NCBI GenBank assembly: GCA_018296165.2
Contig: JACKQL020000010.1
Span: 496,001 to 560,000, forward strand
Length of the DNA: 64,000 nucleotides
Direction: 5' to 3'
From: Termitomyces sp. T153
Lineage: Eukaryota > Basidiomycota > Agaricomycetes > Agaricales > Lyophyllaceae
Below are positions 1-64,000 of the stretch, piece by piece. The notes beneath the pieces are model-generated. The model saw only the letters and a program-made list of their open reading frames with translations. It made no database searches and was not told the DNA's origin. The position numbers and the translations under genes are program-made. Numbering within the stretch: position 1 is the first letter of the stretch; the number at the start of each line of letters is the position of its first letter.

Positions 1-365
1 TAGCATGCCAAGCAGTGGGGTTGTTGTTCATATTAGTGATTGTTGAGATTGGCAAAGGAGGGAGGTTTATGGGCAACGAGGGGATAGATTGGGCTTCTGG
101 GAAGAAGATAGAGTTGGTAGGAGTGAAAAGAGAAAGGGATGCATCAAGGAAGCTTTCTATAAAGGCACCTAGAAAATTGGCAAGGATTTTGCTAATGTCA
201 CAAAGGCTTCTGGCAGTTTCAAATTTGTCAGCAAGAGGTCTAGGACAGGTTGCTGGCGAAGAGCACTGAGGGGTCAAGAAGGAAGACTGGGGTAATTTGA
301 TAAGGTTTTCCAAGTGACGTTTTGCTTGAGCTCTGGTTTCTGGCAGAATGGTTAACTTCAAATTC
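1..365 (-). pseudogene. gag N-terminal fragment (element A)
   Basis: The minus strand matches the N-terminal gag regions of B and C, including the stretch before the I-A-N-M-N-N-D segment. The frame is broken by stops, so this copy is dead. It encodes the unstructured, proline-rich start of gag; the capsid and zinc knuckle are outside the window. No good ATG is visible at the start of this gag in any of the three copies, so the start is uncertain. Confidence 0.7.
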
Positions 366-386
366 CCTCACAGTGGGCTCCAAAGA

Positions 387-1310
387 TGATGTGCTCTTAT
401 GCCACCTAGTGCCATGCAGGACACCTAAAAAGAGAGAACCTAACACTAGTCACTAGATAGGGTAGCTGGCAGTAGGAAGTTAATAGTTGAGGGCGAGTCA
501 GTAACCATCCCAGAGAACAAGAGCAAAAGTTGGATTGTATGGTGAAGTTGGAAGGATTGTTATCGCTATCCTGAGTTGTTGTAAACTGGTTGCTAGCCAC
601 AGTTGCTAATGTTGCTAAGTTGAAATAATGCAAAGGGCACCCATAGTTGGTACCACACTAGATTGAGGTCAAAGGTGATAGGACTTGTCACTAAGTTGAA
701 GTCAATGGCAAGTAAGGAATAGAGGGAAAGTATAGGCAAAGTGAAATCTCAAGCTGATAGGCTTAGAGATAGATGGATTCAGTTCAAGGGGGATCTATCC
801 GAGTTGATTCTCTTGTCCAAGTGTCTATGTACAGGCAGTATTTATATGGTTCCAAAGTATAGTATGGGAAAGTAAGCAAATAGTTGCTACTAGTGACAGT
901 GTCTGTCAACATGTTTATGGTCCATACAAGGCATCAGTCTGTAACTAGGTAAAAAAAAAACCATAAGTGAAGTCTCTGACATGTAGATGCCATTCAAATA
1001 TGTTGGTCAACTCGACAAAGGGAATGATAGCAAAAAGGTATGCATCTGGCAATATGTCCATATATAGGGAGATAATGCTGTTTTGTCCCCAGAGTCACTA
1101 AGATTGCTAAAGTCAGGGTCTAGGCCTTGCTGATCTAGGCCCAAGTTCTAGGCTCCACATGCTAAAGTCCTGTGCTAAGGCTACCTCAGTCCAGACCTTA
1201 GGCTAGGCCCCACATGCTAAGTGTCATGACTTGTGCCAAATTTAAAATAGTCAGCTGCCACTAAGTCCAAAATGCCAAAAATGGTGCTCAGCAACAACTG
1301 GAACTCATTA
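387..1310 (-). repeat. LTR1, 5' LTR of element A
   Basis: Sense strand starts near 1310 and ends ACATCA at 387, followed inward by the same primer-binding site as B and C. At 924 bases it is shorter than the 1062-1125 base LTRs of B and C, so it has internal deletions. It shares the TATA region, the YRAY-ending TAG motifs and the 3' end seen in other LTR1 copies. Confidence 0.85.
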
Positions 1311-2150
1311 GTGTCATCTGCATGGAAGAGTGAACATGGTTGTTGTATTAGAACTCAGCATCTGAGAGGAGCTTGTCCTAGTTGTCCTGCCTCTCATTAC
1401 AAAACAGGCAAAGATACTATTCCAGTTCCTGGTTAACATGTTCTATCTGTTCATCTGACTGAGGGTGATAGGCCATGGTGGTATGGAGCTTCACTCTCAG
1501 CAGGCAATACAGTTTCCAAGTAAATTCTGCTACAAACTAGGGGCCCCAGTCTGAGATGTACCCATCCAATAGACCATGGAGCTTTCAGACATTTTTGTAA
1601 TACAGGCTGGCTGCTTCCAAGGTGGAGCATGTGGTGTGGGTAGGAATTAAGTGAGCCTGTTTGCCATAGAGGTTCACTACTACTATCACAGCATTGTACC
1701 CATGAGCATTTGGGAGTTCCACAATGAAATCTACTGATGCAACACTTCACAAAGCAGTTAGAATAGGGTGTGAGTGGAGCTACTCCATAGGTGCCTGGCA
1801 GCAAGGCTTGGTGCAGAGGCAGAGATCACAAGTGCTAGTGTAGGTGCTACATAATCGGAAATTTGAGGCCACCAGTAATACCAGTATACCAGTTCCAATG
1901 TCCACCACCTTTCAGGATGTCTGGCTACTTGAGAGTTGTGATGTTGCTCCACAATGCATTGGCAAAGTTCTTGAATGTTAGGCATGTAGATGCATCCTCA
2001 GAAGGTCAGAAGTCCATCCTGAAGACCCCACTTATCTGTATGCACAGACTTTACTCTGCTTGCTTGTTGAGCTCATAGGGCATGTGCAGCCTGGGCAACA
2101 GCATCCTCTTGTGCAACCTCCCAGTTCTCTCTTTGGATGTCTCTGAGGAT
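1311..2150 (-). pseudogene. Integrase of gypsy element E (3' part)
   Basis: Integrase inserts retroelement cDNA. On the minus strand a zinc-binding H-H-C-C region (about 1985-1800) is followed by the catalytic core: V-D-F-I-V-E-L-P, then S-D-x-G-P-Q-F, then H-P-Q-S-D-E-Q-I-E-H. Several stops and frame changes break it. The coding stops at 1311, where element A inserted. The homologous fragment at 50704-50990 carries the same core motifs. The family is common in agaricomycete genomes by my recollection. Confidence 0.8.
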
Positions 2151-3433
2151 GTTTGCCTAGTCCCCTTGGACCACAATCCCTTCTAGAGCATGGATAGCAA
2201 AGAGCTCTGGCTTGAGGAGGACAATGTTGTCATTATCTCCTGCCCTTATGCCATGGTCAGCCTGCCTGGACAATGCATCAGGTTTGCCTATACTCTGTCC
2301 TGGCTTGTGATGCAGTGAGAAGTCAAAGTTGGCCAGATACAGGGACCACTGAGCTTGGCATTGATTTAGCTTCTTAGCCATGTGGAAGTATCCAGGTTCT
2401 TGTGGTTTGTCCAGACTTCAAACTTATGCCATGTGCCCTCAAGGAAATGCTGCCATTCTTCAAAGGACCAAATAATAGCAAGCATCTCCTTGTCATGGAT
2501 CTTGTAGTTCTGTTCTACTGTGTTAATGCTTTTGGAGTAAAAGGCTACTGGATGTCACTTGCCATCCTCCTTTGACTGCTGGGAGAGGACTGCTGTATTA
2601 CTTGGTTAGAGTAATACTAATAGTTCTGGGGCTTTCTTGAAGACTTAGGAAGTCCATTACAATTCCACACTGATGTCTTGAGAAATGTTTGAGGTTGAGG
2701 TTGTTTACTTCCAAAATATTACTATTCTCTTCCATTCATCTTCCTTCCCATTTGTATTCTTTCCCATTCATCCCCCCTTTATCTCCATTCAGTCAACATT
2801 CCCATCTGGTTATTCTTAGATCAGATCTAGATCTTGCTAGAATTGATGTCACTTAGGTGCTTTTGCCAGTCCCATGCTTTCCCTCCCATTACAGTGATTG
2901 GACTATTATTGAGTTGTATAGCCTAGTATAGTCCTTGTCCTATCCTGTTCTGTGTTTCTTCTAGTGTATTTCAAGGAGATAATGTTGCTGGAACTTGTTT
3001 TACCAGGAGGCTTACAGTTTTCAGCCTTAATAGATGTTTATTTTGACTTCTGGTGTTTTATTATGTTCCACTGGTGTGACAACATTGTATCACTGCTCCC
3101 ATAGCAAAATCCAAGCTATCTGCTTTCACTCAAAAGGCAGAGTCATCATCTGGAAACAAGAGGATGGGTTTTGAGGTAATAGCTTGTTTGAGGGTGTCAA
3201 AGGCAGCTTGCTGTGGAGCCTCCCATTGCCATGCTGCATTCCCTTGCCTGTGAGATCAAAGAGGGGTTGGGCATGGTGGGAAAAGTCCTGTATGAACCTC
3301 TGGTAGAAGTTGACAAATCCAAGAAAGGCCTGTACTTCTTTCTACTTCCTTGGCTCTAGCCACTCTGCTACACCTGCCACTTTAATGGAGTCCATCTCAG
3401 CCATTCCATGTGAGATGATCAATCCTAGGTACT
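2151..3433 (-). pseudogene. RT thumb and RNase H of gypsy element E
   Basis: Minus strand: Y-L-G-L-I-I-S-H-G followed by [16 protein letters not shown] (about 3430-3270), the conserved end of gypsy RT. RNase H follows, ending in W-S-L-Y-L-A-N-F-D-F with H-K-P-G and D-A-L-S-R (2381-2157). Frames are broken. The first half of the same RT ends ...T-K-V-E-Y at 41541, so the gene was split by the insertion of D; the joint duplicates GTACT at 3429-3433. Confidence 0.85.
3429..3433. repeat. Target-site duplication GTACT, left copy
   Basis: GTACT directly precedes the LTR2 end TGTCAGG at 3434. The same five bases follow the far LTR2 end at 41540. Removing everything between restores the RT frame of element E across the joint, so this marks the original insertion of D. 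Confidence 0.9.
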
Positions 3434-4038
3434 TGTCAGGTTCCACTGACTACAGGGGCTCAGCTACACTGGGCAAGTCCTTACTAGGCAGACACAATGT
3501 CCTGCACTTATAACCTAGTGCTCTGGGAGTAGTGTGGACTAGAGGGACTTGCAAAGGGGAGCAAGAGAAGTGGTCTGAGCAAGTCCAGAGTGGTCTGGAA
3601 AGTCTAAGACCAAGTATATATTAAATGTTGGGCTTGGGCAGGTGTCAGAAACAAGTTTGTAGGCATGCAAATAGAATGTGGGATAAGCAGAGGTGTTGTG
3701 AATGAAGGGAGCAGAGCTGGGGTTTGATGGGGGATCAATCAAGACTGATGGGTCCCTGGGCTGAGTGAAGGGCAAGGTCTGGAGTTGTTGTAAGAATGTT
3801 TGGGGGTTGTAGCATGTGTGCAGAGTTCATACTGATGGTGGGGGGAAGGGGCTTAGGAAAACAAAGAAAATAGAGACAGTTGAGGTGAGATGGAAATGAG
3901 ACAAGATGGAACAGAGACAAGAAATAGATTCAAGGCTAAAGACAGAAACAGAGACAGAAAGAAACACAAGACACAGGTAACCAGTTAATGTAATATCAAG
4001 ACTAGAGTACAAGGAGCTACTCTACAACTTATGTACTG
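3434..4038 (-). repeat. LTR2 half-copy, left outer end of element D
   Basis: Matches the first half of the solo LTR2 at 9619-10790. Sense orientation is minus, judged from element D, where the polypurine tract precedes TGTCATGACC. It is cut at the TATA region by copy B; the last four bases, ACTG (4035-4038), are the target duplication of that insertion, matched as CAGT at 26930-26933. The other half of this LTR is now at 26486-26933. Confidence 0.88.
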
Positions 4039-5100
4039 TGATAAGACCCAGTTGTCACTGAGCACCATTTTTGGCATTTTGGACTTAGTGGCAGCTGGCT
4101 AATTTTTGGCATAAGTCATGACACTCAGCACATGGGGCCCAGCCCAGGTCTGGATTGACATAGCCCTCACATGGGATCTTAGCAACCACAAGACTTATTG
4201 ATCACAAGGAATATCATATGGAGCCTGGACTTTGAGTCTAGGACAGTAAGGCCGAGACCTTTTCTAGTGATGATTATTAGCAACCCTGGTGACTCTTTGG
4301 CAACAAAACGGCTTTCTCTTACCATATATGGACATATTGACAGATGTGTATTGATATCGGACTCACTCTCTTTTTGGGTTTCACAATTATACACCACAGA
4401 GACTTTGCTTATAGTTTTTGCTTAGTTACAGACTGACACCTCATATGAACCATAAATACATTGACAGATGCCATTGCTAGTGGCAACTATTTGCTTACTT
4501 TCCCATACTATACTTTTAAATCATATCAATACTGCCTGTACATAGACACTTCATCATCAAATCAAATAAATCCCCCTTGAACCCAATCCATCTATCTCTA
4601 AGCTTACCAGCTTGAGATTTCACTTTGCCTCTATCTTCACTCTATTCCTTTACCCACCATTGACTTTGAATTAGTAACAAGTCTTATTAACTTTGACTTT
4701 GACCTAGTGTGGTGCCAACTATGAGTGCTCTTTGTGTTATCTCGACTTAGCAATGCTAGCAACTAGTTTATGTTTGTCCCCCTGATTCTGTCTCCCTATT
4801 ACTGTTTCCCCCTTTCTATTACATTCCCTCACTCCCCTACCACTGTCTAGAGTTTGCTCTTGTCTGAGTGACGTTCTCTGCCTTTACCCATTCCCCTTTC
4901 CGTCACTAGCAACTTAAGCTAGTGATAGCACCTCCTTTTAACTTCACCTTATAACACAGCACTCACTCTTGTTCTCTGGGACAGTTACTGACTTGCCCTC
5001 TACTATTAATTCCCTACTGCCAGCTACCCTATCTAGTGACTAGTGTTGGGTCCTCTTTTTAGATTTCCTGCATGGCACTAGGTGGCATAGGAGCACATCA
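4039..5100 (+). repeat. LTR1 subtype 1, 5' LTR of copy B
   Basis: TGATAAGACC...GAGCACATCA, 1062 bases. It is nearly identical, apart from CpG-type transitions, to the reverse complement of 26934-27998, and clearly less like the other LTR of its own element. A TATA-like site, weakened here, lies near 4524 before the CTGTACATAGAC segment shared by all LTR1 copies. Confidence 0.9.
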
Positions 5101-5103
5101 TTT

Positions 5104-5121
5104 TGGAGCCCACTATGAAGG
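5104..5121 (+). other. Primer-binding site of copy B
   Basis: TGGAGCCCACTATGAAGG starts three bases after the LTR end, the usual place for a tRNA primer site, and begins with TGG to pair with tRNA CCA. Copy C has the less decayed form at 36857-36876. I cannot name the tRNA. Confidence 0.7.
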
Positions 5122-6985
5122 CATTTGAAGTTAACCATTCCACCAAAAACCAGAGCTCAAGCAAAACATTGCTTAGAAAACCTTGATGAACTACCCCAGT
5201 CTTCCTTTTCTACCCCTCAGCACTATTTGCCAGCAACCTGCCCTTGACCTCTTGCCAACAAACTCAAAACCACTAGAAATCTTTGTAACATTAGCAAAAT
5301 CCTTGCCAATTTTCTAGGAGCCTTTATCAAAAGCTTCCTTGATGCACCCCTTTCATCTTTAATCCCTACTGACTCAATCTTCTTCCCAGAAGCCCAATCT
5401 ATCCCCTCCTTGCCAATTAACCCCCCTCCTCTGCCAATTCCAACAATTGCTAATATGAACAATGACCCCACTGCTCGGCGTGCTAGAATGCCACCACACA
5501 ATGATACTACTGTGCCTAAATGGGATGAGAGTCACCCTAGGGAGCTCCCCCAATACTTTAAAGAACTGGAATACCTTTTTGCTGACTGCAGCATTGCTGA
5601 CAACACTTAAAAGAAGGAGTACACATCTAGATACATCTCTTACAACACAGTGGAAACCTGGCTTGGCTTACCTGAATTTGGCAACAACATTATCATTGGC
5701 AACAATGCTCCCCAACCTTACACTTACCAAGAATGGAAGGCAGCAGTGCTTAGGTTGTACCCTGGTGCTGATGCTAGTGCTCATTATAATCTTGGCGACT
5801 TGGAATGACTTGTCAATCAGACTTTCAACAGCAGCTTAGTGACTTTTGGCAGGTTCTCGGACTACTACAGGGATTTCCAATGTATTGCCAGATGGTTGCT
5901 TGCTAATGGCAAACTCTATTATAATGAGGAATGTCACTTATTCTAACAAGGTATCCCTATGTCACTTTGGTCCAAAATTGTTCACTGTCTCAAAATCACT
6001 CTTCCTGACCACCATCCTGAGGACCCTTACAAAGTTGACCAAGTCTTTGAAGGCACTAAGTTGGTTTTGAAGGGAGCAGACACCTCTACAACCAAGACCA
6101 GCAATGGCACCAGTGGTATTTCTTTGCTGTTGCCAATTGCTAATGCACTGGTTCCCCCATCACCTATGCCTAAGCAGGAAACTTTGGAATTAGCAACAAC
6201 CACAGCAATTATCAGCACCTTAGAATGCTTGGAAGCCCTCTTAACCCATGGTAACACTCAACCTCACCAACACTTCACCAATAACACTTGTCACTTCTGT
6301 GGTGAAACCAGTCACACTATAGTCCAAGGCACTTGTATGAAATTGGAGCAAATGATTCAACAGGGTAAGATCCATTGCAATGCTGAAGGCAAGATCATTT
6401 TGCCGTCAGGTGCTATGATCCCAAATTATTTTGGCAAGCAACTATATATGGAACACATTGAGGAATGGCACAGGCTTAACCCAGACCAAATTGTTACTGG
6501 CAAACTCTCTTCCAATGTGAATCCAGACCCAGATCAAGCAGCTATGCAACAGTCACTAATTCATAAGGTAATGCAACAGGATGTTGCTATGGGCTGAGCG
6601 CTAAGCAAGGAAGAACAGATCAAGGCCTTAGAATGCAAACTCTTTGCACACAGGTGACCTGGCAAAAAGTTTGATGATGTACAAGTTCCCCACATGGCAT
6701 ATCAACCTGCAAACAATACCCCCAAGGTAACCCCCTCAACTAGTGACACTTTGGCAACTCCATCCCCTTCCAATTCTATGCCAGCTCCTGCTGCTAAGCC
6801 TGCAGACAAAGGCAAAGCACATGAATGTACTGTTGCTAACAAACAACCACTCATCACTAAGGTACCCATCGCTCAGCCTCCTATCCACCTGTTTTCTGGC
6901 ATCCCTGGTTGTTATATCCCTCCCGCTAATAGGGATTTCTCTGCCCCTGATAGGTCTAATGACAGTGCATATCAAACTATGTTAC
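5122..6985 (+). pseudogene. gag of copy B
   Basis: Gag packages the element RNA. One frame runs through most of this stretch, with in-frame stops near 5608, 5806 and 5945; copy C has sense codons at the first two. Order: proline-rich N-terminus, a capsid-like region with P-R-E-L-P-Q-Y-F-K-E-L-E-Y (5540-5590) and W-K-A-A-V-L-R-L-Y-P-G (5735-5765), then a zinc knuckle at 6289-6336 with spacing CX2CX4HX6C, two longer than the usual last gap. A Ser/Pro/Lys linker follows to about 6985, where the frame shifts into the protease part. Two further stops lie at 6596 and 6657. Confidence 0.8.
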
Positions 6986-7740
6986 AACATTGAGCAGTTC
7001 AAAGCAGTCTTTGAATGGGTTTTAAGCACCAAGGTTACAGTATCAGTTGGTGAACTTTGCTCAGTATCACAGGACATCTGGAATCAGTTTAGAACAGCAG
7101 TTACGCCCAAACAACTAGTAGGTGCTAGCGCTAATATGGTACAAGACCCCAGCAACATTTTTGAAGATATATTGCTGACTTTTGCTATTGAAGAACCCCA
7201 GTTTTTGCTAGGATTCAACATCAATACTGCTAATGGACTTACCTCAGATAAGGCACCTTTTGCATCTGTTGACCCTGTCAAAGCCTACATCGATTCACTA
7301 CCCCATGGAGAAGAGCCTGTGGTGCTCACTGTTGCTAAGGATTCTCAGTCACTTCATACCGTCATGATGCTGATTGACAACAAAGAGGAAGTGGAATGCA
7401 TTCATGACAGTGGCTCTCAGATTATCTCGATGTAAGCAGAAATTGCCAGTGACCTTGGACTATCCTACAATCCCAACATAATTTTAAACATGCAGAGCGC
7501 TAATGGCACCATGGACCAATTGCTAGAACTCACTCAAAACGTACCATGTACTATTGGCAACATTATGGTTTATCTCCAAATCCACGTTTTATGGTCTCCC
7601 ACCTACAACATTCTACTTGGATGCCCCTTTGATGTATTAACTCAAAGTATGGTCAGCATGCTTAGCAATGTCAAAACTACTATAACAATCACGGACCCCA
7701 ATACTGGCCAATGGTGCACTATCCCTACCTTTCCTCGCGG
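6986..7740 (+). pseudogene. Retropepsin region of copy B
   Basis: The leader contains V-F-E-W-V-L-S-T-K and is followed by the protease: H-D-S-G-S-Q near 7405-7422 (catalytic Asp-Ser-Gly), N-M-Q-S-A-N-G-T-M-D-Q at 7488-7520, then Y-N-I-L-L-G-C-P-F-D-V-L at 7605-7640 (the I-L-G flap partner). A TAA right after I-I-S-M (7433) interrupts it, and the same stop is present in copy C (34685). Positions 7053 onward lie in the tract nearly identical to C. Confidence 0.8.
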
Positions 7741-8563
7741 CAAATCCAAAAGGAACCACCACCAGAATGTTTGCTTTGAAACAGAAGCACCCCATTGCTT
7801 TCATTGCTGAAGGCATTGATGAAGAAGATAGCGACATAGCAATTGTTATCAGCTATGACCATTCAACTGGTCTAGTGACTTGTATAGCTTTTTCTGATTT
7901 GGACAAAGACATTATACTTACTAATTCTGACACACAGACCAACCCCATGCTAGCATATCTTTATGCTACTGCTAGTGACCTTTCTGATTTGTCCCTTCCA
8001 CCTCATTCTTATGTTGTTTCTACTGATACATCTAATCCCTTGATTCTTGGACAGACTTTACCCCTTGATATGAACAATACAGACACTACCCCCACCTATG
8101 TTAACATTCCATTCCCCACTCAACTTGTTGCTAACAAACCCCCTAAGCAATAAGGAGTCCAGGTAAAGAAGTACAAGCCCGTCACTATGAAAACCAAACC
8201 AGTCACCAGCCACATTAGTGAGGATTTTCAAATCGAGCACCAGATTATTGGTGATCCACTAGTGATGATCCCTCCACTCTATTCTAACCTGCCACCTTTT
8301 GTCCCAACAAAGCGATTCACTAGCAAACAACAAGCAAAACTCATCAAGGACCACAACATAGGCTTTCTCACTAGCAATGAAATTAAAGTGCTGGTTGACA
8401 TGGTCACCAAGCAGGAAAAGGCTTTTGCCTGGGAAGACTCTGAAAAAGGAAGCTTATGCCCCAACTTCTTCCTGCCAGTATGCATACTGACAATACCTCA
8501 CATACCTTGGGTTCAGCACAACCATCCCATACCCCCAGGGCTAGAAAAGGAAGTATGCAAGAT
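7053..8563 (+). repeat. Near-identical tract shared with copy C (33554-35068)
   Basis: Over about 1.5 kb B and C match almost base for base, sharing even a TAA stop and a frameshift near 7767. On either side they differ at roughly one residue in five. The left edge is near 7053. The right edge is exactly after AAGTATGCAAGAT at 8563, which is also where C jumps to unrelated downstream sequence. Confidence 0.85.
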
Positions 8564-9003
8564 TGTTGCTAACAAACCCCCTAAGTGAAGAGGAGTTCAA
8601 GTAAAGAAGAAGTACAAACCAGTCGCCATGAAAACCAAACCAGTCGCCAGCCACATTAGCGAGGATTTCTGAATCAAGTGCCAGATTATTGGCAATCTGC
8701 TAGCAACAATCCCTCAGCTCAATCCAAATCCACCACCTTTTGTCCTGACAAAGCGATTCACTAGTGAACAACAAGTGAAACTTGTTAAGGACCACAACAC
8801 AGGATTCCTCACTACCAGCAAAATCAATGTACTAGTTGACATGGTCACTAAGCAGGAGAAAGCTTTTGCTTGGGAAGATTCCAAATGAGGGAGTTTGCAC
8901 CCCAACTTTTTCCTGCCAGTACACATACTGACAATTCTGCATGTACCATGGGTCCAGCATAATTGCCCCATACCCCCAGGACTAGAAAAGGAAGTATGTG
9001 AGA
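7741..9003 (+). pseudogene. pol linker region upstream of RT, partly duplicated
   Basis: Acidic linker (E-G-I-D-E-E-D-S-D-I, from 7809) leads to the conserved pre-RT block: F-T-S-K-Q-Q-A-K-L, E-K-A-F-A-W-E-D, then I-P-P-G-L-E-K-E-V-C at 8530-8560. The block occurs twice, 8126-8563 and 8564-9003. The first copy is like C; the second is diverged and carries its own stops (8586, 8669, 8886). The linker frame is shifted relative to the protease frame at about 7767. Confidence 0.8.
8126..9003 (+). repeat. Tandem duplication in pol, two units of about 440 bases
   Basis: Units 8126-8563 and 8564-9003 both start TGTTGCTAACAAACCCCCTA and end in E-K-E-V-C. The units are diverged from each other, although unit 1 is nearly identical to C, so this is not a recent simple duplication: it joins two different parental copies. 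Confidence 0.85.
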
Positions 9004-9618
9004 TGATTCGTGACAATATAGCGCTGGTGTTTACAAACCTTCGAACTCCACTTATCACTCGCGATGGTTTTGTGTTCTCAAGAAGAATGGTAAGCTCAGA
9101 ATTGTGCACAGTCTTGAGCCACTAAACTATGTCATCATTCACCATTCTGGAGTACCACTCTTTCCAGACCATGTTGCAGAATCTTTTGCTGGACGCATCT
9201 GTGGTGCCACTCTCAACCTCTACATTGGCTATGATGAGCAACTTATCAACCCCGCTTCACATGACTTAACAACATTCCAGACTCTGTTTGGTGCTCTTTG
9301 CTTAGTAACCTTGCCAATGGGATGGACCAACTCTGTGCCTATTTTTCACAATGACATTACTTTCATTTTGCAGCCAGAAATCCCCCATAACATGCTCAGC
9401 TTTATTGATGATGTTGGCACTAAAGGACCCAAGGACTGGAAGATCATTAACAGTAAACCCACTAAGCATCCCGCTAATCCAAACATTTGCCTAGCACTAT
9501 AGGAGTTCTTTGAGCTTCTCAACAGGGTTCTCCAGCGAATGAAATATTGCGGTGGCACTTTTTCTGGTCACAAACTTGTTCTTTGTGCCCCGACTTTCAA
9601 GATTCTAGGTCATGTTTG
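9004..9618 (+). pseudogene. Reverse transcriptase, N-terminal part (copy B)
   Basis: Copies element RNA into DNA. Visible blocks: K-L-R-I-V-H-S-L-E-P-L-N (9090-9130), L-T-T-F-Q-T-L-F-G-A-L (9265-9300), L-P-M-G-W-T-N-S-V-P-I-F (9310-9345) and S-F-I-D-D-V at 9398-9415, the YxDD box with both Asp kept. It is the only RT in the window with that box intact. Stops and a frameshift near 9030-9100 break it. A solo LTR2 interrupts the gene at 9618; GTTTG (9614-9618) is repeated at 10791-10795. Confidence 0.85.
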
Positions 9619-10171
9619 TGTCAGGTTCCGCTGACCTCAGGGGCTCAGCTGCACTGGGCGAGTCCTTACTAGGCGGGTGTGATCCCCTTGCACTGGCGAC
9701 CAAACACTCAAAAGTGTTCTGGGCACTAATGGCTTGTGCGGATAGTCGGTGGGATGTGATCCGGACAGATCCAGGGAGGTCCGGAGAAGTTGGATTGCAA
9801 GGAAACGGGACAGGCTTGGCGGGGTTCAGGCAGAAGACCATATGGGGGATTCACAGAAGCAAAGGAGTAGGTGGCTGTGCAATCAATGGGAGCGGAGCCG
9901 GGGTTTGATGGGAGATCAATTGGAGTTGATGGAGTCTGGGACCGAGTGAAGAGCGAGGTTCAGACCTGGTGAAAGAGTGTTGGGGTTTGTAATCATAATC
10001 ATGGAGTTTGTGAGGTTGTTAAGGTTGATGAAGACTTGGGCACAACAGCCGGACAGAGTCACTGAGACAGCGTCAGACAAAATGGAATGGAGTCGATATG
10101 GAACAAGAGTAGATTCAGGTGGAGATACGAAACAATAACGAGAATGATAACAAAGTGGAGACAAGACAAGA

Positions 10172-10228
10172 CTGGGAGACTGAGATAAGACCGGGAGACT
10201 GAGATAAGACTGGGAGACTGAGATAAGA
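10172..10228. repeat. 19-base minisatellite in LTR2
   Basis: Three tandem units of CYGGGAGACTGAGATAAGA, near perfect. The solo LTR2 at 31238 has about two units (from 31790), so the array varies between copies. Confidence 0.9.
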
Positions 10229-10318
10229 AAACAAGACACAAAACATGAAAAGGAAACAATCAGACCATAGGTAATGTTAAGCAATATCAAGACTAGAGTA
10301 CGAAGAGCTACTCGACGT

Positions 10319-10326
10319 CTTATATA
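10319..10326 (-). promoter_or_regulatory. TATA box of LTR2
   Basis: TATATAAG on the sense strand, roughly 460 bases into the 1.17 kb LTR, the right kind of place for the U3/R border. In the two LTR2s of element D the LTR1 copies inserted directly at the two edges of this box. Confidence 0.6.
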
Positions 10327-10614
10327 CTGACTACCAGAGAACTTTGGGGTATGTTGGCTGCGGTGGCAGGGCTTGGCGGAGCTTGATGGAGTGGGCAGGT
10401 GTTGGTTGCAATCGAGGGTCAGGCCACGCTGATATGTTGATGGGATCATTTGGGAATGTGAGTCGCCCCAAGGTTGTTGTGATACTCTGGAATGGGTTGG
10501 AGGAACCAGGGTGTTGAGTTGATGATGGGTGGTGAAGATCGGGAACAATGGGGGTGGTTCTTGGGGTTCGGGAGATCCAGGGTAAGTGTCAGTGGCTGCG
10601 GGGAAGGCGTCGAA

Positions 10615-10685
10615 GTTGGCCAGGGGGCCATCGGAGTTAGCCGGGGAGGCATCGGAGTTAGCCGGGGTTGCGTCGGGGCTAACCA
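10615..10685 (-). repeat. Degenerate 21-base repeats in LTR2 U3
   Basis: GGCATCGGAGTTAGCCGGGG-like units repeat here and, more decayed, at 32225-32280, 41370-41420 and 55985-56055. They lie upstream of the TATA box on the sense strand, so they could be activator sites; that role is inference. Confidence 0.55.
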
Positions 10686-10795
10686 AGATAGGCGTGGGGC
10701 ATGGGCGGAAGTTTGGTGGAGCATCAGGGGTTTTGGGGAATTGGGGAGTTGCTGGACAATGTGCGGGGGTCCAGGGGGTGGGTCGTGACAGTTTG

Positions 10796-11455
10796 CACTC
10801 CTAGCAGTCAAATCCCTGATGAAAGTTGCTTAGCCCTAATTGAGCAGTGGGGCCCTTGCAAGTCGCTATTGGAAGTCCAAGCCTTTTTGGGCACAGTTGG
10901 GGTACTTAGGATTTTTGTCAAGAACTTTGCCCATCAAGCCAACAACCTAACAAAACTCACTCGCGTTGGTGTCCCTTTCGAGTTTGTCCCTGACCAGATA
11001 AATGCTCAACATGACCTCGTGAAAGCCTTACAAGACGCTAAGCCCCTAGTTCCTATAGACTATGAATTGCCTGACCCTGTCATCTTAGTGGTGGACACCT
11101 TGTACATAGCGGTCAGATATTACCTTTGCCAGTGCACTAGCAACAATCACAAGGAATGCCGCTACAACCGCTTTGGATTGATTACGCTAAACAACAGAGA
11201 AGCCAGATTCAGTCAGCCCAAGTTGGAACTCTATGGCCTTTATTGAGTGCTACAAGCTTTACGGATGTACCTCATTGGTGTTAGGAACCTGATCATCGAA
11301 GTTGATGCTTGCTACATTAAGAGCATGCTTCAGAACTCTGACATCCATCCTTCCGCTAGCATGAACCGCTGGATTATGGCAATTTTGATGTTTCACTTTG
11401 AGCTGGTCCATGTCAAGGGAACTTTCCATGGCCCTGATGGTCTTTCATGATGCCC
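10796..11455 (+). pseudogene. RT thumb and RNase H (copy B)
   Basis: After the solo LTR2 the RT resumes: L-E-V-Q-A-F-L-G-T-V-G-V-L-R-I-F at 10868-10915. The RNase H or connection region follows, with V-I-L-V-V-D-T (11080-11100), R-F-G-L-I-T-L-N-N-R-E-A-R-F-S-Q-P-K-L-E-L-Y-G (11170-11240), then L-I-I-E-V-D-A-C-Y-I and H-G-P-D-G-L-S. One TGA at 11244 and one at 11448 break the frame. Copy C lacks the homologous region up to A-I-L-M-F-H-F. Confidence 0.82.
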
Positions 11456-13042
11456 ACCACAGCCTGGTGACCCTCCAGCTGACAATAGCAACAACTCTGT
11501 TTATGAGGATTGGATAGATCACTTACATAGGTTCATTCACCAAGTTCAGCTACCACTGACACTACTTTGCCAAGTTTCCATGGCTTCCCATTGCATACCT
11601 CCTCTGGTCAAGTATGATTATTCACATCCTTTAGCAACTTTTGCCAGTGACACTGGCACTGCCCTCTGGTTAGCAATCAGCGACGATATTCAGCCTCTCC
11701 GAGATGATGGCACCACTACTTATAGTGATGTACCTTGCAGTGCCAAAGCTATCACCAGCAATGCTTGTGTACTTCTAGTTGAAAAATGGCTTCATGATCT
11801 CGTCAGACCTGAGGGCCTTACCAACAAAGACTATGCCACTTTTGTTCACTATGCCTCTATGTCCTTTGCTACTGGAGGCAAACTTTGGCGAAGAAGTTGA
11901 GATGGTGCTCATAAGCTGTTTGTGCCCATTGCTAGTTGCTTATGGGTCTTGAAAGCCACCCATGATGACTTGGGTCATAGAGGACTTTTTGCTACTCGCT
12001 CAGCCCTTTTAGAATGATTTTGGTGGCCTCAAGTTAGCGCTGATATGGTATGGTACCTTCAGACTTGCCACCTCTGCCAAATACACCAGACAACCAAAGT
12101 TCTCATCCCGCCAACTGCTGCTACACCAGCACCCTTGTTCAGCAAGATATATGTGGACACCATGTTCATGCCTCCCTCCAATAAGTTCAAATATATCATT
12201 CAAGGATATTGTTTGCTAACTCATTACCCCAAGTTTCACATGCTCTCCAGAGAGAACACCGAAGCTATTGCTAAGTGGCTATACAAGGACGTCATCTGTC
12301 ATTGGGGAGCGCTTAGTGAAATCATTACTGACAATGGACCTCCAATTCTAAAGGCAGAGTGAAGAAGTATAACTTGCACCACATCTGGATCTCTGGTTAC
12401 AATAAGTGTGCTAATGGAATAGTTGAGTGGCCCCATTTCAATGTTTGCCAAGCCCTCTTCAAAGCTGTTGACAGTGATCAGTCCAGGTGGAGTACTGCTA
12501 CTTACTCTGTATTTTGGTCAGAATGGGTTACCGTTTGCAAGCGAATGGGTTGCTCCCCCTACTTCGTGACAACCGGCACCCACCCTCTCTTGCCAGCTGA
12601 CATAGTAGAAGCGACATATTTGCAGCCACTGCCAAACTCGCTATTGTCAACAACAGACCTCATAGCCTGCCAAGTGATTGATCTTCAATGTCACCAAGAG
12701 GATCTCAACTGCCTTCACAGTCATGTTCTTAGCACTTGTTGCCTAGCAGCCATTCGCTTCAAAACAGAACATGCCACTATGATCTGCGATTACAACTTCA
12801 AAGCAGGTGACCTCGTACTGATGAGGAATACTAGAATCAAGGTAATGCATAACAAGAAGATGAAGCCTCATTACCTAGGCCCCCTAGTGGTAATCTCTTG
12901 CAACCGTGGAGGCACTTACATTATTTGTGAACTAGATGGCTCAGTACTACATTGCCCCATTGCTGCCTTTTGCTTAGTCCCCTATTTTGCTAGAGAACAC
13001 ATAACAGTGCCTAGCAACGCTTTCAACATTGACACCTCTTGA
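11456..13042 (+). pseudogene. Integrase (copy B)
   Basis: A linker (11580-11900) precedes the zinc-binding part, where G-H-R-G-L-F (11980-11997) is followed by C-H-L-C at 12065-12080. The core is D at Y-V-D-T-M-F-M-P (12150-12175), D at I-T-D-N-G-P-P (12325-12345) and E in N-G-I-V-E-W-P-H-F (12410-12440). A GPY/F-like end follows with M-K-P-H-Y-L-G-P-L-V-V at 12855-12890 and V-P-Y-F-A-R-E. Stops occur at 11898, 12015 and 12360. All three catalytic residues are kept, unlike copy C. The end at 13040 is a TGA; homology continues weakly to about 13145. Confidence 0.85.
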
Positions 13043-13582
13043 CTCAGAGAACTGGAGCAAACTGAACTCATCAACAATGACGATACAGGCAATGTCACCA
13101 GTGAAGAAGAAAACTACCTTTCGCTAAGCCTTAGCAACTTATCTTGACTCTGCTTTGTTTCTTATTGTTCCAATCCCTATTATCCAGAAAAACTATCAAG
13201 AATACCTTACAAAAACATTAAGTCCTTTCATTTTCGCTACTCTTTCATTGTTGTTACCTTGGTTAAGAAGCCTTTCACAGACACCTTACTTTACATTTTT
13301 TTTCTTGTTTTGATGCTGCACTTGGCCCTTCTGTCACCAGCACTCAGCACGCCTCTAGAGGTATTTTGCCATGATGATCTACTGAGCATTTGCCTTCATG
13401 CATTGCTAGCGTTAGATGACAGTCACTAGTGCATAACACCCCATTGATCTTGCTTTTCTCTGTTTTTCTCTCAAAGTTTCTGAACTATGGCCAAAATACC
13501 ATACATTTTTTTTGAGCCCCTTAAGGAGGCTAGTCTATGTCCGTGTTACTAATAAAAATATATGTACAGAAGGCAACTGTCA
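13043..13582. other. Tail-to-tail spacer between pol and the antisense gene (copy B)
   Basis: About 540 bases. The first 100 continue the acidic C-terminus seen in C. The rest is not coding and contains AATAAAAATATA at 13550-13561. The same spacer is found in C at 30183-30640, so it belongs to the element. It lies between two convergent genes and must hold both 3' ends. Confidence 0.5.
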
Positions 13583-14513
13583 CTAAGTGTTGAGGTCAGC
13601 ATCATCCTCAGGCACCTCCATCGCCTCCGCCTCCTCCCAATCTCCTTCCCCAATGTTGTTCTCCTCCTGCCAGGCCAGAAAGGCCTGACAGCTGTGCCAA
13701 TATCCTGCCAGAGTCGCCAATGTTTGCTTGGCAACAGTGTACCATGCCTGCGCCGCTAACAACTCCTCCCTGGCAGCCTCCAGCTCCCTCTGGAACCGCC
13801 ATTCCACTCCTGCCGCCCTCTCATCAAAATCTGCTAGCGATGCCGCTGACATTAGCGGCATCGGCCAACTGAGGTTCTTGCCCAACCACTCCAGCTTGTT
13901 GTTGCCAACCTGGTGCAAAGGCATGTTGCTCCAGGTCCCCTAGCAAAGCAGTTAGCGATCAAGGAAATAGCAAAAGAAACAAACTTACCTGTTGTCGGAC
14001 TTTGACCTCCTCAGCACTTTCCTCCTTGTCCTCCTCAGTAGCAACTGGGACAACTTTGAACTCCTCCTCGCCCTTGACCTCCATGTCACTAGCCTCCTGC
14101 TCCACCTCAGTGACCATTGCTAAGGGAGTTGTCTCCCTCATCTCCACGTCCCCCTCTCCCTCCTTGCTGGCGATCATTCAAGGCTGCTTAGCACTAGTGA
14201 CTAACGTGGGACTTGCTGCTCATTTCTGTGCCAGAGGCACATTGCCATCACTATTGTTGTTGCTGTTGTCCTTGTCGCTCTCCACCAGCTCCCTGCTCTT
14301 CACCTTAGCAACTCCACTGCCTCCAACCACCAACTCCTCCTGCAATGTCAGTAGGTTCAAGCTAGAATGCTTGACCTCGATAGGCTCCCCTCGCCTTGCT
14401 AACTCCCTCTGCCACTCCATGAAAGCCCTTGCATTCCTTACCAATGCTGCCTTTGTCACTATCTTCTTAGCAAACTTGCTGCCAGTGCTCCTTGACAACC
14501 GTCCACTATGCGA

Positions 14514-14609
14514 GCAGCTCTTCCTTGTGCTGTTGTAACAATAACAGGGCTGGACCCCTGTTGGGTACCAGCAGCCCTCTGGGTCATTATCGGCCCAGCA
14601 GTTGTTGCA
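14514..14609 (-). other. Six-cysteine cluster of the antisense protein (copy B)
   Basis: C-N-N-C-W-A-D-N-D-P-E-G-C-W-Y then P-C and K-S-C. Compared with C (29142-29237), the fifth Cys codon TGC has become TAC, so the metal site is lost here. Confidence 0.65.
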
Positions 14610-15273
14610 CTGAGAACTTGTTAGTGATGAAGATTGAAATAATCACTAAGTACTTACCGCTCCTTGCGTGTGCTTATATTCTTGTCACTTTGCTAGCAAC
14701 ACTGTCACCTTACCCTTGGCCTTCTCCAACTTCATGCCAGCTCCCAGGCCAGTGTCCACCACCATCAAGGCCTTTTGCCAATGAAGAAGGGTTGCCAAGC
14801 ACTTGTCAGTAAATGTTTCTTCAATTTGTTCCTGCAAGAGCAGTTAGCAACTGTTGCCAAGAGTTAGTAAAAAAGAAAAGGAAAAGACTCACCTCAATAT
14901 CCTTGTCCTCCTTGTCTCGTGCCTTTGCCTTCCCCTTCCCTTTGCTCCTTGGGGTTGTCGCCAATCTTGGCAACATTGCCAACCTCCTAGCAACACCGCC
15001 AGCCACTGCCTTGGGAGTCTAGGGGCCCACCTCTTGAATGTCCCCACAATTCACCACCTCCTTGCCCCCATAACCCTTGCTCCATCCCTCCCCCCTCGCC
15101 ACCGCTAATGCACCTACTGGGTGCTGGAAGAAGAACTGGTCATTTGGTGACAAGTCTTCAAAAAGCTGACATACCTTAGCAGTGTCGCTAGCACTAGCGA
15201 CTGCCAGGGCACTTACCATCATTCCCGCCGTAAGGTCATCCATTAGGAACTCTAAGGAGGGATCGACTGGTGC

Positions 15274-15323
15274 CTAGCAATTGCATTAGGAATGTTGCTA
15301 AGAGAAGAAAAGAAGAGACTTAT
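15274..15323 (-). other. Intron 1 of the antisense gene (copy B)
   Basis: 50 bases, ATAAGT...TTGCTAG. C has GTAAGT at the same place; the G-to-A change at the donor follows a C, so it fits CpG deamination. Other introns: 14832-14892, 14610-14657 and 13940-13988, all GT...AG. Confidence 0.75.
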
Positions 15324-15593
15324 GAAGTGGACATCAAATGGGCAAACTCATTCCTCCCCCTTGTACTGCTCATATAGTTGGTGACACTCCCTCTTGACAG
15401 TTGCCAACTCCGGCCACTCAACCCCACTCCCCATGGTCTTGAACCACTGCAGCTACATCTGAAAGATAGCAGTGACCGCCAAGCGAGGATCCTTTGCCAA
15501 GGAAGCACGAGCCACAGTGAGCAATTGGTCAACACGTTCCAGGAAGGTGTGGGCCATCATAATCTTTTTGAGTTGAGAGGCAAGATCAGACAT

Positions 15594-15757
15594 AGCGATA
15601 AGATCAAGATTGTAGTGGAGATTAGATGAGAAGAAAGTGGGGATGATGAAGTTCAAGCAATACTGCCAGCTGTTTTATTCAAATCTCTCTGGTGCATGGA
15701 CCAAGTGATCAAGCACATGACTTTGGAGTTGACTAAGGACAGTCAATATTTCAGTAT
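15594..15757. other. Spacer between antisense gene start and polypurine tract
   Basis: 164 bases with an upstream in-frame ATG at 15656 that would add 21 residues; C lacks an equivalent in frame, so I favour 15593. It would hold the antisense gene's leader; the promoter is either here or in the LTR read backwards. Confidence 0.4.
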
Positions 15758-15766
15758 GGGGGAGGA
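15758..15766 (+). other. Polypurine tract of copy B
   Basis: GGGGGAGGA directly before the 3' LTR (TGATGAGCC), the expected plus-strand primer. In C the equivalent is on the minus strand just outside 27998. Confidence 0.8.
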
Positions 15767-16879
15767 TGATGAGCCCCAGTTATTGCTGAGCACCATTTTT
15801 TTGGCATTTTGGACTTAGCGGCAGCTGACTACCTTGAATCCAATACAAGTCACAACACTCAGCACACGAGACCTAGCCGTGAAATTGGACTGAAGCATGA
15901 GACTTTAGTGACCACAAGACTTACTGATCATGAGAAACATCACATGGAGTCTGGAACTTGGGCCTAAATCATCAAGGCCTAGACCCTTCCTAGCAACAAT
16001 TATTAGTGACCCTAGCGACTCTAGCAACAAAATGGCATTCTCTTACTATATATGGACAAATTATCAGATGCATACCTTTATACTATCATTTCTTTTGCCA
16101 AGCTTACCAACATACTTGAACGGCATCTACACTTCAGGTATTGACATCGGACTTGTTTCTTTTTAGTTCCATTCACAATTAGGTGCTGCCAAGACTTTGC
16201 CTATGATTTTTCACTTAGTTACAGACTGACACCTTGTATGCACCATAAACACAGTGACAGACACCATTGCCAGTGGTGCCTATTTGTTTACTTTCCCATA
16301 CTATACTTTGAAACATATAAATACTGACTGTACATAGACACTAAAAGAAGGGAACAATTAGAGAACTGCTATCTTTGAGCTTACCAGCAAGAGATTTCAC
16401 TTTGCTTCTTTTGCTCTTCTATCACCTTTGACCCAGGCTTAGCAATAAGCCTTCTTGACTTCAACCTTGACTTAGTGTGGTGCCAACTGCAGGTGCCTAT
16501 TTTAGTTAATCCAACTTAGCAATGCTAGCGACTATGGCTAGCAACCAGTTTACGTTCATCCCTTGATTTTTAGTCTTCCTGTTACCGCCTTTCCTTGTCT
16601 CTACCCTATTCCCTCACTCTCCACTACCTCTGTTAAGAGGGTGCTTTGTCTTAGTGACATTACTGGTCTTTACCCTTTTTCTTTCCTTATTGTCACTAGC
16701 AAATTCCGCTAGCAATAGTGACTTCACTCCACAACACAACTTTTGCTCTAGTTCTCTGGGACGGTTACTGACTCGCCCTCAACTATTAACTTCCTACTGC
16801 CAGCTACCCTATCTAGTGACTAGTGTTAGGTCCTCTTTTTAGGTTTTCTGCATGACACTAGGCGGCATAGGGTACATCA
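15767..16879 (+). repeat. LTR1 subtype 2, 3' LTR of copy B
   Basis: TGATGAGCCCC...GGTACATCA, 1113 bases, closest to the reverse complement of 36880-38004, not to the 5' LTR of its own element. It carries TATAAATAC at 16315-16323 and a dense set of TAG-YRAY motifs (four at 15991-16028). Confidence 0.9.
16315..16323 (+). promoter_or_regulatory. TATA box of LTR1
   Basis: TATAAATAC followed by TGACTGTACATAGACAC, conserved in most LTR1 copies (C right LTR, 38410, 47855). Probable U3/R border and start of the element transcript. Confidence 0.6.
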
Positions 16880-17467
16880 TTGTAGAGTAGCTCCTCATAC
16901 TTTAGTCTTGATATTACATTAACTAGTTACCTGTGTCTTGTGTTTCTTTCTGTCTCCATTTCTGTCTTTAGTCTCAAATCTATTTCTTTTCTCTGTTCCA
17001 TCTCATCTCCATCTTGCCTCAACTGTCTCTATTTCCTTTGTTTTCCTAGGCCCCTTCCCCCAGATGTCAGTACCAACTCCACACATGCACTACAACCCCC
17101 AAACATTCTTACAACAACTCCAGACCTCACTCTTCACTTGGCCCAGGGAGCCATCAGTCTTGATTGATCCCCCCTCAAATCCCAGCTCCACTCCCTTTGT
17201 TTGCAATGCCTCCACTTACCCTGCATTCTATTTGTGCACCTACAAACTTGTTCCTAATGCCTGCCCAAGCATAATATTTAATATACTTGGTCTTAAACTT
17301 CCTGGACCACTCTGGACTTGCTTGGACTGCTTCCCTTGGCTCTTCTTTGCAAGTTCCTCTAGTCTGCACCACCTCTGGAGTGCTAGGTTATAAGCACAGG
17401 ACATTGTGTCTGCCTAGTAAGGACTTGCCCAGTGTAGCTGAGCCCCTATAGTCAGCAGAACCTAACA
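16880..17467 (+). repeat. LTR2, 3' half of the 5' LTR of D
   Basis: Begins at the TATA edge with TTGT (16880-16883), the decayed partner of ATGA at 38005-38008 (both from TCGT by CpG loss), and ends ...CTGACTATAGTCAGCAGAACCTAACA-type sequence at 17467. Matches 3434-4030 in reverse complement. Confidence 0.85.
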
Positions 17468-17500
17468 TAATATCAAGACGCCCCCCTTATCCCATTCTCA

Positions 17501-20039
17501 ATGTCTGCATATAACCCCATGTACAATCCTGCCAGCTACCTAACCAATGTCTACAGTTGATCAGTTCCTGAAAATCAGTATGTCCCATTCTACCCAGGCC
17601 CACCTGTAGATCAGTACATTTCTCACCATTGTACTCCTGACCCCAACCAGGCATTCTATGCTCCCTCCATCAGCCAGGGAATACCTCCAGGCTGGTGCCA
17701 CCTTCTAGCATTTTCTGCTGATAGAAACTACTCCTGCATATACCCTGGAGGATTCTCTGCAGTACCCCCCAACCCTGCCTACCTTCCACCTGCTCACTAC
17801 TATGTGTACCCAGTTCCCACTGCAGCCCCAGCCCCTCCAGAGCACTCAGATAATTATTCCCCTCCTCAATTGCCATTTCCTGCTCAAATTCCTCCCTCCC
17901 CCAGACAGCAACAGGTCAAAGCCTATATTCAGCAGCATAACAAAGTCCTCTGCTTCCTCTGCCTCTCTCCCATAGAGTTTGCAAGGTGTGCTCGCACCCC
18001 TCTTATCAACTTAGGCTACCCCAACACCCCTGCAACTCCAGAGGTTTGGGCAGATCAGCTCCTTAACTTCCACAAACATTACCTGCAAGAAAACCTCCCC
18101 AAAACCATACAAGGCACCCTGAGGATCAATGCCAATCTGCAAAACAAGCTCTGCACCCTGGTCAAAGAAATCCATACCAGTCCAAACTCCCATCTGTTCA
18201 AAGACCCTTTGGACCCCTCCTGCTCCTTTCATGTGCAATGTGAGGAACCTGTTGGAACACAAAGCAAAGCCCCACCTCCCATTCCCCACTAGCAGGAGGA
18301 GCTTAACATGGTGTCCAACAGCTTGAAAAGCCTCAACCCTGCAGGAGGACTGTTTGACCAACCTGCCACTCACACTCTGGCCCTCTCCACTCATCCTCAG
18401 GCAAACTCTATCCCCAGTGCCTTCTGTACATGGACCAACCTGCCTTTTCCAAGCCCCATACCCAACAGCCACCCCTGCACATTGATGACAACAACCAAAC
18501 CCTCTCCTATATCAACCACTCTGGTAATCCCACTAACAAGATGGCCCTGGGCAATAGCCCTCCCCAAGACAGACCTCCTCACTTCAACCTCTACACCCAC
18601 TGTGTCCACACCCCTCCACCCTGTCAGAACATCCCAGTTCTTCCAAGGCAACTCCTGGGCCCCAGAGCATCTTGACTTCCTTTTCCTGTCAACCCTCCTT
18701 GTCTCCTGCCTGCTCTGATGCCCAATCCCCCTGCCAACACCAATTACTTTGGACCATCCACCCCTAGAGGACGCCCACCTCCTTGTTGGGCCCCAGGGCC
18801 TCCCTGGGCAACATGAGCCAACCCCTCAGCAGTGGGCCTCCCAATGGTGGACCTCCTGGAGGATGGGGTCTGGCCATGGACAACTTCCCCCCTCAACACA
18901 GAAATGGGAACAACTATTACTACTACTACAACACTGGACCCCCACCTCAAACTCAGAACATCCAGGACAATACTTGTGATGCATTGGCTTGGGAAGGAAA
19001 ACTCAATATTCAAAAGCCCAAGTCTTTCATGGGTCACAACCCCTAAAAGTGGAGAACCTTCCTAACACAGTGTCTAACCATGTTCCCAGCTAAGCCAATT
19101 ACTTTCCAGCTTGAGAGCTCACAAGTAGCCTTTGCTGCATCATATTTGCAGGGCATTGCCTTTAACCACTACACTGCACTACTCTGATTTGACCCCAATA
19201 ACCCTGTGCTCTCTAATTGGCTTGCCTTTATCCAGATATTCTCCAGTAAGTTTGGCATCTTTGACACTATAGCAGAAGCAGAGGAAAATCTCTTCAACCT
19301 CCAAATGCACAACAACAAATGCTTCACAACCTTCATTGTATGATTTGAATGGGAGGCCTACAAAACAGGATGGAATTACAATGCCCTCCAATTTGGCCTC
19401 CAATTTGGCCTCTGTCATGCCCTGCCTCAACAAATCAAGGACATCCTTTGCCTTGCACCCAAACAAACTATGTACAACAGATACAAGGCACTCATTACTC
19501 AGATTGACCAATGTTACTGGGAAGACTGGAGCAAGAATACAGCGCTGTGGACTGCATGGAACATCTCTGGCGATACCAACTGGCAGGCCAGAGCAACCAA
19601 TGGCAACAGACCCTTGATTCCCACCAACTCTGCCAACTCTGCACCCCATTTCCTCCTGGGCTGAGGACCTCCTAGTGCCAATTGACTCCTGGGACAGCAC
19701 CCCCTTGCCCAACTCAATGCCACTGACCTCTATAAGACCCTGGAACCCCTGGACACTAGCTCCAACAACTCTGATAATGCCTCAGACTCTGCCAATGACC
19801 AAGAAGCTCTATGCACAAACAAGATTCAGAATAGGCCCTGGATCAATGTACCAGAGGAAACTCAGGAGAAACAATAGAAGGAGGGTGCATGCATCCTATG
19901 TGGTGAGCAAGGACATTTTATCAGTAGTTGCCCTAAACACCAGGTGATGGGACATGCTGTATGGACCATCAATGGAGAAGACTGCAACTACCAGTTTATG
20001 GAAAATGAGTCAGCAGCACAGGCCTGGAAGATGCACTAG
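17501..20039 (+). pseudogene. gag of element D
   Basis: ATG at 17501 (M-S-A-Y-N-P-M-Y-N-P), 33 bases inside the LTR. A long Pro/Tyr/Gln-rich region (17501-18720) is followed by the capsid: K-P-K-S-F-M-G-H at 19010-19035, K-W-R-T-F-L-T-Q-C (19048-19075), F-A-A-S-Y-L-Q-G-I-A (19132-19160), ending W-E-D-W-S-K (19518-19535). A zinc knuckle CX2CX4HX4C lies at 19890-19931 (C-I-L-C-G-E-Q-G-H-F). At least eight in-frame stops and a frame change near 18720-18780 and 19380. Gag assembles the particle. Confidence 0.82.
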
Positions 20040-20149
20040 ACTGCAGACCAGACCCCAATGTCTTCTCTGCCCCAGCCACACTTCTCCAGGCAACGGTACT
20101 CACCCCAGACAACCTCCCAGCACACCTCCCTTCCCACTCCTCCACCACT

Positions 20150-20520
20150 CTCCTCTGCACCACCCTCCTCTTCTCCAACAACCCTGTCCCCACACTGGTT
20201 GACAGCAGCACCATGGATAACTTCATCGATGAATTCCTAGCAGCACTCACTCCTCAATGCCTTTGACATCTCCCCACTCCAATCCTCCTCAGCCTCTTTG
20301 ATGGCAACCCCACCTCTGCCAGAGATATCACACACTGCATGAAAAAGACCATGACCTTTGCCAATGGACAATGACAAGAACTCTGATTACTTATCATGAA
20401 ACTACACCTCTCTGCTCCTGTCATCCTAGGCTTCTCATGGCTCCACTCCACCAATCCCTGCATTGACTGGCCCACCCTCACTCTTTGGCTTGACCAGGAC
20501 AACCTGACTGACTCTGACTA
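20150..20520 (+). pseudogene. Protease domain 1 of D
   Basis: V-P-T-L-V-D-S-S-T-M-D-N-F-I-D at 20183-20230, then V-I-L-G-F-S-W-L-H-S-T-N-P near 20425-20460 and I-D-W-P. The catalytic D-S-G-A has become D-S-S-T, explained by two CpG-to-CpA changes. Stops at 20268, 20374 and 20386. A second protease-like unit follows at 20600. Confidence 0.75.
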
Positions 20521-20599
20521 GTACCCTTTGATGTCTCACTCCTCTCTAAGAACTCCAAGAGTACAACCAACCAACTCCAGACCCCCCCACAGCTCTGCT

Positions 20600-20965
20600 C
20601 AAGGTCCACATGGTTGTTTGTCATCAATGTCCAACTCAACAGCTCACTCACAGTCCTCCCTGCCCTCATTGACAGCAGCACCTCTGGCACATTTGTCAGT
20701 AGCCAGCTTGACCTCCAACACAATGACCTCAACAAACCCCTCAAGCTCCAACTCTTTGATGCTCTAACTCTTTGATGGAAGCTCTGCCACAACAGGAATC
20801 ACTCAATACCACAACAACACCCTCACCCTCAACAATGATCTAAGGTTCCAGGCTTGGCTTCTCATTACCCAGCTCCCCCCATTAACTCTGATTGTGCTCA
20901 GACTTCCATGGCTGCAGGACATCAACCCCAACATCAACTGGAAGAACCTCACCATGTGATTCCCT
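20600..20965 (+). pseudogene. Protease domain 2 of D
   Basis: L-P-A-L-I-D-S-S-T-S-G-T-F-V-S-S-Q-L-D-L at 20659-20715, then F-D-G-S-S-A-T-T-G-I (20772-20800) and I-V-L-R-L-P-W-L-Q-D-I-N-P near 20890-20930, ending N-W-K-N-L-T-M. Same layout as domain 1 and the same D-S-G to D-S-S change. A short internal duplication of CTCTTTGATG shifts the frame at 20752-20776. Confidence 0.75.
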
Positions 20966-21201
20966 AGCCCCAAAGCAAGTCTAGCAGCTGCTATCCCCCT
21001 CTGCCTCCAGTCCATCTTGGCCTCTGACATCCCTGACCCTGATGCCAGCACCTCCAGAGCAACCCAAAGCCCTTCAACTCCCAACAGCAACCAAATAAGT
21101 GAAGACAATGTGCCCCCACCTTGGTCACCCTCAAGTAAATTATGATGGCTGCCTTCCAACATATCCTGGAATTGTAACAAAGGTCCGTAGTACTCCAACC
21201 A

Positions 21202-22310
21202 ATGATGCCTAACCTCTCTGAACAACCCTGCCACCACTCTGGACCCAGCTACAACCACTCCATTGATCCTGGAGACCTTGACATCAAAATCATTGGCACT
21301 GTTCCCTTTGCATGCATTTTACAAGATGGCACCCCTGCCTTCCAGCTGCAGATCACACCAGCCCTACCAGAAGAATACCTCCATGCAGAAGCTACTCTGC
21401 TGAAATGCACAGCCATGGAACAGATCCTATACAAAGTAGTTCCCCAGGAGTATCATAAATTTGCTGACATATTCTCTGAAGGCAAAAGAACTTCCTCCAC
21501 ATTGTTCCTATGATCACAAGATCAATCTCAAAGAAGGAACCTCCCCCCCAATTTGGAAAAATCTACAATATATCCAAGATTGAACTCTAGACCCTGAAAG
21601 ATCACTTTGACAACATGCTTGGCAAAGGCTCCATATACCTGTCAATCTCCACTGCCAGCACTCTGGTCCTATTCACTAAGAAAAAGGACAAATCACTCAG
21701 ACTTTGTATTGATTACTGGGGACTCAACAAAGTCACAAAAAAGAACTGGTATCCTCTCTCCTTGATTGGAAACCTTGTTAACCACCTCTGCAGTGCCAAG
21801 ATCTATACAAAAATAGACCTCTGCTCTGGCTACAACAATGTCTGGATTGTTCTGGGACATGAATGGAAAACCACATTTTGCACCTGCTATGGCCTCTTTG
21901 AGTACTTAGTAATGCCCTTCAGAATGACTAACTCCCCCACCACTTTCCAGTACTTTATAAACAACATCTTCCACAACATGAATGACATCTTCATTATTGT
22001 GTACCTGGATAACATTGCAATCTACTCAAATTTGCTGGAGGAGCATCTTGAGCATGTCTGCTGCATCCTGGAATGACTCTGGGAGTACCACCTTCATGTT
22101 AAACCTGAGAAATGCTCCTTCCATAAGACAGAGGTTGAATACCTTGGAGTTATCATCACTCCCAATGGCATATGCATGGATCCCACCAAGGTCAAAGCCA
22201 TCCTCAACTGGCCCCCACCACAGAACATCAAGGAGGTACAGTTGTTTCTGGGGTTTGCTAACTTTTATTGCTTATTCATTGACAACTACTTTGGGATCAC
22301 CAAACCCCTC
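21202..22310 (+). pseudogene. Reverse transcriptase of D
   Basis: Lead-in Y-H-K-F-A-D-I-F-S-E-G at 21450-21485. Fingers and palm: K-K-K-D-K-S-L-R-L-C-I-D-Y (21678-21717), L-N-K-V-T-K-K-N-W-Y-P-L, then K-I-D-L-C-S-G-Y-N-N-V (21810-21845), M-P-F-R-M-T-N-S-P-T-T-F-Q-Y-F (21912-21960). The active box Y-L-D-N-I (22002-22016) has lost its second Asp. The thumb is V-Q-L-F-L-G-F-A-N-F-Y near 22238-22272. Frameshifts at about 21510 and 22070. Confidence 0.88.
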
Positions 22311-22870
22311 AACTGACTCATGCAGAAAGACACCCCTTGGGATTGGGACAGCAAGTGCCAAAGTGTGTTCCTCCTTCTCAAAAAGGCCTTCACCTCCACT
22401 CCAATCCTCCACCATTTTGACCCCTCCCTTCCAATTGTACTCAAATGTGACGCCTCTGCCTATGCCATTGCTAAAATACTTTCCCAGTTGGACTCCAGAG
22501 GCAAGGACCTTTGCCCCATTGCCTTCTACACTCATTCAATGATTCCTGCAAAGCTCAACTACAATATCTATAATAAAGAACTCCTTGCAATCATTGAAGG
22601 TTCAAGCCTTCTGCCAGTGGAGGGCCTACCTTGAAGAATCTCTGCACTGCATTCAAGTCTACTCTGACCATAACAATTTGCAGTACTTCACAACCACAAA
22701 ACAGCTCAGCTGCTGTCAAGCTCATTGATCCAAAACCCTCTCAGAGTATGACTTCACCATTCACTACCACCCTGGGCAACTTGGCACAAAGCCTGATGCA
22801 CACACTTGGAGGTCCAACATGTATCCAAAGAAGTCATTTGAAGCTGAGTGAAACATGTTCAATCATTGAG
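22311..22870 (+). pseudogene. RNase H of D
   Basis: L-K-C-D-A-S-A-Y-A-I (22441-22470), H-S-M-I-P-A-K-L-N-Y-N-I-Y-N-K-E-L-L-A-I-I (22536-22600), then in another frame remnants of the H-N-N-L-Q-Y-F-T-T-T-K-Q-L segment (22672-22705). It removes RNA from the RNA-DNA hybrid. A frameshift near 22600 and a stop before the integrase break it. Confidence 0.8.
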
Positions 22871-24090
22871 TGGTAATTTCCCCTGAGCATTTGCATGCCA
22901 TGCTAATTTTGAATAAAGAAGGAATCCTCCACCAAATCAGAAACTCACCCCCAGACCCCTTCTTCACTCAGCACAACCCCCACAACAACTCCACTAATGA
23001 GTCAAATGCCAATAACCCCTTCATGCTGTCTCTGGACCACCACCTCCTACTCCAGAGTGGATGAATCTATGCTTCAGACTACAAGTCCATTTGTCTTGAC
23101 ATACTCTGGCAACACCACAACCACAAACTCTGTGGGCACCCAGAAATTTGTAAGACTCTTCAGCTCATCTTCTAGACTTACTTTTGGCCAGAAATGAAGA
23201 AGGACATCACACAATATGTAAGGGCCTGCAAACCTTGCCTCTGAGCCAAAGTACCCTGCCACTGCCCTGATGGACTGCTAAAACCTCTCCCCATTGGTCA
23301 GTGCCCCTGGTCCTCAATCTCAATAGATCACATTGTTGAACTCCTCAACTCCACAGGTTTCAATGCAATCCTTGTCATTGTCTGCCACCTCACCAAGCAA
23401 GCTCTCTTCATCCCCTGCCACACCACCAACAATGCTCCAGAGTTTGCCAAACTATTCCTCAAACATGTATTCTCCAAGCACAGACTCCTACATGACATTA
23501 TTTCTGACCACAAACCCCTATTTGTCTCCTGCTTCTGGCAATTGCTATGCAAGGTGCTCAAAATAAAAACCAACCTATTGACTGCCTACTACCCAGAGAC
23601 CAACAGATAAATAGAACAAGTAAACCAGATGTTGGAACAGTATCTCCACCTCTATGTTAACTATTTGCAGAATGACTGGTGGGCAGAACTCTCCCTCACT
23701 GAGTTTACTTACAATAATACACCTCACTCTGCCACCAGAGTTTCCTCCTTCTATGCCAACAAGGGCTACAATCACTAACTCACACTATTCCTCAAGGATA
23801 TTCCCTCCCACATTGCTCATAAAGTCACTGAAGACCTCTGATCCCTCCACCAGTTTCTCTGGGATGAGATTAACACCACCAATCAAGCCTACTCCAAACA
23901 TGCTGATGCCTGACAAGATTCCACCCCTGACTGGCCCCCTGGCACCTTGGTTTGGCTTAACCACCAAAACTTCAAGACCTGGAGGTCCTCTGTCAAGCTT
24001 GGTCACAAACAACTTGGCCTCTTTAAGGTCCTCTGGAAGGTCTCCATGCACACCTACAAGCTCAACCTACTCCTGGGCCTAAAGGGCCTC
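22871..24090 (+). pseudogene. Integrase of D
   Basis: Zinc-binding region: H-H-N-H-K-L-C-G-H-P-E (23112-23145) and C-K-P-C-L (23228-23245). Core: S-I-D-H-I-V-E-L-L (23320-23345), I-S-D-H-K-P-L-F (23500-23525) and I-E-Q-V-N-Q-M-L-E-Q-Y-L (23611-23648). The C-terminal part carries P-P-G-T-L-V-W-L and K-L-G-H-K-Q-L-G-L-F-K-V (23935-24030). Three catalytic acids are visible but several stops interrupt. Confidence 0.85.
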
Positions 24091-24360
24091 CACCCCATAT
24101 TCCATGTGTGCCTCCTCAAAAAACATGCTCTGGACCCCTTCCTCAGGCAATGCTCCAGTTGACCACCCCCTATTGAAGTTGAGGACAAATATCACTACAA
24201 GGTTGACCAAATTCTTGACTCCTGCTTGATCTACAGCTGGCATCAATACTTGGTCTGCTGGAAGAACTACAGGCCTGTGGACAACACTTGGGAACCCCAA
24301 AGAAACCTAGATAGAGCCTCCAACAAAATCTGGAACTTCTATTGACAACACTCCACCAAG
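24091..24360 (+). pseudogene. Chromodomain at the end of D pol
   Basis: After H-P-I-F-H-V-C-L-L-K comes [16 protein letters not shown] (24178-24225) and [17 protein letters not shown] (24246-24297), the aromatic pattern of a chromodomain. In chromoviruses this domain directs insertion to methylated-histone chromatin. One TGA at 24161 separates it from integrase. Confidence 0.85.
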
Positions 24361-24610
24361 CCCTGGGACTCCTGGGACTAGTAAACACAGATGGCATTAG
24401 TGGGCATAACTCCTGCCTCTGAATTCATTAGGGATTCAACTCCTATGAGTAACCCCTTACATGTTTTCACTTCTTCCTTCCCTAACACAGTCTGAAAAAA
24501 CTTAGTTACCCAGGCCAAAAGTCTGAGAAAATCATATGTACAGGCTACAAAATTATAAGATGGTACAAAGATCATGGGTCCAGCATGAATACAAGTCCAA
24601 GATGCCCCTC
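24361..24610. other. Tail-to-tail spacer between pol and antisense gene of D
   Basis: 250 bases. An open frame of 156 codons runs across it on the minus strand (24848-24378) but in the frame opposite to the helical protein of the antisense gene, so I treat it as chance. No clear signal. Confidence 0.35.
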
Positions 24611-26276
24611 CTACTCCTTCCACCTCTCTAGAGCTGCTCCTGCTATTATCTTCACCATGTCCACTTCCAGCTGGGCCACCACTGTTGCCAAGACCTCTGA
24701 GTGTTCTGGGAGGGGTTTTCCCATGTCCATCACCACCTTCCACCATGCACTGGAGTCCACTGTTGTCCTCTGTTGGTGTCCTGCCAGTAAATGCTCCATC
24801 TGCCCTACTCCCTGCCCCAACTCTAGCAGAAGATTCCTGGGCATCCACAACAGCCCATTGTAGATGGACCTAAGCATGGCTGATGCCCTATCAAGGAGAA
24901 TTCTGTGCTCCCTGGCCCAATTTGCCAGGATGTGTTAGCACTACAAGAAATAAAAGAATAGGAAGGCATAAGAAGCATCCCCCATTGCTCCAAGGCCACC
25001 TTTTTGGCTAGCCACTCCTTGCACTGTCACCCTGTCTCTGCCCTAACTCTGTCCACCTCCATGGCTCCTTGCTGCAGCTCAGCCCTCTGCTCTGCTCATG
25101 CCTCCAAGTGCCCCAACCACTCTCATAGCCTCTACACCTCCACCAACCCCTCTGCAATTGTCTGTGTGGCCCCTTCTAACTCCTGCCTCACCAAGTCTTG
25201 GTCTCTCTGCACCTTGTCATGCTCCCACTGGACCCCATTGTGATCCCTCTTGATCCTCCAGACCTCCTCCTCATACAATGCCAGCAATTAGGACAAAGCC
25301 TCTGCTCACCACTGCCAGAATGTCTTGGGGACTACTGGAAATGGACTGAAACACCCACCAAAACCCCCAACACAGGGGAGTATACATGTGGCCCCAGAGG
25401 GCCCACTATTGACTCCTCCCCTCATGGCTGCTTGCTGGGCCCTGCCTTCAGCAAGGGGGACACCCTCCATTTCCCCTTGTCCTGTGCTATTGGAGCCCTC
25501 TCCCTCTGCCCACCCTGTGAGGGTCCCACCTTCATTGCAGGCTACCCCATACTTCCTCCACCCTCTACTCTAGACCTCTGAGCCAACACCTTCCCCTTGC
25601 ACTCCTTGAGTAACTGTGCAGCCACTCATGCCACATCCCATCCCTGTTCCTCTGACATGCAGGCTGCTTGCCAACTCAACAAAATGGGGCACTTCTCATG
25701 CCTTAAGCAACATGGGCTGCACATTGAAGTATCTCTACGAGACCCCTGCATCAGCTCCTCAAAACTGCAGTGGTCTCCATGGCAAGCACACAAGGCACAC
25801 TACAAAACTGAATAAGATCAAAGACCTGGCACAATGACACTGGATACTCACTGGAGCCTCTGCCTGACACCACTCCAGGGTTGGAGGACCCCACGCTCAC
25901 CCCACTGCCTCTGTGAACTTCTCTGGGGTCACCTCCACCTGGGGAACCTGCAACACCTCCAGAACAACCTGGACCTCCCCTGGACCAAAATTGGGCCTTG
26001 AAGACCACCCTGCTAACACCAAAACTGACCACATGGGAACTCCACTGCAAGATAGGACCCCTGATGGGCTAGCCACAGCTGCAGACAATTGTGTCAAACT
26101 CAATCAGTGACTCTGAAAAACAGAAAAGTGGACCCACACTCATAGCTACAATACATAGCCTCTACCCACCCACAGTCATGATGAGAATCAGACTCCCCCA
26201 AGGAAGAGGGAGCAGGAGATGTGGATGAAAAGGCAGACAATGCAGAGGTTGCTGGGAATAGAGCAGGGGAAGACAT
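24611..26276 (-). pseudogene. Antisense gene of D with cysteine-cluster remnant and coiled coil
   Basis: Minus strand, between pol and the 3' LTR, as in B and C. A plausible start is ATG at 26276 (M-S-S-P-A-L-F-P), 210 bases inside the LTR. A probable intron ends with a T-rich TTTTTCAG near 26113. Then L-S-A-A-V-A-S-P-S and V-V-L-E-V-L-Q-V-P-Q-V-E-V-T-P-E-K-F. A cysteine-cluster half CX2CX6C lies at 25720-25658 (C-S-P-C...E-K-C). A heptad-like region W-E-H-D-K-V-Q-R-D-Q-D-L-V-R-Q-E-L-E-G-A follows at 25230-25160. The C-terminus is W-A-R-E-H-R-I-L-L-D-R-A to A-A-L-E-R-W-K-E stop at 24611. Many stops; exon map incomplete. Function unknown. Confidence 0.6.
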
Positions 26277-26470
26277 AGCAAAGAGTTTGAGAACTCTAGA
26301 ATATATCTGACTCTTTTAATGATTTGAACCCCCTGACAAACAGTGGCCATGCTTTGACTTCATTCCCCACACTGCTGCTACTTGCTGCAGATTGATCAAT
26401 ATTACTTGGCTTTGATTTCCACAACCCCACCAATCCCCAACCCACACCCTGCATCTCAAAAATCTCAATG

Positions 26471-26485
26471 CTGAAGAGGGGGTGA
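26471..26485 (+). other. Polypurine tract of D
   Basis: CTGAAGAGGGGGTGA directly before TGTCATGACC. This fixes the sense orientation of LTR2 and therefore of every solo LTR2 in the window. Confidence 0.75.
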
Positions 26486-26933
26486 TGTCATGACCCACTC
26501 TCTGGACCCCTGAACATTGTTCTCAACCTGCTTGCTCCCCCAGAGCTCCCCCTGACACTCCATCAAACTCCCCAACCATTGTACACCCTCAGTGCCCACT
26601 CCAAGTAACTCCAACACTTCTCCAGCAAACTCCAATGGCCCCTTAGCTAACTCTGATGCCTTCTCCACAGTCTTCAATGCTTCCCTTAACTCCTCTGAGC
26701 TCCTGGGACTCTTCTCCACCACTCCTGACTCCAGCATATGTCACCAACTCACCTCCCTGGTTTGCCCAACCCACTCCAGAGCATCACAATGAATGGCCCA
26801 TGTTCCCAACTGATCCTATCAGAATATTGCTGCAGTCTGCCCTCTGATCACAACCAACACCTGTCAACTCTGTGCAGCTCCATCAAGCCCCACCACCACA
26901 CCCACTGTCCCCCAGAGCTCCCCAGTAGTCAGT
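26486..26933 (+). repeat. LTR2, 5' half of the 3' LTR of D
   Basis: Starts TGTCATGACCC and stops at CAGT (26930-26933), the target duplication of an LTR1 insertion. Matches 41304-41540 and 38009-38221 in reverse complement. The rest of this LTR is at 3434-4038. Confidence 0.88.
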
Positions 26934-27998
26934 TGATGTGCTCCTATGCTGCCTAGTGCCATGCAGAAAACCTAAAAAGAGGACCCAACACTAGTCACTA
27001 GACAGAGTAGCTGGCAGTAGAAAGTTAATAGTAGAGAGTGAGTCAGTAACTGTCTCAGAGAACAAGAGCAAGTGCTGTGTTATAAGGTGAAGTTAGAAGG
27101 AGGCACTATTGCTAGCTTAAGTTGCTAGTGACAAAAAGGGGAATGGGTAAAGGCAGAGAACATTGCTCAGACAAGAGCAAACTCTAAATGGTGGTAGGGG
27201 AGTGAGGAAATGTAATAGAAAGGAGAAAACAGTAATAGGGAGATGGAATCAGGGGGATGAACATGAACTAGTTGCTAGCATCACTAAGTTGAGACAACAC
27301 AAAGGGCACCCATAGTTGGCACCACACTAGGTCAAAGTCAAAGTTGATAAGACTTGTTACTAAGTCAAAGTCAATGGCAGGTAAAGAAATAGAGTGAAGA
27401 TAGAGGCAAAGTGAAATCTCAAGCTGGTAAGCTTAGAGATAGATGGATTGGGTTCGAGGGGGATCTATTTGATTTGATGATGGAGTGTCTATGTACAGGC
27501 AGTATTGATATGATTTAAAAGTATAGTATGGAAAAGTAAGCAAATAGTTGCCACTAGCAATGGCATCTGTCAATGTATTTATGGTTCATATGAGGTGTCA
27601 GTCTGTAACTAAGCAAAAACTATAAGCAAAGTCTCTGTAGTGTATAATTGTGAATAAATCCAAAAAAAGAGTGAGTCTGATGTCAATACACATCTGTCAA
27701 TATGTCCATATATGGTAAGAGAAAGCCGTTTTGTTGCCAAAGAGTTGCCAGGGTTGCTAATAATCATCACTAGAAAAGGTCTCAGCCTTACTGTCCTAGA
27801 CTCAAAGTCCAGGCTCCATGTGATATTCCTTGTGATCAATAAGTCTTGTGGTTGCTAAGATCCCATGTGAGGGCTATGTCAATCCAGACCTGGGCTGGGC
27901 CCTGCATGCTGAGTGTTGTGACTTATGCCAAAAATTAGCCAGCTGCCGCTAAGTCTGAAATGCCAAAAATAGTGCTCAGCAACAACTGGGTCTTATCA
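26934..27998 (-). repeat. LTR1 subtype 1, 3' LTR of copy C
   Basis: Reverse complement starts TGATAAGACCC and ends GGAGCACATCA; 1065 bases. Nearly identical to 4039-5100, the 5' LTR of B, differing mainly at CpG-derived positions. Confidence 0.9.
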
Positions 27999-28172
27999 TC
28001 CTCCCTTATACTGAAATCTTGACTGCCTTCAGTCAACCCCAAAGTCATGTGTTGGGTTGCTTGATCTGTGCACCCAGAAAGATTAGAATAAAAAGAGCTG
28101 GCAGTTTCACTTGAAGTTCATCATCCCTCTTTTCTCTCATTTTATCTTCACTTCAATCTGTCTCTTATTGCT

Positions 28173-30182
28173 ATGTCTGACCTTGCTTCTCAATTTGAAA
28201 AGATTGTTATGGCCCACGCTTTTCTTGATTGGGTCGACTGTCTGCTCTCTGTGGCCTGTGCATTGCTGGCAAAGGATCCTTGCTTGGCAGTTACTGCCAT
28301 CTTCCAGACCTGGCTTCAGTGGTTCAAGACTGCAGGGAGTGGGGTTGAGTGGCCAGAGTTGGCAAACATCGAGAGGGAGTGTTGCTAACTATATGAGCAG
28401 TACAAGGGAGAAGAATGGATTCACCCATTTGACTCACACTTTGTAAGTTCTTTCTTCTTTTCTTCCTCTTGGTGACAGTTCTAACAGAATCGCTAGGCTC
28501 CAGTTGATTCCTCCTTGGAGTTTTTGATAGATGACCTCATGGCAGGAATGACAGTAAGTGCCCCAGCAGTCACTAGCGCTAGCAACACTGCTAAGGTATG
28601 TCAGCTTTTTGAAGATTTATTGCCCAATGATCAGTTCTTCTTCCAGCACCCAGTAGGTGCATTAGTGGTGGCAAAGGGGGAGGAACAGAGCAAGGGCTGT
28701 GGGGGCAAGGAGAGGGAAAATCATGGGGACATTCAAGAGGAGGGCCCCTTGACTCCCAAGGCTGCAGCTAGCAGTGTTACTAGGGGTTTGGTGACAACTC
28801 TGAGGAGCAAAAGGAAGGGAAAGGGAAAGGGCAAGGCTCAGATGAAGATGACAATGATATTGAAGTAAGTCTTCTTCTTTTTGCTAATCCTTAGTGGCAA
28901 TCGCTAACTTTTCTTGCAGGAACAAATCAAAGAAACATTTTCCAACAAGTGCTTGGCAGCACATCTTTGCTGACAAAAGGCCTTGACTGTGGTGGATACT
29001 GGGTTGGGGGCTGGGGTGGTGCTGAAGAGGGCCAAAGGGAAGGTGACAGTGTCACTAGAGAAGCAACAAGAGTTCGAGCATATGCAGGGAGCAGTAAGCA
29101 CTTAGCAATGGTTTCTTTTGTAGTTGCTAACTTCTTCTTAGTGTGACAACTGCTGGGCTGACAATGACCCAGAGGGCTGCTGGTATCGAATGGGGGCCCA
29201 GCCCTGCTATCATTGCGACAGCACTGGGAAGAGCTGTTTGCACAGTGGACAATCATCAAGGAGCATGGGTGGCAAGTTTGCTAAGAAGATAGCAGCGAAG
29301 GCAGTATCAGTAAGGAATACAAGGGGTTTTGTGGAGTGACAGAGGGAGCTAGCGAGAAGAGGGGAGCCCATCAAGATCAAGCATTCTAGCTTGAACTTGC
29401 TGACATTGCAGGAGGCAGCCATTGGAGGTAGTGGGGTCACTATGGTGAAGAGCAATGAGAACAATGGTGATGACAGCAGCAACAACAACAGCAATGACAA
29501 TGTGCCTCTGATACAAAAATGACCAGCAAGTCCTGCTTCAGTCACTAGCACTAAGCAACCATGGATGGTTGCTAGCAAGGAGGGCAAGAAGGATGTGGAG
29601 ATGAGGGAGACAACTCCCTTAGTGATAGTCACTGAGATGGAGCAGGAAGTGAGTGATATGGAGGTCAAGAGTGAGGAGGAGTTTGAGGCTGCCCTGGTTG
29701 CCATCAAGGAGAACAAAGAGGAGGACAAAGGGGCCAAGAAGGTCAAAGTTTGATGACAAGTAAGTCTCACCTTTTGCTATCTTCTTGTTTGCTAATGACT
29801 TTGCTAGAGGACCTGGAGCAACACACCACTGTGGCAGGTTGGCAACAATGAACTGGAGTGGCTGGGCAAGGATCTGGCTTGGCCAACACCACTAATGCCA
29901 GCAGTGTCACTATTGGACTTTGATGAGAGAGTGGCAGGGATGGAATGACAGTTCCAGAGGGAGCTGAATGCAGTGAGAGAGTTGGTAGTGGTGAGGGCAT
30001 GGTATGCTGTTGCCAAGTGGGCATGGTATGCTGTTGCCAAGTAGACCTTGGCAGCATTGGCGGAATATTGGCATGACTGTCAGGCCTTTCTGGCCTGGTA
30101 GGAGAACAATGTTGGAGAGGGAGATTGTGAGGAGGAGGATTTGGTGGAAGTTCCTGATGACGATGCCAACCTCAACACCTAG
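28173..30182 (+). pseudogene. Antisense five-exon gene with six-cysteine cluster (copy C)
   Basis: Same gene as 13583-15593. ATG at 28173 (M-S-D-L-A-S-Q-F-E-K). Introns start GTAAGT at 28443, 28864 and 29091-29095 (GTAAGC) and again after 29750; they end in TAG or CAG. The full cysteine cluster is kept at 29142-29237. Decay: TAA in exon 1 (28384), a one-base shift at the end of exon 2, TGA in exon 3, TGAs in exon 4 (29338, 29519) and more in exon 5, plus a 21-base-scale duplication of a W-Y-A-V-A-K segment near 29999-30040. That B and C keep the same exon plan while differing widely shows it was a real gene of the family. Confidence 0.8.
29142..29237 (+). other. Six-cysteine cluster of the antisense protein (copy C)
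   Basis: Spacing CX2CX8CX8CX2CX6C, with D-P-E-G-C-W-Y in the middle and C-Y-H-C then K-S-C-L at the end. It opens exon 4 exactly. Fungal Zn2Cys6 factors usually have CX2CX6C first, so this is similar but not canonical. Confidence 0.7.
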
Positions 30183-30640
30183 CAACTGTCACCTCATAAA
30201 ATTTTTTAGACTTTTTTGTAGTATGGACACAGACTAGCCCCCTTAAGGGGACCCAAAATGTATAGTACTTCCAATGTTTTAGAAATTGAGAGAAAGCAAA
30301 GACAATCAAGATCAATGGGGTGGTATGCACTAGCAACTGTCACTTGACATTAGCAATGCTTGGAGGAAAATGCTCAATAAGTCATCATAGTGAAATACCT
30401 CTAGAGGTGTGCTGAATGCTAGTGACAGAGTGGCCAAGTGCAGCATCAAAAACAAGAGAATAGTAAAGTAGAGTGTCTGTGAAAGGCTTCTTAAACAAAG
30501 GTAATATGAAGAAAGAGTAGCAAGAACGAAAGGACTTAATATTTTTGTAAGGTATTTTTCACAGTTTTTCTAGATAGTAAGGACAAGAACAGTGAGAAAC
30601 TAGGCGGAATCAAGAAAAGTCACTAGGGCTTAGTGAAAGG
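30183..30640. other. Tail-to-tail spacer (copy C)
   Basis: Matches 13140-13582 of B. No coding seen. Contains the segment CCCCCTTAAGGGG near 30237, palindromic, also partly present in B (13515-13530). Confidence 0.45.
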
Positions 30641-31237
30641 TATGTTTTAGTTTTCTTCTTTACTGGCAGCATCACCAGTATCATTGTCATCTACAAGGTC
30701 AGTTTGTTTGAGTTCTCTAAATTGTGAGGTGTCAATGTCAAAAGTGTTGCTAGGCACTGCTATGTGTTCTCTAGCAAAGTAAGGAACCAGTTGAAAGGTG
30801 GCTATGGGGCAATGCAGTACTGAACCATCTAGTTTGCAAAGAATGTAAGTGCCCCCACAGTTACAAGAGATTACCACCAGTGGGCCTAGGTAATGAGGCT
30901 TCATTTTCTTGTTATGTGTCACCTCAATTCTAGTGTTCCTCATCAGTACAAGGTCACCAGTTTGGAAATTGTAATCACAGATTGTAGCAGCATGTTCTGC
31001 TTCAAAGCAAATGGTGGCTAGGCAACAAGCATTAAGGACATCACTGTGAAAGCAGTCAAGGTCCTCTTGGCAATGTTAAAGATCAATCGCTTGGTGGGCT
31101 ATGAGGTCAGTTGTTGACAATAGCAAGTTTGGTGGCAATTGCAAATATGTCACTTCCACTATGTCCGCTGGCAGGAGAGGGTGGGTGCCAGTTGTTGTAT
31201 AGTAAGGGGAGCAACCCATTTGCTTGTGAACCATAAC
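30641..31237 (-). pseudogene. Integrase C-terminal part (copy C)
   Basis: Minus strand: G-C-S-P-Y-Y-T-T-T-G-T-H-P-L-L-P-A-D-I-V-E (31220-31155), then L-V-L-M-R-N-T-R-I-E (30960-30925), M-K-P-H-Y-L-G-P-L-V-V (30905-30870) and V-P-Y-F-A-R-E. Ends with an acidic tail at 30647. Interrupted at 31237 by a solo LTR2; ATAAC is duplicated at 31233-31237 and 32387-32391. Confidence 0.82.
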
Positions 31238-32386
31238 TGTCAGGTTCCACTGACCCCGGGGGCTCAGCTGCACTGGGCGAGTCCTTACTAGGCGGGTGTG
31301 ATCCCCTTGCACTGGCGACCAAACACTCAAAAGTGTTCTGGGCACTGATGGCTTGTGCGGATAGTCAGTGGCAGGTGATCCGGACAGGTCTGAGGAGGTC
31401 CAGAGAAGTCGGGTTGCAAGGAAACAGGACGGGCTTGGCGGGGTTCAGGCAGAAGACCATATGGGAGATTTGCGGATGTGAAGGAGTAGGTGGCTACACA
31501 ATTAATGGGAGCGGAGCCAGGGTTTGATGGAGGATCAATTGGAGTTGATGGAGTTCAGGACTGAGTGAAGAGCGAGGTTTGGACCTGGTGAAAGAGTGTC
31601 GGGATTTGTAATTGTAATCACGGAGTTTGTGAGGTCATTAAGTTTGAGGAAGACTTGGGCACAACGGCCGGACGGAGTCACCGAGACAGCGTCAGACAAA
31701 ATGAAATGGGGTCGAGATGGAACAAGAATAGATTTGCATGGAGATGCGAAACAATAATGAGAATGATAATGAAATGGAGACAAGACAAGACCGGGAGACT
31801 GAGATAAGACCGGGAGACTGAGAGTAAGGAAAACAAAACATGAAACACAAGAAGGAAACAATCAGACCATAGGTAACTTTAAACAATATCAAGACTAGAG
31901 TACGAAGAGCTACTCGACGTCTTATATACTGACTACTGGAGAACTTCGGAGTACATTGGCTGTGGCAGCAGGGCTTGGCAGAGCTCGATGGATTGGGTGG
32001 GTGTTGGTTGCGATCAAGGGTCGGGCTGCACTGATACATTGATGGGATCATTTGGGAACGTGAGTCGCCCCAAGGTTGTTGTGATACTCCGGAATGGGTT
32101 GGAGGAACCAGGGTGTTGAGTTGATGATGGGTGGCAAAGATCGGGAACAGCGGGGGTGGTTCTTGGGGTTTGGGAGATCCAGGGTAAGTGTCAGTGGCTG
32201 CGGGGAAGGCGTCAAAGTTGGCCAGGGGGCCGTCGGAGTTAGCCGGGGAGGCGTTAGCTGAGGTTGCGTCGGGGCTAACTGAAATAGGCATGGGGCATGG
32301 GCGGAGGTTCGGCAGAGTGTCGGGGGTTTTGACAAATCAGGAGGTTGCTGGACGATGTGTGGGGATCCAGGGGACAGGTCGTGACA
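31238..32386 (-). repeat. Solo LTR2 inserted in integrase of copy C
   Basis: TGTCAGGTTCC...GGTCGTGACA, 1149 bases, flanked by ATAAC duplications. CpG-rich like the copy at 9619. Sense is minus. Confidence 0.93.
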
Positions 32387-33553
32387 ATAACACACTCTGA
32401 CCAAAAGACAGAGTAAGTAGCTGTACTCCACCTGGACTGATCACCATTGACCACTTTGAAGAGGGCTTGGTGAACATCAAAGTGGGGTTGCTTGACTATT
32501 CTGTTAGCATGCTTATTGTATCCAGAGATCCAAATATAGTGCAAATTGTACTTCTTCACCAAGTAAGTGACCGCCTTCAGGATTGGAGGTCTGTTGTTGG
32601 TAACAATTTTGCCAAGTGCACCCTAGTGGCAGATAATGTCCTCATATAGCTATTTAGCAATAGCTTCAGTGTTCTCTCTGGTAAGCATATGGAACTTGGG
32701 GTAATGAGTTAGTGAACAACATCCTTGAATGATATCTTTGAACTTATTGGAGGGTGGCATAAACATGGTGTTAACATATATCTTGCTGAACAAGGGTGCT
32801 GGCATAGCAATAGTCAGCGGAACGAGAACTTTGGTTGTCTGGTGTACCTGGCAGAGGTGGCAAGTCCAGATGTACCATACAATATCAGTGCAAACTTGAG
32901 GCCACCAAAATTGTTCTAGAAGGGCTGAGCAGGTAGCAAAGAGGCCTCTATGTCCCAAATTGTTGTGCATGGCTTTCAAGACTCATAGGTAACTAGTGGT
33001 GGGAACGAATAGCTTGTGAGCACCATCCCAACTTCTTCACCAAAGTTTGCCTGCAGTGACAAAGAACATGGAAACATAGCAGACAAATGTGGCATACTCA
33101 TTGTTACTAAGGCCTTTGAGTCTGGTGAGATCATGAAGTCATTTCTCAACTAGGAGTACATGGGCATTACTGGCAATAGCTATAGCACTGCAGGGCACAT
33201 TGCTATAGGCAGTGGTGCCATTGTCACAGAGAGGCTGAATATCATTGTTGGTTGCTAGTTATGGGGTGGTGTCTTTATTGCTAGCAAAAGTCACTAAAGG
33301 TTGCAAATAAGAGTACTTGACCAGAGGAGGTAGGCAATGGGAAGCCATGGAGACTTGGCAAAGGAGCAGTAGCAGTAGCTGCACCTGGTGAATGAACCCA
33401 TGCAAACAATTGATCCAATTGTCATAAACTGAATTGTTGCTATCATCCACAGGGGAATTGCCAGGCTGGGGTGGGCATTGCAAAAGACCATCAGGGCCAT
33501 GGAAAGTTCTCTTAACATGAACAAGCTTAAAGTGAAACATTAAAATTGCCATG
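32387..33553 (-). pseudogene. RNase H end and integrase N-terminal part (copy C)
   Basis: Minus strand starts A-I-L-M-F-H-F-K-L-V-H-V-K (33548-33510), the end of RNase H, then linker, then N-L-G-H-R-G-L-F (32965-32942), C-H-L-C (32870-32858), Y-V-N-T-M-F-M-P, and N-R-I-V-K-Q-P-H-F (32520-32490). The first catalytic Asp reads Asn (Y-V-D-T in B) and the catalytic Glu reads Lys, so two of the three acids are lost. Stops and frame breaks also occur. Confidence 0.8.
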
Positions 33554-35068
33554 ATCTTGCATACTTCCTTTTCTAGCCCTGGGGGTATGGGATGGTTGTG
33601 CTGAACCCAAGGTATGTGAGGTGTTGTCAGTATGCATACTGGCAGGAAGAAGTTGGGGCATAAGCTTCCTTTTTCAAAGTCTTCCCAGGCAAAAGCCTTT
33701 TCCTGCTTGGTGACCATGTCAACCAGCACTTTAATTTCATTGCTAGTGAGAAAGCCTATGTTGTGGTCCTTGATGAGTTTTGCTTGTTGTTTGCTAGTGA
33801 ATCGCTTTGTTGGGACAAAAGGTGGCAGGTTAGAATAGAGTGGAGGGATCATCACTAGTGGATCACCAATAATCTGGTGCTCGATTTGGAAATCCTCACT
33901 AATGTGGCTGGTGACTGGTTTGGTTTTCATAGTGATGGGCTTGTACTTCTTCTTTACCTGGACTCCTTTTTGCTTAGAGGGTTTGTTAGCAACAAGTTGA
34001 GTGGGGAATGGAATGTTAACATAGGTGGGGGTAGTGTCTGTATTGTTCATATCAAGGGGTAAAGTCTGTCCAAGAATCAAGGGATTAGATGTATCAGTAG
34101 AAACAACATAAGAATGAGGTGGAAGGGACAAATCAGAAAGGTCACTAGCAGTAGCATAAAGATATGCTAGCATGGGGTTGGTCTGTGTGTCAGAATTAGT
34201 AAGTATAATGTCTTTGTCCAAATCAGAAAAAGCTATACAAGTCACTAGACCAGTTGAATGGTCATAGCTGATAACAATTGCTATGTCGCTATCTTCTTCA
34301 TCAATGCCTTCAGCAATGAAAGCAATGGGGTGCTTCTGTTTCAAAGCAAACATTCTGGTGGTGGTTCCTTTTGGATTTGCCGCGAGGAAAGGTAGGGATA
34401 GTGCACCATTGGCCAGTATTGGGGTCCGTGATTGTTATAGTAGTTTTGACATTGCTAAGCATGCTGACCATACTTTGAGTTAATACATCAAAGGGGCATC
34501 CAAGTAGAATGTTGTAGGTGGGAGACCATAAAACGTGGATTTGGAGATAAACCATAATGTTGCCAATAGTACATGGTACGTTTTGAGTGAGTTCTAGCAA
34601 TTGGTCCATGGTGCCATTAGCGCTCTGCATGTTTAAAATTATGTTGGGATCGTAGGATAGTCCAAGGTCACTGGCAATTTCTGCTTACATCGAAATAATC
34701 TGAGAGCCACTGTCATGAATGCATTCCACTTCCTCTTTGTTGTTAATCAGCATCATGACGGTATGAAGTGACTGAGAATCCTTAGCAACAGTGAGCACCA
34801 CAGGCTCTTCTTCATGGGGTAGTGAATCGATGTAGGCTTTGACAGGGTCAACAGATGCAAAAGGTGCCTTATCTGAGGTAAGTCCATTAGCAGTATCGAT
34901 GTTGAATCCTAGCGAAAACTGGGGTTCTTCAATAGCAAAAGTCAGCAATATATCTTCAAAAATGTTGCTGGGGTCTTGTACCATATTAGCGCTAGCACCT
35001 ACTAGTTGTTTGGGCGTAACTGCTGTTCTAAACTGATTCCGGATGTCCTGTGATACTGAGCAAAGTTT
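33554..35068 (-). repeat. Near-identical tract shared with copy B (7053-8563)
   Basis: Ends on the minus strand at GCAAGAT (33554), as in B, but continues into A-I-L-M-F-H-F rather than V-A-N-K-P-P-K. Contains protease and pre-RT linker. One open frame of 364 codons (34353-33259) crosses the joint, because the jump happens to be in frame. Confidence 0.85.
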
Positions 35069-35130
35069 GCTGACTGATACTGTAACCTTTGTGCTTAAAA
35101 CCCATTCAAAGACCACTTTGGACTGCTCAA
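33554..35130 (-). pseudogene. Retropepsin and linker of copy C
   Basis: Minus strand: V-F-E-W-V-L-S-T-K (35110), H-D-S-G-S-Q (34715-34700) with TAA right after I-I-S-M (34685), M-Q-S-A-N-G-T-M-D-Q, Y-N-I-L-L-G-C-P-F-D-V-L, then the acidic linker and E-K-A-F-A-W-E-D-F-E-K-G. The stop and the frame shift before M-F-A-L-K-Q-K are the same as in B. Confidence 0.8.
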
Positions 35131-36850
35131 TGTTGTAAATGGGTGGCATAGTTAGTTCTGTTGGGAGCAGCAAAATTCCTGTTAGCAGGGGGTACATGGC
35201 AACCAGGGATGCCAGAAAACAGGTGAATGGGAGGCTGAGCAACAGGTTCCTTAGCGACAGGTGGCTGTTCATTAGTGACAGTATGTTCAGATGCTTTGCC
35301 TTTGTCTGCAGGCTTAGCAGCAGTAGCTGGAGTTGAATTGGAAGAGGATGAAGTTGCCAAGGTGTTGCTAGTTGGGGGTGTTGCCTTTGGGGTATTGTTT
35401 GCTGGTTGATAAGCCATGCAGGGGACTTGTACACCATCAAACTTTTTGCCAGGTCACCTGAGTGCAAAGAGTTCATGTTCCAAAGCTGGTAACAATTTGT
35501 CCTGGGTTAAGCCTGTTCCATTCCTCAATGCATTCCATGTATAGTCGCTTGCCAAAATAATTAGGGATCATAGCACCTGATGGTAAAATGATCTTTCCTT
35601 TGGCATTCCAATGGACCTTACCCTGTTGAATCATTTGCTCCAGTTTCATACACATGCCTTGGACCATAGTGTGACCAATTTCACCACAAAAGTGGCAAGT
35701 GCTGTTAGTGAACTGTTGACGAGGTTGGGCATTACTGTTGGTCAAAAGAGCTTCCAAATGTTCCAAGGTGCTGACTATCGCTGTAGTGGTTGTTAATTCC
35801 AAAGTTTCTTGCTTAGGCATAGGCAAAGGGGCGGCTGGTGTGTTAGCGATTGGTGATGACAAAGGAATACCACTGGTGCCATTGCTGGTCTTGGTTGTAG
35901 AGGTGTCCCTTCCCTTTAAAACCCATTTGGCACCCTTGAAAATTTGGTCAACATTGTAAGGGTCCTCAGGATGATGGTTGGGAAGGGTGATTTTGAGGCA
36001 GCAAACAATTTTGGACCATAGCAACGTAGGGATACTTTGTTGGAACAAGCGATGTTCCTCATTACAATAGAGTTTACTGTTAGTGAGTAACCATCTGGCA
36101 ATACATTAGAAATCCCTGTAGTAATCAGAGAACCTTCCCAAAGTCGCTAAGCCACTGTTGAAAGTCTGGTTGACCAGTCGTTCCAAGTTGCCAAGGTTAT
36201 AACAAGTGCTAGTGTCAGTGCCAGGGTACAGCCTAAGCACTGCCAATTTCCATTCCTGGTAAGTATATGGTTGGGGAGCATTGTTGCCAATATTGTCACC
36301 AAATTCAGGTAAGCCAAGCCAGGTTTCTGCTGTGTTGTAAGAGATGTATCACAATGCATATTCCTTCTTCTGGGTGTTGTCAGCAATGCTGCAGTCAGCA
36401 AAGAGGTATTCCAGTTCCTTGAAGTATTGGGGGAGTTCCCTAGGGCAACTCTCATCCCATTTAGGTGCAGTTGTGTTGTTGCATGGCAGCATTCTAGCAT
36501 GCCAAGCAGCGGGGTCATTGTTCATATTAGCAATTGTAGGGTTTAGCAAAGGAAGGGGGTTAGTTGGTGATGAAGGGATAGATTGGGCTTCTGGGAAAAA
36601 GATAGAGTCAGTCGGGGTCAAAGGTGAAAGTGGTGCATTGAGGAAACTTTTGATAAAGGCGCCTGGGAAATCGGCAAGGATTTTGCTAACGTCATGAAAG
36701 TTTTTAGCAGTTTTGAGTTCATCAGCAAGAGGTCGAGGATGGGCTGCTGGTGAAGAGTGCTGAGGGGTCAAAAATGATGGCAGAGGTGATTCAACAAGGT
36801 TTTCCAAGCAATGTTTTGCTTGAGCTCTGGTTTCTGGTGGAATGGTTAAC
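35131..36850 (-). pseudogene. gag of copy C
   Basis: The best-preserved gag of the family: open from about 36807 to 36349 (E-N-L-V-E-S-P-L to K-K-E-Y-A-L), then the capsid region, and zinc knuckle CX2CX4HX6C at about 35701-35654 (C-H-F-C-G-E-I-G-H). The Ser/Pro/Lys linker ends at 35127. Compared with B it differs at roughly one residue in five. The frame is open upstream into the primer site with no ATG, so the start may depend on splicing or a non-ATG codon. Confidence 0.8.
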
Positions 36851-36856
36851 TTTAAA

Positions 36857-36876
36857 GTCCCTCGCAGTGGGCTCCA
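36857..36876 (-). other. Primer-binding site of copy C
   Basis: TGGAGCCCACTGCGAGGGAC on the minus strand, three bases after the LTR. It keeps a CpG lost in A and B. Confidence 0.75.
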
Positions 36877-36879
36877 AAA

Positions 36880-38004
36880 TGATGTACTCCTATGCTGCCT
36901 AGTGCCATGCAGGAAACCTAAAAAGAGGACCTAACACTAGTCACTAGATAGGGTAGCTGGCAGTAGGAAGTTAATAGTTGAGGGCAAGTCAGTAACCATC
37001 CCAGAGAACTAGAGCAAAAGTTGTGTTGTGGAGTGAAGTCGAAAGAAGTTGCTATTGCTAGCAGAAGTCACTAGTGATGATAAGTAAAGAAAAAGGGTAA
37101 AGACCAGTAATGTCACTAAGACAAAGCACCCTCTTAACAGAGGTAGTGGAGAGTGAGGGAATAGGGTAGAGACAGGGAAAGGCGGTAACAGGAAGACTAA
37201 AAATCAAGGGATGAACGTAAACTGGTTGCTAGCCATAGTCGCTAGCATCGCTAAGTTGGATTAACTAAAATAGGCACCTGCAGTTGGCACCACACTAAGT
37301 CAAGGTTGAAGTCAAGAAGGCTTATTGCTAAGCCTGGGTCAAAGGTGATAGAAGAGCAAAAGAAGCAAAGTGAAATCTCTTGCTGGTAAGCTCAAAGATA
37401 GCAGTTCTCTAATTGTTCCCTTCTTTTAGTGTCTATGTACAGTCAGTATTTATATGTTTCAAAATATAGTATGGGAAAGTAAACAAATAGGCACCACTGG
37501 CAATGGTGTCTGTCACTGTGTTTATGGTGCATACAAGGTGTCAGTCTGTAACTAAGTGAAAAATCATAGGCAAAGTCTTGGCAGCACCTAATTGCGAATG
37601 GAACCAAAAAGAAACAAGTCCGATGTCAATACCTGAAGCGTAGATGCCATTCAAGTATGTTGGTAAGCTCAGCAAAAGAAATGATAGTATAAAGGTATGT
37701 GTCTGATAATTTGTCCATATATAGTAAGAGAATGCCATTTTGTCACTAGAGTCACTAGAGTCACTAATAATTGTTGCTAGGGGAGGGTCTAGGCCTTGAT
37801 GATTTAGGCCCAAGTTCCAGACTCCACGTGATGTTTCTTGTGATCAGTAAGTCTTGTGATTGCTAAAGTCTTGTGCTTTGGTCCAATCCTTGGGCTAGGT
37901 CTCGTGTGCTGAGTGTTGTGACTTGTGTTGGATTCAAGGTAGTCAGCTGCCACTAAGTCCAAAATGCCAAAAAAATGGTGCTCAGCAATAACTGGGGCTC
38001 ATCA
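36880..38004 (-). repeat. LTR1 subtype 2, 5' LTR of copy C
   Basis: Reverse complement runs TGATGAGCCCC...GGAGTACATCA, 1125 bases, closest to 15767-16879 in B. Flanked by ATGA at 38005-38008. Confidence 0.9.
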
Positions 38005-38221
38005 ATGACTTATGTACTGACTACTGGAAAACTCAGGGGACAGTGGGTGTGGTAGCAGGGCTCAACAGAGCCATGCAGAGTTGACAGGTGTTGGTTGTGA
38101 TCAGGGGGTGGACTGCGGCAATATTCTGATGGGATCAGTTGGGGATGTGGGCCATTGGTTGTGATGCTGTAGAGTGGGTTGGACAAACCAGGGAGGTAAA
38201 TTAGTGACATACGCTAGAGTC
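38005..38221 (-). repeat. LTR2 fragment, right outer LTR of D (first piece)
   Basis: ATGA duplication, then CTTATGTACTGACTACTGG..., continuing the LTR2 exactly where 16884 leaves off. It is broken again at 38221; the remaining part resumes at about 41304 with nothing obvious missing. Confidence 0.82.
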
Positions 38222-38904
38222 TTTACTTACCATTTCTCTTGTCAAGCTTACCAACATACTTGAATGGCATCTACACTTCAGAGACTTTGCTTATAGTTTT
38301 TCACTTAGTTACAGATTGATGCCTTGTATGAACCATAAACACCTTGGCAGACACCATCACTAGTGGGAATTATTTGCTTACTTTCCCATACTATACTTTT
38401 GAACAGTATAAATACTGCCTGTAAATAGACACTACATCATTGAATTCCATTGGACTTACTCCCCTCAAATTGGACCTGTCCATCTCTAAGCCTACCAGCT
38501 TGAGATTTCAATTTTGCCTCTATCATTTGCTCTATTCCCTCACTCTTTGTTGACAATGACTTAGTGACAAGTCTCACCAACTTTGACTCTGACTTAGTGT
38601 GGTACCAATGGTGGGTGCCCTTCATGTTATCTCAACTTAGTGACATTGGCAACTGCAGCTAGTGACTAGTTTACTGACACTTTCTGCCTTCATCCATTTT
38701 TCTTCCTGTCACTAGCAACTTAGGCTAGAGATAGCGACCATTTCCACTTCACCTCTCAATACAGCACTCGCTCTCATTCTCTGGGATGGTTACTGACTTG
38801 CCCTCAACTATTAACTTCCTACTGCCAGATACCCTATCTAGTGACTAGTGCTGGGTTCTCTTTTGAGGTTTCCTGCACAGCACTAGGCAGCATAGAAGCA
38901 CATC
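38222..38904 (+). repeat. LTR1 fragment, 5'-truncated
   Basis: Matches LTR1 from the CAAGCTTACCAACATACTTGA segment to the end at GAAGCACATCA (38904), including the TATA region at about 38406. The first third is missing. It abuts LINE I. Confidence 0.8.
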
Positions 38905-39160
38905 ATCACCCTTCTTTACATGCTTAGTAAATGCACACCCCAGCTGGTCTCCTAGTGAGGGTTTTACAAAGAGCAGGCCTTTCTTTTCATGTACTTTTCC
39001 TATGTATTCCCACACCATTTCTTGGCCTGATGTTGTACATTCTGTGAGGATATGTTTGAGTGTCTCCTCCACCATGCAGCTAGGACACATGGCCCTGTTT
39101 TTGTAGCCTGATATATTATTCCAATATTTCCCTATTTTAAATGCATTGTGCATTGCACAC
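38905..39160 (-). pseudogene. LINE I C-terminal zinc motif
   Basis: C-P-S-C-M-V-E-E-T-L-K-H-I-L-T-E-C near 39096-39048: CX2CX7HX4C, typical of LINE ORF2 ends. The frame runs on into the LTR1 fragment at 38904, so the true end is lost. Confidence 0.8.
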
Positions 39161-39457
39161 TATAGGAAGGCTTTCAACTTGTGTGATAAGTCTCCATCTC
39201 TCAGGGACATCCATATCTGTTTGTCTGTCAGAAAGATGTTTAGTCTATCCTTTATCACCCATCTTGTCATGTCTAGGTGTGTAGCCATTCCCATCCTTTT
39301 CAGTATTGGGAGGCTCTCAATTATTTCCTTGTATGCAGTTGCCTGTGTTATATTTGCCAGTTTGGCCCCTGGGAGTTTGTAGCCTTGTGGGGTACTTATA
39401 TCTAGGGCATCTTCATCATCCTTTCTAGCCCCAATGCCTGTGAGAAGGTCTGCTTCC

Positions 39458-39970
39458 TCATTTCCTCTTGCACTGGAGTGTCCTTTGACTTTCTATAATG
39501 TGGTGATCCCATTTTTGTTTCCTTAGTAGAGCTACAATAGGCCTGAGTATATTCCTATTTGCTGTTCCAATCCAACCTTTGTCTTCTCTTTCCTGTAGGT
39601 TCTTTGTCAGGCAATCAATTGTTATCTGGGAGTCACTTTTGATTAGGATTGCTTTCTCCTGTGCAATTGTTTGTACAGCTGCTAGGATGGCCACAACTTC
39701 CCCCATGTTGTTAGTTTGCACAAGGTTTTTGGGGAGTCTTATTGCTTTATTTTCTGGGTCATCCTGCCCTATCCAGACTCCTATGCCTGCCACACTTTCT
39801 CCTCTTCTGTCTATTGTGCAGGATCCATCAGTGTAGACTGTGATCAGTTCCAGGGGGATTTCCAGGCATCTCATGTAGTTAGGCTCCACCACCTCATTGT
39901 TTTCTATCTTTGCAAAGATGCAGAATCCTTTCTTTAGGGGTTTCCTTGTCATGATGTTTGTTTCAAAGAG
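39458..39970 (-). pseudogene. LINE I RNase H domain
   Basis: V-Y-T-D-G-S-C at 39838-39818 (first catalytic Asp), G-I-G-V-W-I-G, then N-N-M-G-E-V-V-A-I (catalytic Glu), I-L-I-K-S-D-S-Q (third Asp, about 39640). A 164-codon open stretch survives. RNase H is found in the Tad and I groups of LINEs. Confidence 0.88.
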
Positions 39971-40379
39971 CTTCCTGTTTTTATTTAGTGCTAATCTTTG
40001 TTCCTCCTCATTTAGGTCTCTTCTTATTTTGGGGGCACTAGGGTTTCAGCATTCCCCTAGTCATGTCAGGTATTCTCTCACTGCCTTACTGCACTTGTTT
40101 GGATTCCTGCATCCTCTCCTCCTTTGGGCTCTGCATGTCAGGCATGCACAGTTTTTTCTTTGTTTATGCATGTCTGGTGCCTTTTCTTCAAGGCTTTGAC
40201 CTAGTGACAACATATCTCCTACCATGCATATTTCATGAGTCCTTCTCAGGCAGAGCATGGTCACTGAGTTCACTCTTACATGCTTTTCATGCTTCAGGCC
40301 CATGTGGTACTAGGCTGGCATCCATAGTTCTAAGTCCTTCTCCATTGCTATTGGGTGGAAAACTACCTTATTGCCACTT

Positions 40380-41300
40380 GTAGCATCTTCTATAGCTGTG
40401 TTGGAAGCCCCCCTTCCTTTGCCCTTGTGTCTATAGTCATGTTCTGTAGGAAGGGGTTGATGAAGGATACCTTGTCATATTTGCGAGACTTCAAGGCCTT
40501 TAGATGGATAATATCATCTGCCAAGAGAGCCCATCTCAGGTGATCATCATCCAGTTGTAGGTACCTTTGGATTTTCATAATCTCAATCACTTCATTTCAC
40601 ACTTTCAGGTCCAGGACCTTTTTTCCTCCCTCCTCTAGGGGTAGGTGTAGTGTATTGTCCACATAAAATCTTGTATCATTCTTGTTAGTTGATCTTCTAT
40701 TGGTTTAGGCATTCCTTGTACTTGGGCTCTATATTGCATATGCCCTCCAATGACCATGTTTACTATCAGGTGTCTCCCTTCCATAGTCAGCTTTCCTAAG
40801 CCCCATCTTTTCAGTTCTCTGGTGATTGCTTCCAGGGTTGGTGTTCATACACTGATGTTTTCAACTCTGTTCCTTATGAAAGCTCCCAGCAGATGCATTG
40901 CTTCTCCATCTCCCATTATCTTAATGTCTTCCAGGATGATTGTGTTTGATCCTCTCTGCTTCCTTGTTGTGATCATTTCCCCTCTATATTCTTCTTTCCC
41001 TACCAGTATGATTATAGTCTTTGGTATGTTAAACTTTGCCCCCAAGGCCATACACCACTCCTTCAGAACCTTCTGTAGGTCTTTAAAATTATTGTTTTTG
41101 CTAAGATATGCTGTTGTGTTGTCAGCAAACAGGGTTTCTATGAGTCTTTTGACATTTTCATTTATGTCTAGGCCCTCTAGGGATGAGGCTCTCAACATCT
41201 GCACCAGCATTTCTATTGCAATGTTGAATAGCAGGCATGAAAGGGGGTTGCCCTGACAAACTCCTCTTGTTACTTTGAAGCTCCCACTTACTTCCCCATT
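40380..41300 (-). pseudogene. LINE I reverse transcriptase
   Basis: R-G-V-C-Q-G-N-P-L-S-C-L-L-F (41270-41230), then L-F-A-D-N-T-T-A-Y-L (41130-41100), the A/YxDD box with second Asp now Asn, then W-C-M-A-L-G-A-K-F-N. Further on M-Q-Y-R-A-Q-V-Q-G-M-P (40740-40705) and a thumb-like helical part to 40390. Open in 121 codons (41210-40845), otherwise broken. Confidence 0.85.
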
Positions 41301-41303
41301 TAG

Positions 41304-41540
41304 GGCAGTGGGGGAGGGTCCCAGGGGCTCAGGGAGTCAAGGGAAGTGTTGAAGGCTGTGTAGAAGGTGTCAGAGTTAGCTAGGGAGCTGTTGGATTTTG
41401 CCAGAGAAGTGTTGGAGTTACCTGGAGTGGGTGCTGAGGGTGTACAATGGTTGGGGGGGTTGACAGGGTGTTGGGGGGAGCTCTGGGGGAGCAAGTGGGT
41501 TGGGAACAATGTTTGGGGGTCCAGGGAGTGGGTCATGGCA
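41304..41540 (-). repeat. LTR2 fragment, right outer end of D (second piece)
   Basis: Ends GGGTCATGGCA, decayed from GTGACA, followed by GTACT (41541-41545). Sense minus. Confidence 0.85.
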
Positions 41541-42510
41541 GTACTCCACCTTAGTCTGCTCAAATTCACATTTCTCAAGCTTTAAATAGAGCTAGTGTTG
41601 GTAGAGGCATTCCAAGACAATGCATGTGACTCAGCAATGCTCCTCCAAGGTTTTAGTGTAAATGAGAATATTGTCAAGATACACACAAACAACACCTTCC
41701 ACAATTAGGTTATGAAAGATGTCATTCATCATAGTCTGGAAGGTGGCTGGGCTATTTGTGAGGCCAAAGAACATCACCAGAGGTTCAAAAAGTCCACAAT
41801 TGGTTTGGACCACTGCCTTCCACTCATCTCCCTCCTTGATGTGCACATTGTTGTAGCCCCAACAGACATCCAACTTGGTGAAGTAGGTTGTTGACAAGTT
41901 CTGAGATGAGTGGCAAAGAATAGCAATTCTTCACTGTCATTGCATTCAAGACTCAATAGTCCTGAACTACATGAAGAGACCCATCCTTCTTAATGAAGAA
42001 GACTGGGGAGGCCATTGGGGACTTAGAGGGTTGTATCTGTCCAGTGCTGAGATTCTTCTGTATGAATGTATCCAGCTCATCCTGCTCATGGAGTGCAAGA
42101 GGATAGACCTTGCAGCTGGAGGGTTCTGCATCTAGTATTGGCTCAATTGCATGATCCCACTGCTTACACTCTGGGAGTGAGTCAAAGAATGTCTTGGAGA
42201 ATACATCCTCAAAATTGTGGAGGTGATCAGGAACTATGCTACAAAAGGGCTTGGGCTGGGAGTTTGCCACAAATTCCTTGGCCAGATGCTGAGAAGTGGT
42301 CTGACTGGCACAGATCTCTGCCACTGTAGGAGGGGGGCAGAGGTTGTAGCATAGATTCTATTACCTACCTCAATGGCTTTGTCTGGAGACTCTGGGTCTG
42401 GGCTGCTCATGGATTCTCCTTGGCCTTCCTCTTCCTCTTGAGGTTCACACCCAACACCTTGGACATCTTTGTAGAGGGCCTCTCTATGAGGGAATGTCAA
42501 AGGGGGAGGG
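41541..42510 (-). pseudogene. RT, first half (element E)
   Basis: I-Q-P-S-K-S-P-M-A-S-P-V-F-F-I-K-K-D-G-S-L (42033-41970), [14 protein letters not shown] (41886-41845), [13 protein letters not shown] (41770-41735), and [10 protein letters not shown] at 41684-41655 where the second Asp of YxDD is Asn. Continues to E-K-C-E-F-E-Q-T-K-V-E-Y at 41541. Stops near 41953 and 41631. Confidence 0.88.
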
Positions 42511-43200
42511 GATTCAGGAGGTCAAGGTCATGTAAGGGAGATGCCCTGCATGATAGGCATGCATGGTAGCATGCTCACAAACCTTTGCTCTATGCTCCTT
42601 ATAGGCTTCTTCTGCATAAGTCATGCAATGACAAGAGCAGTGGCTCATCTTAACCTCACTCTTTGTCCAATCAATCTCAGGGTTGTGTTCACATAGCCAG
42701 GTGAACCCCAAGATCATGTCTTGCTTCCCCAAACTAGTGATGGCACCACTGAGCAAATAGATCCAGCTTCATTGAGCATGCCATCAACATTGTATACAGA
42801 GCTAGGACAAGCTAGGGAGCAAGTGGTGAGACAGTGTCATTGCACATAGTCTTTGTGAAGGAAGAGGCCTATTGCACCACTGTCAAGCAGGGCAACCACA
42901 CTTTGGGTCTGCTGGGTGTCCATTGTCTCAATTTCTACTTGCAGCTTCAGAGAGTTGGCAGAAGGGGTGGAAGCAACTATGTAATAATGGGGGAGATGGT
43001 GTCCCCATGCAGGAATCTGGAGGCATGGGTTAGGAGATGTGTCTCCAGCAGAGACTTTAGCTGGGGAGGGAGTTTGTATGTTGGAGGATAGGCTTATCAT
43101 TTCAGGCATAGTGTCAAGAGCAACAACAGATATATTTGATTCTACAGACTGTAGGGCAAAGAGATTAGCACTAGGCAATGGTGGCATATGGTTCATCTGT
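42511..43200 (-). pseudogene. Protease (element E)
   Basis: V-V-A-L-L-D-S-G-A-I-G-L-F-L at 42905-42865 (catalytic D-S-G-A intact), then S-L-G-K-Q-D-M-I-L-G-F-T-W-L near 42733-42690, and N-P-E-I-D-W. Two frames. Confidence 0.82.
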
Positions 43201-44464
43201 TGCCCTTTTAAAAATCCTCCTCCAACTCTGTTGGAACCTCCTCCAGCACCTTGGCTGCCTTGTTGGAGTGGACCACTACCAGTGTGTCAGGAGAGGGGGT
43301 TCCTGTTGCATCCCTGGCTGCTAGGAGTTGGTCAAGCAGCTCTTCCTTCTCTGATGCAGACAAATAACAGACTTCTAGCTCTTGAGGACAGGAGCAGGCA
43401 AAGTGACCTGCCTTTCCACAATGTCAACACAACAGAGGAGTAGAGGACTGCTCTTGGGAGGCATCAACATTCATTGGGATTCCTTGGGGTAAGGAGTGCA
43501 AGGAGGCAACATGGGATGGAAGGGGAAGAGTTGCACCAGCTTGTGGGGCTGCTAGAGCAATGGAAGGAGGAGCTTGGGGGATGAACCTACCACAAGAGGA
43601 AGGAAACACCAAGAGTTGCATCCACTACAGCTCATGTTGCAGTTCCATCAACTGCCACTGCTCATGTGCCACCTTGTACCAGGTATTGACATGCTCATCA
43701 TCTGGGTGCCCCTTCACCATACTATCAATACAATCCATGAGAGAGGGGTGGAGTCCATCACAGAAGGTGAGGCAGAGTTGCAGACCATCTAGATAGCCAG
43801 CCTGTTTAACTAAGGCATGGAAAGAGTCAATGTATTTGTCCAGTGACTGCTTTCCTTGACCATACTGTGTTTGGTCTCAAAGGGAAAGAGCTGCAGTCTT
43901 GGCACGGTCAAGAGAAACAAACTCAGCTCAGAACTCCTTCTCAAACTACATCCAGCCAGAAAAACTCTCAACTCCTCCAGAGTGTTGAAAAATGCACAGT
44001 GCATAGGTTGAAGCTTGTCCTGCCTTTATATAAGAGAGAACCCAGGCAATTTCTAAAGTTTCAGAGGTGAAGGCTTCCCTGCTCAACTGGATATAGGTGA
44101 TGCAAGACTGGAGGAAACTTTCCCCAACTCTACAGTCCCCATAAAATATGTCAGAGAGTGCAAAGCAAGGAATTTTAGAGTGGGGTGCTGAAACCTCTGA
44201 GCTAGGTGCAGAAGAGAACCTTGCTGCAGCTGCTGGGGGTCCAGGGGGAGGAGTAGGAGTGAGGGGGAGATGTTTCAGGAGAGCCTGGAGGGAAAGGGAC
44301 ATTACTTCAGTAGTTTGACAAAGCCCAGTGAGTTTAGCAGTGTGGGAAGTAAGGAAGGCTTGAGTAAGTTGAATATGTGTCTCTAGGGATAGCAAACAAC
44401 TCCAGGCATCATCCTGGGAGCTTGAAGCATCAGGGGGAGGTGCTGGAGGAGTTGGTTGGGTCAT
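43201..44464 (-). pseudogene. gag (element E)
   Basis: ATG at 44464 (M-T-Q-P-T-P-P-A-P-P), a coiled or helical N-terminus with a Pro-rich segment, then S-K-I-P-C-F-A-L-S-D-I-F-Y-G (44185-44140) and capsid helices to 43946. Zinc knuckle C-G-K-A-G-H-F at about 43412-43371. Many frame breaks between 43900 and 43430. Confidence 0.78.
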
Positions 44465-44577
44465 GAAAGGAGCACAGGGAGCACTAAGATACTGGTAGGG
44501 GAGAGAACTTTTGAGGACTCAAGTATAAACTCAGGCAACTGAAAAGGGGGTTCCCAGACTAAATCTTAGACTTGTTC

Positions 44578-44870
44578 TGCTATAAGGATGACCTCTGGAG
44601 GCTGTGGCTCAATCACACAACTGGCAAAGGGATCTATTCAGTACTGTACAGTGTCTACTGAGATAACTACTCACCTGGCAAAGGGAAATCCAAAGAGAAC
44701 AAGTCTGGAGATTTCCTAGGCTAGGTGTGATGCTTTAAAGGCTTCAGAAGCATGGGAAACAACTGTACAGTATGACAGAGATCAAAGACAAAAGTAATGT
44801 GTCAGCAATTGGTCAGCAGTTACATAAGCTGGTGGCAGTGTCAAAGGGGCCACAGTTGTCTGAATTATCA
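44578..44870 (-). repeat. LTR3, 5' LTR of element E
   Basis: About 293 bases, sense TGATAATTCAGAC...CCTTATAGCA. Its second copy is at about 50395-50692, plus strand. Short compared with LTR1 and LTR2. ACAGA follows at 44871. Confidence 0.75.
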
Positions 44871-45019
44871 ACAGAGAGCCAGTGCAGCTTGAGGGCTGAA
44901 ACTAGAACCAATAGATAGGGAAAAGAAAAGAGAATAAGGGAAAACTATAATGGGGGGAAATCTGTCAAGAACTGGAGGAGGAGAAGGGGAAACAAGTGGG
45001 ACATCTCCTGACAGATACA
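44871..45019. other. Unassigned spacer
   Basis: 149 bases between LTR3 and the integrase fragment; purine-rich, nothing recognised. Confidence 0.3.
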
Positions 45020-45411
45020 TGAGATCAGGTCTGATACTGCAATTCCTAAGGGAATTCAGCAGTTTGCTTGCCAAGCTCTAGAGAACTTGGCAGCAGCCCA
45101 CAATGCAATGATTGAAGTGTGTGTCTTTCAGACATGCCTTGCCAATTCATGTTATAGGCCTGATCTAGAACTAGAGAAAGGTGCATTGGTGTACTTTTTG
45201 ACAAAAAATCTCAACCTTGCAAAAGGCACAGCTAGGAAGCTCTGTTCAAAGTGCATTGGGCCATATATAATCTTGGAGGCCTACAGTGAGACCCAGAAGT
45301 TGGACAGGCCACCATGCTGGTGGCCATCAAATATTATATCAGCCAATTTTTTGCCTGAGTGCAAAGTTCAACTGCTCCTTGTCTTCTACTATATTGTTGG
45401 TGTGATGCACC
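45020..45411 (+). pseudogene. Integrase C-terminal fragment of another gypsy family
   Basis: D-T-A-I-P-K-G-I-Q-Q-F-A (45035-45070), A-A-A-H-N-A-M-I-E (45090-45115), then L-V-Y-F-L-T-K-N-L-N-L-A-K-G-T-A-R-K-L (45190-45245) and I-G-P-Y-I-I-L. The stretch V-Y-x-x-T-K-N-L-N-L ... I-G-P-Y is the end of integrase in a widespread basidiomycete gypsy type. No other part of that element is here. Confidence 0.75.
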
Positions 45412-45524
45412 AATAGAGAAAAAGAGGACCCCTTGTCCAATGGGCAAGAAAAAGAAGTGACCAGGTGAGGCAAATGTGAGTCTGCCAGAATATTCAGTGA
45501 GCTCTGAACAGAGCTCAAGAGGGG

Positions 45525-47343
45525 CAGGACCATGGAGTAGTTTACTTCCCAGGTTTTGGTGGCTTTGCTGCATTGGCAGGAGGCTTAGTGCCTGGGGATG
45601 TAGTACTGCCAGCAATGACAAGAGTGTTCCCAGCTTCAAGAGAAACAAGGCCCATGAGCAGAGGACTGGCAGCAGTGCCAGGAGATGTGGCCCCACCTAG
45701 CTATGCAGTGGCAATGCAGCACTCCTCAGTGCAGGGATGTGGTATGCTTTTGCAGTGTGGAGGAATGGGAAGAGGACATGGGGGACCTCAGGTGCCCCTA
45801 CCCATGAACTTTGGATACCCTGTGGGCCCACAGCCTGTGTGGTCCCAGAAGTTCCAGCAATATGTGGTGCCACAATTCAATGTGGCCCCACTGCCAGTGG
45901 CTGGCTCCAGCCATACAATGGGCATGGCGGGTCAATGACAACCTGCCACTATGTCATCACAAGTAGGGATCTTGGTTCTTGCATCCTCTCCATCAGCAGC
46001 AATGGAGGTGGACAACAATGGCCCACAGTTGATGTTGGCTCTAATGCAGTTATTGGCTCCTCCAAGGCAGTCATACCCACCATTGCCTACTGTGGTGCAT
46101 TCATCAAATGCCCCATCTTCAGCTTCAAGCATGTTGGGGCATCCAGTGGCCACCTCAACCAACAAAGAAAAAGGAAAGGCAACTGAAACATTGCTACTTG
46201 CACTGGCACAGGAGAGTAGCACTCCCTTGTTGACCATCTGGAAGATGGTTGAGCAATGCTTCTCCACAAAGGAGAAGGGCAAGGGCAAAGCAAAAGAGCC
46301 TGAGCCTTCTACTGCTGTGGATGAGCAAATTGCTCACCTCCTTCAGTGGCTTCATGAAGCTCAAGTACCAGAGGATGTTAGAGCTGACATCCTTGATAAC
46401 TCTGTAGTATGGCTAGCACTAGCTCAAGTTCTGAATGAACTTGCCATTGTTCACACTGCTGAACCATTAAAACCAGCAGTGACTAAGGCTGGACCATCAG
46501 AATCCACCACAGCAAAGGCTGGCATGGCAAGACCAGCCACTACTGCAGTAGTGGCAGATGATCCTGTAGTTGTCACCACCCTGATTGCTATTCTTGCAAA
46601 TGTGCTGCAGAGATCAGAGGCAAGAATGATTAAGGTCCTCAAACCAAGGACCTATATTATCCCTAGTGCCTTGTCCCACAAGCACTTTTCACCAGTGCAT
46701 TGGAACTCCTGTGATAAAGAATTCTTGTCGCTCAAGTACAAGCTGCCCAAGCTGCCATGGGTGCCCCAGTGGCATCTGACTTGGAAAGCATTGACATTGA
46801 CAATGTCCGAACATCTAAATGATGTGTTTTGGACAGTGACTCCAAAGACAACACTGCTTGGCATCATTGCAAAGAACAACACAATTTTAATGCCAAATGG
46901 CTGTTAGCTGTTGACATTGAGAAGTACAAACTGGACCTCAAGCATCTGAATGATACAGTGCCCAGCCACCTTCCAGATGGCTGGGAGACCATGATGGTTT
47001 GTGGGTGCTTTGAGTGCCAGAACAACTTCAGGGGTATTCTTTACTCCAATCTTTACTGGTCACCAACAACTAATGCTTTCTTTGTTGGTGATGAAGTGGT
47101 CTTTTCCCACTCCACACTATGAACTGTTATATTGGTGAGCTCCACAAGAGATGCCCAGCTGTGGCTGATCCTGAAGCTTATTTGGGAGAGTCAAGCTAGG
47201 GTCACCATGAGGGAGCAAATACATGCTGCTCTCCTCCTTCAGGAGTTCCACTGGATCTCCTTTTATATGGCTCCAGACATTAGAGACTACACCATGTGGC
47301 ACATCATGGAGTTGACTCCAGAAGAGTTGGAAACATCTCTTCC
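45525..47343 (+). pseudogene. Unidentified decayed gene, truncated by an LTR1
   Basis: Frame 3 is open from 45573 to 45938 and 45951 to 46907 (one TGA between), then the coding shifts to another frame (46829-47122, stop, to 47368). N-terminus is Gly/Pro-rich (P-L-P-M-N-F-G-Y-P-V-G-P). Then Ser/Ala-rich, two K-E-K-G-K motifs (46162-46185, 46272-46300), a helical part H-L-L-Q-W-L-H-E-A-Q-V-P-E-D-V-R, and a C-terminal part with L-P-D-G-W-E and C-G-C-F-E-C (46975-47030). The coding runs into LTR1 at about 47344. I recognise no family. CpG is low, as in the transposons, so a repeat origin is likely. Confidence 0.5.
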
Positions 47344-48199
47344 TGAGCACTGTTTTTGGCATTTCTGATTGGACAGCATCTGACTTGATTTCACATGACC
47401 ACACACAAGTCACATGAGGTCTAGCCCCAAAGCCTGGAACAATGTAGCCTTTGCATGAGATTTTAGCAACTACAAGACTTCTGGATCATCATGTGGAGTC
47501 TGAACTTTGGATCTGGAACAATAAAGCAAGACCTTTCTTAGCAACAATTGCCAGCAATCTTACCTAGCAACAACACTGCCTCCTCTCCAAAAGGGATATA
47601 TTGAAAGTCATGTGACTTGTTACTTATCATTTTTGTTGTCTTGCTTACAAACATACTTGAACAGTGTCTACACTTTAGGTACTGGTGTTGGGAATGCTCT
47701 TTTCTTGTGATTGACAATTTTTACACATTATGTTGACAGTGCATACATATACTTGGCTACCATACTGACATCCAGTATGTACCATAAACACTTTAGCAGA
47801 CACCATTGCTGGCAGCAACTAATATTTCCTTTCCAAATACTATAACTACAAACAGTATAAATACTGCCTGTACATAGAGACAAAAGCAACCAAGAATAGA
47901 GTATTGTTCCCCTCATTAGCTCTCAGCTTACCAGCTTCAGATTTCCTATTGCTCTCTTTTGTCATTGCCAACCACTTAGCAACAAGTCTTGACAACCACA
48001 TACTCAATCTAGCATGGATGCTAACTGTGGGTGCCCTTAGTGTTATTACAACTTAGCAACACTAGTGACCATGGCTAGCTATTAGTTTGTGTTTGTTCCC
48101 CAGTTCACATAAACTTCATTTATTCCTTGTTCCTCACTCCTTTTCTATTGCTTAGTGCCCTTTTTCTAGCAACTCTTTTGTCTCTGCCTTTCTCCTTCT
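47344..48199 (+). repeat. LTR1 copy G, first part
   Basis: Matches LTR1 from TGAGCAC onward; TATA region AGTATAAATACTG at about 47853. It is interrupted after CCTTTCTCCTTCT (48187-48199) by LINE F; the same 13 bases open the second part at 56303. The first ~20 bases of a normal LTR1 are not recognisable and I find no matching 4-base duplication. Confidence 0.82.
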
Positions 48200-48228
48200 T
48201 TTTTTTTTTTCTTTTTTTAATCAAATTT
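48200..48228 (-). other. A-rich tail of LINE F
   Basis: Minus strand: TTAAAAAAAGAAAAAAAAAAA just downstream of GCATGTAATAAA (48243-48229). LINE H ends with the same GCATGTAATAAA then AAAAAAAA. Confidence 0.85.
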
Positions 48229-48668
48229 TATTACATGCTCAATGCAAGGTGTCATATTGTGAGGTACTACAGAATTCTATGAGAGCTGCAGAAATCTGTG
48301 CCCCCCTGCATACACGGAGAATGAGCAAGCCAGTCTCTCTAGACTGTTTTTGACCACAATTCCCTATTACTACTATCTAAACAAGAGTTTGCAATTTGCA
48401 TTGGGTGCTATGATGACTGCCTGCTAGGGGCTGGCAGTGGGGGGGGGGGATCAAGCTACTGAGTGGCACACCTGACCCATTCAGAGGGTGAAGATTAGGA
48501 AGGGGGGTAGGGTGAGCACTGGAGCTCATATTAGATGTATAATGTGGGTAATGGTGTGAGAGTGTAGGGTAAGTCAGGATGCACATGTTAGAGTGGGTTT
48601 CATGAGCATGTTATACAGTCCCTCAGGGCCATGGGGGAGTTGTTGCAGCTGTCTTCTTGGGGATGGCT
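48229..48668 (-). other. 3' untranslated region of LINE F
   Basis: About 440 bases after the ORF2 stop near 48670; no coding seen. Contains a run of 10 G (48440-48449). Confidence 0.55.
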
Positions 48669-50393
48669 AGTCATTTGATTGCCTGGATAAAGCTAAAGAG
48701 GTGGGGTAGGGCAGCCAGCTTCATCAATAGGTAGAAGATAGACTCAGCTTTGTGTCTTAGATGATGCATAAGGTATTTGTGTCTCTCATGTTGGTAGTGT
48801 CTGCATAACAGGAGGAGGTGCCTAACTGTCTCCACAATGAGGTTGCTGCAGTGGGGGCATACTGGCATTTTGGAACATCAAATATAGAAGAGATGTTGGT
48901 TGAGTGGGATGTGACAAGTATGCAGTTGGGTGAGAAGCAAGGAGTGGTGCCTATCAAGAGGGTGTGCCAAGCACATGTATTTCTTGGAGGGGAGGGTCAG
49001 ATCAATGACATGACTGGCTGCATATCAGGGGGAGTTCTTCCAGCAGAATTTCAATGTGTTGATAATGGTAGCAAGGTTGGCCTGGTGGGTTGCACTGATG
49101 CTAATCAGGAGAGGGTGGAAAAGAGGGGCTGGCAGGGACTTGGGGTTGCTGGTGTACCCACTCAAGGCCCTTCTAGCCAGCTTGTCTGCCCATTTGTTGG
49201 GGCAAAAGCCTTTGTGCCCTGGTGTCCAGTGAATCTACAGGACAATGACTTTCCAGATGCAGTCCTTCCAGATGCTGCTGCAATGCAGGGTCATCTGGCA
49301 TTTGGTAGCCCTTATGAGCTGATCTTGCTTGGCATGTAGCAGTTCTGCAGCTGTTAACATGTGGTCAAGGAGGTACTGTGTGGGGTGAGGCTGCTGGCTT
49401 AGTAATGATTTGATGGTGGCTTGACTGTCACTGCCTATGATGGCCCATACAGGTAGACTGCTGTGCAATTTTGTCAATAGGTAGAGAGCTAGGAGAATGC
49501 CCACTATTTCAGCCTCATAGACAGTATGCCTGGACTCATGTCCCAGATGAAAGCAGAGGTGATCTGTCTCCATGCCATTGACATATAAGATGGCTGATGT
49601 GCCAATGCCCTGCTCCAGGCTAGAGCCATTGCAGTAGACTGCTACTAGGGCCAAGGTGAAGGCCATGGTCACAGCAGCCAATGCTGTGTCTTTGCTGCTC
49701 TGAATGTTAGTGGAAAAGGGAGGTGAGTAGTTTGGCCACCACTGAATGGGCACTACCATTTCAATTAGCCCAGGGTAGACCCTGGTGATGTGGAAAAGGG
49801 AGTGAAGGGGGGAATGGTGGTGCAAGACATATTGCTTCACCACCCTTTGGATGAGTAGGGAGAGGGGGTGGGTTTTTGGAAGCAAGGAGAGATGCATTGC
49901 TGCTCTGAAGAGGACCTTCCTGAACAACAGTTCCATTGGGAGGAGAAAAGCATGGACATCCAGAATGTTGCCTGCAGCAGTGCTGAGTGCCCCAGTTACA
50001 ATCTTTGCTGTGCATTGTTGTACTGAAGTGAGCTGTTTGGTGACTGCCACCAAGCCAAGCCATTTCTTCCTGGATGGCACTTCATGTATGCCCATGTACC
50101 ATATGTCTGCCATGTATGTTATGGCTGGTATTGCAATGGTGTTGTACAGCTGACACATCCAATCAGGTGGCATACTGCCTGATGGCTTTGAGAGGTGCAT
50201 TACTTGGAGGGACCACCAGGTGGCTTGGGCTATGACTTTTTGGCAGTGTGCATTCCAGCAAAGTTTTGGGTCAAATACTACACCTAGGTACTTGTATGCC
50301 TCCACCATTCTGACCCACTGAGTAATAGCTGTCCCATCTGAGCCCTGGCATGTGACCATGAGGTCCCCAGGTGGTGCATTAAGCAGTTCTCTG
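48669..50393 (-). pseudogene. LINE F ORF2, C-terminal part: RT thumb, RNase H, zinc motif
   Basis: Open for 374 codons (50359-49235): Y-K-Y-L-G-V-V-F-D-P (50290-50262), then RNase H with V-A-V-Y-C-N-G-S-S (first Asp now Asn; about 49645-49615), E-A-E-I-V-G-I-L-L (49520), I-G-S-D-S-Q-A-T-I (49445-49415). After a gap in homology the C-terminus has C-P-H-C-S-N-L-I-V-E-T-V-R-H-L-L-L-L-C (48860-48804), CX2CX8HX4C, ending at 48671. Confidence 0.85.
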
Positions 50394-51203
50394 TCAATAA
50401 TTCAGACAAGTGTGGCCCCTTTGACACTGTCACTGGCTTATGTAACTGCTGACTAATTGCTGACACATCACTTGTGTCTTTTTTCTCAATCATACTGTAC
50501 AGTTGTTTCTCATGCTTCTGAAGCCTCTGAAGCATCACACCTGGCCTAGAGAATCCCCAGACTTGTTCTCTCTGGATTTCTCTTTGCCAAGTGAGTATTT
50601 ATCTCAGTAGACACTGTACAGTACTGAATAGACTTTGGATTTTCCTTTTCCAGCTGTGTGATTGAGCCACAGCCTCCAGAGGTTGCCCTTACAGTGAAGG
50701 TGTGAAGCTTTACACTAAATAGTCAGTAGAGCTCCCTGGTGAAGTCCACCACCAATTGTGGTCCCTGGTTAGAGACATAGGTGTTGGAGAGGCCATGGAG
50801 CTTCCAGATGTTCCTCCAGTACAGGTTCATGGCACACATGGCAGAGCAGGTGGTATGGGTTAGAATGAAGTGTGCTTGCTTGCCATAAAGGTCTACCACC
50901 AACATGATCACATTGTAACCATGAGCATCAGGAAGTTCTATGATGAAGTCCACAGAAGCCACACTCCATTATTCTACAGGCATGGGCAAAACTGCTCATT
51001 ATATTCTTTGGACTCACCAACAACCCCACCACCTTCCAGACAATGATGAACAACATCTTCTGGGACCTCATTGTGGAGGGCATAGTGTGTGTATACCTCA
51101 ACAACATCCTCATCTACACCAAAATGCTGGAAGAACACCATCAGATCACTTGCCTTGTCCTGGAATGCCTCTGCCAGCACCAGCTCTACCTTAAACTGGA
51201 AAA
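50394..51203. mobile_element. Rearranged element-E-family fragment inside LINE F
   Basis: Three pieces: LTR3 in plus orientation (about 50395-50692), an integrase core in minus orientation (50990-50704: V-D-F-I-I-E-L-P, Y-G-K-Q-A-H-F, N-Q-G-P-Q-L-V), and RT palm in plus orientation (50996-51203: F-F-G-L-T-N-N, V-Y-L-N-N-I-L-I-Y-T). Removing it rejoins LINE F coding. The flanks share only TGTC. Confidence 0.82.
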
Positions 51204-52500
51204 GTGTGTCTTGGATCTGGGAAAGTTTATGAGTGCAAGCTTGGAAAGCTTGAATGGGGAGTTGTGGGACATAGACCATTCAAAGCCACTGTAGCTGCAG
51301 TGCATCATGTCATTGAGCATGCCATGGCAGGCTGGTAGAGTCTTTGCTGTCACCAGGAACATGGTGTTGTCCACAAAGCTGGAAGCAAGTTCAGTTTTTG
51401 AGCTCTTAGGAGCAACCTGAATGAGGGGGGTGTTGTAGAAGGCATAAAAGAGCATGGCAAGCAGGCAGCCTTGTGTGGTCCCATTGAGTATGTTGAATGG
51501 TTCTGATAGGTAGTTGTCAAATCTGAGCTGCGTTTGCCAACCAGTGAGCATATGTCTTGCAAGCTTGACATATCATGTTGGGATGGCACACTCCTGCATG
51601 TTGTGGATAAGATGCTCCCTCACCATGTTGGAAAATGCTCCTTGTACATCAAGGAAGAGGGCAGCAGCAATGTGGCCTGACCTCCAGGTACCCTTCATGC
51701 ATGAGATGGTGTAGTGCATTGCGTCAGTGGTGTTGCATCCCAAGTGGCCCCTAAATTGCCCTACTAGTAGCATGCCATGTTTCCCTGCAAGATAAGAAAG
51801 GTCAGCTGCAACAATGGTGGAGAGGAGCTTCCCCAGTATATTGAGGGGCCTGATAGGCTGGTAGGCTTTTGCCTCCATGTAACTTGGTTTGCCCAGTTTA
51901 CAGAGAATGAGGGTGGTAGATGTGAGCCAGCTGTCATGATAGCTGTCCAACTCTAGTACTGCTCAAAAGATATAGTAGATGTGGTCAATCAGTGTATCCA
52001 TGCATTTCTACCAAACTATGTCTGGGATCCCATCAGGGCCCAGAGCCTTGTGGGGCTTCAGCTTGGCTATGGCAGTAAGAATGTAGTCTTGATTGAAAAC
52101 GGAGATGCTCAGAAGGGGTTCAGGGTATGCAGTGGGGGGAATGGAAGGAGAGGGGGGAGGAAAAAGGGACTCAGCTAGAACCATAGCATTTTGTGCACTT
52201 GTTACTGCCTGCTTCTCCACTCCTTTGCTCTCATAGGTCAGATCTAGGATCCTGTTGCAGGACATGTCAGTGGGCTTGTGCACCATGTACTTGTTTGCAA
52301 TGTAGATCTGCCTGGCATCAATGTTCTTGAGCCAGTCCACCCAGTGGGTTTCCTTGGCTTTCCAGATGCTTTTGGCCATGTGGGTGGAGAGCCTCACAGC
52401 TTTGGCTGCTGCTGGATGGTTAGTAATGTCTCTGAATTTGTACATTAAGTTGAGCTTTGGTATGCTCTTCCTTTAGAGCCATTAGCTCCTTTGTCCACCA
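51204..52500 (-). pseudogene. LINE F reverse transcriptase
   Basis: K-P-H-K-A-L-G-P-D-G-I-P-D (52055-52018), Y-Q-P-I-R-P-L-N-I-L-G-K (51870-51836), A-A-L-F-L-D-V-Q-G-A-F-S (51665-51630), L-N-G-T-T-Q-G-C (51490-51466), S-S-F-V-D-N-T-M-F-L (51390-51361; second Asp of the active box is Asn). Ends L-I-N-F-P-R-S-K-T-H at the gypsy insertion. A few stops. Confidence 0.88.
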
Positions 52501-53472
52501 TCTCTTGGTGTGGAGGCATGGCAAGCACTAAGGTACTAAAGTATCATCTGCTATGACCTCCTGAATTAGTGCCATCAGCACTGTTACTTTGGATCTGAAC
52601 ACCTGTTCCAATTCAATTAGACATGCTGAGAAGTGGGAGTCTAGTTTCTCCTTGAGAGAAGCATTGAAATCTGTCCAGTTGACTTTGTGGAAGTTCTTAA
52701 AGGGAATTATAGTGGCCTGTAGAATGGGGAGTTCTTCTATTGTGATGATGGAAAGATGGTCAGTGATAGGTGAGCAGAGTGAGGGGTCCACCTTGCAGGT
52801 GATGATGGGGCTCAAACCAGTGTGGCAACACCATACATTGTTAGGGCGCATCCACCTGAGAAGGGGTGTGCATAATGTAGGCATACCAGGTGGAAGGGCC
52901 AGCTCCATATGGTACCTGCCTAGCAGGTTGAGAAGGGTGCTCATACTATCATCCAATGAGTTAAGATGGTGGTTTCCAATTGTCTCCCACATGAGGTGGT
53001 GCTGGTTGAAATCACCTAGCCAAATCATGTGGTCAGTTGATGATGGGCATGTGAGATGGAAGTAAGAGGAGAGGAACAAGGAAAGAGCTGTTAGGCTGTC
53101 ATTGTTAGTGCAGTCATTGTATACATTGAAGAGGGCTAGGTGGCCCTGATGACTGTTAAAGCAAACTGCTGTGATGTCCTCAGAGAGCATGTCCAGAAAT
53201 GAGTATGAGTCTGTTGAAATGTTAGCATTAATGAGGAGGATTGATTGCATATAGGTGGCCCCATCACAATGATGTGAATGTGGGTAGTGGACAACCCACT
53301 TTGCTGAGGCTTGAGTGTCCCCTAGCCCATTGAGGAATGGCTCCTGGAGGGCCAGGACATCCCAGTCCTCAGGGCAAGTCAATGCCAGTAGTGCCTCCTG
53401 AGCAACATTCAACTTGTGGATGTTCTCCTGCCAGATGCAAATTTGCATCAGGTTTGTTTGTTGCCCAGTCAT
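52501..53472 (-). pseudogene. LINE F endonuclease (ORF2 N-terminus)
   Basis: 314 codons open, 53472-52528. APE-type motifs: I-C-I-W-Q-E-N (53445-53425), L-A-L-Q-E-P-F (catalytic Glu, about 53348), M-I-W-L-G-D-F-N-Q-H-H (53030-52998), I-T-D-H-L-S-I (52765-52745). It nicks target DNA for target-primed reverse transcription. ORF2 is preceded by ORF1 with little spacing. The open frame ends at 52528 in A-D-D-T-L-V-P. Confidence 0.9.
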
Positions 53473-53519
53473 TGGGACTTGGTGGGGGAGGGTGTAATCT
53501 CAGTGGCAGAAGGATTGGG

Positions 53520-55189
53520 GCCATCAGCTCTAGATTTCCATATGCTAGACAGAGTCATCTGGTAGTGGCCCTATGTTGCCTCCCAGTTGTTGTTGGAGGG
53601 GCAAGCCATGGAGCTGGAGCAGGCACAAACTTCAAGAGTTTCTGAGGATTAAGCACCCAAGTGCTGGAGTCCCTGGTGGGGAAGTACAGCATGCTGTTCT
53701 CTGGATAGCAAATATCCAGATCATTACAGCATGCCTGGAAAACTGGGCAGGAGCAGGAGGAGCTCACATGGTGCAAGTCATTTCCACAGGAGACACATTG
53801 GGGGGAGGGAGGGGTCCCAGAGGGACATTTGTCAAAAACATAGTCAGTGGAGGCACAGTAAGAGCAATGCTCCACATCCTTGCAATTTGCTCAGATGTGG
53901 CCATACTTCTGGCATCTATTGCATCTGATGGGCTCACAAATATCCTTATGGACTACCACAAGGTGCCCAGCCACAAAAATCTAGTTGCCCAGGAGCTGGT
54001 TGGCTGTCTGTGCAGTATTACAGACCACTTTCAGAGAGGCAACTGGCTGGCTAGGCCAATGACAGTCCTCCCTCTTCAGCCATGTGGCTGATGTGATGCA
54101 ACCTGGCAGCAGATTGTTCTCAGTCTTGAGAGCAGTTAAGTCCTCAATGTTAGAGGGATCAAAGATCCCTCCGCATGGCATGAAACAAAGGATGAGGTTA
54201 TAAGCCTTTCCTTGGACCTGCACTGAGTTCCCCAAGCATGTCTTGGCAAGTTCCCAGACAGGATCATGTGTGTAATCTCTGAACTGCACTGCCAAGTCTG
54301 CAGTGTCAAACTTGAGGAGGAAGGCCTGACACTCCTTTAAGGATGGTCCTGAGGAGTGGGGAGGCCACTCTGTCTATGGCCACAAGGTTAGCATTTGACT
54401 TATCCACCTCCACAAGCAATTTGTTGATGCAACCCTGGAGATTGAGGTTCACTGAGGAGGAGTGGTCATATAGAGTGTCCAGGGCCATTCTGTCTACAGA
54501 GACTAGAACTGTCCTTGCATTATGTGCAAGGCATTGCTGGAGATGGGTCTGTTGGGCTGAGGTTGGAGTTGTACTTTGTAAGGACAGCAAAGGGCTTGGC
54601 CCTTGCAATGTCCACCTATGTGGGTTGGGTAGAGGTCATTGTGGGCTGTGGCTGGGTCACAGTTTTTGCTAGGGCTTTGTTGAGCAAGGCAGTAACAGAT
54701 TGTAGCTGAGTAGAGACATCTTCAAGTATCAGGGTTGTCTCAGCTTGAGCAAGCCCATTTGTGGCTGCAAAATCTGTAGAAGAGGCCACACAATGAGTAA
54801 TGGGCTTGATGTGTTCAACAAGTTTGGAGACTATTGCTTCAGTGATGGACTCTATATGGATGTTCACTGCATCTTCCTCCATCAGGAGTGCAACTGCCAG
54901 GATTGCATTTTTTGCCTTGCTATTGATCCTTGGGCCCTTGGAGGATACTACTACAATCATGAGCACCTGAGCAAGCTTCATGCAATTGTATGGTTCTCCA
55001 GCCAAAATCCAGCTTTTTGGTCTCCAACAAGCATCTCGCATCTGCCGCTGATTTGATTGGGCCTCCTTGAGCCTGCAACAAGGTACTAAACTTGGAGCAT
55101 ATTGGAAGCTGCTGAGGTGGAACTGGGGTCCCAGCTCTGCTGGCACTGCCAGCACTGGGATGTGTTGCCTGCTTTGGGGGGTGAACCAT
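53520..55189 (-). pseudogene. LINE F ORF1 with zinc knuckles
   Basis: ATG at 55189 (M-V-H-P-P-K-Q-A-T), Pro/Ser-rich start, helical centre (S-I-T-E-A-I-V-S-K-L-V-E-H-I; about 54840), then R-D-Y-T-H-D-P-V-W-E-L-A-K (54280), and three CCHC-like knuckles at about 53930-53740: C-N-R-C, H-C-S-Y-C, Q-C-V-S-C-G-N-D-L-H-H. An RNA-binding, gag-like protein. Several frame breaks. Confidence 0.82.
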
Positions 55190-55199
55190 GGTGGGGCAG

Positions 55200-56148
55200 T
55201 GTCAGGTTCCGCTGACGACGGGGGCTCAGCTACACTGGCGAGTCCTTACTAGGCAGACATGATGTCCTGCACTTATAACCAAGTGTCCAGGATTGGCACA
55301 GAGGGACTTGTGAGGGGGAGCTAGGGGGTGGTCCGAGCAAGTCCAGAGTGGTTCAGGGGCATCTAAGACCAAGTATACTAGTCGTTGAACCTGGATGGGC
55401 ACTAGAACAAGTTTGTGAGCATGCAAATATAATGCAGAGTAAGTAGAGGCTTTGCGGCTGATGGAGGTGGAGCCAGAGTTTGACAAGAGATCACCAAGAC
55501 ATGAGGGGTTCCTGGACCGAGCAGGGAGCAAGGTCCGGGGTTGTCGTAAGAATGTTCGGGTCATAGCATGCATGCGGAGTTTGTACTGACATTGGAGATG
55601 AAAGGAACTTAGGAAGACAAAGGAAATATACACAGTCAAGATGAGACAGAGATGAGGCAAGACAAGACAGAGAAAAGAGATAGATTTGAAACTAAAAATA
55701 GAGACAGTGACGAGACAAAAGACAAGACATAGGAAACCGGTAAATGCAATATCAAGACTAAAGTACTAGGAGTTATTCTACAGCTTATATACCTACTACT
55801 GGGCGGCTTTGGAGGGCAGAGGATATGGTGGTGAGCTCAATGGAACTGCGCGGAGTCGACAGTTGTCAGGTGCAATCTTGGAGTGGGCCACAGTGACATT
55901 CTGATGGGATCAGTTGGAAAGTGGATTGTTCCAGGGTCAGGGGAAGCCTTGGGAGTCCAGGGAAATTCAGAGGATGTATCAACTGCTGCAGAGAAGGCAT
56001 CAGAGTTGATCAAGGAGCCGTTGGAGGTTGCCGAGGAAGTGTCAGAGTTGCCCAAAGTGGGCATGGAGGGTGGGTGAGGGTTGGGGAGTTTGGCAGAGCA
56101 TTGGGGGGGCTGGGGGCAGTGTTGGGGTCTAGGGAGTGGGTCGTGACA
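55200..56148 (-). repeat. Solo LTR2 in the 5' leader of LINE F
   Basis: TGTCAGGTTCC...GGTCGTGACA, 949 bases, flanked by GGCAG at 55195-55199 and 56149-56153. Its left edge lies just outside the ORF1 start codon at 55189. Intermediate CpG content. Confidence 0.93.
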
Positions 56149-56302
56149 GGCAGGTTCTTGGGAAGTGTGGGAGGGGCTTGACAGTTTTGTTAATGGGCTT
56201 GTTGGGCCAGAGAGGTTGAATTACTTCATGTTTGCTTCCTATAGTCTATGAGCACCTGGAACCCCAGAAGAGTATGTGGTGGTAATAGATCAAGGAGCAG
56301 TC
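56149..56302 (-). other. 5' leader of LINE F
   Basis: 154 bases outside the solo LTR2, ending at the 13-base duplication. No coding. Confidence 0.5.
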
Positions 56303-56538
56303 CCTTTCTCCTTCTATTACCCAGCAACCTTCCATTACCATCTAGCAAGTTAGGCTAGCAATAGCAACATTTTTCACTTCACTCCTCATTCCCTTTATGT
56401 CAATTAGCTCTCACTTTCTGGGATGATTACTGACTTGCCCCTATTCACTTCCTATTGCCAGCTATCCTATCTAGTTGCCAGTGGTTAGGTCTTCTTTTTG
56501 GTTTCCTGCATGGCACTAGGTGGCATAGGACTACATCA
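56303..56538 (+). repeat. LTR1 copy G, second part
   Basis: CCTTTCTCCTTCT (56303-56315) then LTR1 to its end at GGACTACATCA (56538). Confidence 0.85.
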
Positions 56539-56719
56539 CTGCAATACATGATGTAACTACCCAATCACAGCTGCTGCCCCAGCCCACTGGCCAACTCACA
56601 CATGCTGGCCCCCAGGCCCCCAGCTGCATAGGTAGCCTGAACACTTTTGGCTTCACCTTCCAGCCCAGGAGCCAGCAAACAAAGCATAGTGACCACCCCT
56701 CCCCTTCTCCCAACTTATG

Positions 56720-57440
56720 AATCATTGCACTCGCAGAGCACCTGGCAGACTTTGCATCTGGCAGCAGAACACCTGCAAGCTGGACACTGCACAGACAGAG
56801 GTTCTGGCTATGGTCAGTCCCCATCCAGGAGCCATTCCTCAATTGCCTGGGCAAGACAAAAGCAAACAAGTTTTGGAGAGCCATCTACCCTTTAGACCAC
56901 TGACAAGATGGGAGCTCCTATATGCACTCTATACTCCTGATAAATACTAACATCTCCACAGATGCCTACACTCAACTAACCATCTTCTCTTCAGACATCA
57001 TGACTGTATGGTTTGCAGGCAAATTTGGACACATGTCCCTCTTCAACATTTACAATGACTACATCCACAATGAGGTGCTGTCCTCTCTTTCTTCCTTTCT
57101 CTCCTCTTCTTTTCTGCTTGCCTGCCCCTCCTCATCTGACCACATGGTGTGGCTTGGGGATTTCAATGGTCATCACCCCCTCTGAGAACCTGCTGACAAC
57201 CATCACTTGTACTTCTCTAGGAACTTTGTCCAGCCCCTACTTGATCTGCTCTTGAATTATAAAATGGAGTCCCAAGAATAGCCACCTTGCAGACATAGGT
57301 GGACCCAGCCAGACAATGTCTGGAAGGCTCACACAAATGTAGATCCAATAGTTACCTTTGATGTGGCCACATCATTGTGGCCCTTGCTAACTGACCACCT
57401 CCCCATTATAACTGAGATTGAACTCCTATTTCATAGGTCC
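56720..57440 (+). pseudogene. LINE H endonuclease
   Basis: L-C-I-W-Q-Q-N-T-C-K-L (56748-56782), then a deletion that removes the E-P motif block, S-I-L-L-I-N-T-N-I-S-T-D (56925-56962), V-W-L-G-D-F-N-G-H-H (57147-57176), L-T-D-H-L-P-I-I (57385-57410). Broken by stops. Confidence 0.85.
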
Positions 57441-58940
57441 TCCACCCCCCCATCAAGAGATTTTTGCTTTTTTGACTGGATTGCATTCAATGAAGCTCTG
57501 ATGCAGCAACTTGCCATGAGCTCCCCTGCTGAACACATTGTCTCAGCAGAGGCCATCCACTGCAAAGTTACTGACCTTACCACTATCATCCAGGAGATGG
57601 TGGTCAGGGATGAGATTGTCCCACTCCACAAACCCTGCCCACATACCAAGCATTGGTGGAACAACAATCTCAAATGGCTCAAGATCCAGAGATGTTGTGC
57701 AAGTAACCTAGCCTTTAAATTCCATGACATCTCTGACCACCTGTCAAAGGCTGAGACCTCATGCCTCACATGCAAAATGGCTGATGCCATTTGCCAGGCC
57801 AAGAAAACTCATTGGAGGAACTGGCTGGAAACCATTGATTCATGTCAGATCTACCTGGCAAACAAGTATGTTGTCAACAAACCTATGGACTTTGCATGTG
57901 ACAGGGTTCCAGACCTCAGGGTTGAGTCCAACAGCACCCTGTCCATGGCAACTACTAACAATGAGAAAGCTAAAGCACTGGCTGAGTCTCCCCCCTCCTG
58001 ATTCTGTCCATACCCCATACAGCATACCCTTCTCCTCTCCCTGATCCCCCAGTCTTCACAAAGACACACATTGCCACTGCTACTTGGGGATGGCCACTAC
58101 TCAAGGCAGCAGGTCCCAATGACATCCTTAATATTGTGCTAAAGCAATGTCCTAAGATCCTTATTGACCACCTATACTTTATCTTTCACATGGCCTTTAA
58201 GCTAGATGTCTATTACTCCAGCTGGCTGGAGTCTACCACCCTTGTCCTGTGCAAGCCAGGGATACCCACATATAATGTGGCAAAATGTTACAGACCTATT
58301 GGTCTGCTTAACACAGTTGGAAAGTTACTGTTAACTCTAGTTGCTTCTGAACTCTCCCATCTAGCAGAGAAACATGACATGTTCCCTGCAGGTCAATTTG
58401 GCAGTTGCTCAAGCCACAACACCTCTGATGCCATGCATCTGGTAGTCTCAAGGATCAAGGATGCCTAGTGCTCTGGTAAGGTGGCCACTGCCCTGTACCT
58501 TGATGTTCAGGGAGCCTTCTCCAGTACAGTCGGAGCCTGCCTCCTGCATAATATGAGGGAACAGGATGTCCCTTCTGCCTATGTCTGCTTTGCCAACTGG
58601 ATTCTCACCAACAGACATATGTGCCTGAAGTTCAACAATTTTCTTTCTGACTGGATCAATATCTCTAATGGCACTATGCAAGGATATCCACTATCCATGT
58701 TGTTTTATGCATTCTACAATGCCCCCCTCATCAGGGCAGCCTCCACCATCAATAAGTCAGAACTAGCATCCAGCTTTGTCAATGACACCATGTTCCTGGC
58801 AGTGGCTAAGTCTCTGATGGAGACTCATGCCATCATAGTGGACCTAATAGAATGTGCCAAAGGCACATTTGACTGGTCTATTCAGCATCACTTTTCCTTT
58901 GAACTCTCTAAACTTGCTCTTATAAATTTCCCTTGCTGAC
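57441..58940 (+). pseudogene. LINE H reverse transcriptase
   Basis: Linker open 57363-58001, then Y-R-P-I-G-L-L-N-T-V-G-K-L-L (58287-58330), A-L-Y-L-D-V-Q-G-A-F-S (58490-58522), S-N-G-T-M-Q-G-Y (58663-58686), S-S-F-V-N-D-T-M-F-L (58770-58800): here the first Asp of the box is Asn. Ends L-I-N-F-P. Confidence 0.88.
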
Positions 58941-60179
58941 ATTGCAATATCTCACCACCTGACCTGACACTCCACCATACTAATGCAAATGGTTTGGTCA
59001 CCACCTAGGTGGTCAACACTGTCCAGTCTTACAGGGACCTGGGGGTTATCTTTGCCCCTGAGCTTTATTGGTCAGCTCACACCCAGAAAGTCTCCATGAG
59101 TGCTATCTGGTGGACAAATCAGGTAATCAGGCTCTCCAGAGTCTCTGAGGGCATGCCCTCCCACCACATTTGGCAGCTGTACAACACAGTGCCAGCCTTC
59201 ATGTATGCTGCAGATGTATAGTACAGTGGTATCAGTGGTTGTGCCCCCAGATGCAGGAGTGGCTTGGTAGCAGTGTCCACTAAACTCTCCACTGTCCAGT
59301 GGAAGGCAGCCAAAACTGTCATGGGTGCCCTCAGCACCACAGCAGGTGATATCACTGAAGTGCACACTAACCTACTTCCCATAAACCTCCTGTTCTGCAA
59401 GGTCCTTGTGCAGTCAGCTGTATACCTCTCATCAATCCCACCCTCTCACCCCCTATTTAAGCCTGTCTAGTCTGCTGCAAAATGCTTTGTCAAACAACAC
59501 TGCTCTCCCCTTCACAATCTGTATTACTTCATGAGTGTTAACCTGTGTTCCCTGGAAACAATCCATGCCACCCACCAGCCCTCAAGCTACCACCTGGCAT
59601 TCAGCATCCACATTGAGCCAACAAAGGACCTTGCCCTGGTGGCTGTCCAACTTGCCCACAACTATGCATGCACATCTGTCTACTGCAACAGATCCAGTTT
59701 CAAGAGTGGCATTGGGGCCTCTGCAGTCCTGTTTGTAGATGGCAAGGAGGTTGCCTCCCTGAGGTACCACCTCAGCTCAGCAGCTGCAGTCTACAAAGAG
59801 GAAGCAATAGGCTTCATGCTTGAACTTCACCTATTGCTGACTCCAAACCAGTGGCTTAGGGGACCCACAATCTTAGGAAGTGGCAGCCAGGCAGTCATCA
59901 AGGCCCTCAGCAACTAATGCCTGCACCCTGCCCACCACCTACTTGATAGAGCCCACACCTGCAACTGAGTCCCTCTACAAGAAGCAGGACCATCTCAACC
60001 ACACAGCACACTACTATGCCCAGCAAACCACAGTTCCAGGACATGATGCATGCTCCCATGATGTTGTCAATCTGCAAGCTCATTGGACTCTGGGCCACCT
60101 GGACTTTGCCCCCAACAAACATGCTGATGAACTTGTGAAGGATGCAGCTACTGGCTCATTGAGCCCTACCACCAAATGA
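58941..60179 (+). pseudogene. LINE H RT thumb and RNase H
   Basis: Y-R-D-L-G-V-I-F-A-P-E-L-Y-W (59031-59072), then A-L-V-A-V and V-Y-C-N-R-S-S (59680; first catalytic Asp now Asn as in F), G-I-G-A-S-A-V-L-F-V-D-G, Y-K-E-E-A-I-G-F (Glu, about 59805), L-G-S-G-S-Q-A-V-I (third Asp now Gly). RNase H is dead by sequence. Confidence 0.82.
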
Positions 60180-60734
60180 CCATCTTATCTGTGAGCCAAG
60201 CTCCTCCCAATCAGCATGACAGCTACCTGGCAGGCCAACCTGATATCTCCCCACTCCTTTTCCATTCAGATGCTCAACCTTACCCTCCCCTCAAAGAACT
60301 ATCTCTGGTTTGTTGAGCACCTCAATTGCCAGCACTCTGCCATCCTCACCCATCTATATACAGGCCACCTTCTACTAAACCACCACCTGTTCTACATCAG
60401 GCAGTCTGAATCTCCTGCCTGCCTGTACTGCCAGGACATTACCATGGATACTGTGAAGCATTTTCTACTTGAATGCCCCCAGTATAGGAACAAGTGCCAT
60501 ATCCATCTTGTCTGCACACTGAAACAAAAAGCTGAGTCCTTGTCCCACCTGCTCTCCTCCCCTTCTGCCCTTAAGCACCTTATCAAATACACTGATGCTA
60601 CCAAGTGCTTCCCTTCTACCCCTAATCCAGCAATGTGCCTTGGTGGTCTAGCACCTGCCCCCCCCACCCCACCCCACACCCCTCCACAACTAAAGTCCTC
60701 TATCATGAGCATCTGCCCACCCCCACTGACATAG
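60180..60734 (+). pseudogene. LINE H C-terminal zinc motif
   Basis: Open 172 codons from 60216. H-L-Y-T-G-H-L-L-L-N-H-H-L (60350-60388), C-L-Y-C-Q-D-I-T-M-D-T-V-K-H-F-L-L-E-C (60421-60477). Ends in a Pro-rich tail at 60734. Confidence 0.85.
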
Positions 60735-61138
60735 TCCCCTGCCAAGACATAGCATGCTTGCCAATCTTATATTTGTCCTTAATTTTCTTATTCTAGGCAC
60801 TACTACTAACAGCACTAAGCCCCTTCCCATCCCTCACTGACCTGTTTATTTCTAGCTGATATGGTGGGGACACTGGCTTCTCTGCTCATCCTCAAACCTG
60901 CTCACCCTAGTGAGCCCTTGTCTGCTCCTACAGCAAAGAGTTCTTAGTGGAATACCAACTAATTGGGTCTACTAGGTGAGTGCAGTCTAAACAACATTGG
61001 GAAGCATCAGCCCACTCATTCTCCACATATGCAGAGGGGTGCAGAATTCCATAGCTCTTTTATTAGTAGATACTGTTGATAGCACTGTGCAACATAGACA
61101 CCAAGTGCCTTGTGCATGTAATAAAGGATTCAAAAAAA
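60735..61138 (+). other. 3' untranslated region and tail of LINE H
   Basis: No coding. GCATGTAATAAA at about 61115-61126 then the A run, matching the LINE F end. Confidence 0.6.
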
Positions 61139-61392
61139 ATCATCCCCATCACCTGCTGGACCATTATCTGGTCCATCTGGGTCTGGAGGGCCTCTTCCTG
61201 AGGACAGTGATGGCCCTTAAGTGGGAAACAGCAGTCCTCCCCCTAGAACTCCACCTCCTCCTCCTGGACAATGTAGCATCAAGTGTGAAGTGGACATAGG
61301 ATCACTACCAAATGATCCTCATCTTGGGTCTTCTCCACTCTGTGCTTGGTCACCAGACCAACTCAGAGGGCATTACCTCCTTGATCAGCCTG

Positions 61393-61728
61393 TCATTGAT
61401 GCACTGCAGGGCTATTCCTAGTTCCAGCATGCTTATCTATCAGAGGAGGGCAAGAGTCTTGCTCTTCCCTCTTAATTGGCTGAGTCTGTTCTGGTAGAAT
61501 GTACCCTTTGGGCCAAGCATCATAGGCAGTGTTTCCATGGAACACCACTCCTTGGTCATCCACATAGGACTGTCCAAAGTCCTCCATGTCACCATTGCAA
61601 AACTGCTGCAATGCAATTCTGTCTTTCCAGGTCAGCACCCTACACATATACCTAGCAGGTCTACATTGCACCATGAGTTGCTCAACTTGCATTTTGTTTG
61701 TCATCTGTTCCTTTGACTCAACTGACAC
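61393..61728 (-). CDS. Possible coding fragment, unknown
   Basis: 111 codons: M-S-V-E-S-K-E-Q-M, then C-R-P-A-R-Y-M-C-R-V-L-T-W, Y-V-D-D-Q-G-V-V-F-H-G-N-T-A-Y-D. The composition is protein-like and the frame extends upstream past the ATG for a short way. No family recognised; it might be a repeat remnant. Confidence 0.25.
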   Translation of the reverse strand: MSVESKEQMTNKMQVEQLMVQCRPARYMCRVLTWKDRIALQQFCNGDMEDFGQSYVDDQGVVFHGNTAYDAWPKGYILPEQTQPIKREEQDSCPPLIDKHAGTRNSPAVHQ

Positions 61729-62489
61729 CAGCTTGCACCAGTATCATCTTGGCTCTATCTCAACATGACTCCCCTTTGTGTCACCTTGTGTTTTCTGACA
61801 TTTCTGAGTTTTCTCTATAATCATACATATGACTGTATTGTGGAGCAAAAGTTTCAATTTTCATCAAGGGCATGTTGGCATGGTTTGATTATATTGTACC
61901 AATTAGGTATATTGATATCCTTTCAGTGGTTCCACAACTACATCATATAATATATTCTTCCCCTTCCTCCCCCATTCTCTCAGGACCAGAGCCAAGAAAT
62001 GGATTTGTGTCTGATCTGGGAAGATATGAAGTTGCAAGAACCTGATGACAACAAAAAAGTTCTACTTTGATGACTTTCACAGCTTTGATCAATATCTCAT
62101 TCCAGAATCCAATGCCACCATCATACTATGCTTATCACCCTTGAACTTTGCACCACTTGCTTTTTAGTATTGTTAGTTTTTCCTGTATGAGAAAGATATC
62201 AAAATACCCAGAACCAAGAATCAAATTTGTCCTGCCAGAGGATCTGTATGGACACCAGAAGAAGTGGTGAGGATTTTGAATATTGTGACAAAACCTGATC
62301 ATAAGTTATGATGCTTATCATCTTTTTTGAGTTGACCAATCACTAAATTCTGCAAAAAAGCTTATCATGACTTTTGAGATACCAGGGTTATTGAAACCCA
62401 GCAGTGTAACTCTATAAATAATGAAATACCAGCTTGGTATACTTATTCCAGAGTAATCCCAGGTTGATGCTACCTTACCAGGCATTACT

Positions 62490-62690
62490 ATGCTTATATC
62501 AGAATGTGGAGATCTTATTGCCCCTGGCCCTTTGGATACAGCCATAGCAATGTTAGGTGCCACTCCTGCCACCACCAGGGTTGGCACTAGCAGCTTAATT
62601 GATCTGGCTAATGTCATTTCCAAGTGCTGGGCTGATATAGTGAGGCAGCAAAGAAGACTCATCATTGCAGATGGACAAATGGACATGTAG
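62490..62690 (+). CDS. Possible short coding fragment, unknown
   Basis: 66 codons: G-D-L-I-A-P-G-P-L-D-T-A, then S-L-I-D-L-A-N-V-I-S-K-C-W-A-D. It starts and ends without support on either side. A 125-codon frame lies opposite on the minus strand, so at most one is real. Confidence 0.2.
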   Translation: MLISECGDLIAPGPLDTAIAMLGATPATTRVGTSSLIDLANVISKCWADIVRQQRRLIIADGQMDM

Positions 62691-63717
62691 TTCATTATAA
62701 GACCATTTACACAGGCAAGCTGAGTGCCTGCTCATCACCTCTGGCACATGCAATTGGGCATACATGCCAGTATGAACTCTGCCCAATCAAAATCTGTAGC
62801 ACCTACTAGTCCTACCTCTTATACATAATGTAGGGACCCACCAAGGGCCCAGTGCCACCTTGTGGATGGGATTCTATATCTCACCCCCTTTTTATGACTT
62901 CTTGTTCCTGATGGCAGTTGCCTTTATGTGAGACTGTCAATGGTCTCAAAGGGGGGTATGTAATGGAGAATCCAGCAGACCTCCCATTTCCCTCATAAGT
63001 AAAAGTATAGATATTATTTATTTATTACATTTGTATCAACTTGGCAGCATGACATAACACTGCCCTAAAACTATATTTACTGTACTTACATAAGGCAGCA
63101 CCTTACTTTATACTTTGTAGACAGAATCATGACTGGTTTTGACTTACAAGGTGTGAACTGTAAGCTGTGCAAACTGTAATGTAAACACTACATGAAAGCA
63201 GATCAGGCCTTTGACTATTTAAAAACAAGTTATCCTATTCCCACTTCTGGCTTCACCTACTTGAAACAACTCATACCTTCATCAATCATCTTTAATTTGC
63301 CAATGGTCATCAGCTTTGTTCAGAGATTTTGGAGGGGTGCAAAGCTACTTTAATGATTTTTGTAGTATTGTGTAAGACATAATGCTAGTTTGACTATCCT
63401 GCACTATCTGAGGTCTTCATCTGTCCATATTATGAATTTCAAAATATTATTTATTGTTACTTCACTGACATGTATTTATATCAAACTTCAGTTGTAGATA
63501 TGACATATCTCACTATTCTTGGCAGGTATTAAGCTAGAATGACATAGCTTATGAATCTTCAAAGCTTTGACCTTAGTGGTTGACCTCATAAGTGGTAGCC
63601 AGAATCTAGCAGCCAACCAGAACTTCCCTCTGACAGGAAAAAAAAATTTACTCTGAATCAGAATGTAAGTGATTGAGAACTTGACTGTGATAGAAATCTG
63701 CACTGAAGAAACATTAT

Positions 63718-64000
63718 TGTCAGGTTCCGCTGACCACAGGGGCTCAGCTACACTGGGCAAGTCCTTACTAGGCGGACGTGATTTCCTGCACTGACAACTG
63801 GGCACTCAGGGGTATCCCAAACACTGGGGACTTGTGAGGATAGCAAGGGGAAATTGATCTGAGCAAGTCCGGGGAGGTCCAGAGGAGTAGAGGATGAGTT
63901 GTGGGGAAGGGGGACGGGCTTGGCAGGGTTCAGGCATAAGTCCGTGTGTGAGTATTGTGGGTGCAGAGGAGGCGGAGGCTACGCAGATGACAGGAGCAGA
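63718..64000 (-). repeat. LTR2 copy entering at the right edge
   Basis: TGTCAGGTTCCGCTGACCACAGGGGCTCAGC and onward match the solo LTR2s; continues past 64000. Keeps several CpGs. Whether it is solo cannot be seen. Sense minus; expected duplication of the bases before 63718 (CATTA or similar) lies outside. Confidence 0.88.

Follow-up and report, generated by a model that had tools for sequence, protein, structure and literature searches.

A spliced antisense gene under constraint and an element-wide TRGCGA word in a Ty3/gypsy retrotransposon family of Termitomyces

The window analysed here, a 64,000-nucleotide stretch of the Termitomyces sp. T153 genome, contains two copies of a multi-exon gene that a Ty3/gypsy family carries in antisense between its pol gene and its 3' LTR, and it raises the question of what such a gene does for the element that carries it. 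A sequence-only reading of the window had proposed a phase-0 gene running from 15593 to 13583 (copy B) and at 28173-30182 (copy C), and the gene is present at both places. It is real, far beyond chance. The genome (72 Mb, 307 contigs) holds at least 36 near-full-length matches, B included, each covering at least 1,912 of the 2,011 bases; 40 of 265 candidates were scored, hence this count is a lower bound.

The gene had been given five exons and four introns. All acceptors of these four introns and the donors of introns 2-4 are kept in 22 of 22 aligned copies, and the donor of intron 1 is GT in 11 of them and AT in the other 11. It is GT in all 15 young copies, a set chosen for near-identity and not a random sample. 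The gene nevertheless has six exons and not five, because a further intron of 51 nt (15174-15124), lying within what had been taken as exon 2, holds an in-frame stop in every one of the 15 young copies and is removed in 11 of 14 aligned deposited gene models; the stop in the young copies rules out the five-exon plan. The 51-nt stretch is retained in 16 of 153 relative proteins. The exons of copy B measure 270, 99, 231, 174, 621 and 357 nt from first to sixth, and the parts of the gene are as follows.

15324..15593, minus strand: exon 1, with the ATG at 15593 and, in copy B, an AT donor
15175..15273, minus strand: exon 2, 99 nt
15124..15174, minus strand: intron overlooked by the sequence-only reading, 51 nt, GTATGT...CAG
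14893..15123, minus strand: exon 3
14658..14831, minus strand: exon 4
13989..14609, minus strand: exon 5, with the cysteine cluster at its start (14609-14514); the fifth cysteine is Tyr in B
13583..13939, minus strand: exon 6, with a predicted long C-terminal helix at about 13852-13658, a position transferred from relative P0002 by residue counting
28173..30182, plus strand: gene copy C, more decayed than B

The gene was also said to face the 3' LTR, which is true of its start and not of its direction: 174 bp separate the ATG from the 3' LTR, and the gene points the other way, toward pol. The possibility that this span encodes a protein in the sense direction was considered and rejected, as the element-sense frames of two copies (L039 and L029) have 18-32 stops and their longest open run is 267 aa. 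A short palindrome around CCCCTTAAGGGG sits at window positions 13514-13530, about 55 bp past the antisense stop codon. It is conserved in five aligned copies, is imperfect in B, and could be an end mark of the antisense or the pol transcript.

B and C are old, decayed copies. B had been described as about 600 codons without an indel; the lengths hold, and the frame is closed by six in-frame stops, with the first donor lost and the fifth cysteine replaced by Tyr. C was described as keeping the plan of B, and the antisense multi-exon gene is indeed there, with one exon length that is not divisible by three and nine stops when the exons are read one by one. The proposed cysteine spacing, CX2CX8CX8CX2CX6C, is kept in C and in the intact relatives and is broken in B at the residue that has become Tyr. 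Among the old copies (L009-L028), many codons that read TGA in one copy read CAA in another. This alternation can be read as CGA lost at its CpG on either strand, and such CpG decay suggests CpG methylation of silenced copies.

The young copies present a different state. Fourteen of the 15 are fully open from start to stop, and the remaining one (L037) has one stop. Their splice sites are canonical. Five are 99.9-100% identical to one another and nine 97.3-99.9%, and the LTR pairs of four young elements, compared over part of their length, are 98.6-99.8% identical. The dN/dS check proposed with the sequence-only reading was made on these copies, leaving out comparisons with L037 for its internal stop. 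The comparison of two intact young subfamilies gives dN 0.059 and dS 0.395 by NG86 (580 codons), and 0.061 and 0.362 by YN00, so that dN/dS is 0.15-0.17 and not near 1. Of 258 intron sites, 52 differ between the same two subfamilies. Comparisons inside one subfamily give 0.27-0.41 (NG86), a range based on few changes. The claim of a spliced antisense gene in the element is thus supported, as is selection on it. In the pol gene of the same subfamily pair, dN is 0.034 and dS 0.624 (1215 codons), and the constraint on pol is therefore stronger than that on the antisense gene.

A second line of evidence comes from transversions in 21 copies, all but C. Those common to two or more copies number 12, 9 and 36 at codon positions 1, 2 and 3, with 601 sites for each position, and singleton transversions are more even over the three positions (26, 24 and 40). 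The concentration of the shared changes at position 3 indicates that the source copies were selected for the protein. By these substitution measures, the antisense gene is under purifying selection.

Pol lies opposite and downstream of the gene in all 20 flanks examined, and an LTR lies directly upstream of the gene in 19 of them, with none at L024. An opposite-strand antisense gene is listed beside 55 of the 60 best pol matches and beside 74 of 123 overall; the list of gene-pol pairs is incomplete, with 42 of 117 gene places having no listed pol, though the flanks show pol for some of these. The pol of the window is 74-84% identical to the open pol of another copy (L052), which matches Integrase_H2C2 and RT_RNaseH in Pfam; six window ORFs searched directly against Pfam gave zero matches. 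A putative primer site starting TGG follows the 5' LTR, as judged by eye. On these features the host element is classed as a Ty3/gypsy LTR retrotransposon. The gene itself, being antisense to pol, placed between pol and the 3' LTR, kept and constrained, fits the aORF-3R class. The parts of the two elements in the window, here called X and Y, are listed below.

7869..13117, plus strand: decayed pol beside B, interrupted at about 9737-10790 and ending just downstream of the antisense gene
34251-30653, minus strand: pol beside C, the counterpart of 7869..13117
15758..15766, plus strand: polypurine tract adjoining the 3' LTR, found by eye
15767..16887, plus strand: 3' LTR of element Y, beside gene B
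36880..38004, minus strand: 5' LTR of element Y, 92-97% identical in blocks and 95% overall to 15767-16887
4039..5108, plus strand: 5' LTR of element X
26934..27998, minus strand: 3' LTR of element X, beside gene C, 93-94% identical in blocks to 4039-5108

The elements around B and C, as they are now arranged, are recombinants of two elements through an inversion of about 25 kb (window 4039-38004). The LTR pairs that the present layout suggests are only about 73% identical. Target-site duplications, found by eye, also agree with the swapped LTR pairs, being ACTG/ACTG for one and TCAT/TTGT for the other, and the latter two could derive from TCGT through CpG decay. The inverted repeats at 6982-8563 and 33554-35138 are 99% identical and are likely the crossover point of the inversion.

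Several other features of these elements may be recorded. A stretch of about 1.1 kb splits pol in both elements (at about 9737-10790 and 31250-32382), at different pol sites; the two inserts are 80-90% identical and in direct orientation despite the inverted elements, and are probably a separate mobile element that inserted twice. An LTR elsewhere in the genome (G000:C59:2263-3375) is 99% identical to the LTR at 15767-16887, which is above the identity of that element's own second LTR (95%), and it possibly reflects a duplicated segment or another haplotype. A 300-nt direct duplication lies inside the element at 8166-8465 and 8607-8906, its halves 79% identical and 441 nt apart. Remains of other retroelements include an RVT_1 reverse transcriptase match at 21591-22073 on the plus strand and an Exo_endo_phos_2-like stretch, just under the cut-off, at 52531-53499 on the minus strand. 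The 2-kb bins around these two are poor in the motif described below, with 3-11 decay-tolerant sites.

The protein of intact copies has about 581 residues. The cysteine cluster is found in 33 of 153 relative proteins, many of which are partial models. One exon of a copy elsewhere in the genome agrees at 100% with a protein deposited for Termitomyces sp. T112, and a distant family in Termitomyces sp. T159_Od127, about 30% identical, has the same cluster spacing in 10 of 32 proteins. There are no relatives from outside Termitomyces among the matches listed (57 in one search, 32 in another, and the best 120 of 154 in a third); the searches that gave 57 and 154 matches scored only the 7997 and 7996 candidates with the most shared words. 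No Pfam family scores above the cut-off for the antisense protein and its relatives, no DNA-binding domain is recognised in them, and no structure in the PDB was matched by sequence. DUF3716 matches weakly in 3 of 27 members, with a best E of 0.052. The AlphaFold2 model has a mean pLDDT of 44 and leaves the cysteine cluster without resolved structure; it is confident only for the C-terminal helix (residues 492-556 of P0002, pLDDT of about 85-94), which is likely to form a coiled coil. The protein also has basic and acidic stretches besides the cluster and the helix. A bipartite nuclear-signal-like pattern is present in only 6 of 153 proteins, and for this reason a nuclear location is a guess.

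The cysteine cluster invites comparison with the Zn2Cys6 (Gal4-type) domain, whose consensus is CX2CX6CX5-12CX2CX6-8C with basic residues in the first loop. Both have six cysteines with two CX2C groups. They differ in the first loop, which in the antisense protein is X8 and acidic instead of X6. At E values up to 1, the 27 members searched hit 14 Pfam families, and Zn_clus is not one of them; the PROSITE-type pattern of the domain is found in 0 of 153 proteins. Together with the spacing, this rules out membership in the Zn2Cys6 family. A search of the open-licence literature found no paper on Zn2Cys6 in LTR elements.

A gene spliced from the antisense strand beside a 3' LTR has a counterpart in HTLV-1, in which HBZ is a spliced antisense gene expressed from the 3' LTR and encodes a nuclear bZIP regulator. 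The likeness is one of layout in a reverse-transcribing element; HBZ differs in being a bZIP protein of a retrovirus. The antisense promoter of HTLV sits inside the 3' LTR, according to excerpts of a published account (PMC7264820). Plants also offer parallels: Retand, Grande, RIRE2 and PvRetro13 have extra ORFs that sit in antisense between pol and the 3' LTR, as described in the accessible parts of two papers (PMC11963269, PMC7264820). Retand with TRP28, Grande with GENE23, and RIRE2 resemble the Termitomyces element in that the gene is antisense, lies between pol and the 3' LTR and, in the same excerpts, is kept in most copies. A nuclear or DNA-binding role is suggested there for the plant aORF-3R genes (PMC11963269, PMC7264820), and in the portion available of one of these papers the antisense accessory genes of LTR retrotransposons are said to have no known function (PMC7264820). 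Retand has a TRP28 domain, whereas the Termitomyces protein matches no Pfam family. The Termitomyces element has six spliced exons and an element-wide motif.

The sequence-only reading knew of no described fungal case, and this does not hold, since Boty of Botrytis cinerea has the antisense gene brtn. Boty of Botrytis and Sclerotinia is described, in passages of the same two papers, as having an antisense additional ORF in the interval between pol and the 3' LTR (PMC11963269, PMC7264820), and brtn is named as the antisense gene of Boty in the title of Zhao et al. 2011, as it stands in the reference list of PMC8365987. Boty and brtn are thus like the present case in being a fungal LTR element with an extra antisense gene at this position, going by part of one account (PMC7264820). 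Boty differs in belonging to an ascomycete, and the two are likened by published description. Among the open-licence papers listed, and going by titles and the starts of abstracts, no basidiomycete antisense gene of this kind is reported. The element fits a known antisense-gene layout, and its unexpected part is the element-wide TRGCGA.

One young element, assembled as pieces totalling 9,079 bases of which about 250 are counted twice, has 61 TAGCGA and 38 TGGCGA sites, or 99 on both strands. The other single-base variants of TAGCGA occur 0-17 times each, and the sites prefer Y before and C after the word. An order-2 model expects 5.8 sites in the gene piece, 9.3 in pol and 1.6 in the 3' LTR piece, against 39, 42 and 12 observed. 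The second subfamily is similar, with 31 sites in the gene (4.6 expected) and 34 in pol (8.5 expected). Within the gene piece the density per kb is 30.9 in introns (8 sites in 259 nt), 14.9 in exons and 11.3 upstream, and there are 0 sites in the 151 nt examined past the antisense stop codon. LTR-bearing pieces, flanking DNA included, have 1.8-6.0 sites per kb and are poorer than the gene and pol. The motif uses both strands of the gene about equally and every codon frame; in pol it occurs in five of the six combinations of strand and frame. Occurrence on both strands and in all codon frames points to a role at the level of DNA, and the near-equal use of the strands rules out one at the level of RNA.

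The enrichment appears specific to this family. Six stretches around other integrase matches have 5 sites in 6,506 bases, and this control is weaker because the six belong to only two gypsy-like families (L058, L061, L062 and L063, 90-99% identical, and L059 and L060, 95%), which share 44-51% identity with one another and are about 19-26% identical to the pol of this element. Three tubulin loci have 0.3-0.6 sites per kb. In 20 old copies, the motif and two CpG-decayed forms of it reach 12.9 per kb (9.5-15.2), as against 2.9 per kb for four permuted control words. The same is seen in the window, where ten element segments have 9.7-19.9 decay-tolerant sites per kb, compared to 3.6 and 3.8 in the two non-element stretches tested and 2.3-3.8 for the permuted control words.

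4039..16887, both strands: TRGCGA-rich stretch, including CpG-decayed forms; 26934-38004 likewise

Genome-wide, the pair TAGCGAC..TAGCGAC occurs 171 times and its reversed form 11 times, and 83 of 100 listed motif pairs match known family sequence, the shortest strings possibly by chance. Of 35 sites in the gene piece and 41 in pol, 26 in each set are identical between the young subfamilies, against a background identity of CpG-containing 6-mers of 0.516 and 0.441 (p 0.005 and 0.010). The effect is modest and comes from two subfamilies, and it suggests that motif sites change a little less than the sequence around them.

The VANC system of Arabidopsis VANDAL elements likewise combines a TE gene with a short word that has built up in the same element. 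VANC21 binds YAGTATTAY sites amassed in the TE that encodes it, and methylation is lost as a consequence, as given in excerpts of two papers (PMC5735166, PMC10398659), and its sites are placed in non-coding regions and tandem repeats in the available part of one of them (PMC5735166). Like that system, the Termitomyces element has a TE-borne gene under selection and an accumulated motif that is sparse in the two other TE families compared. They differ in that VANDAL is a plant DNA transposon with its motif, so far as those excerpts go, in non-coding and tandem sequence, whereas here an LTR retrotransposon has dispersed sites, dense in coding sequence and found in exons, pol, introns and LTR. 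Among the open-licence papers listed, again going by titles and abstract beginnings, no accumulated self-motif in an LTR retrotransposon is reported.

It is possible, at a probability we put at roughly 0.4, that the antisense protein binds TRGCGA along the element and keeps its copies active or unmethylated, or tunes their transcription. Introns would survive in a retrotransposon because the sense genomic RNA holds just their complements, and their being kept through the antisense orientation would point to transcription of the gene from the opposite strand, from a promoter in or beside the 3' LTR. The protein may then act in the nucleus as an oligomer, which would bind TRGCGA sites along the element DNA, and binding may keep copies active or unmethylated in the manner of VANC or adjust their transcription. 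A word present on both strands, in coding and non-coding sequence, is the trace one would expect of an element's own sequence-specific DNA-binding protein. The antisense protein is presumably the best candidate for a reader of the motif because its gene is the sole known accessory gene of the element as analysed here, gag apart. Co-occurrence in one element is the sole tie between protein and motif. Counting against the proposal are the low-confidence AlphaFold2 model, a protein in which no DNA-binding domain is recognised, the small number of proteins with a nuclear-signal-like pattern, sites that unlike those of VANC21 are scattered and dense in coding sequence, the lower density of LTR-bearing pieces, the modest conservation of sites and a TE control of two families. 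The earlier proposal of a DNA-binding regulator of the element or its silencing thus gains circumstantial backing from the element-wide TRGCGA, but its cysteine cluster is not a recognised Zn2Cys6 domain.

Two alternatives concern the reader of the motif. In the stronger of them, which we consider somewhat less likely than the main reading, the protein resembles HTLV HBZ or maize Grande GENE23 in being an accessory factor whose action is confined to the LTR or the integration complex, and the motif is bound by something else, for example a host protein or the integrase. Known genes of this layout do encode nuclear or predicted DNA-binding proteins and the gene starts 174 bp from the LTR, but the motif is densest in the gene, its introns and pol, which an LTR factor leaves unexplained. 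It is less probable still that the motif is unrelated to the element protein and represents a host factor site, a drift in lineage composition or a mutation that generates CGA. The word contains a CpG, the CpG observed/expected ratio of pol is high (1.25-1.29), and only two other TE families are in the comparison, all of which would suit such an origin. Against this, single-base variants in which the CpG is intact number 4-17 each (TGGCGA, with 38, excepted) and TAGCGA 61, the permuted control words are not enriched, the order-2 model accounts for 5.8 of the 39 gene-piece sites, and the conservation of sites exceeds background.

The other two alternatives deny the protein a role. That the antisense RNA and not the protein matters, pairing with genomic RNA to feed silencing or copy-number control, is very improbable: antisense transcripts might yield dsRNA, as part of one paper suggests (PMC7264820), but such an RNA has no need for a dN/dS of 0.15-0.17, for open frames in 14 of the 15 picked young copies or for conserved splice sites. 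A host gene fragment acquired by chance and without a role for the element, to which zero Pfam matches would be no obstacle, is hardly credible given at least 36 copies, two subfamilies under purifying selection, pol in all 20 flanks examined, a distant family in another Termitomyces that shares the cysteine spacing at about 30% identity, and a predicted dN/dS near 1 in young copies where the opposite is observed.

Binding of TRGCGA by the antisense protein can also be put in a more specific form, which is more tentative than the general one. The protein would serve retrotransposon self-recognition, binding a CpG-containing word selected into nearly every part of the element, coding or not, and thereby marking or protecting the copies of its family, notably against CpG methylation; the arrangement would be VANC-like and would have evolved independently in a retrotransposon and in a fungus. 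Sequence-specific escape from silencing by a TE protein and its own motif has been worked out for plant VANDAL, in the accessible parts of two reports (PMC5735166, PMC10398659). DNA transposons of Agaricomycetes carry TET/JBP enzymes, according to an excerpt of a further paper (PMC12730594), which makes methylation escape by TE genes a live idea for mushrooms. Here an antisense accessory gene under clear constraint is paired with a candidate target, a six-base word present about 100 times in 9 kb. The question of what such genes do is thereby reduced to one binding assay, and for the escape of TEs from silencing the Termitomyces family would be relevant as a candidate case in a fungal retrotransposon.
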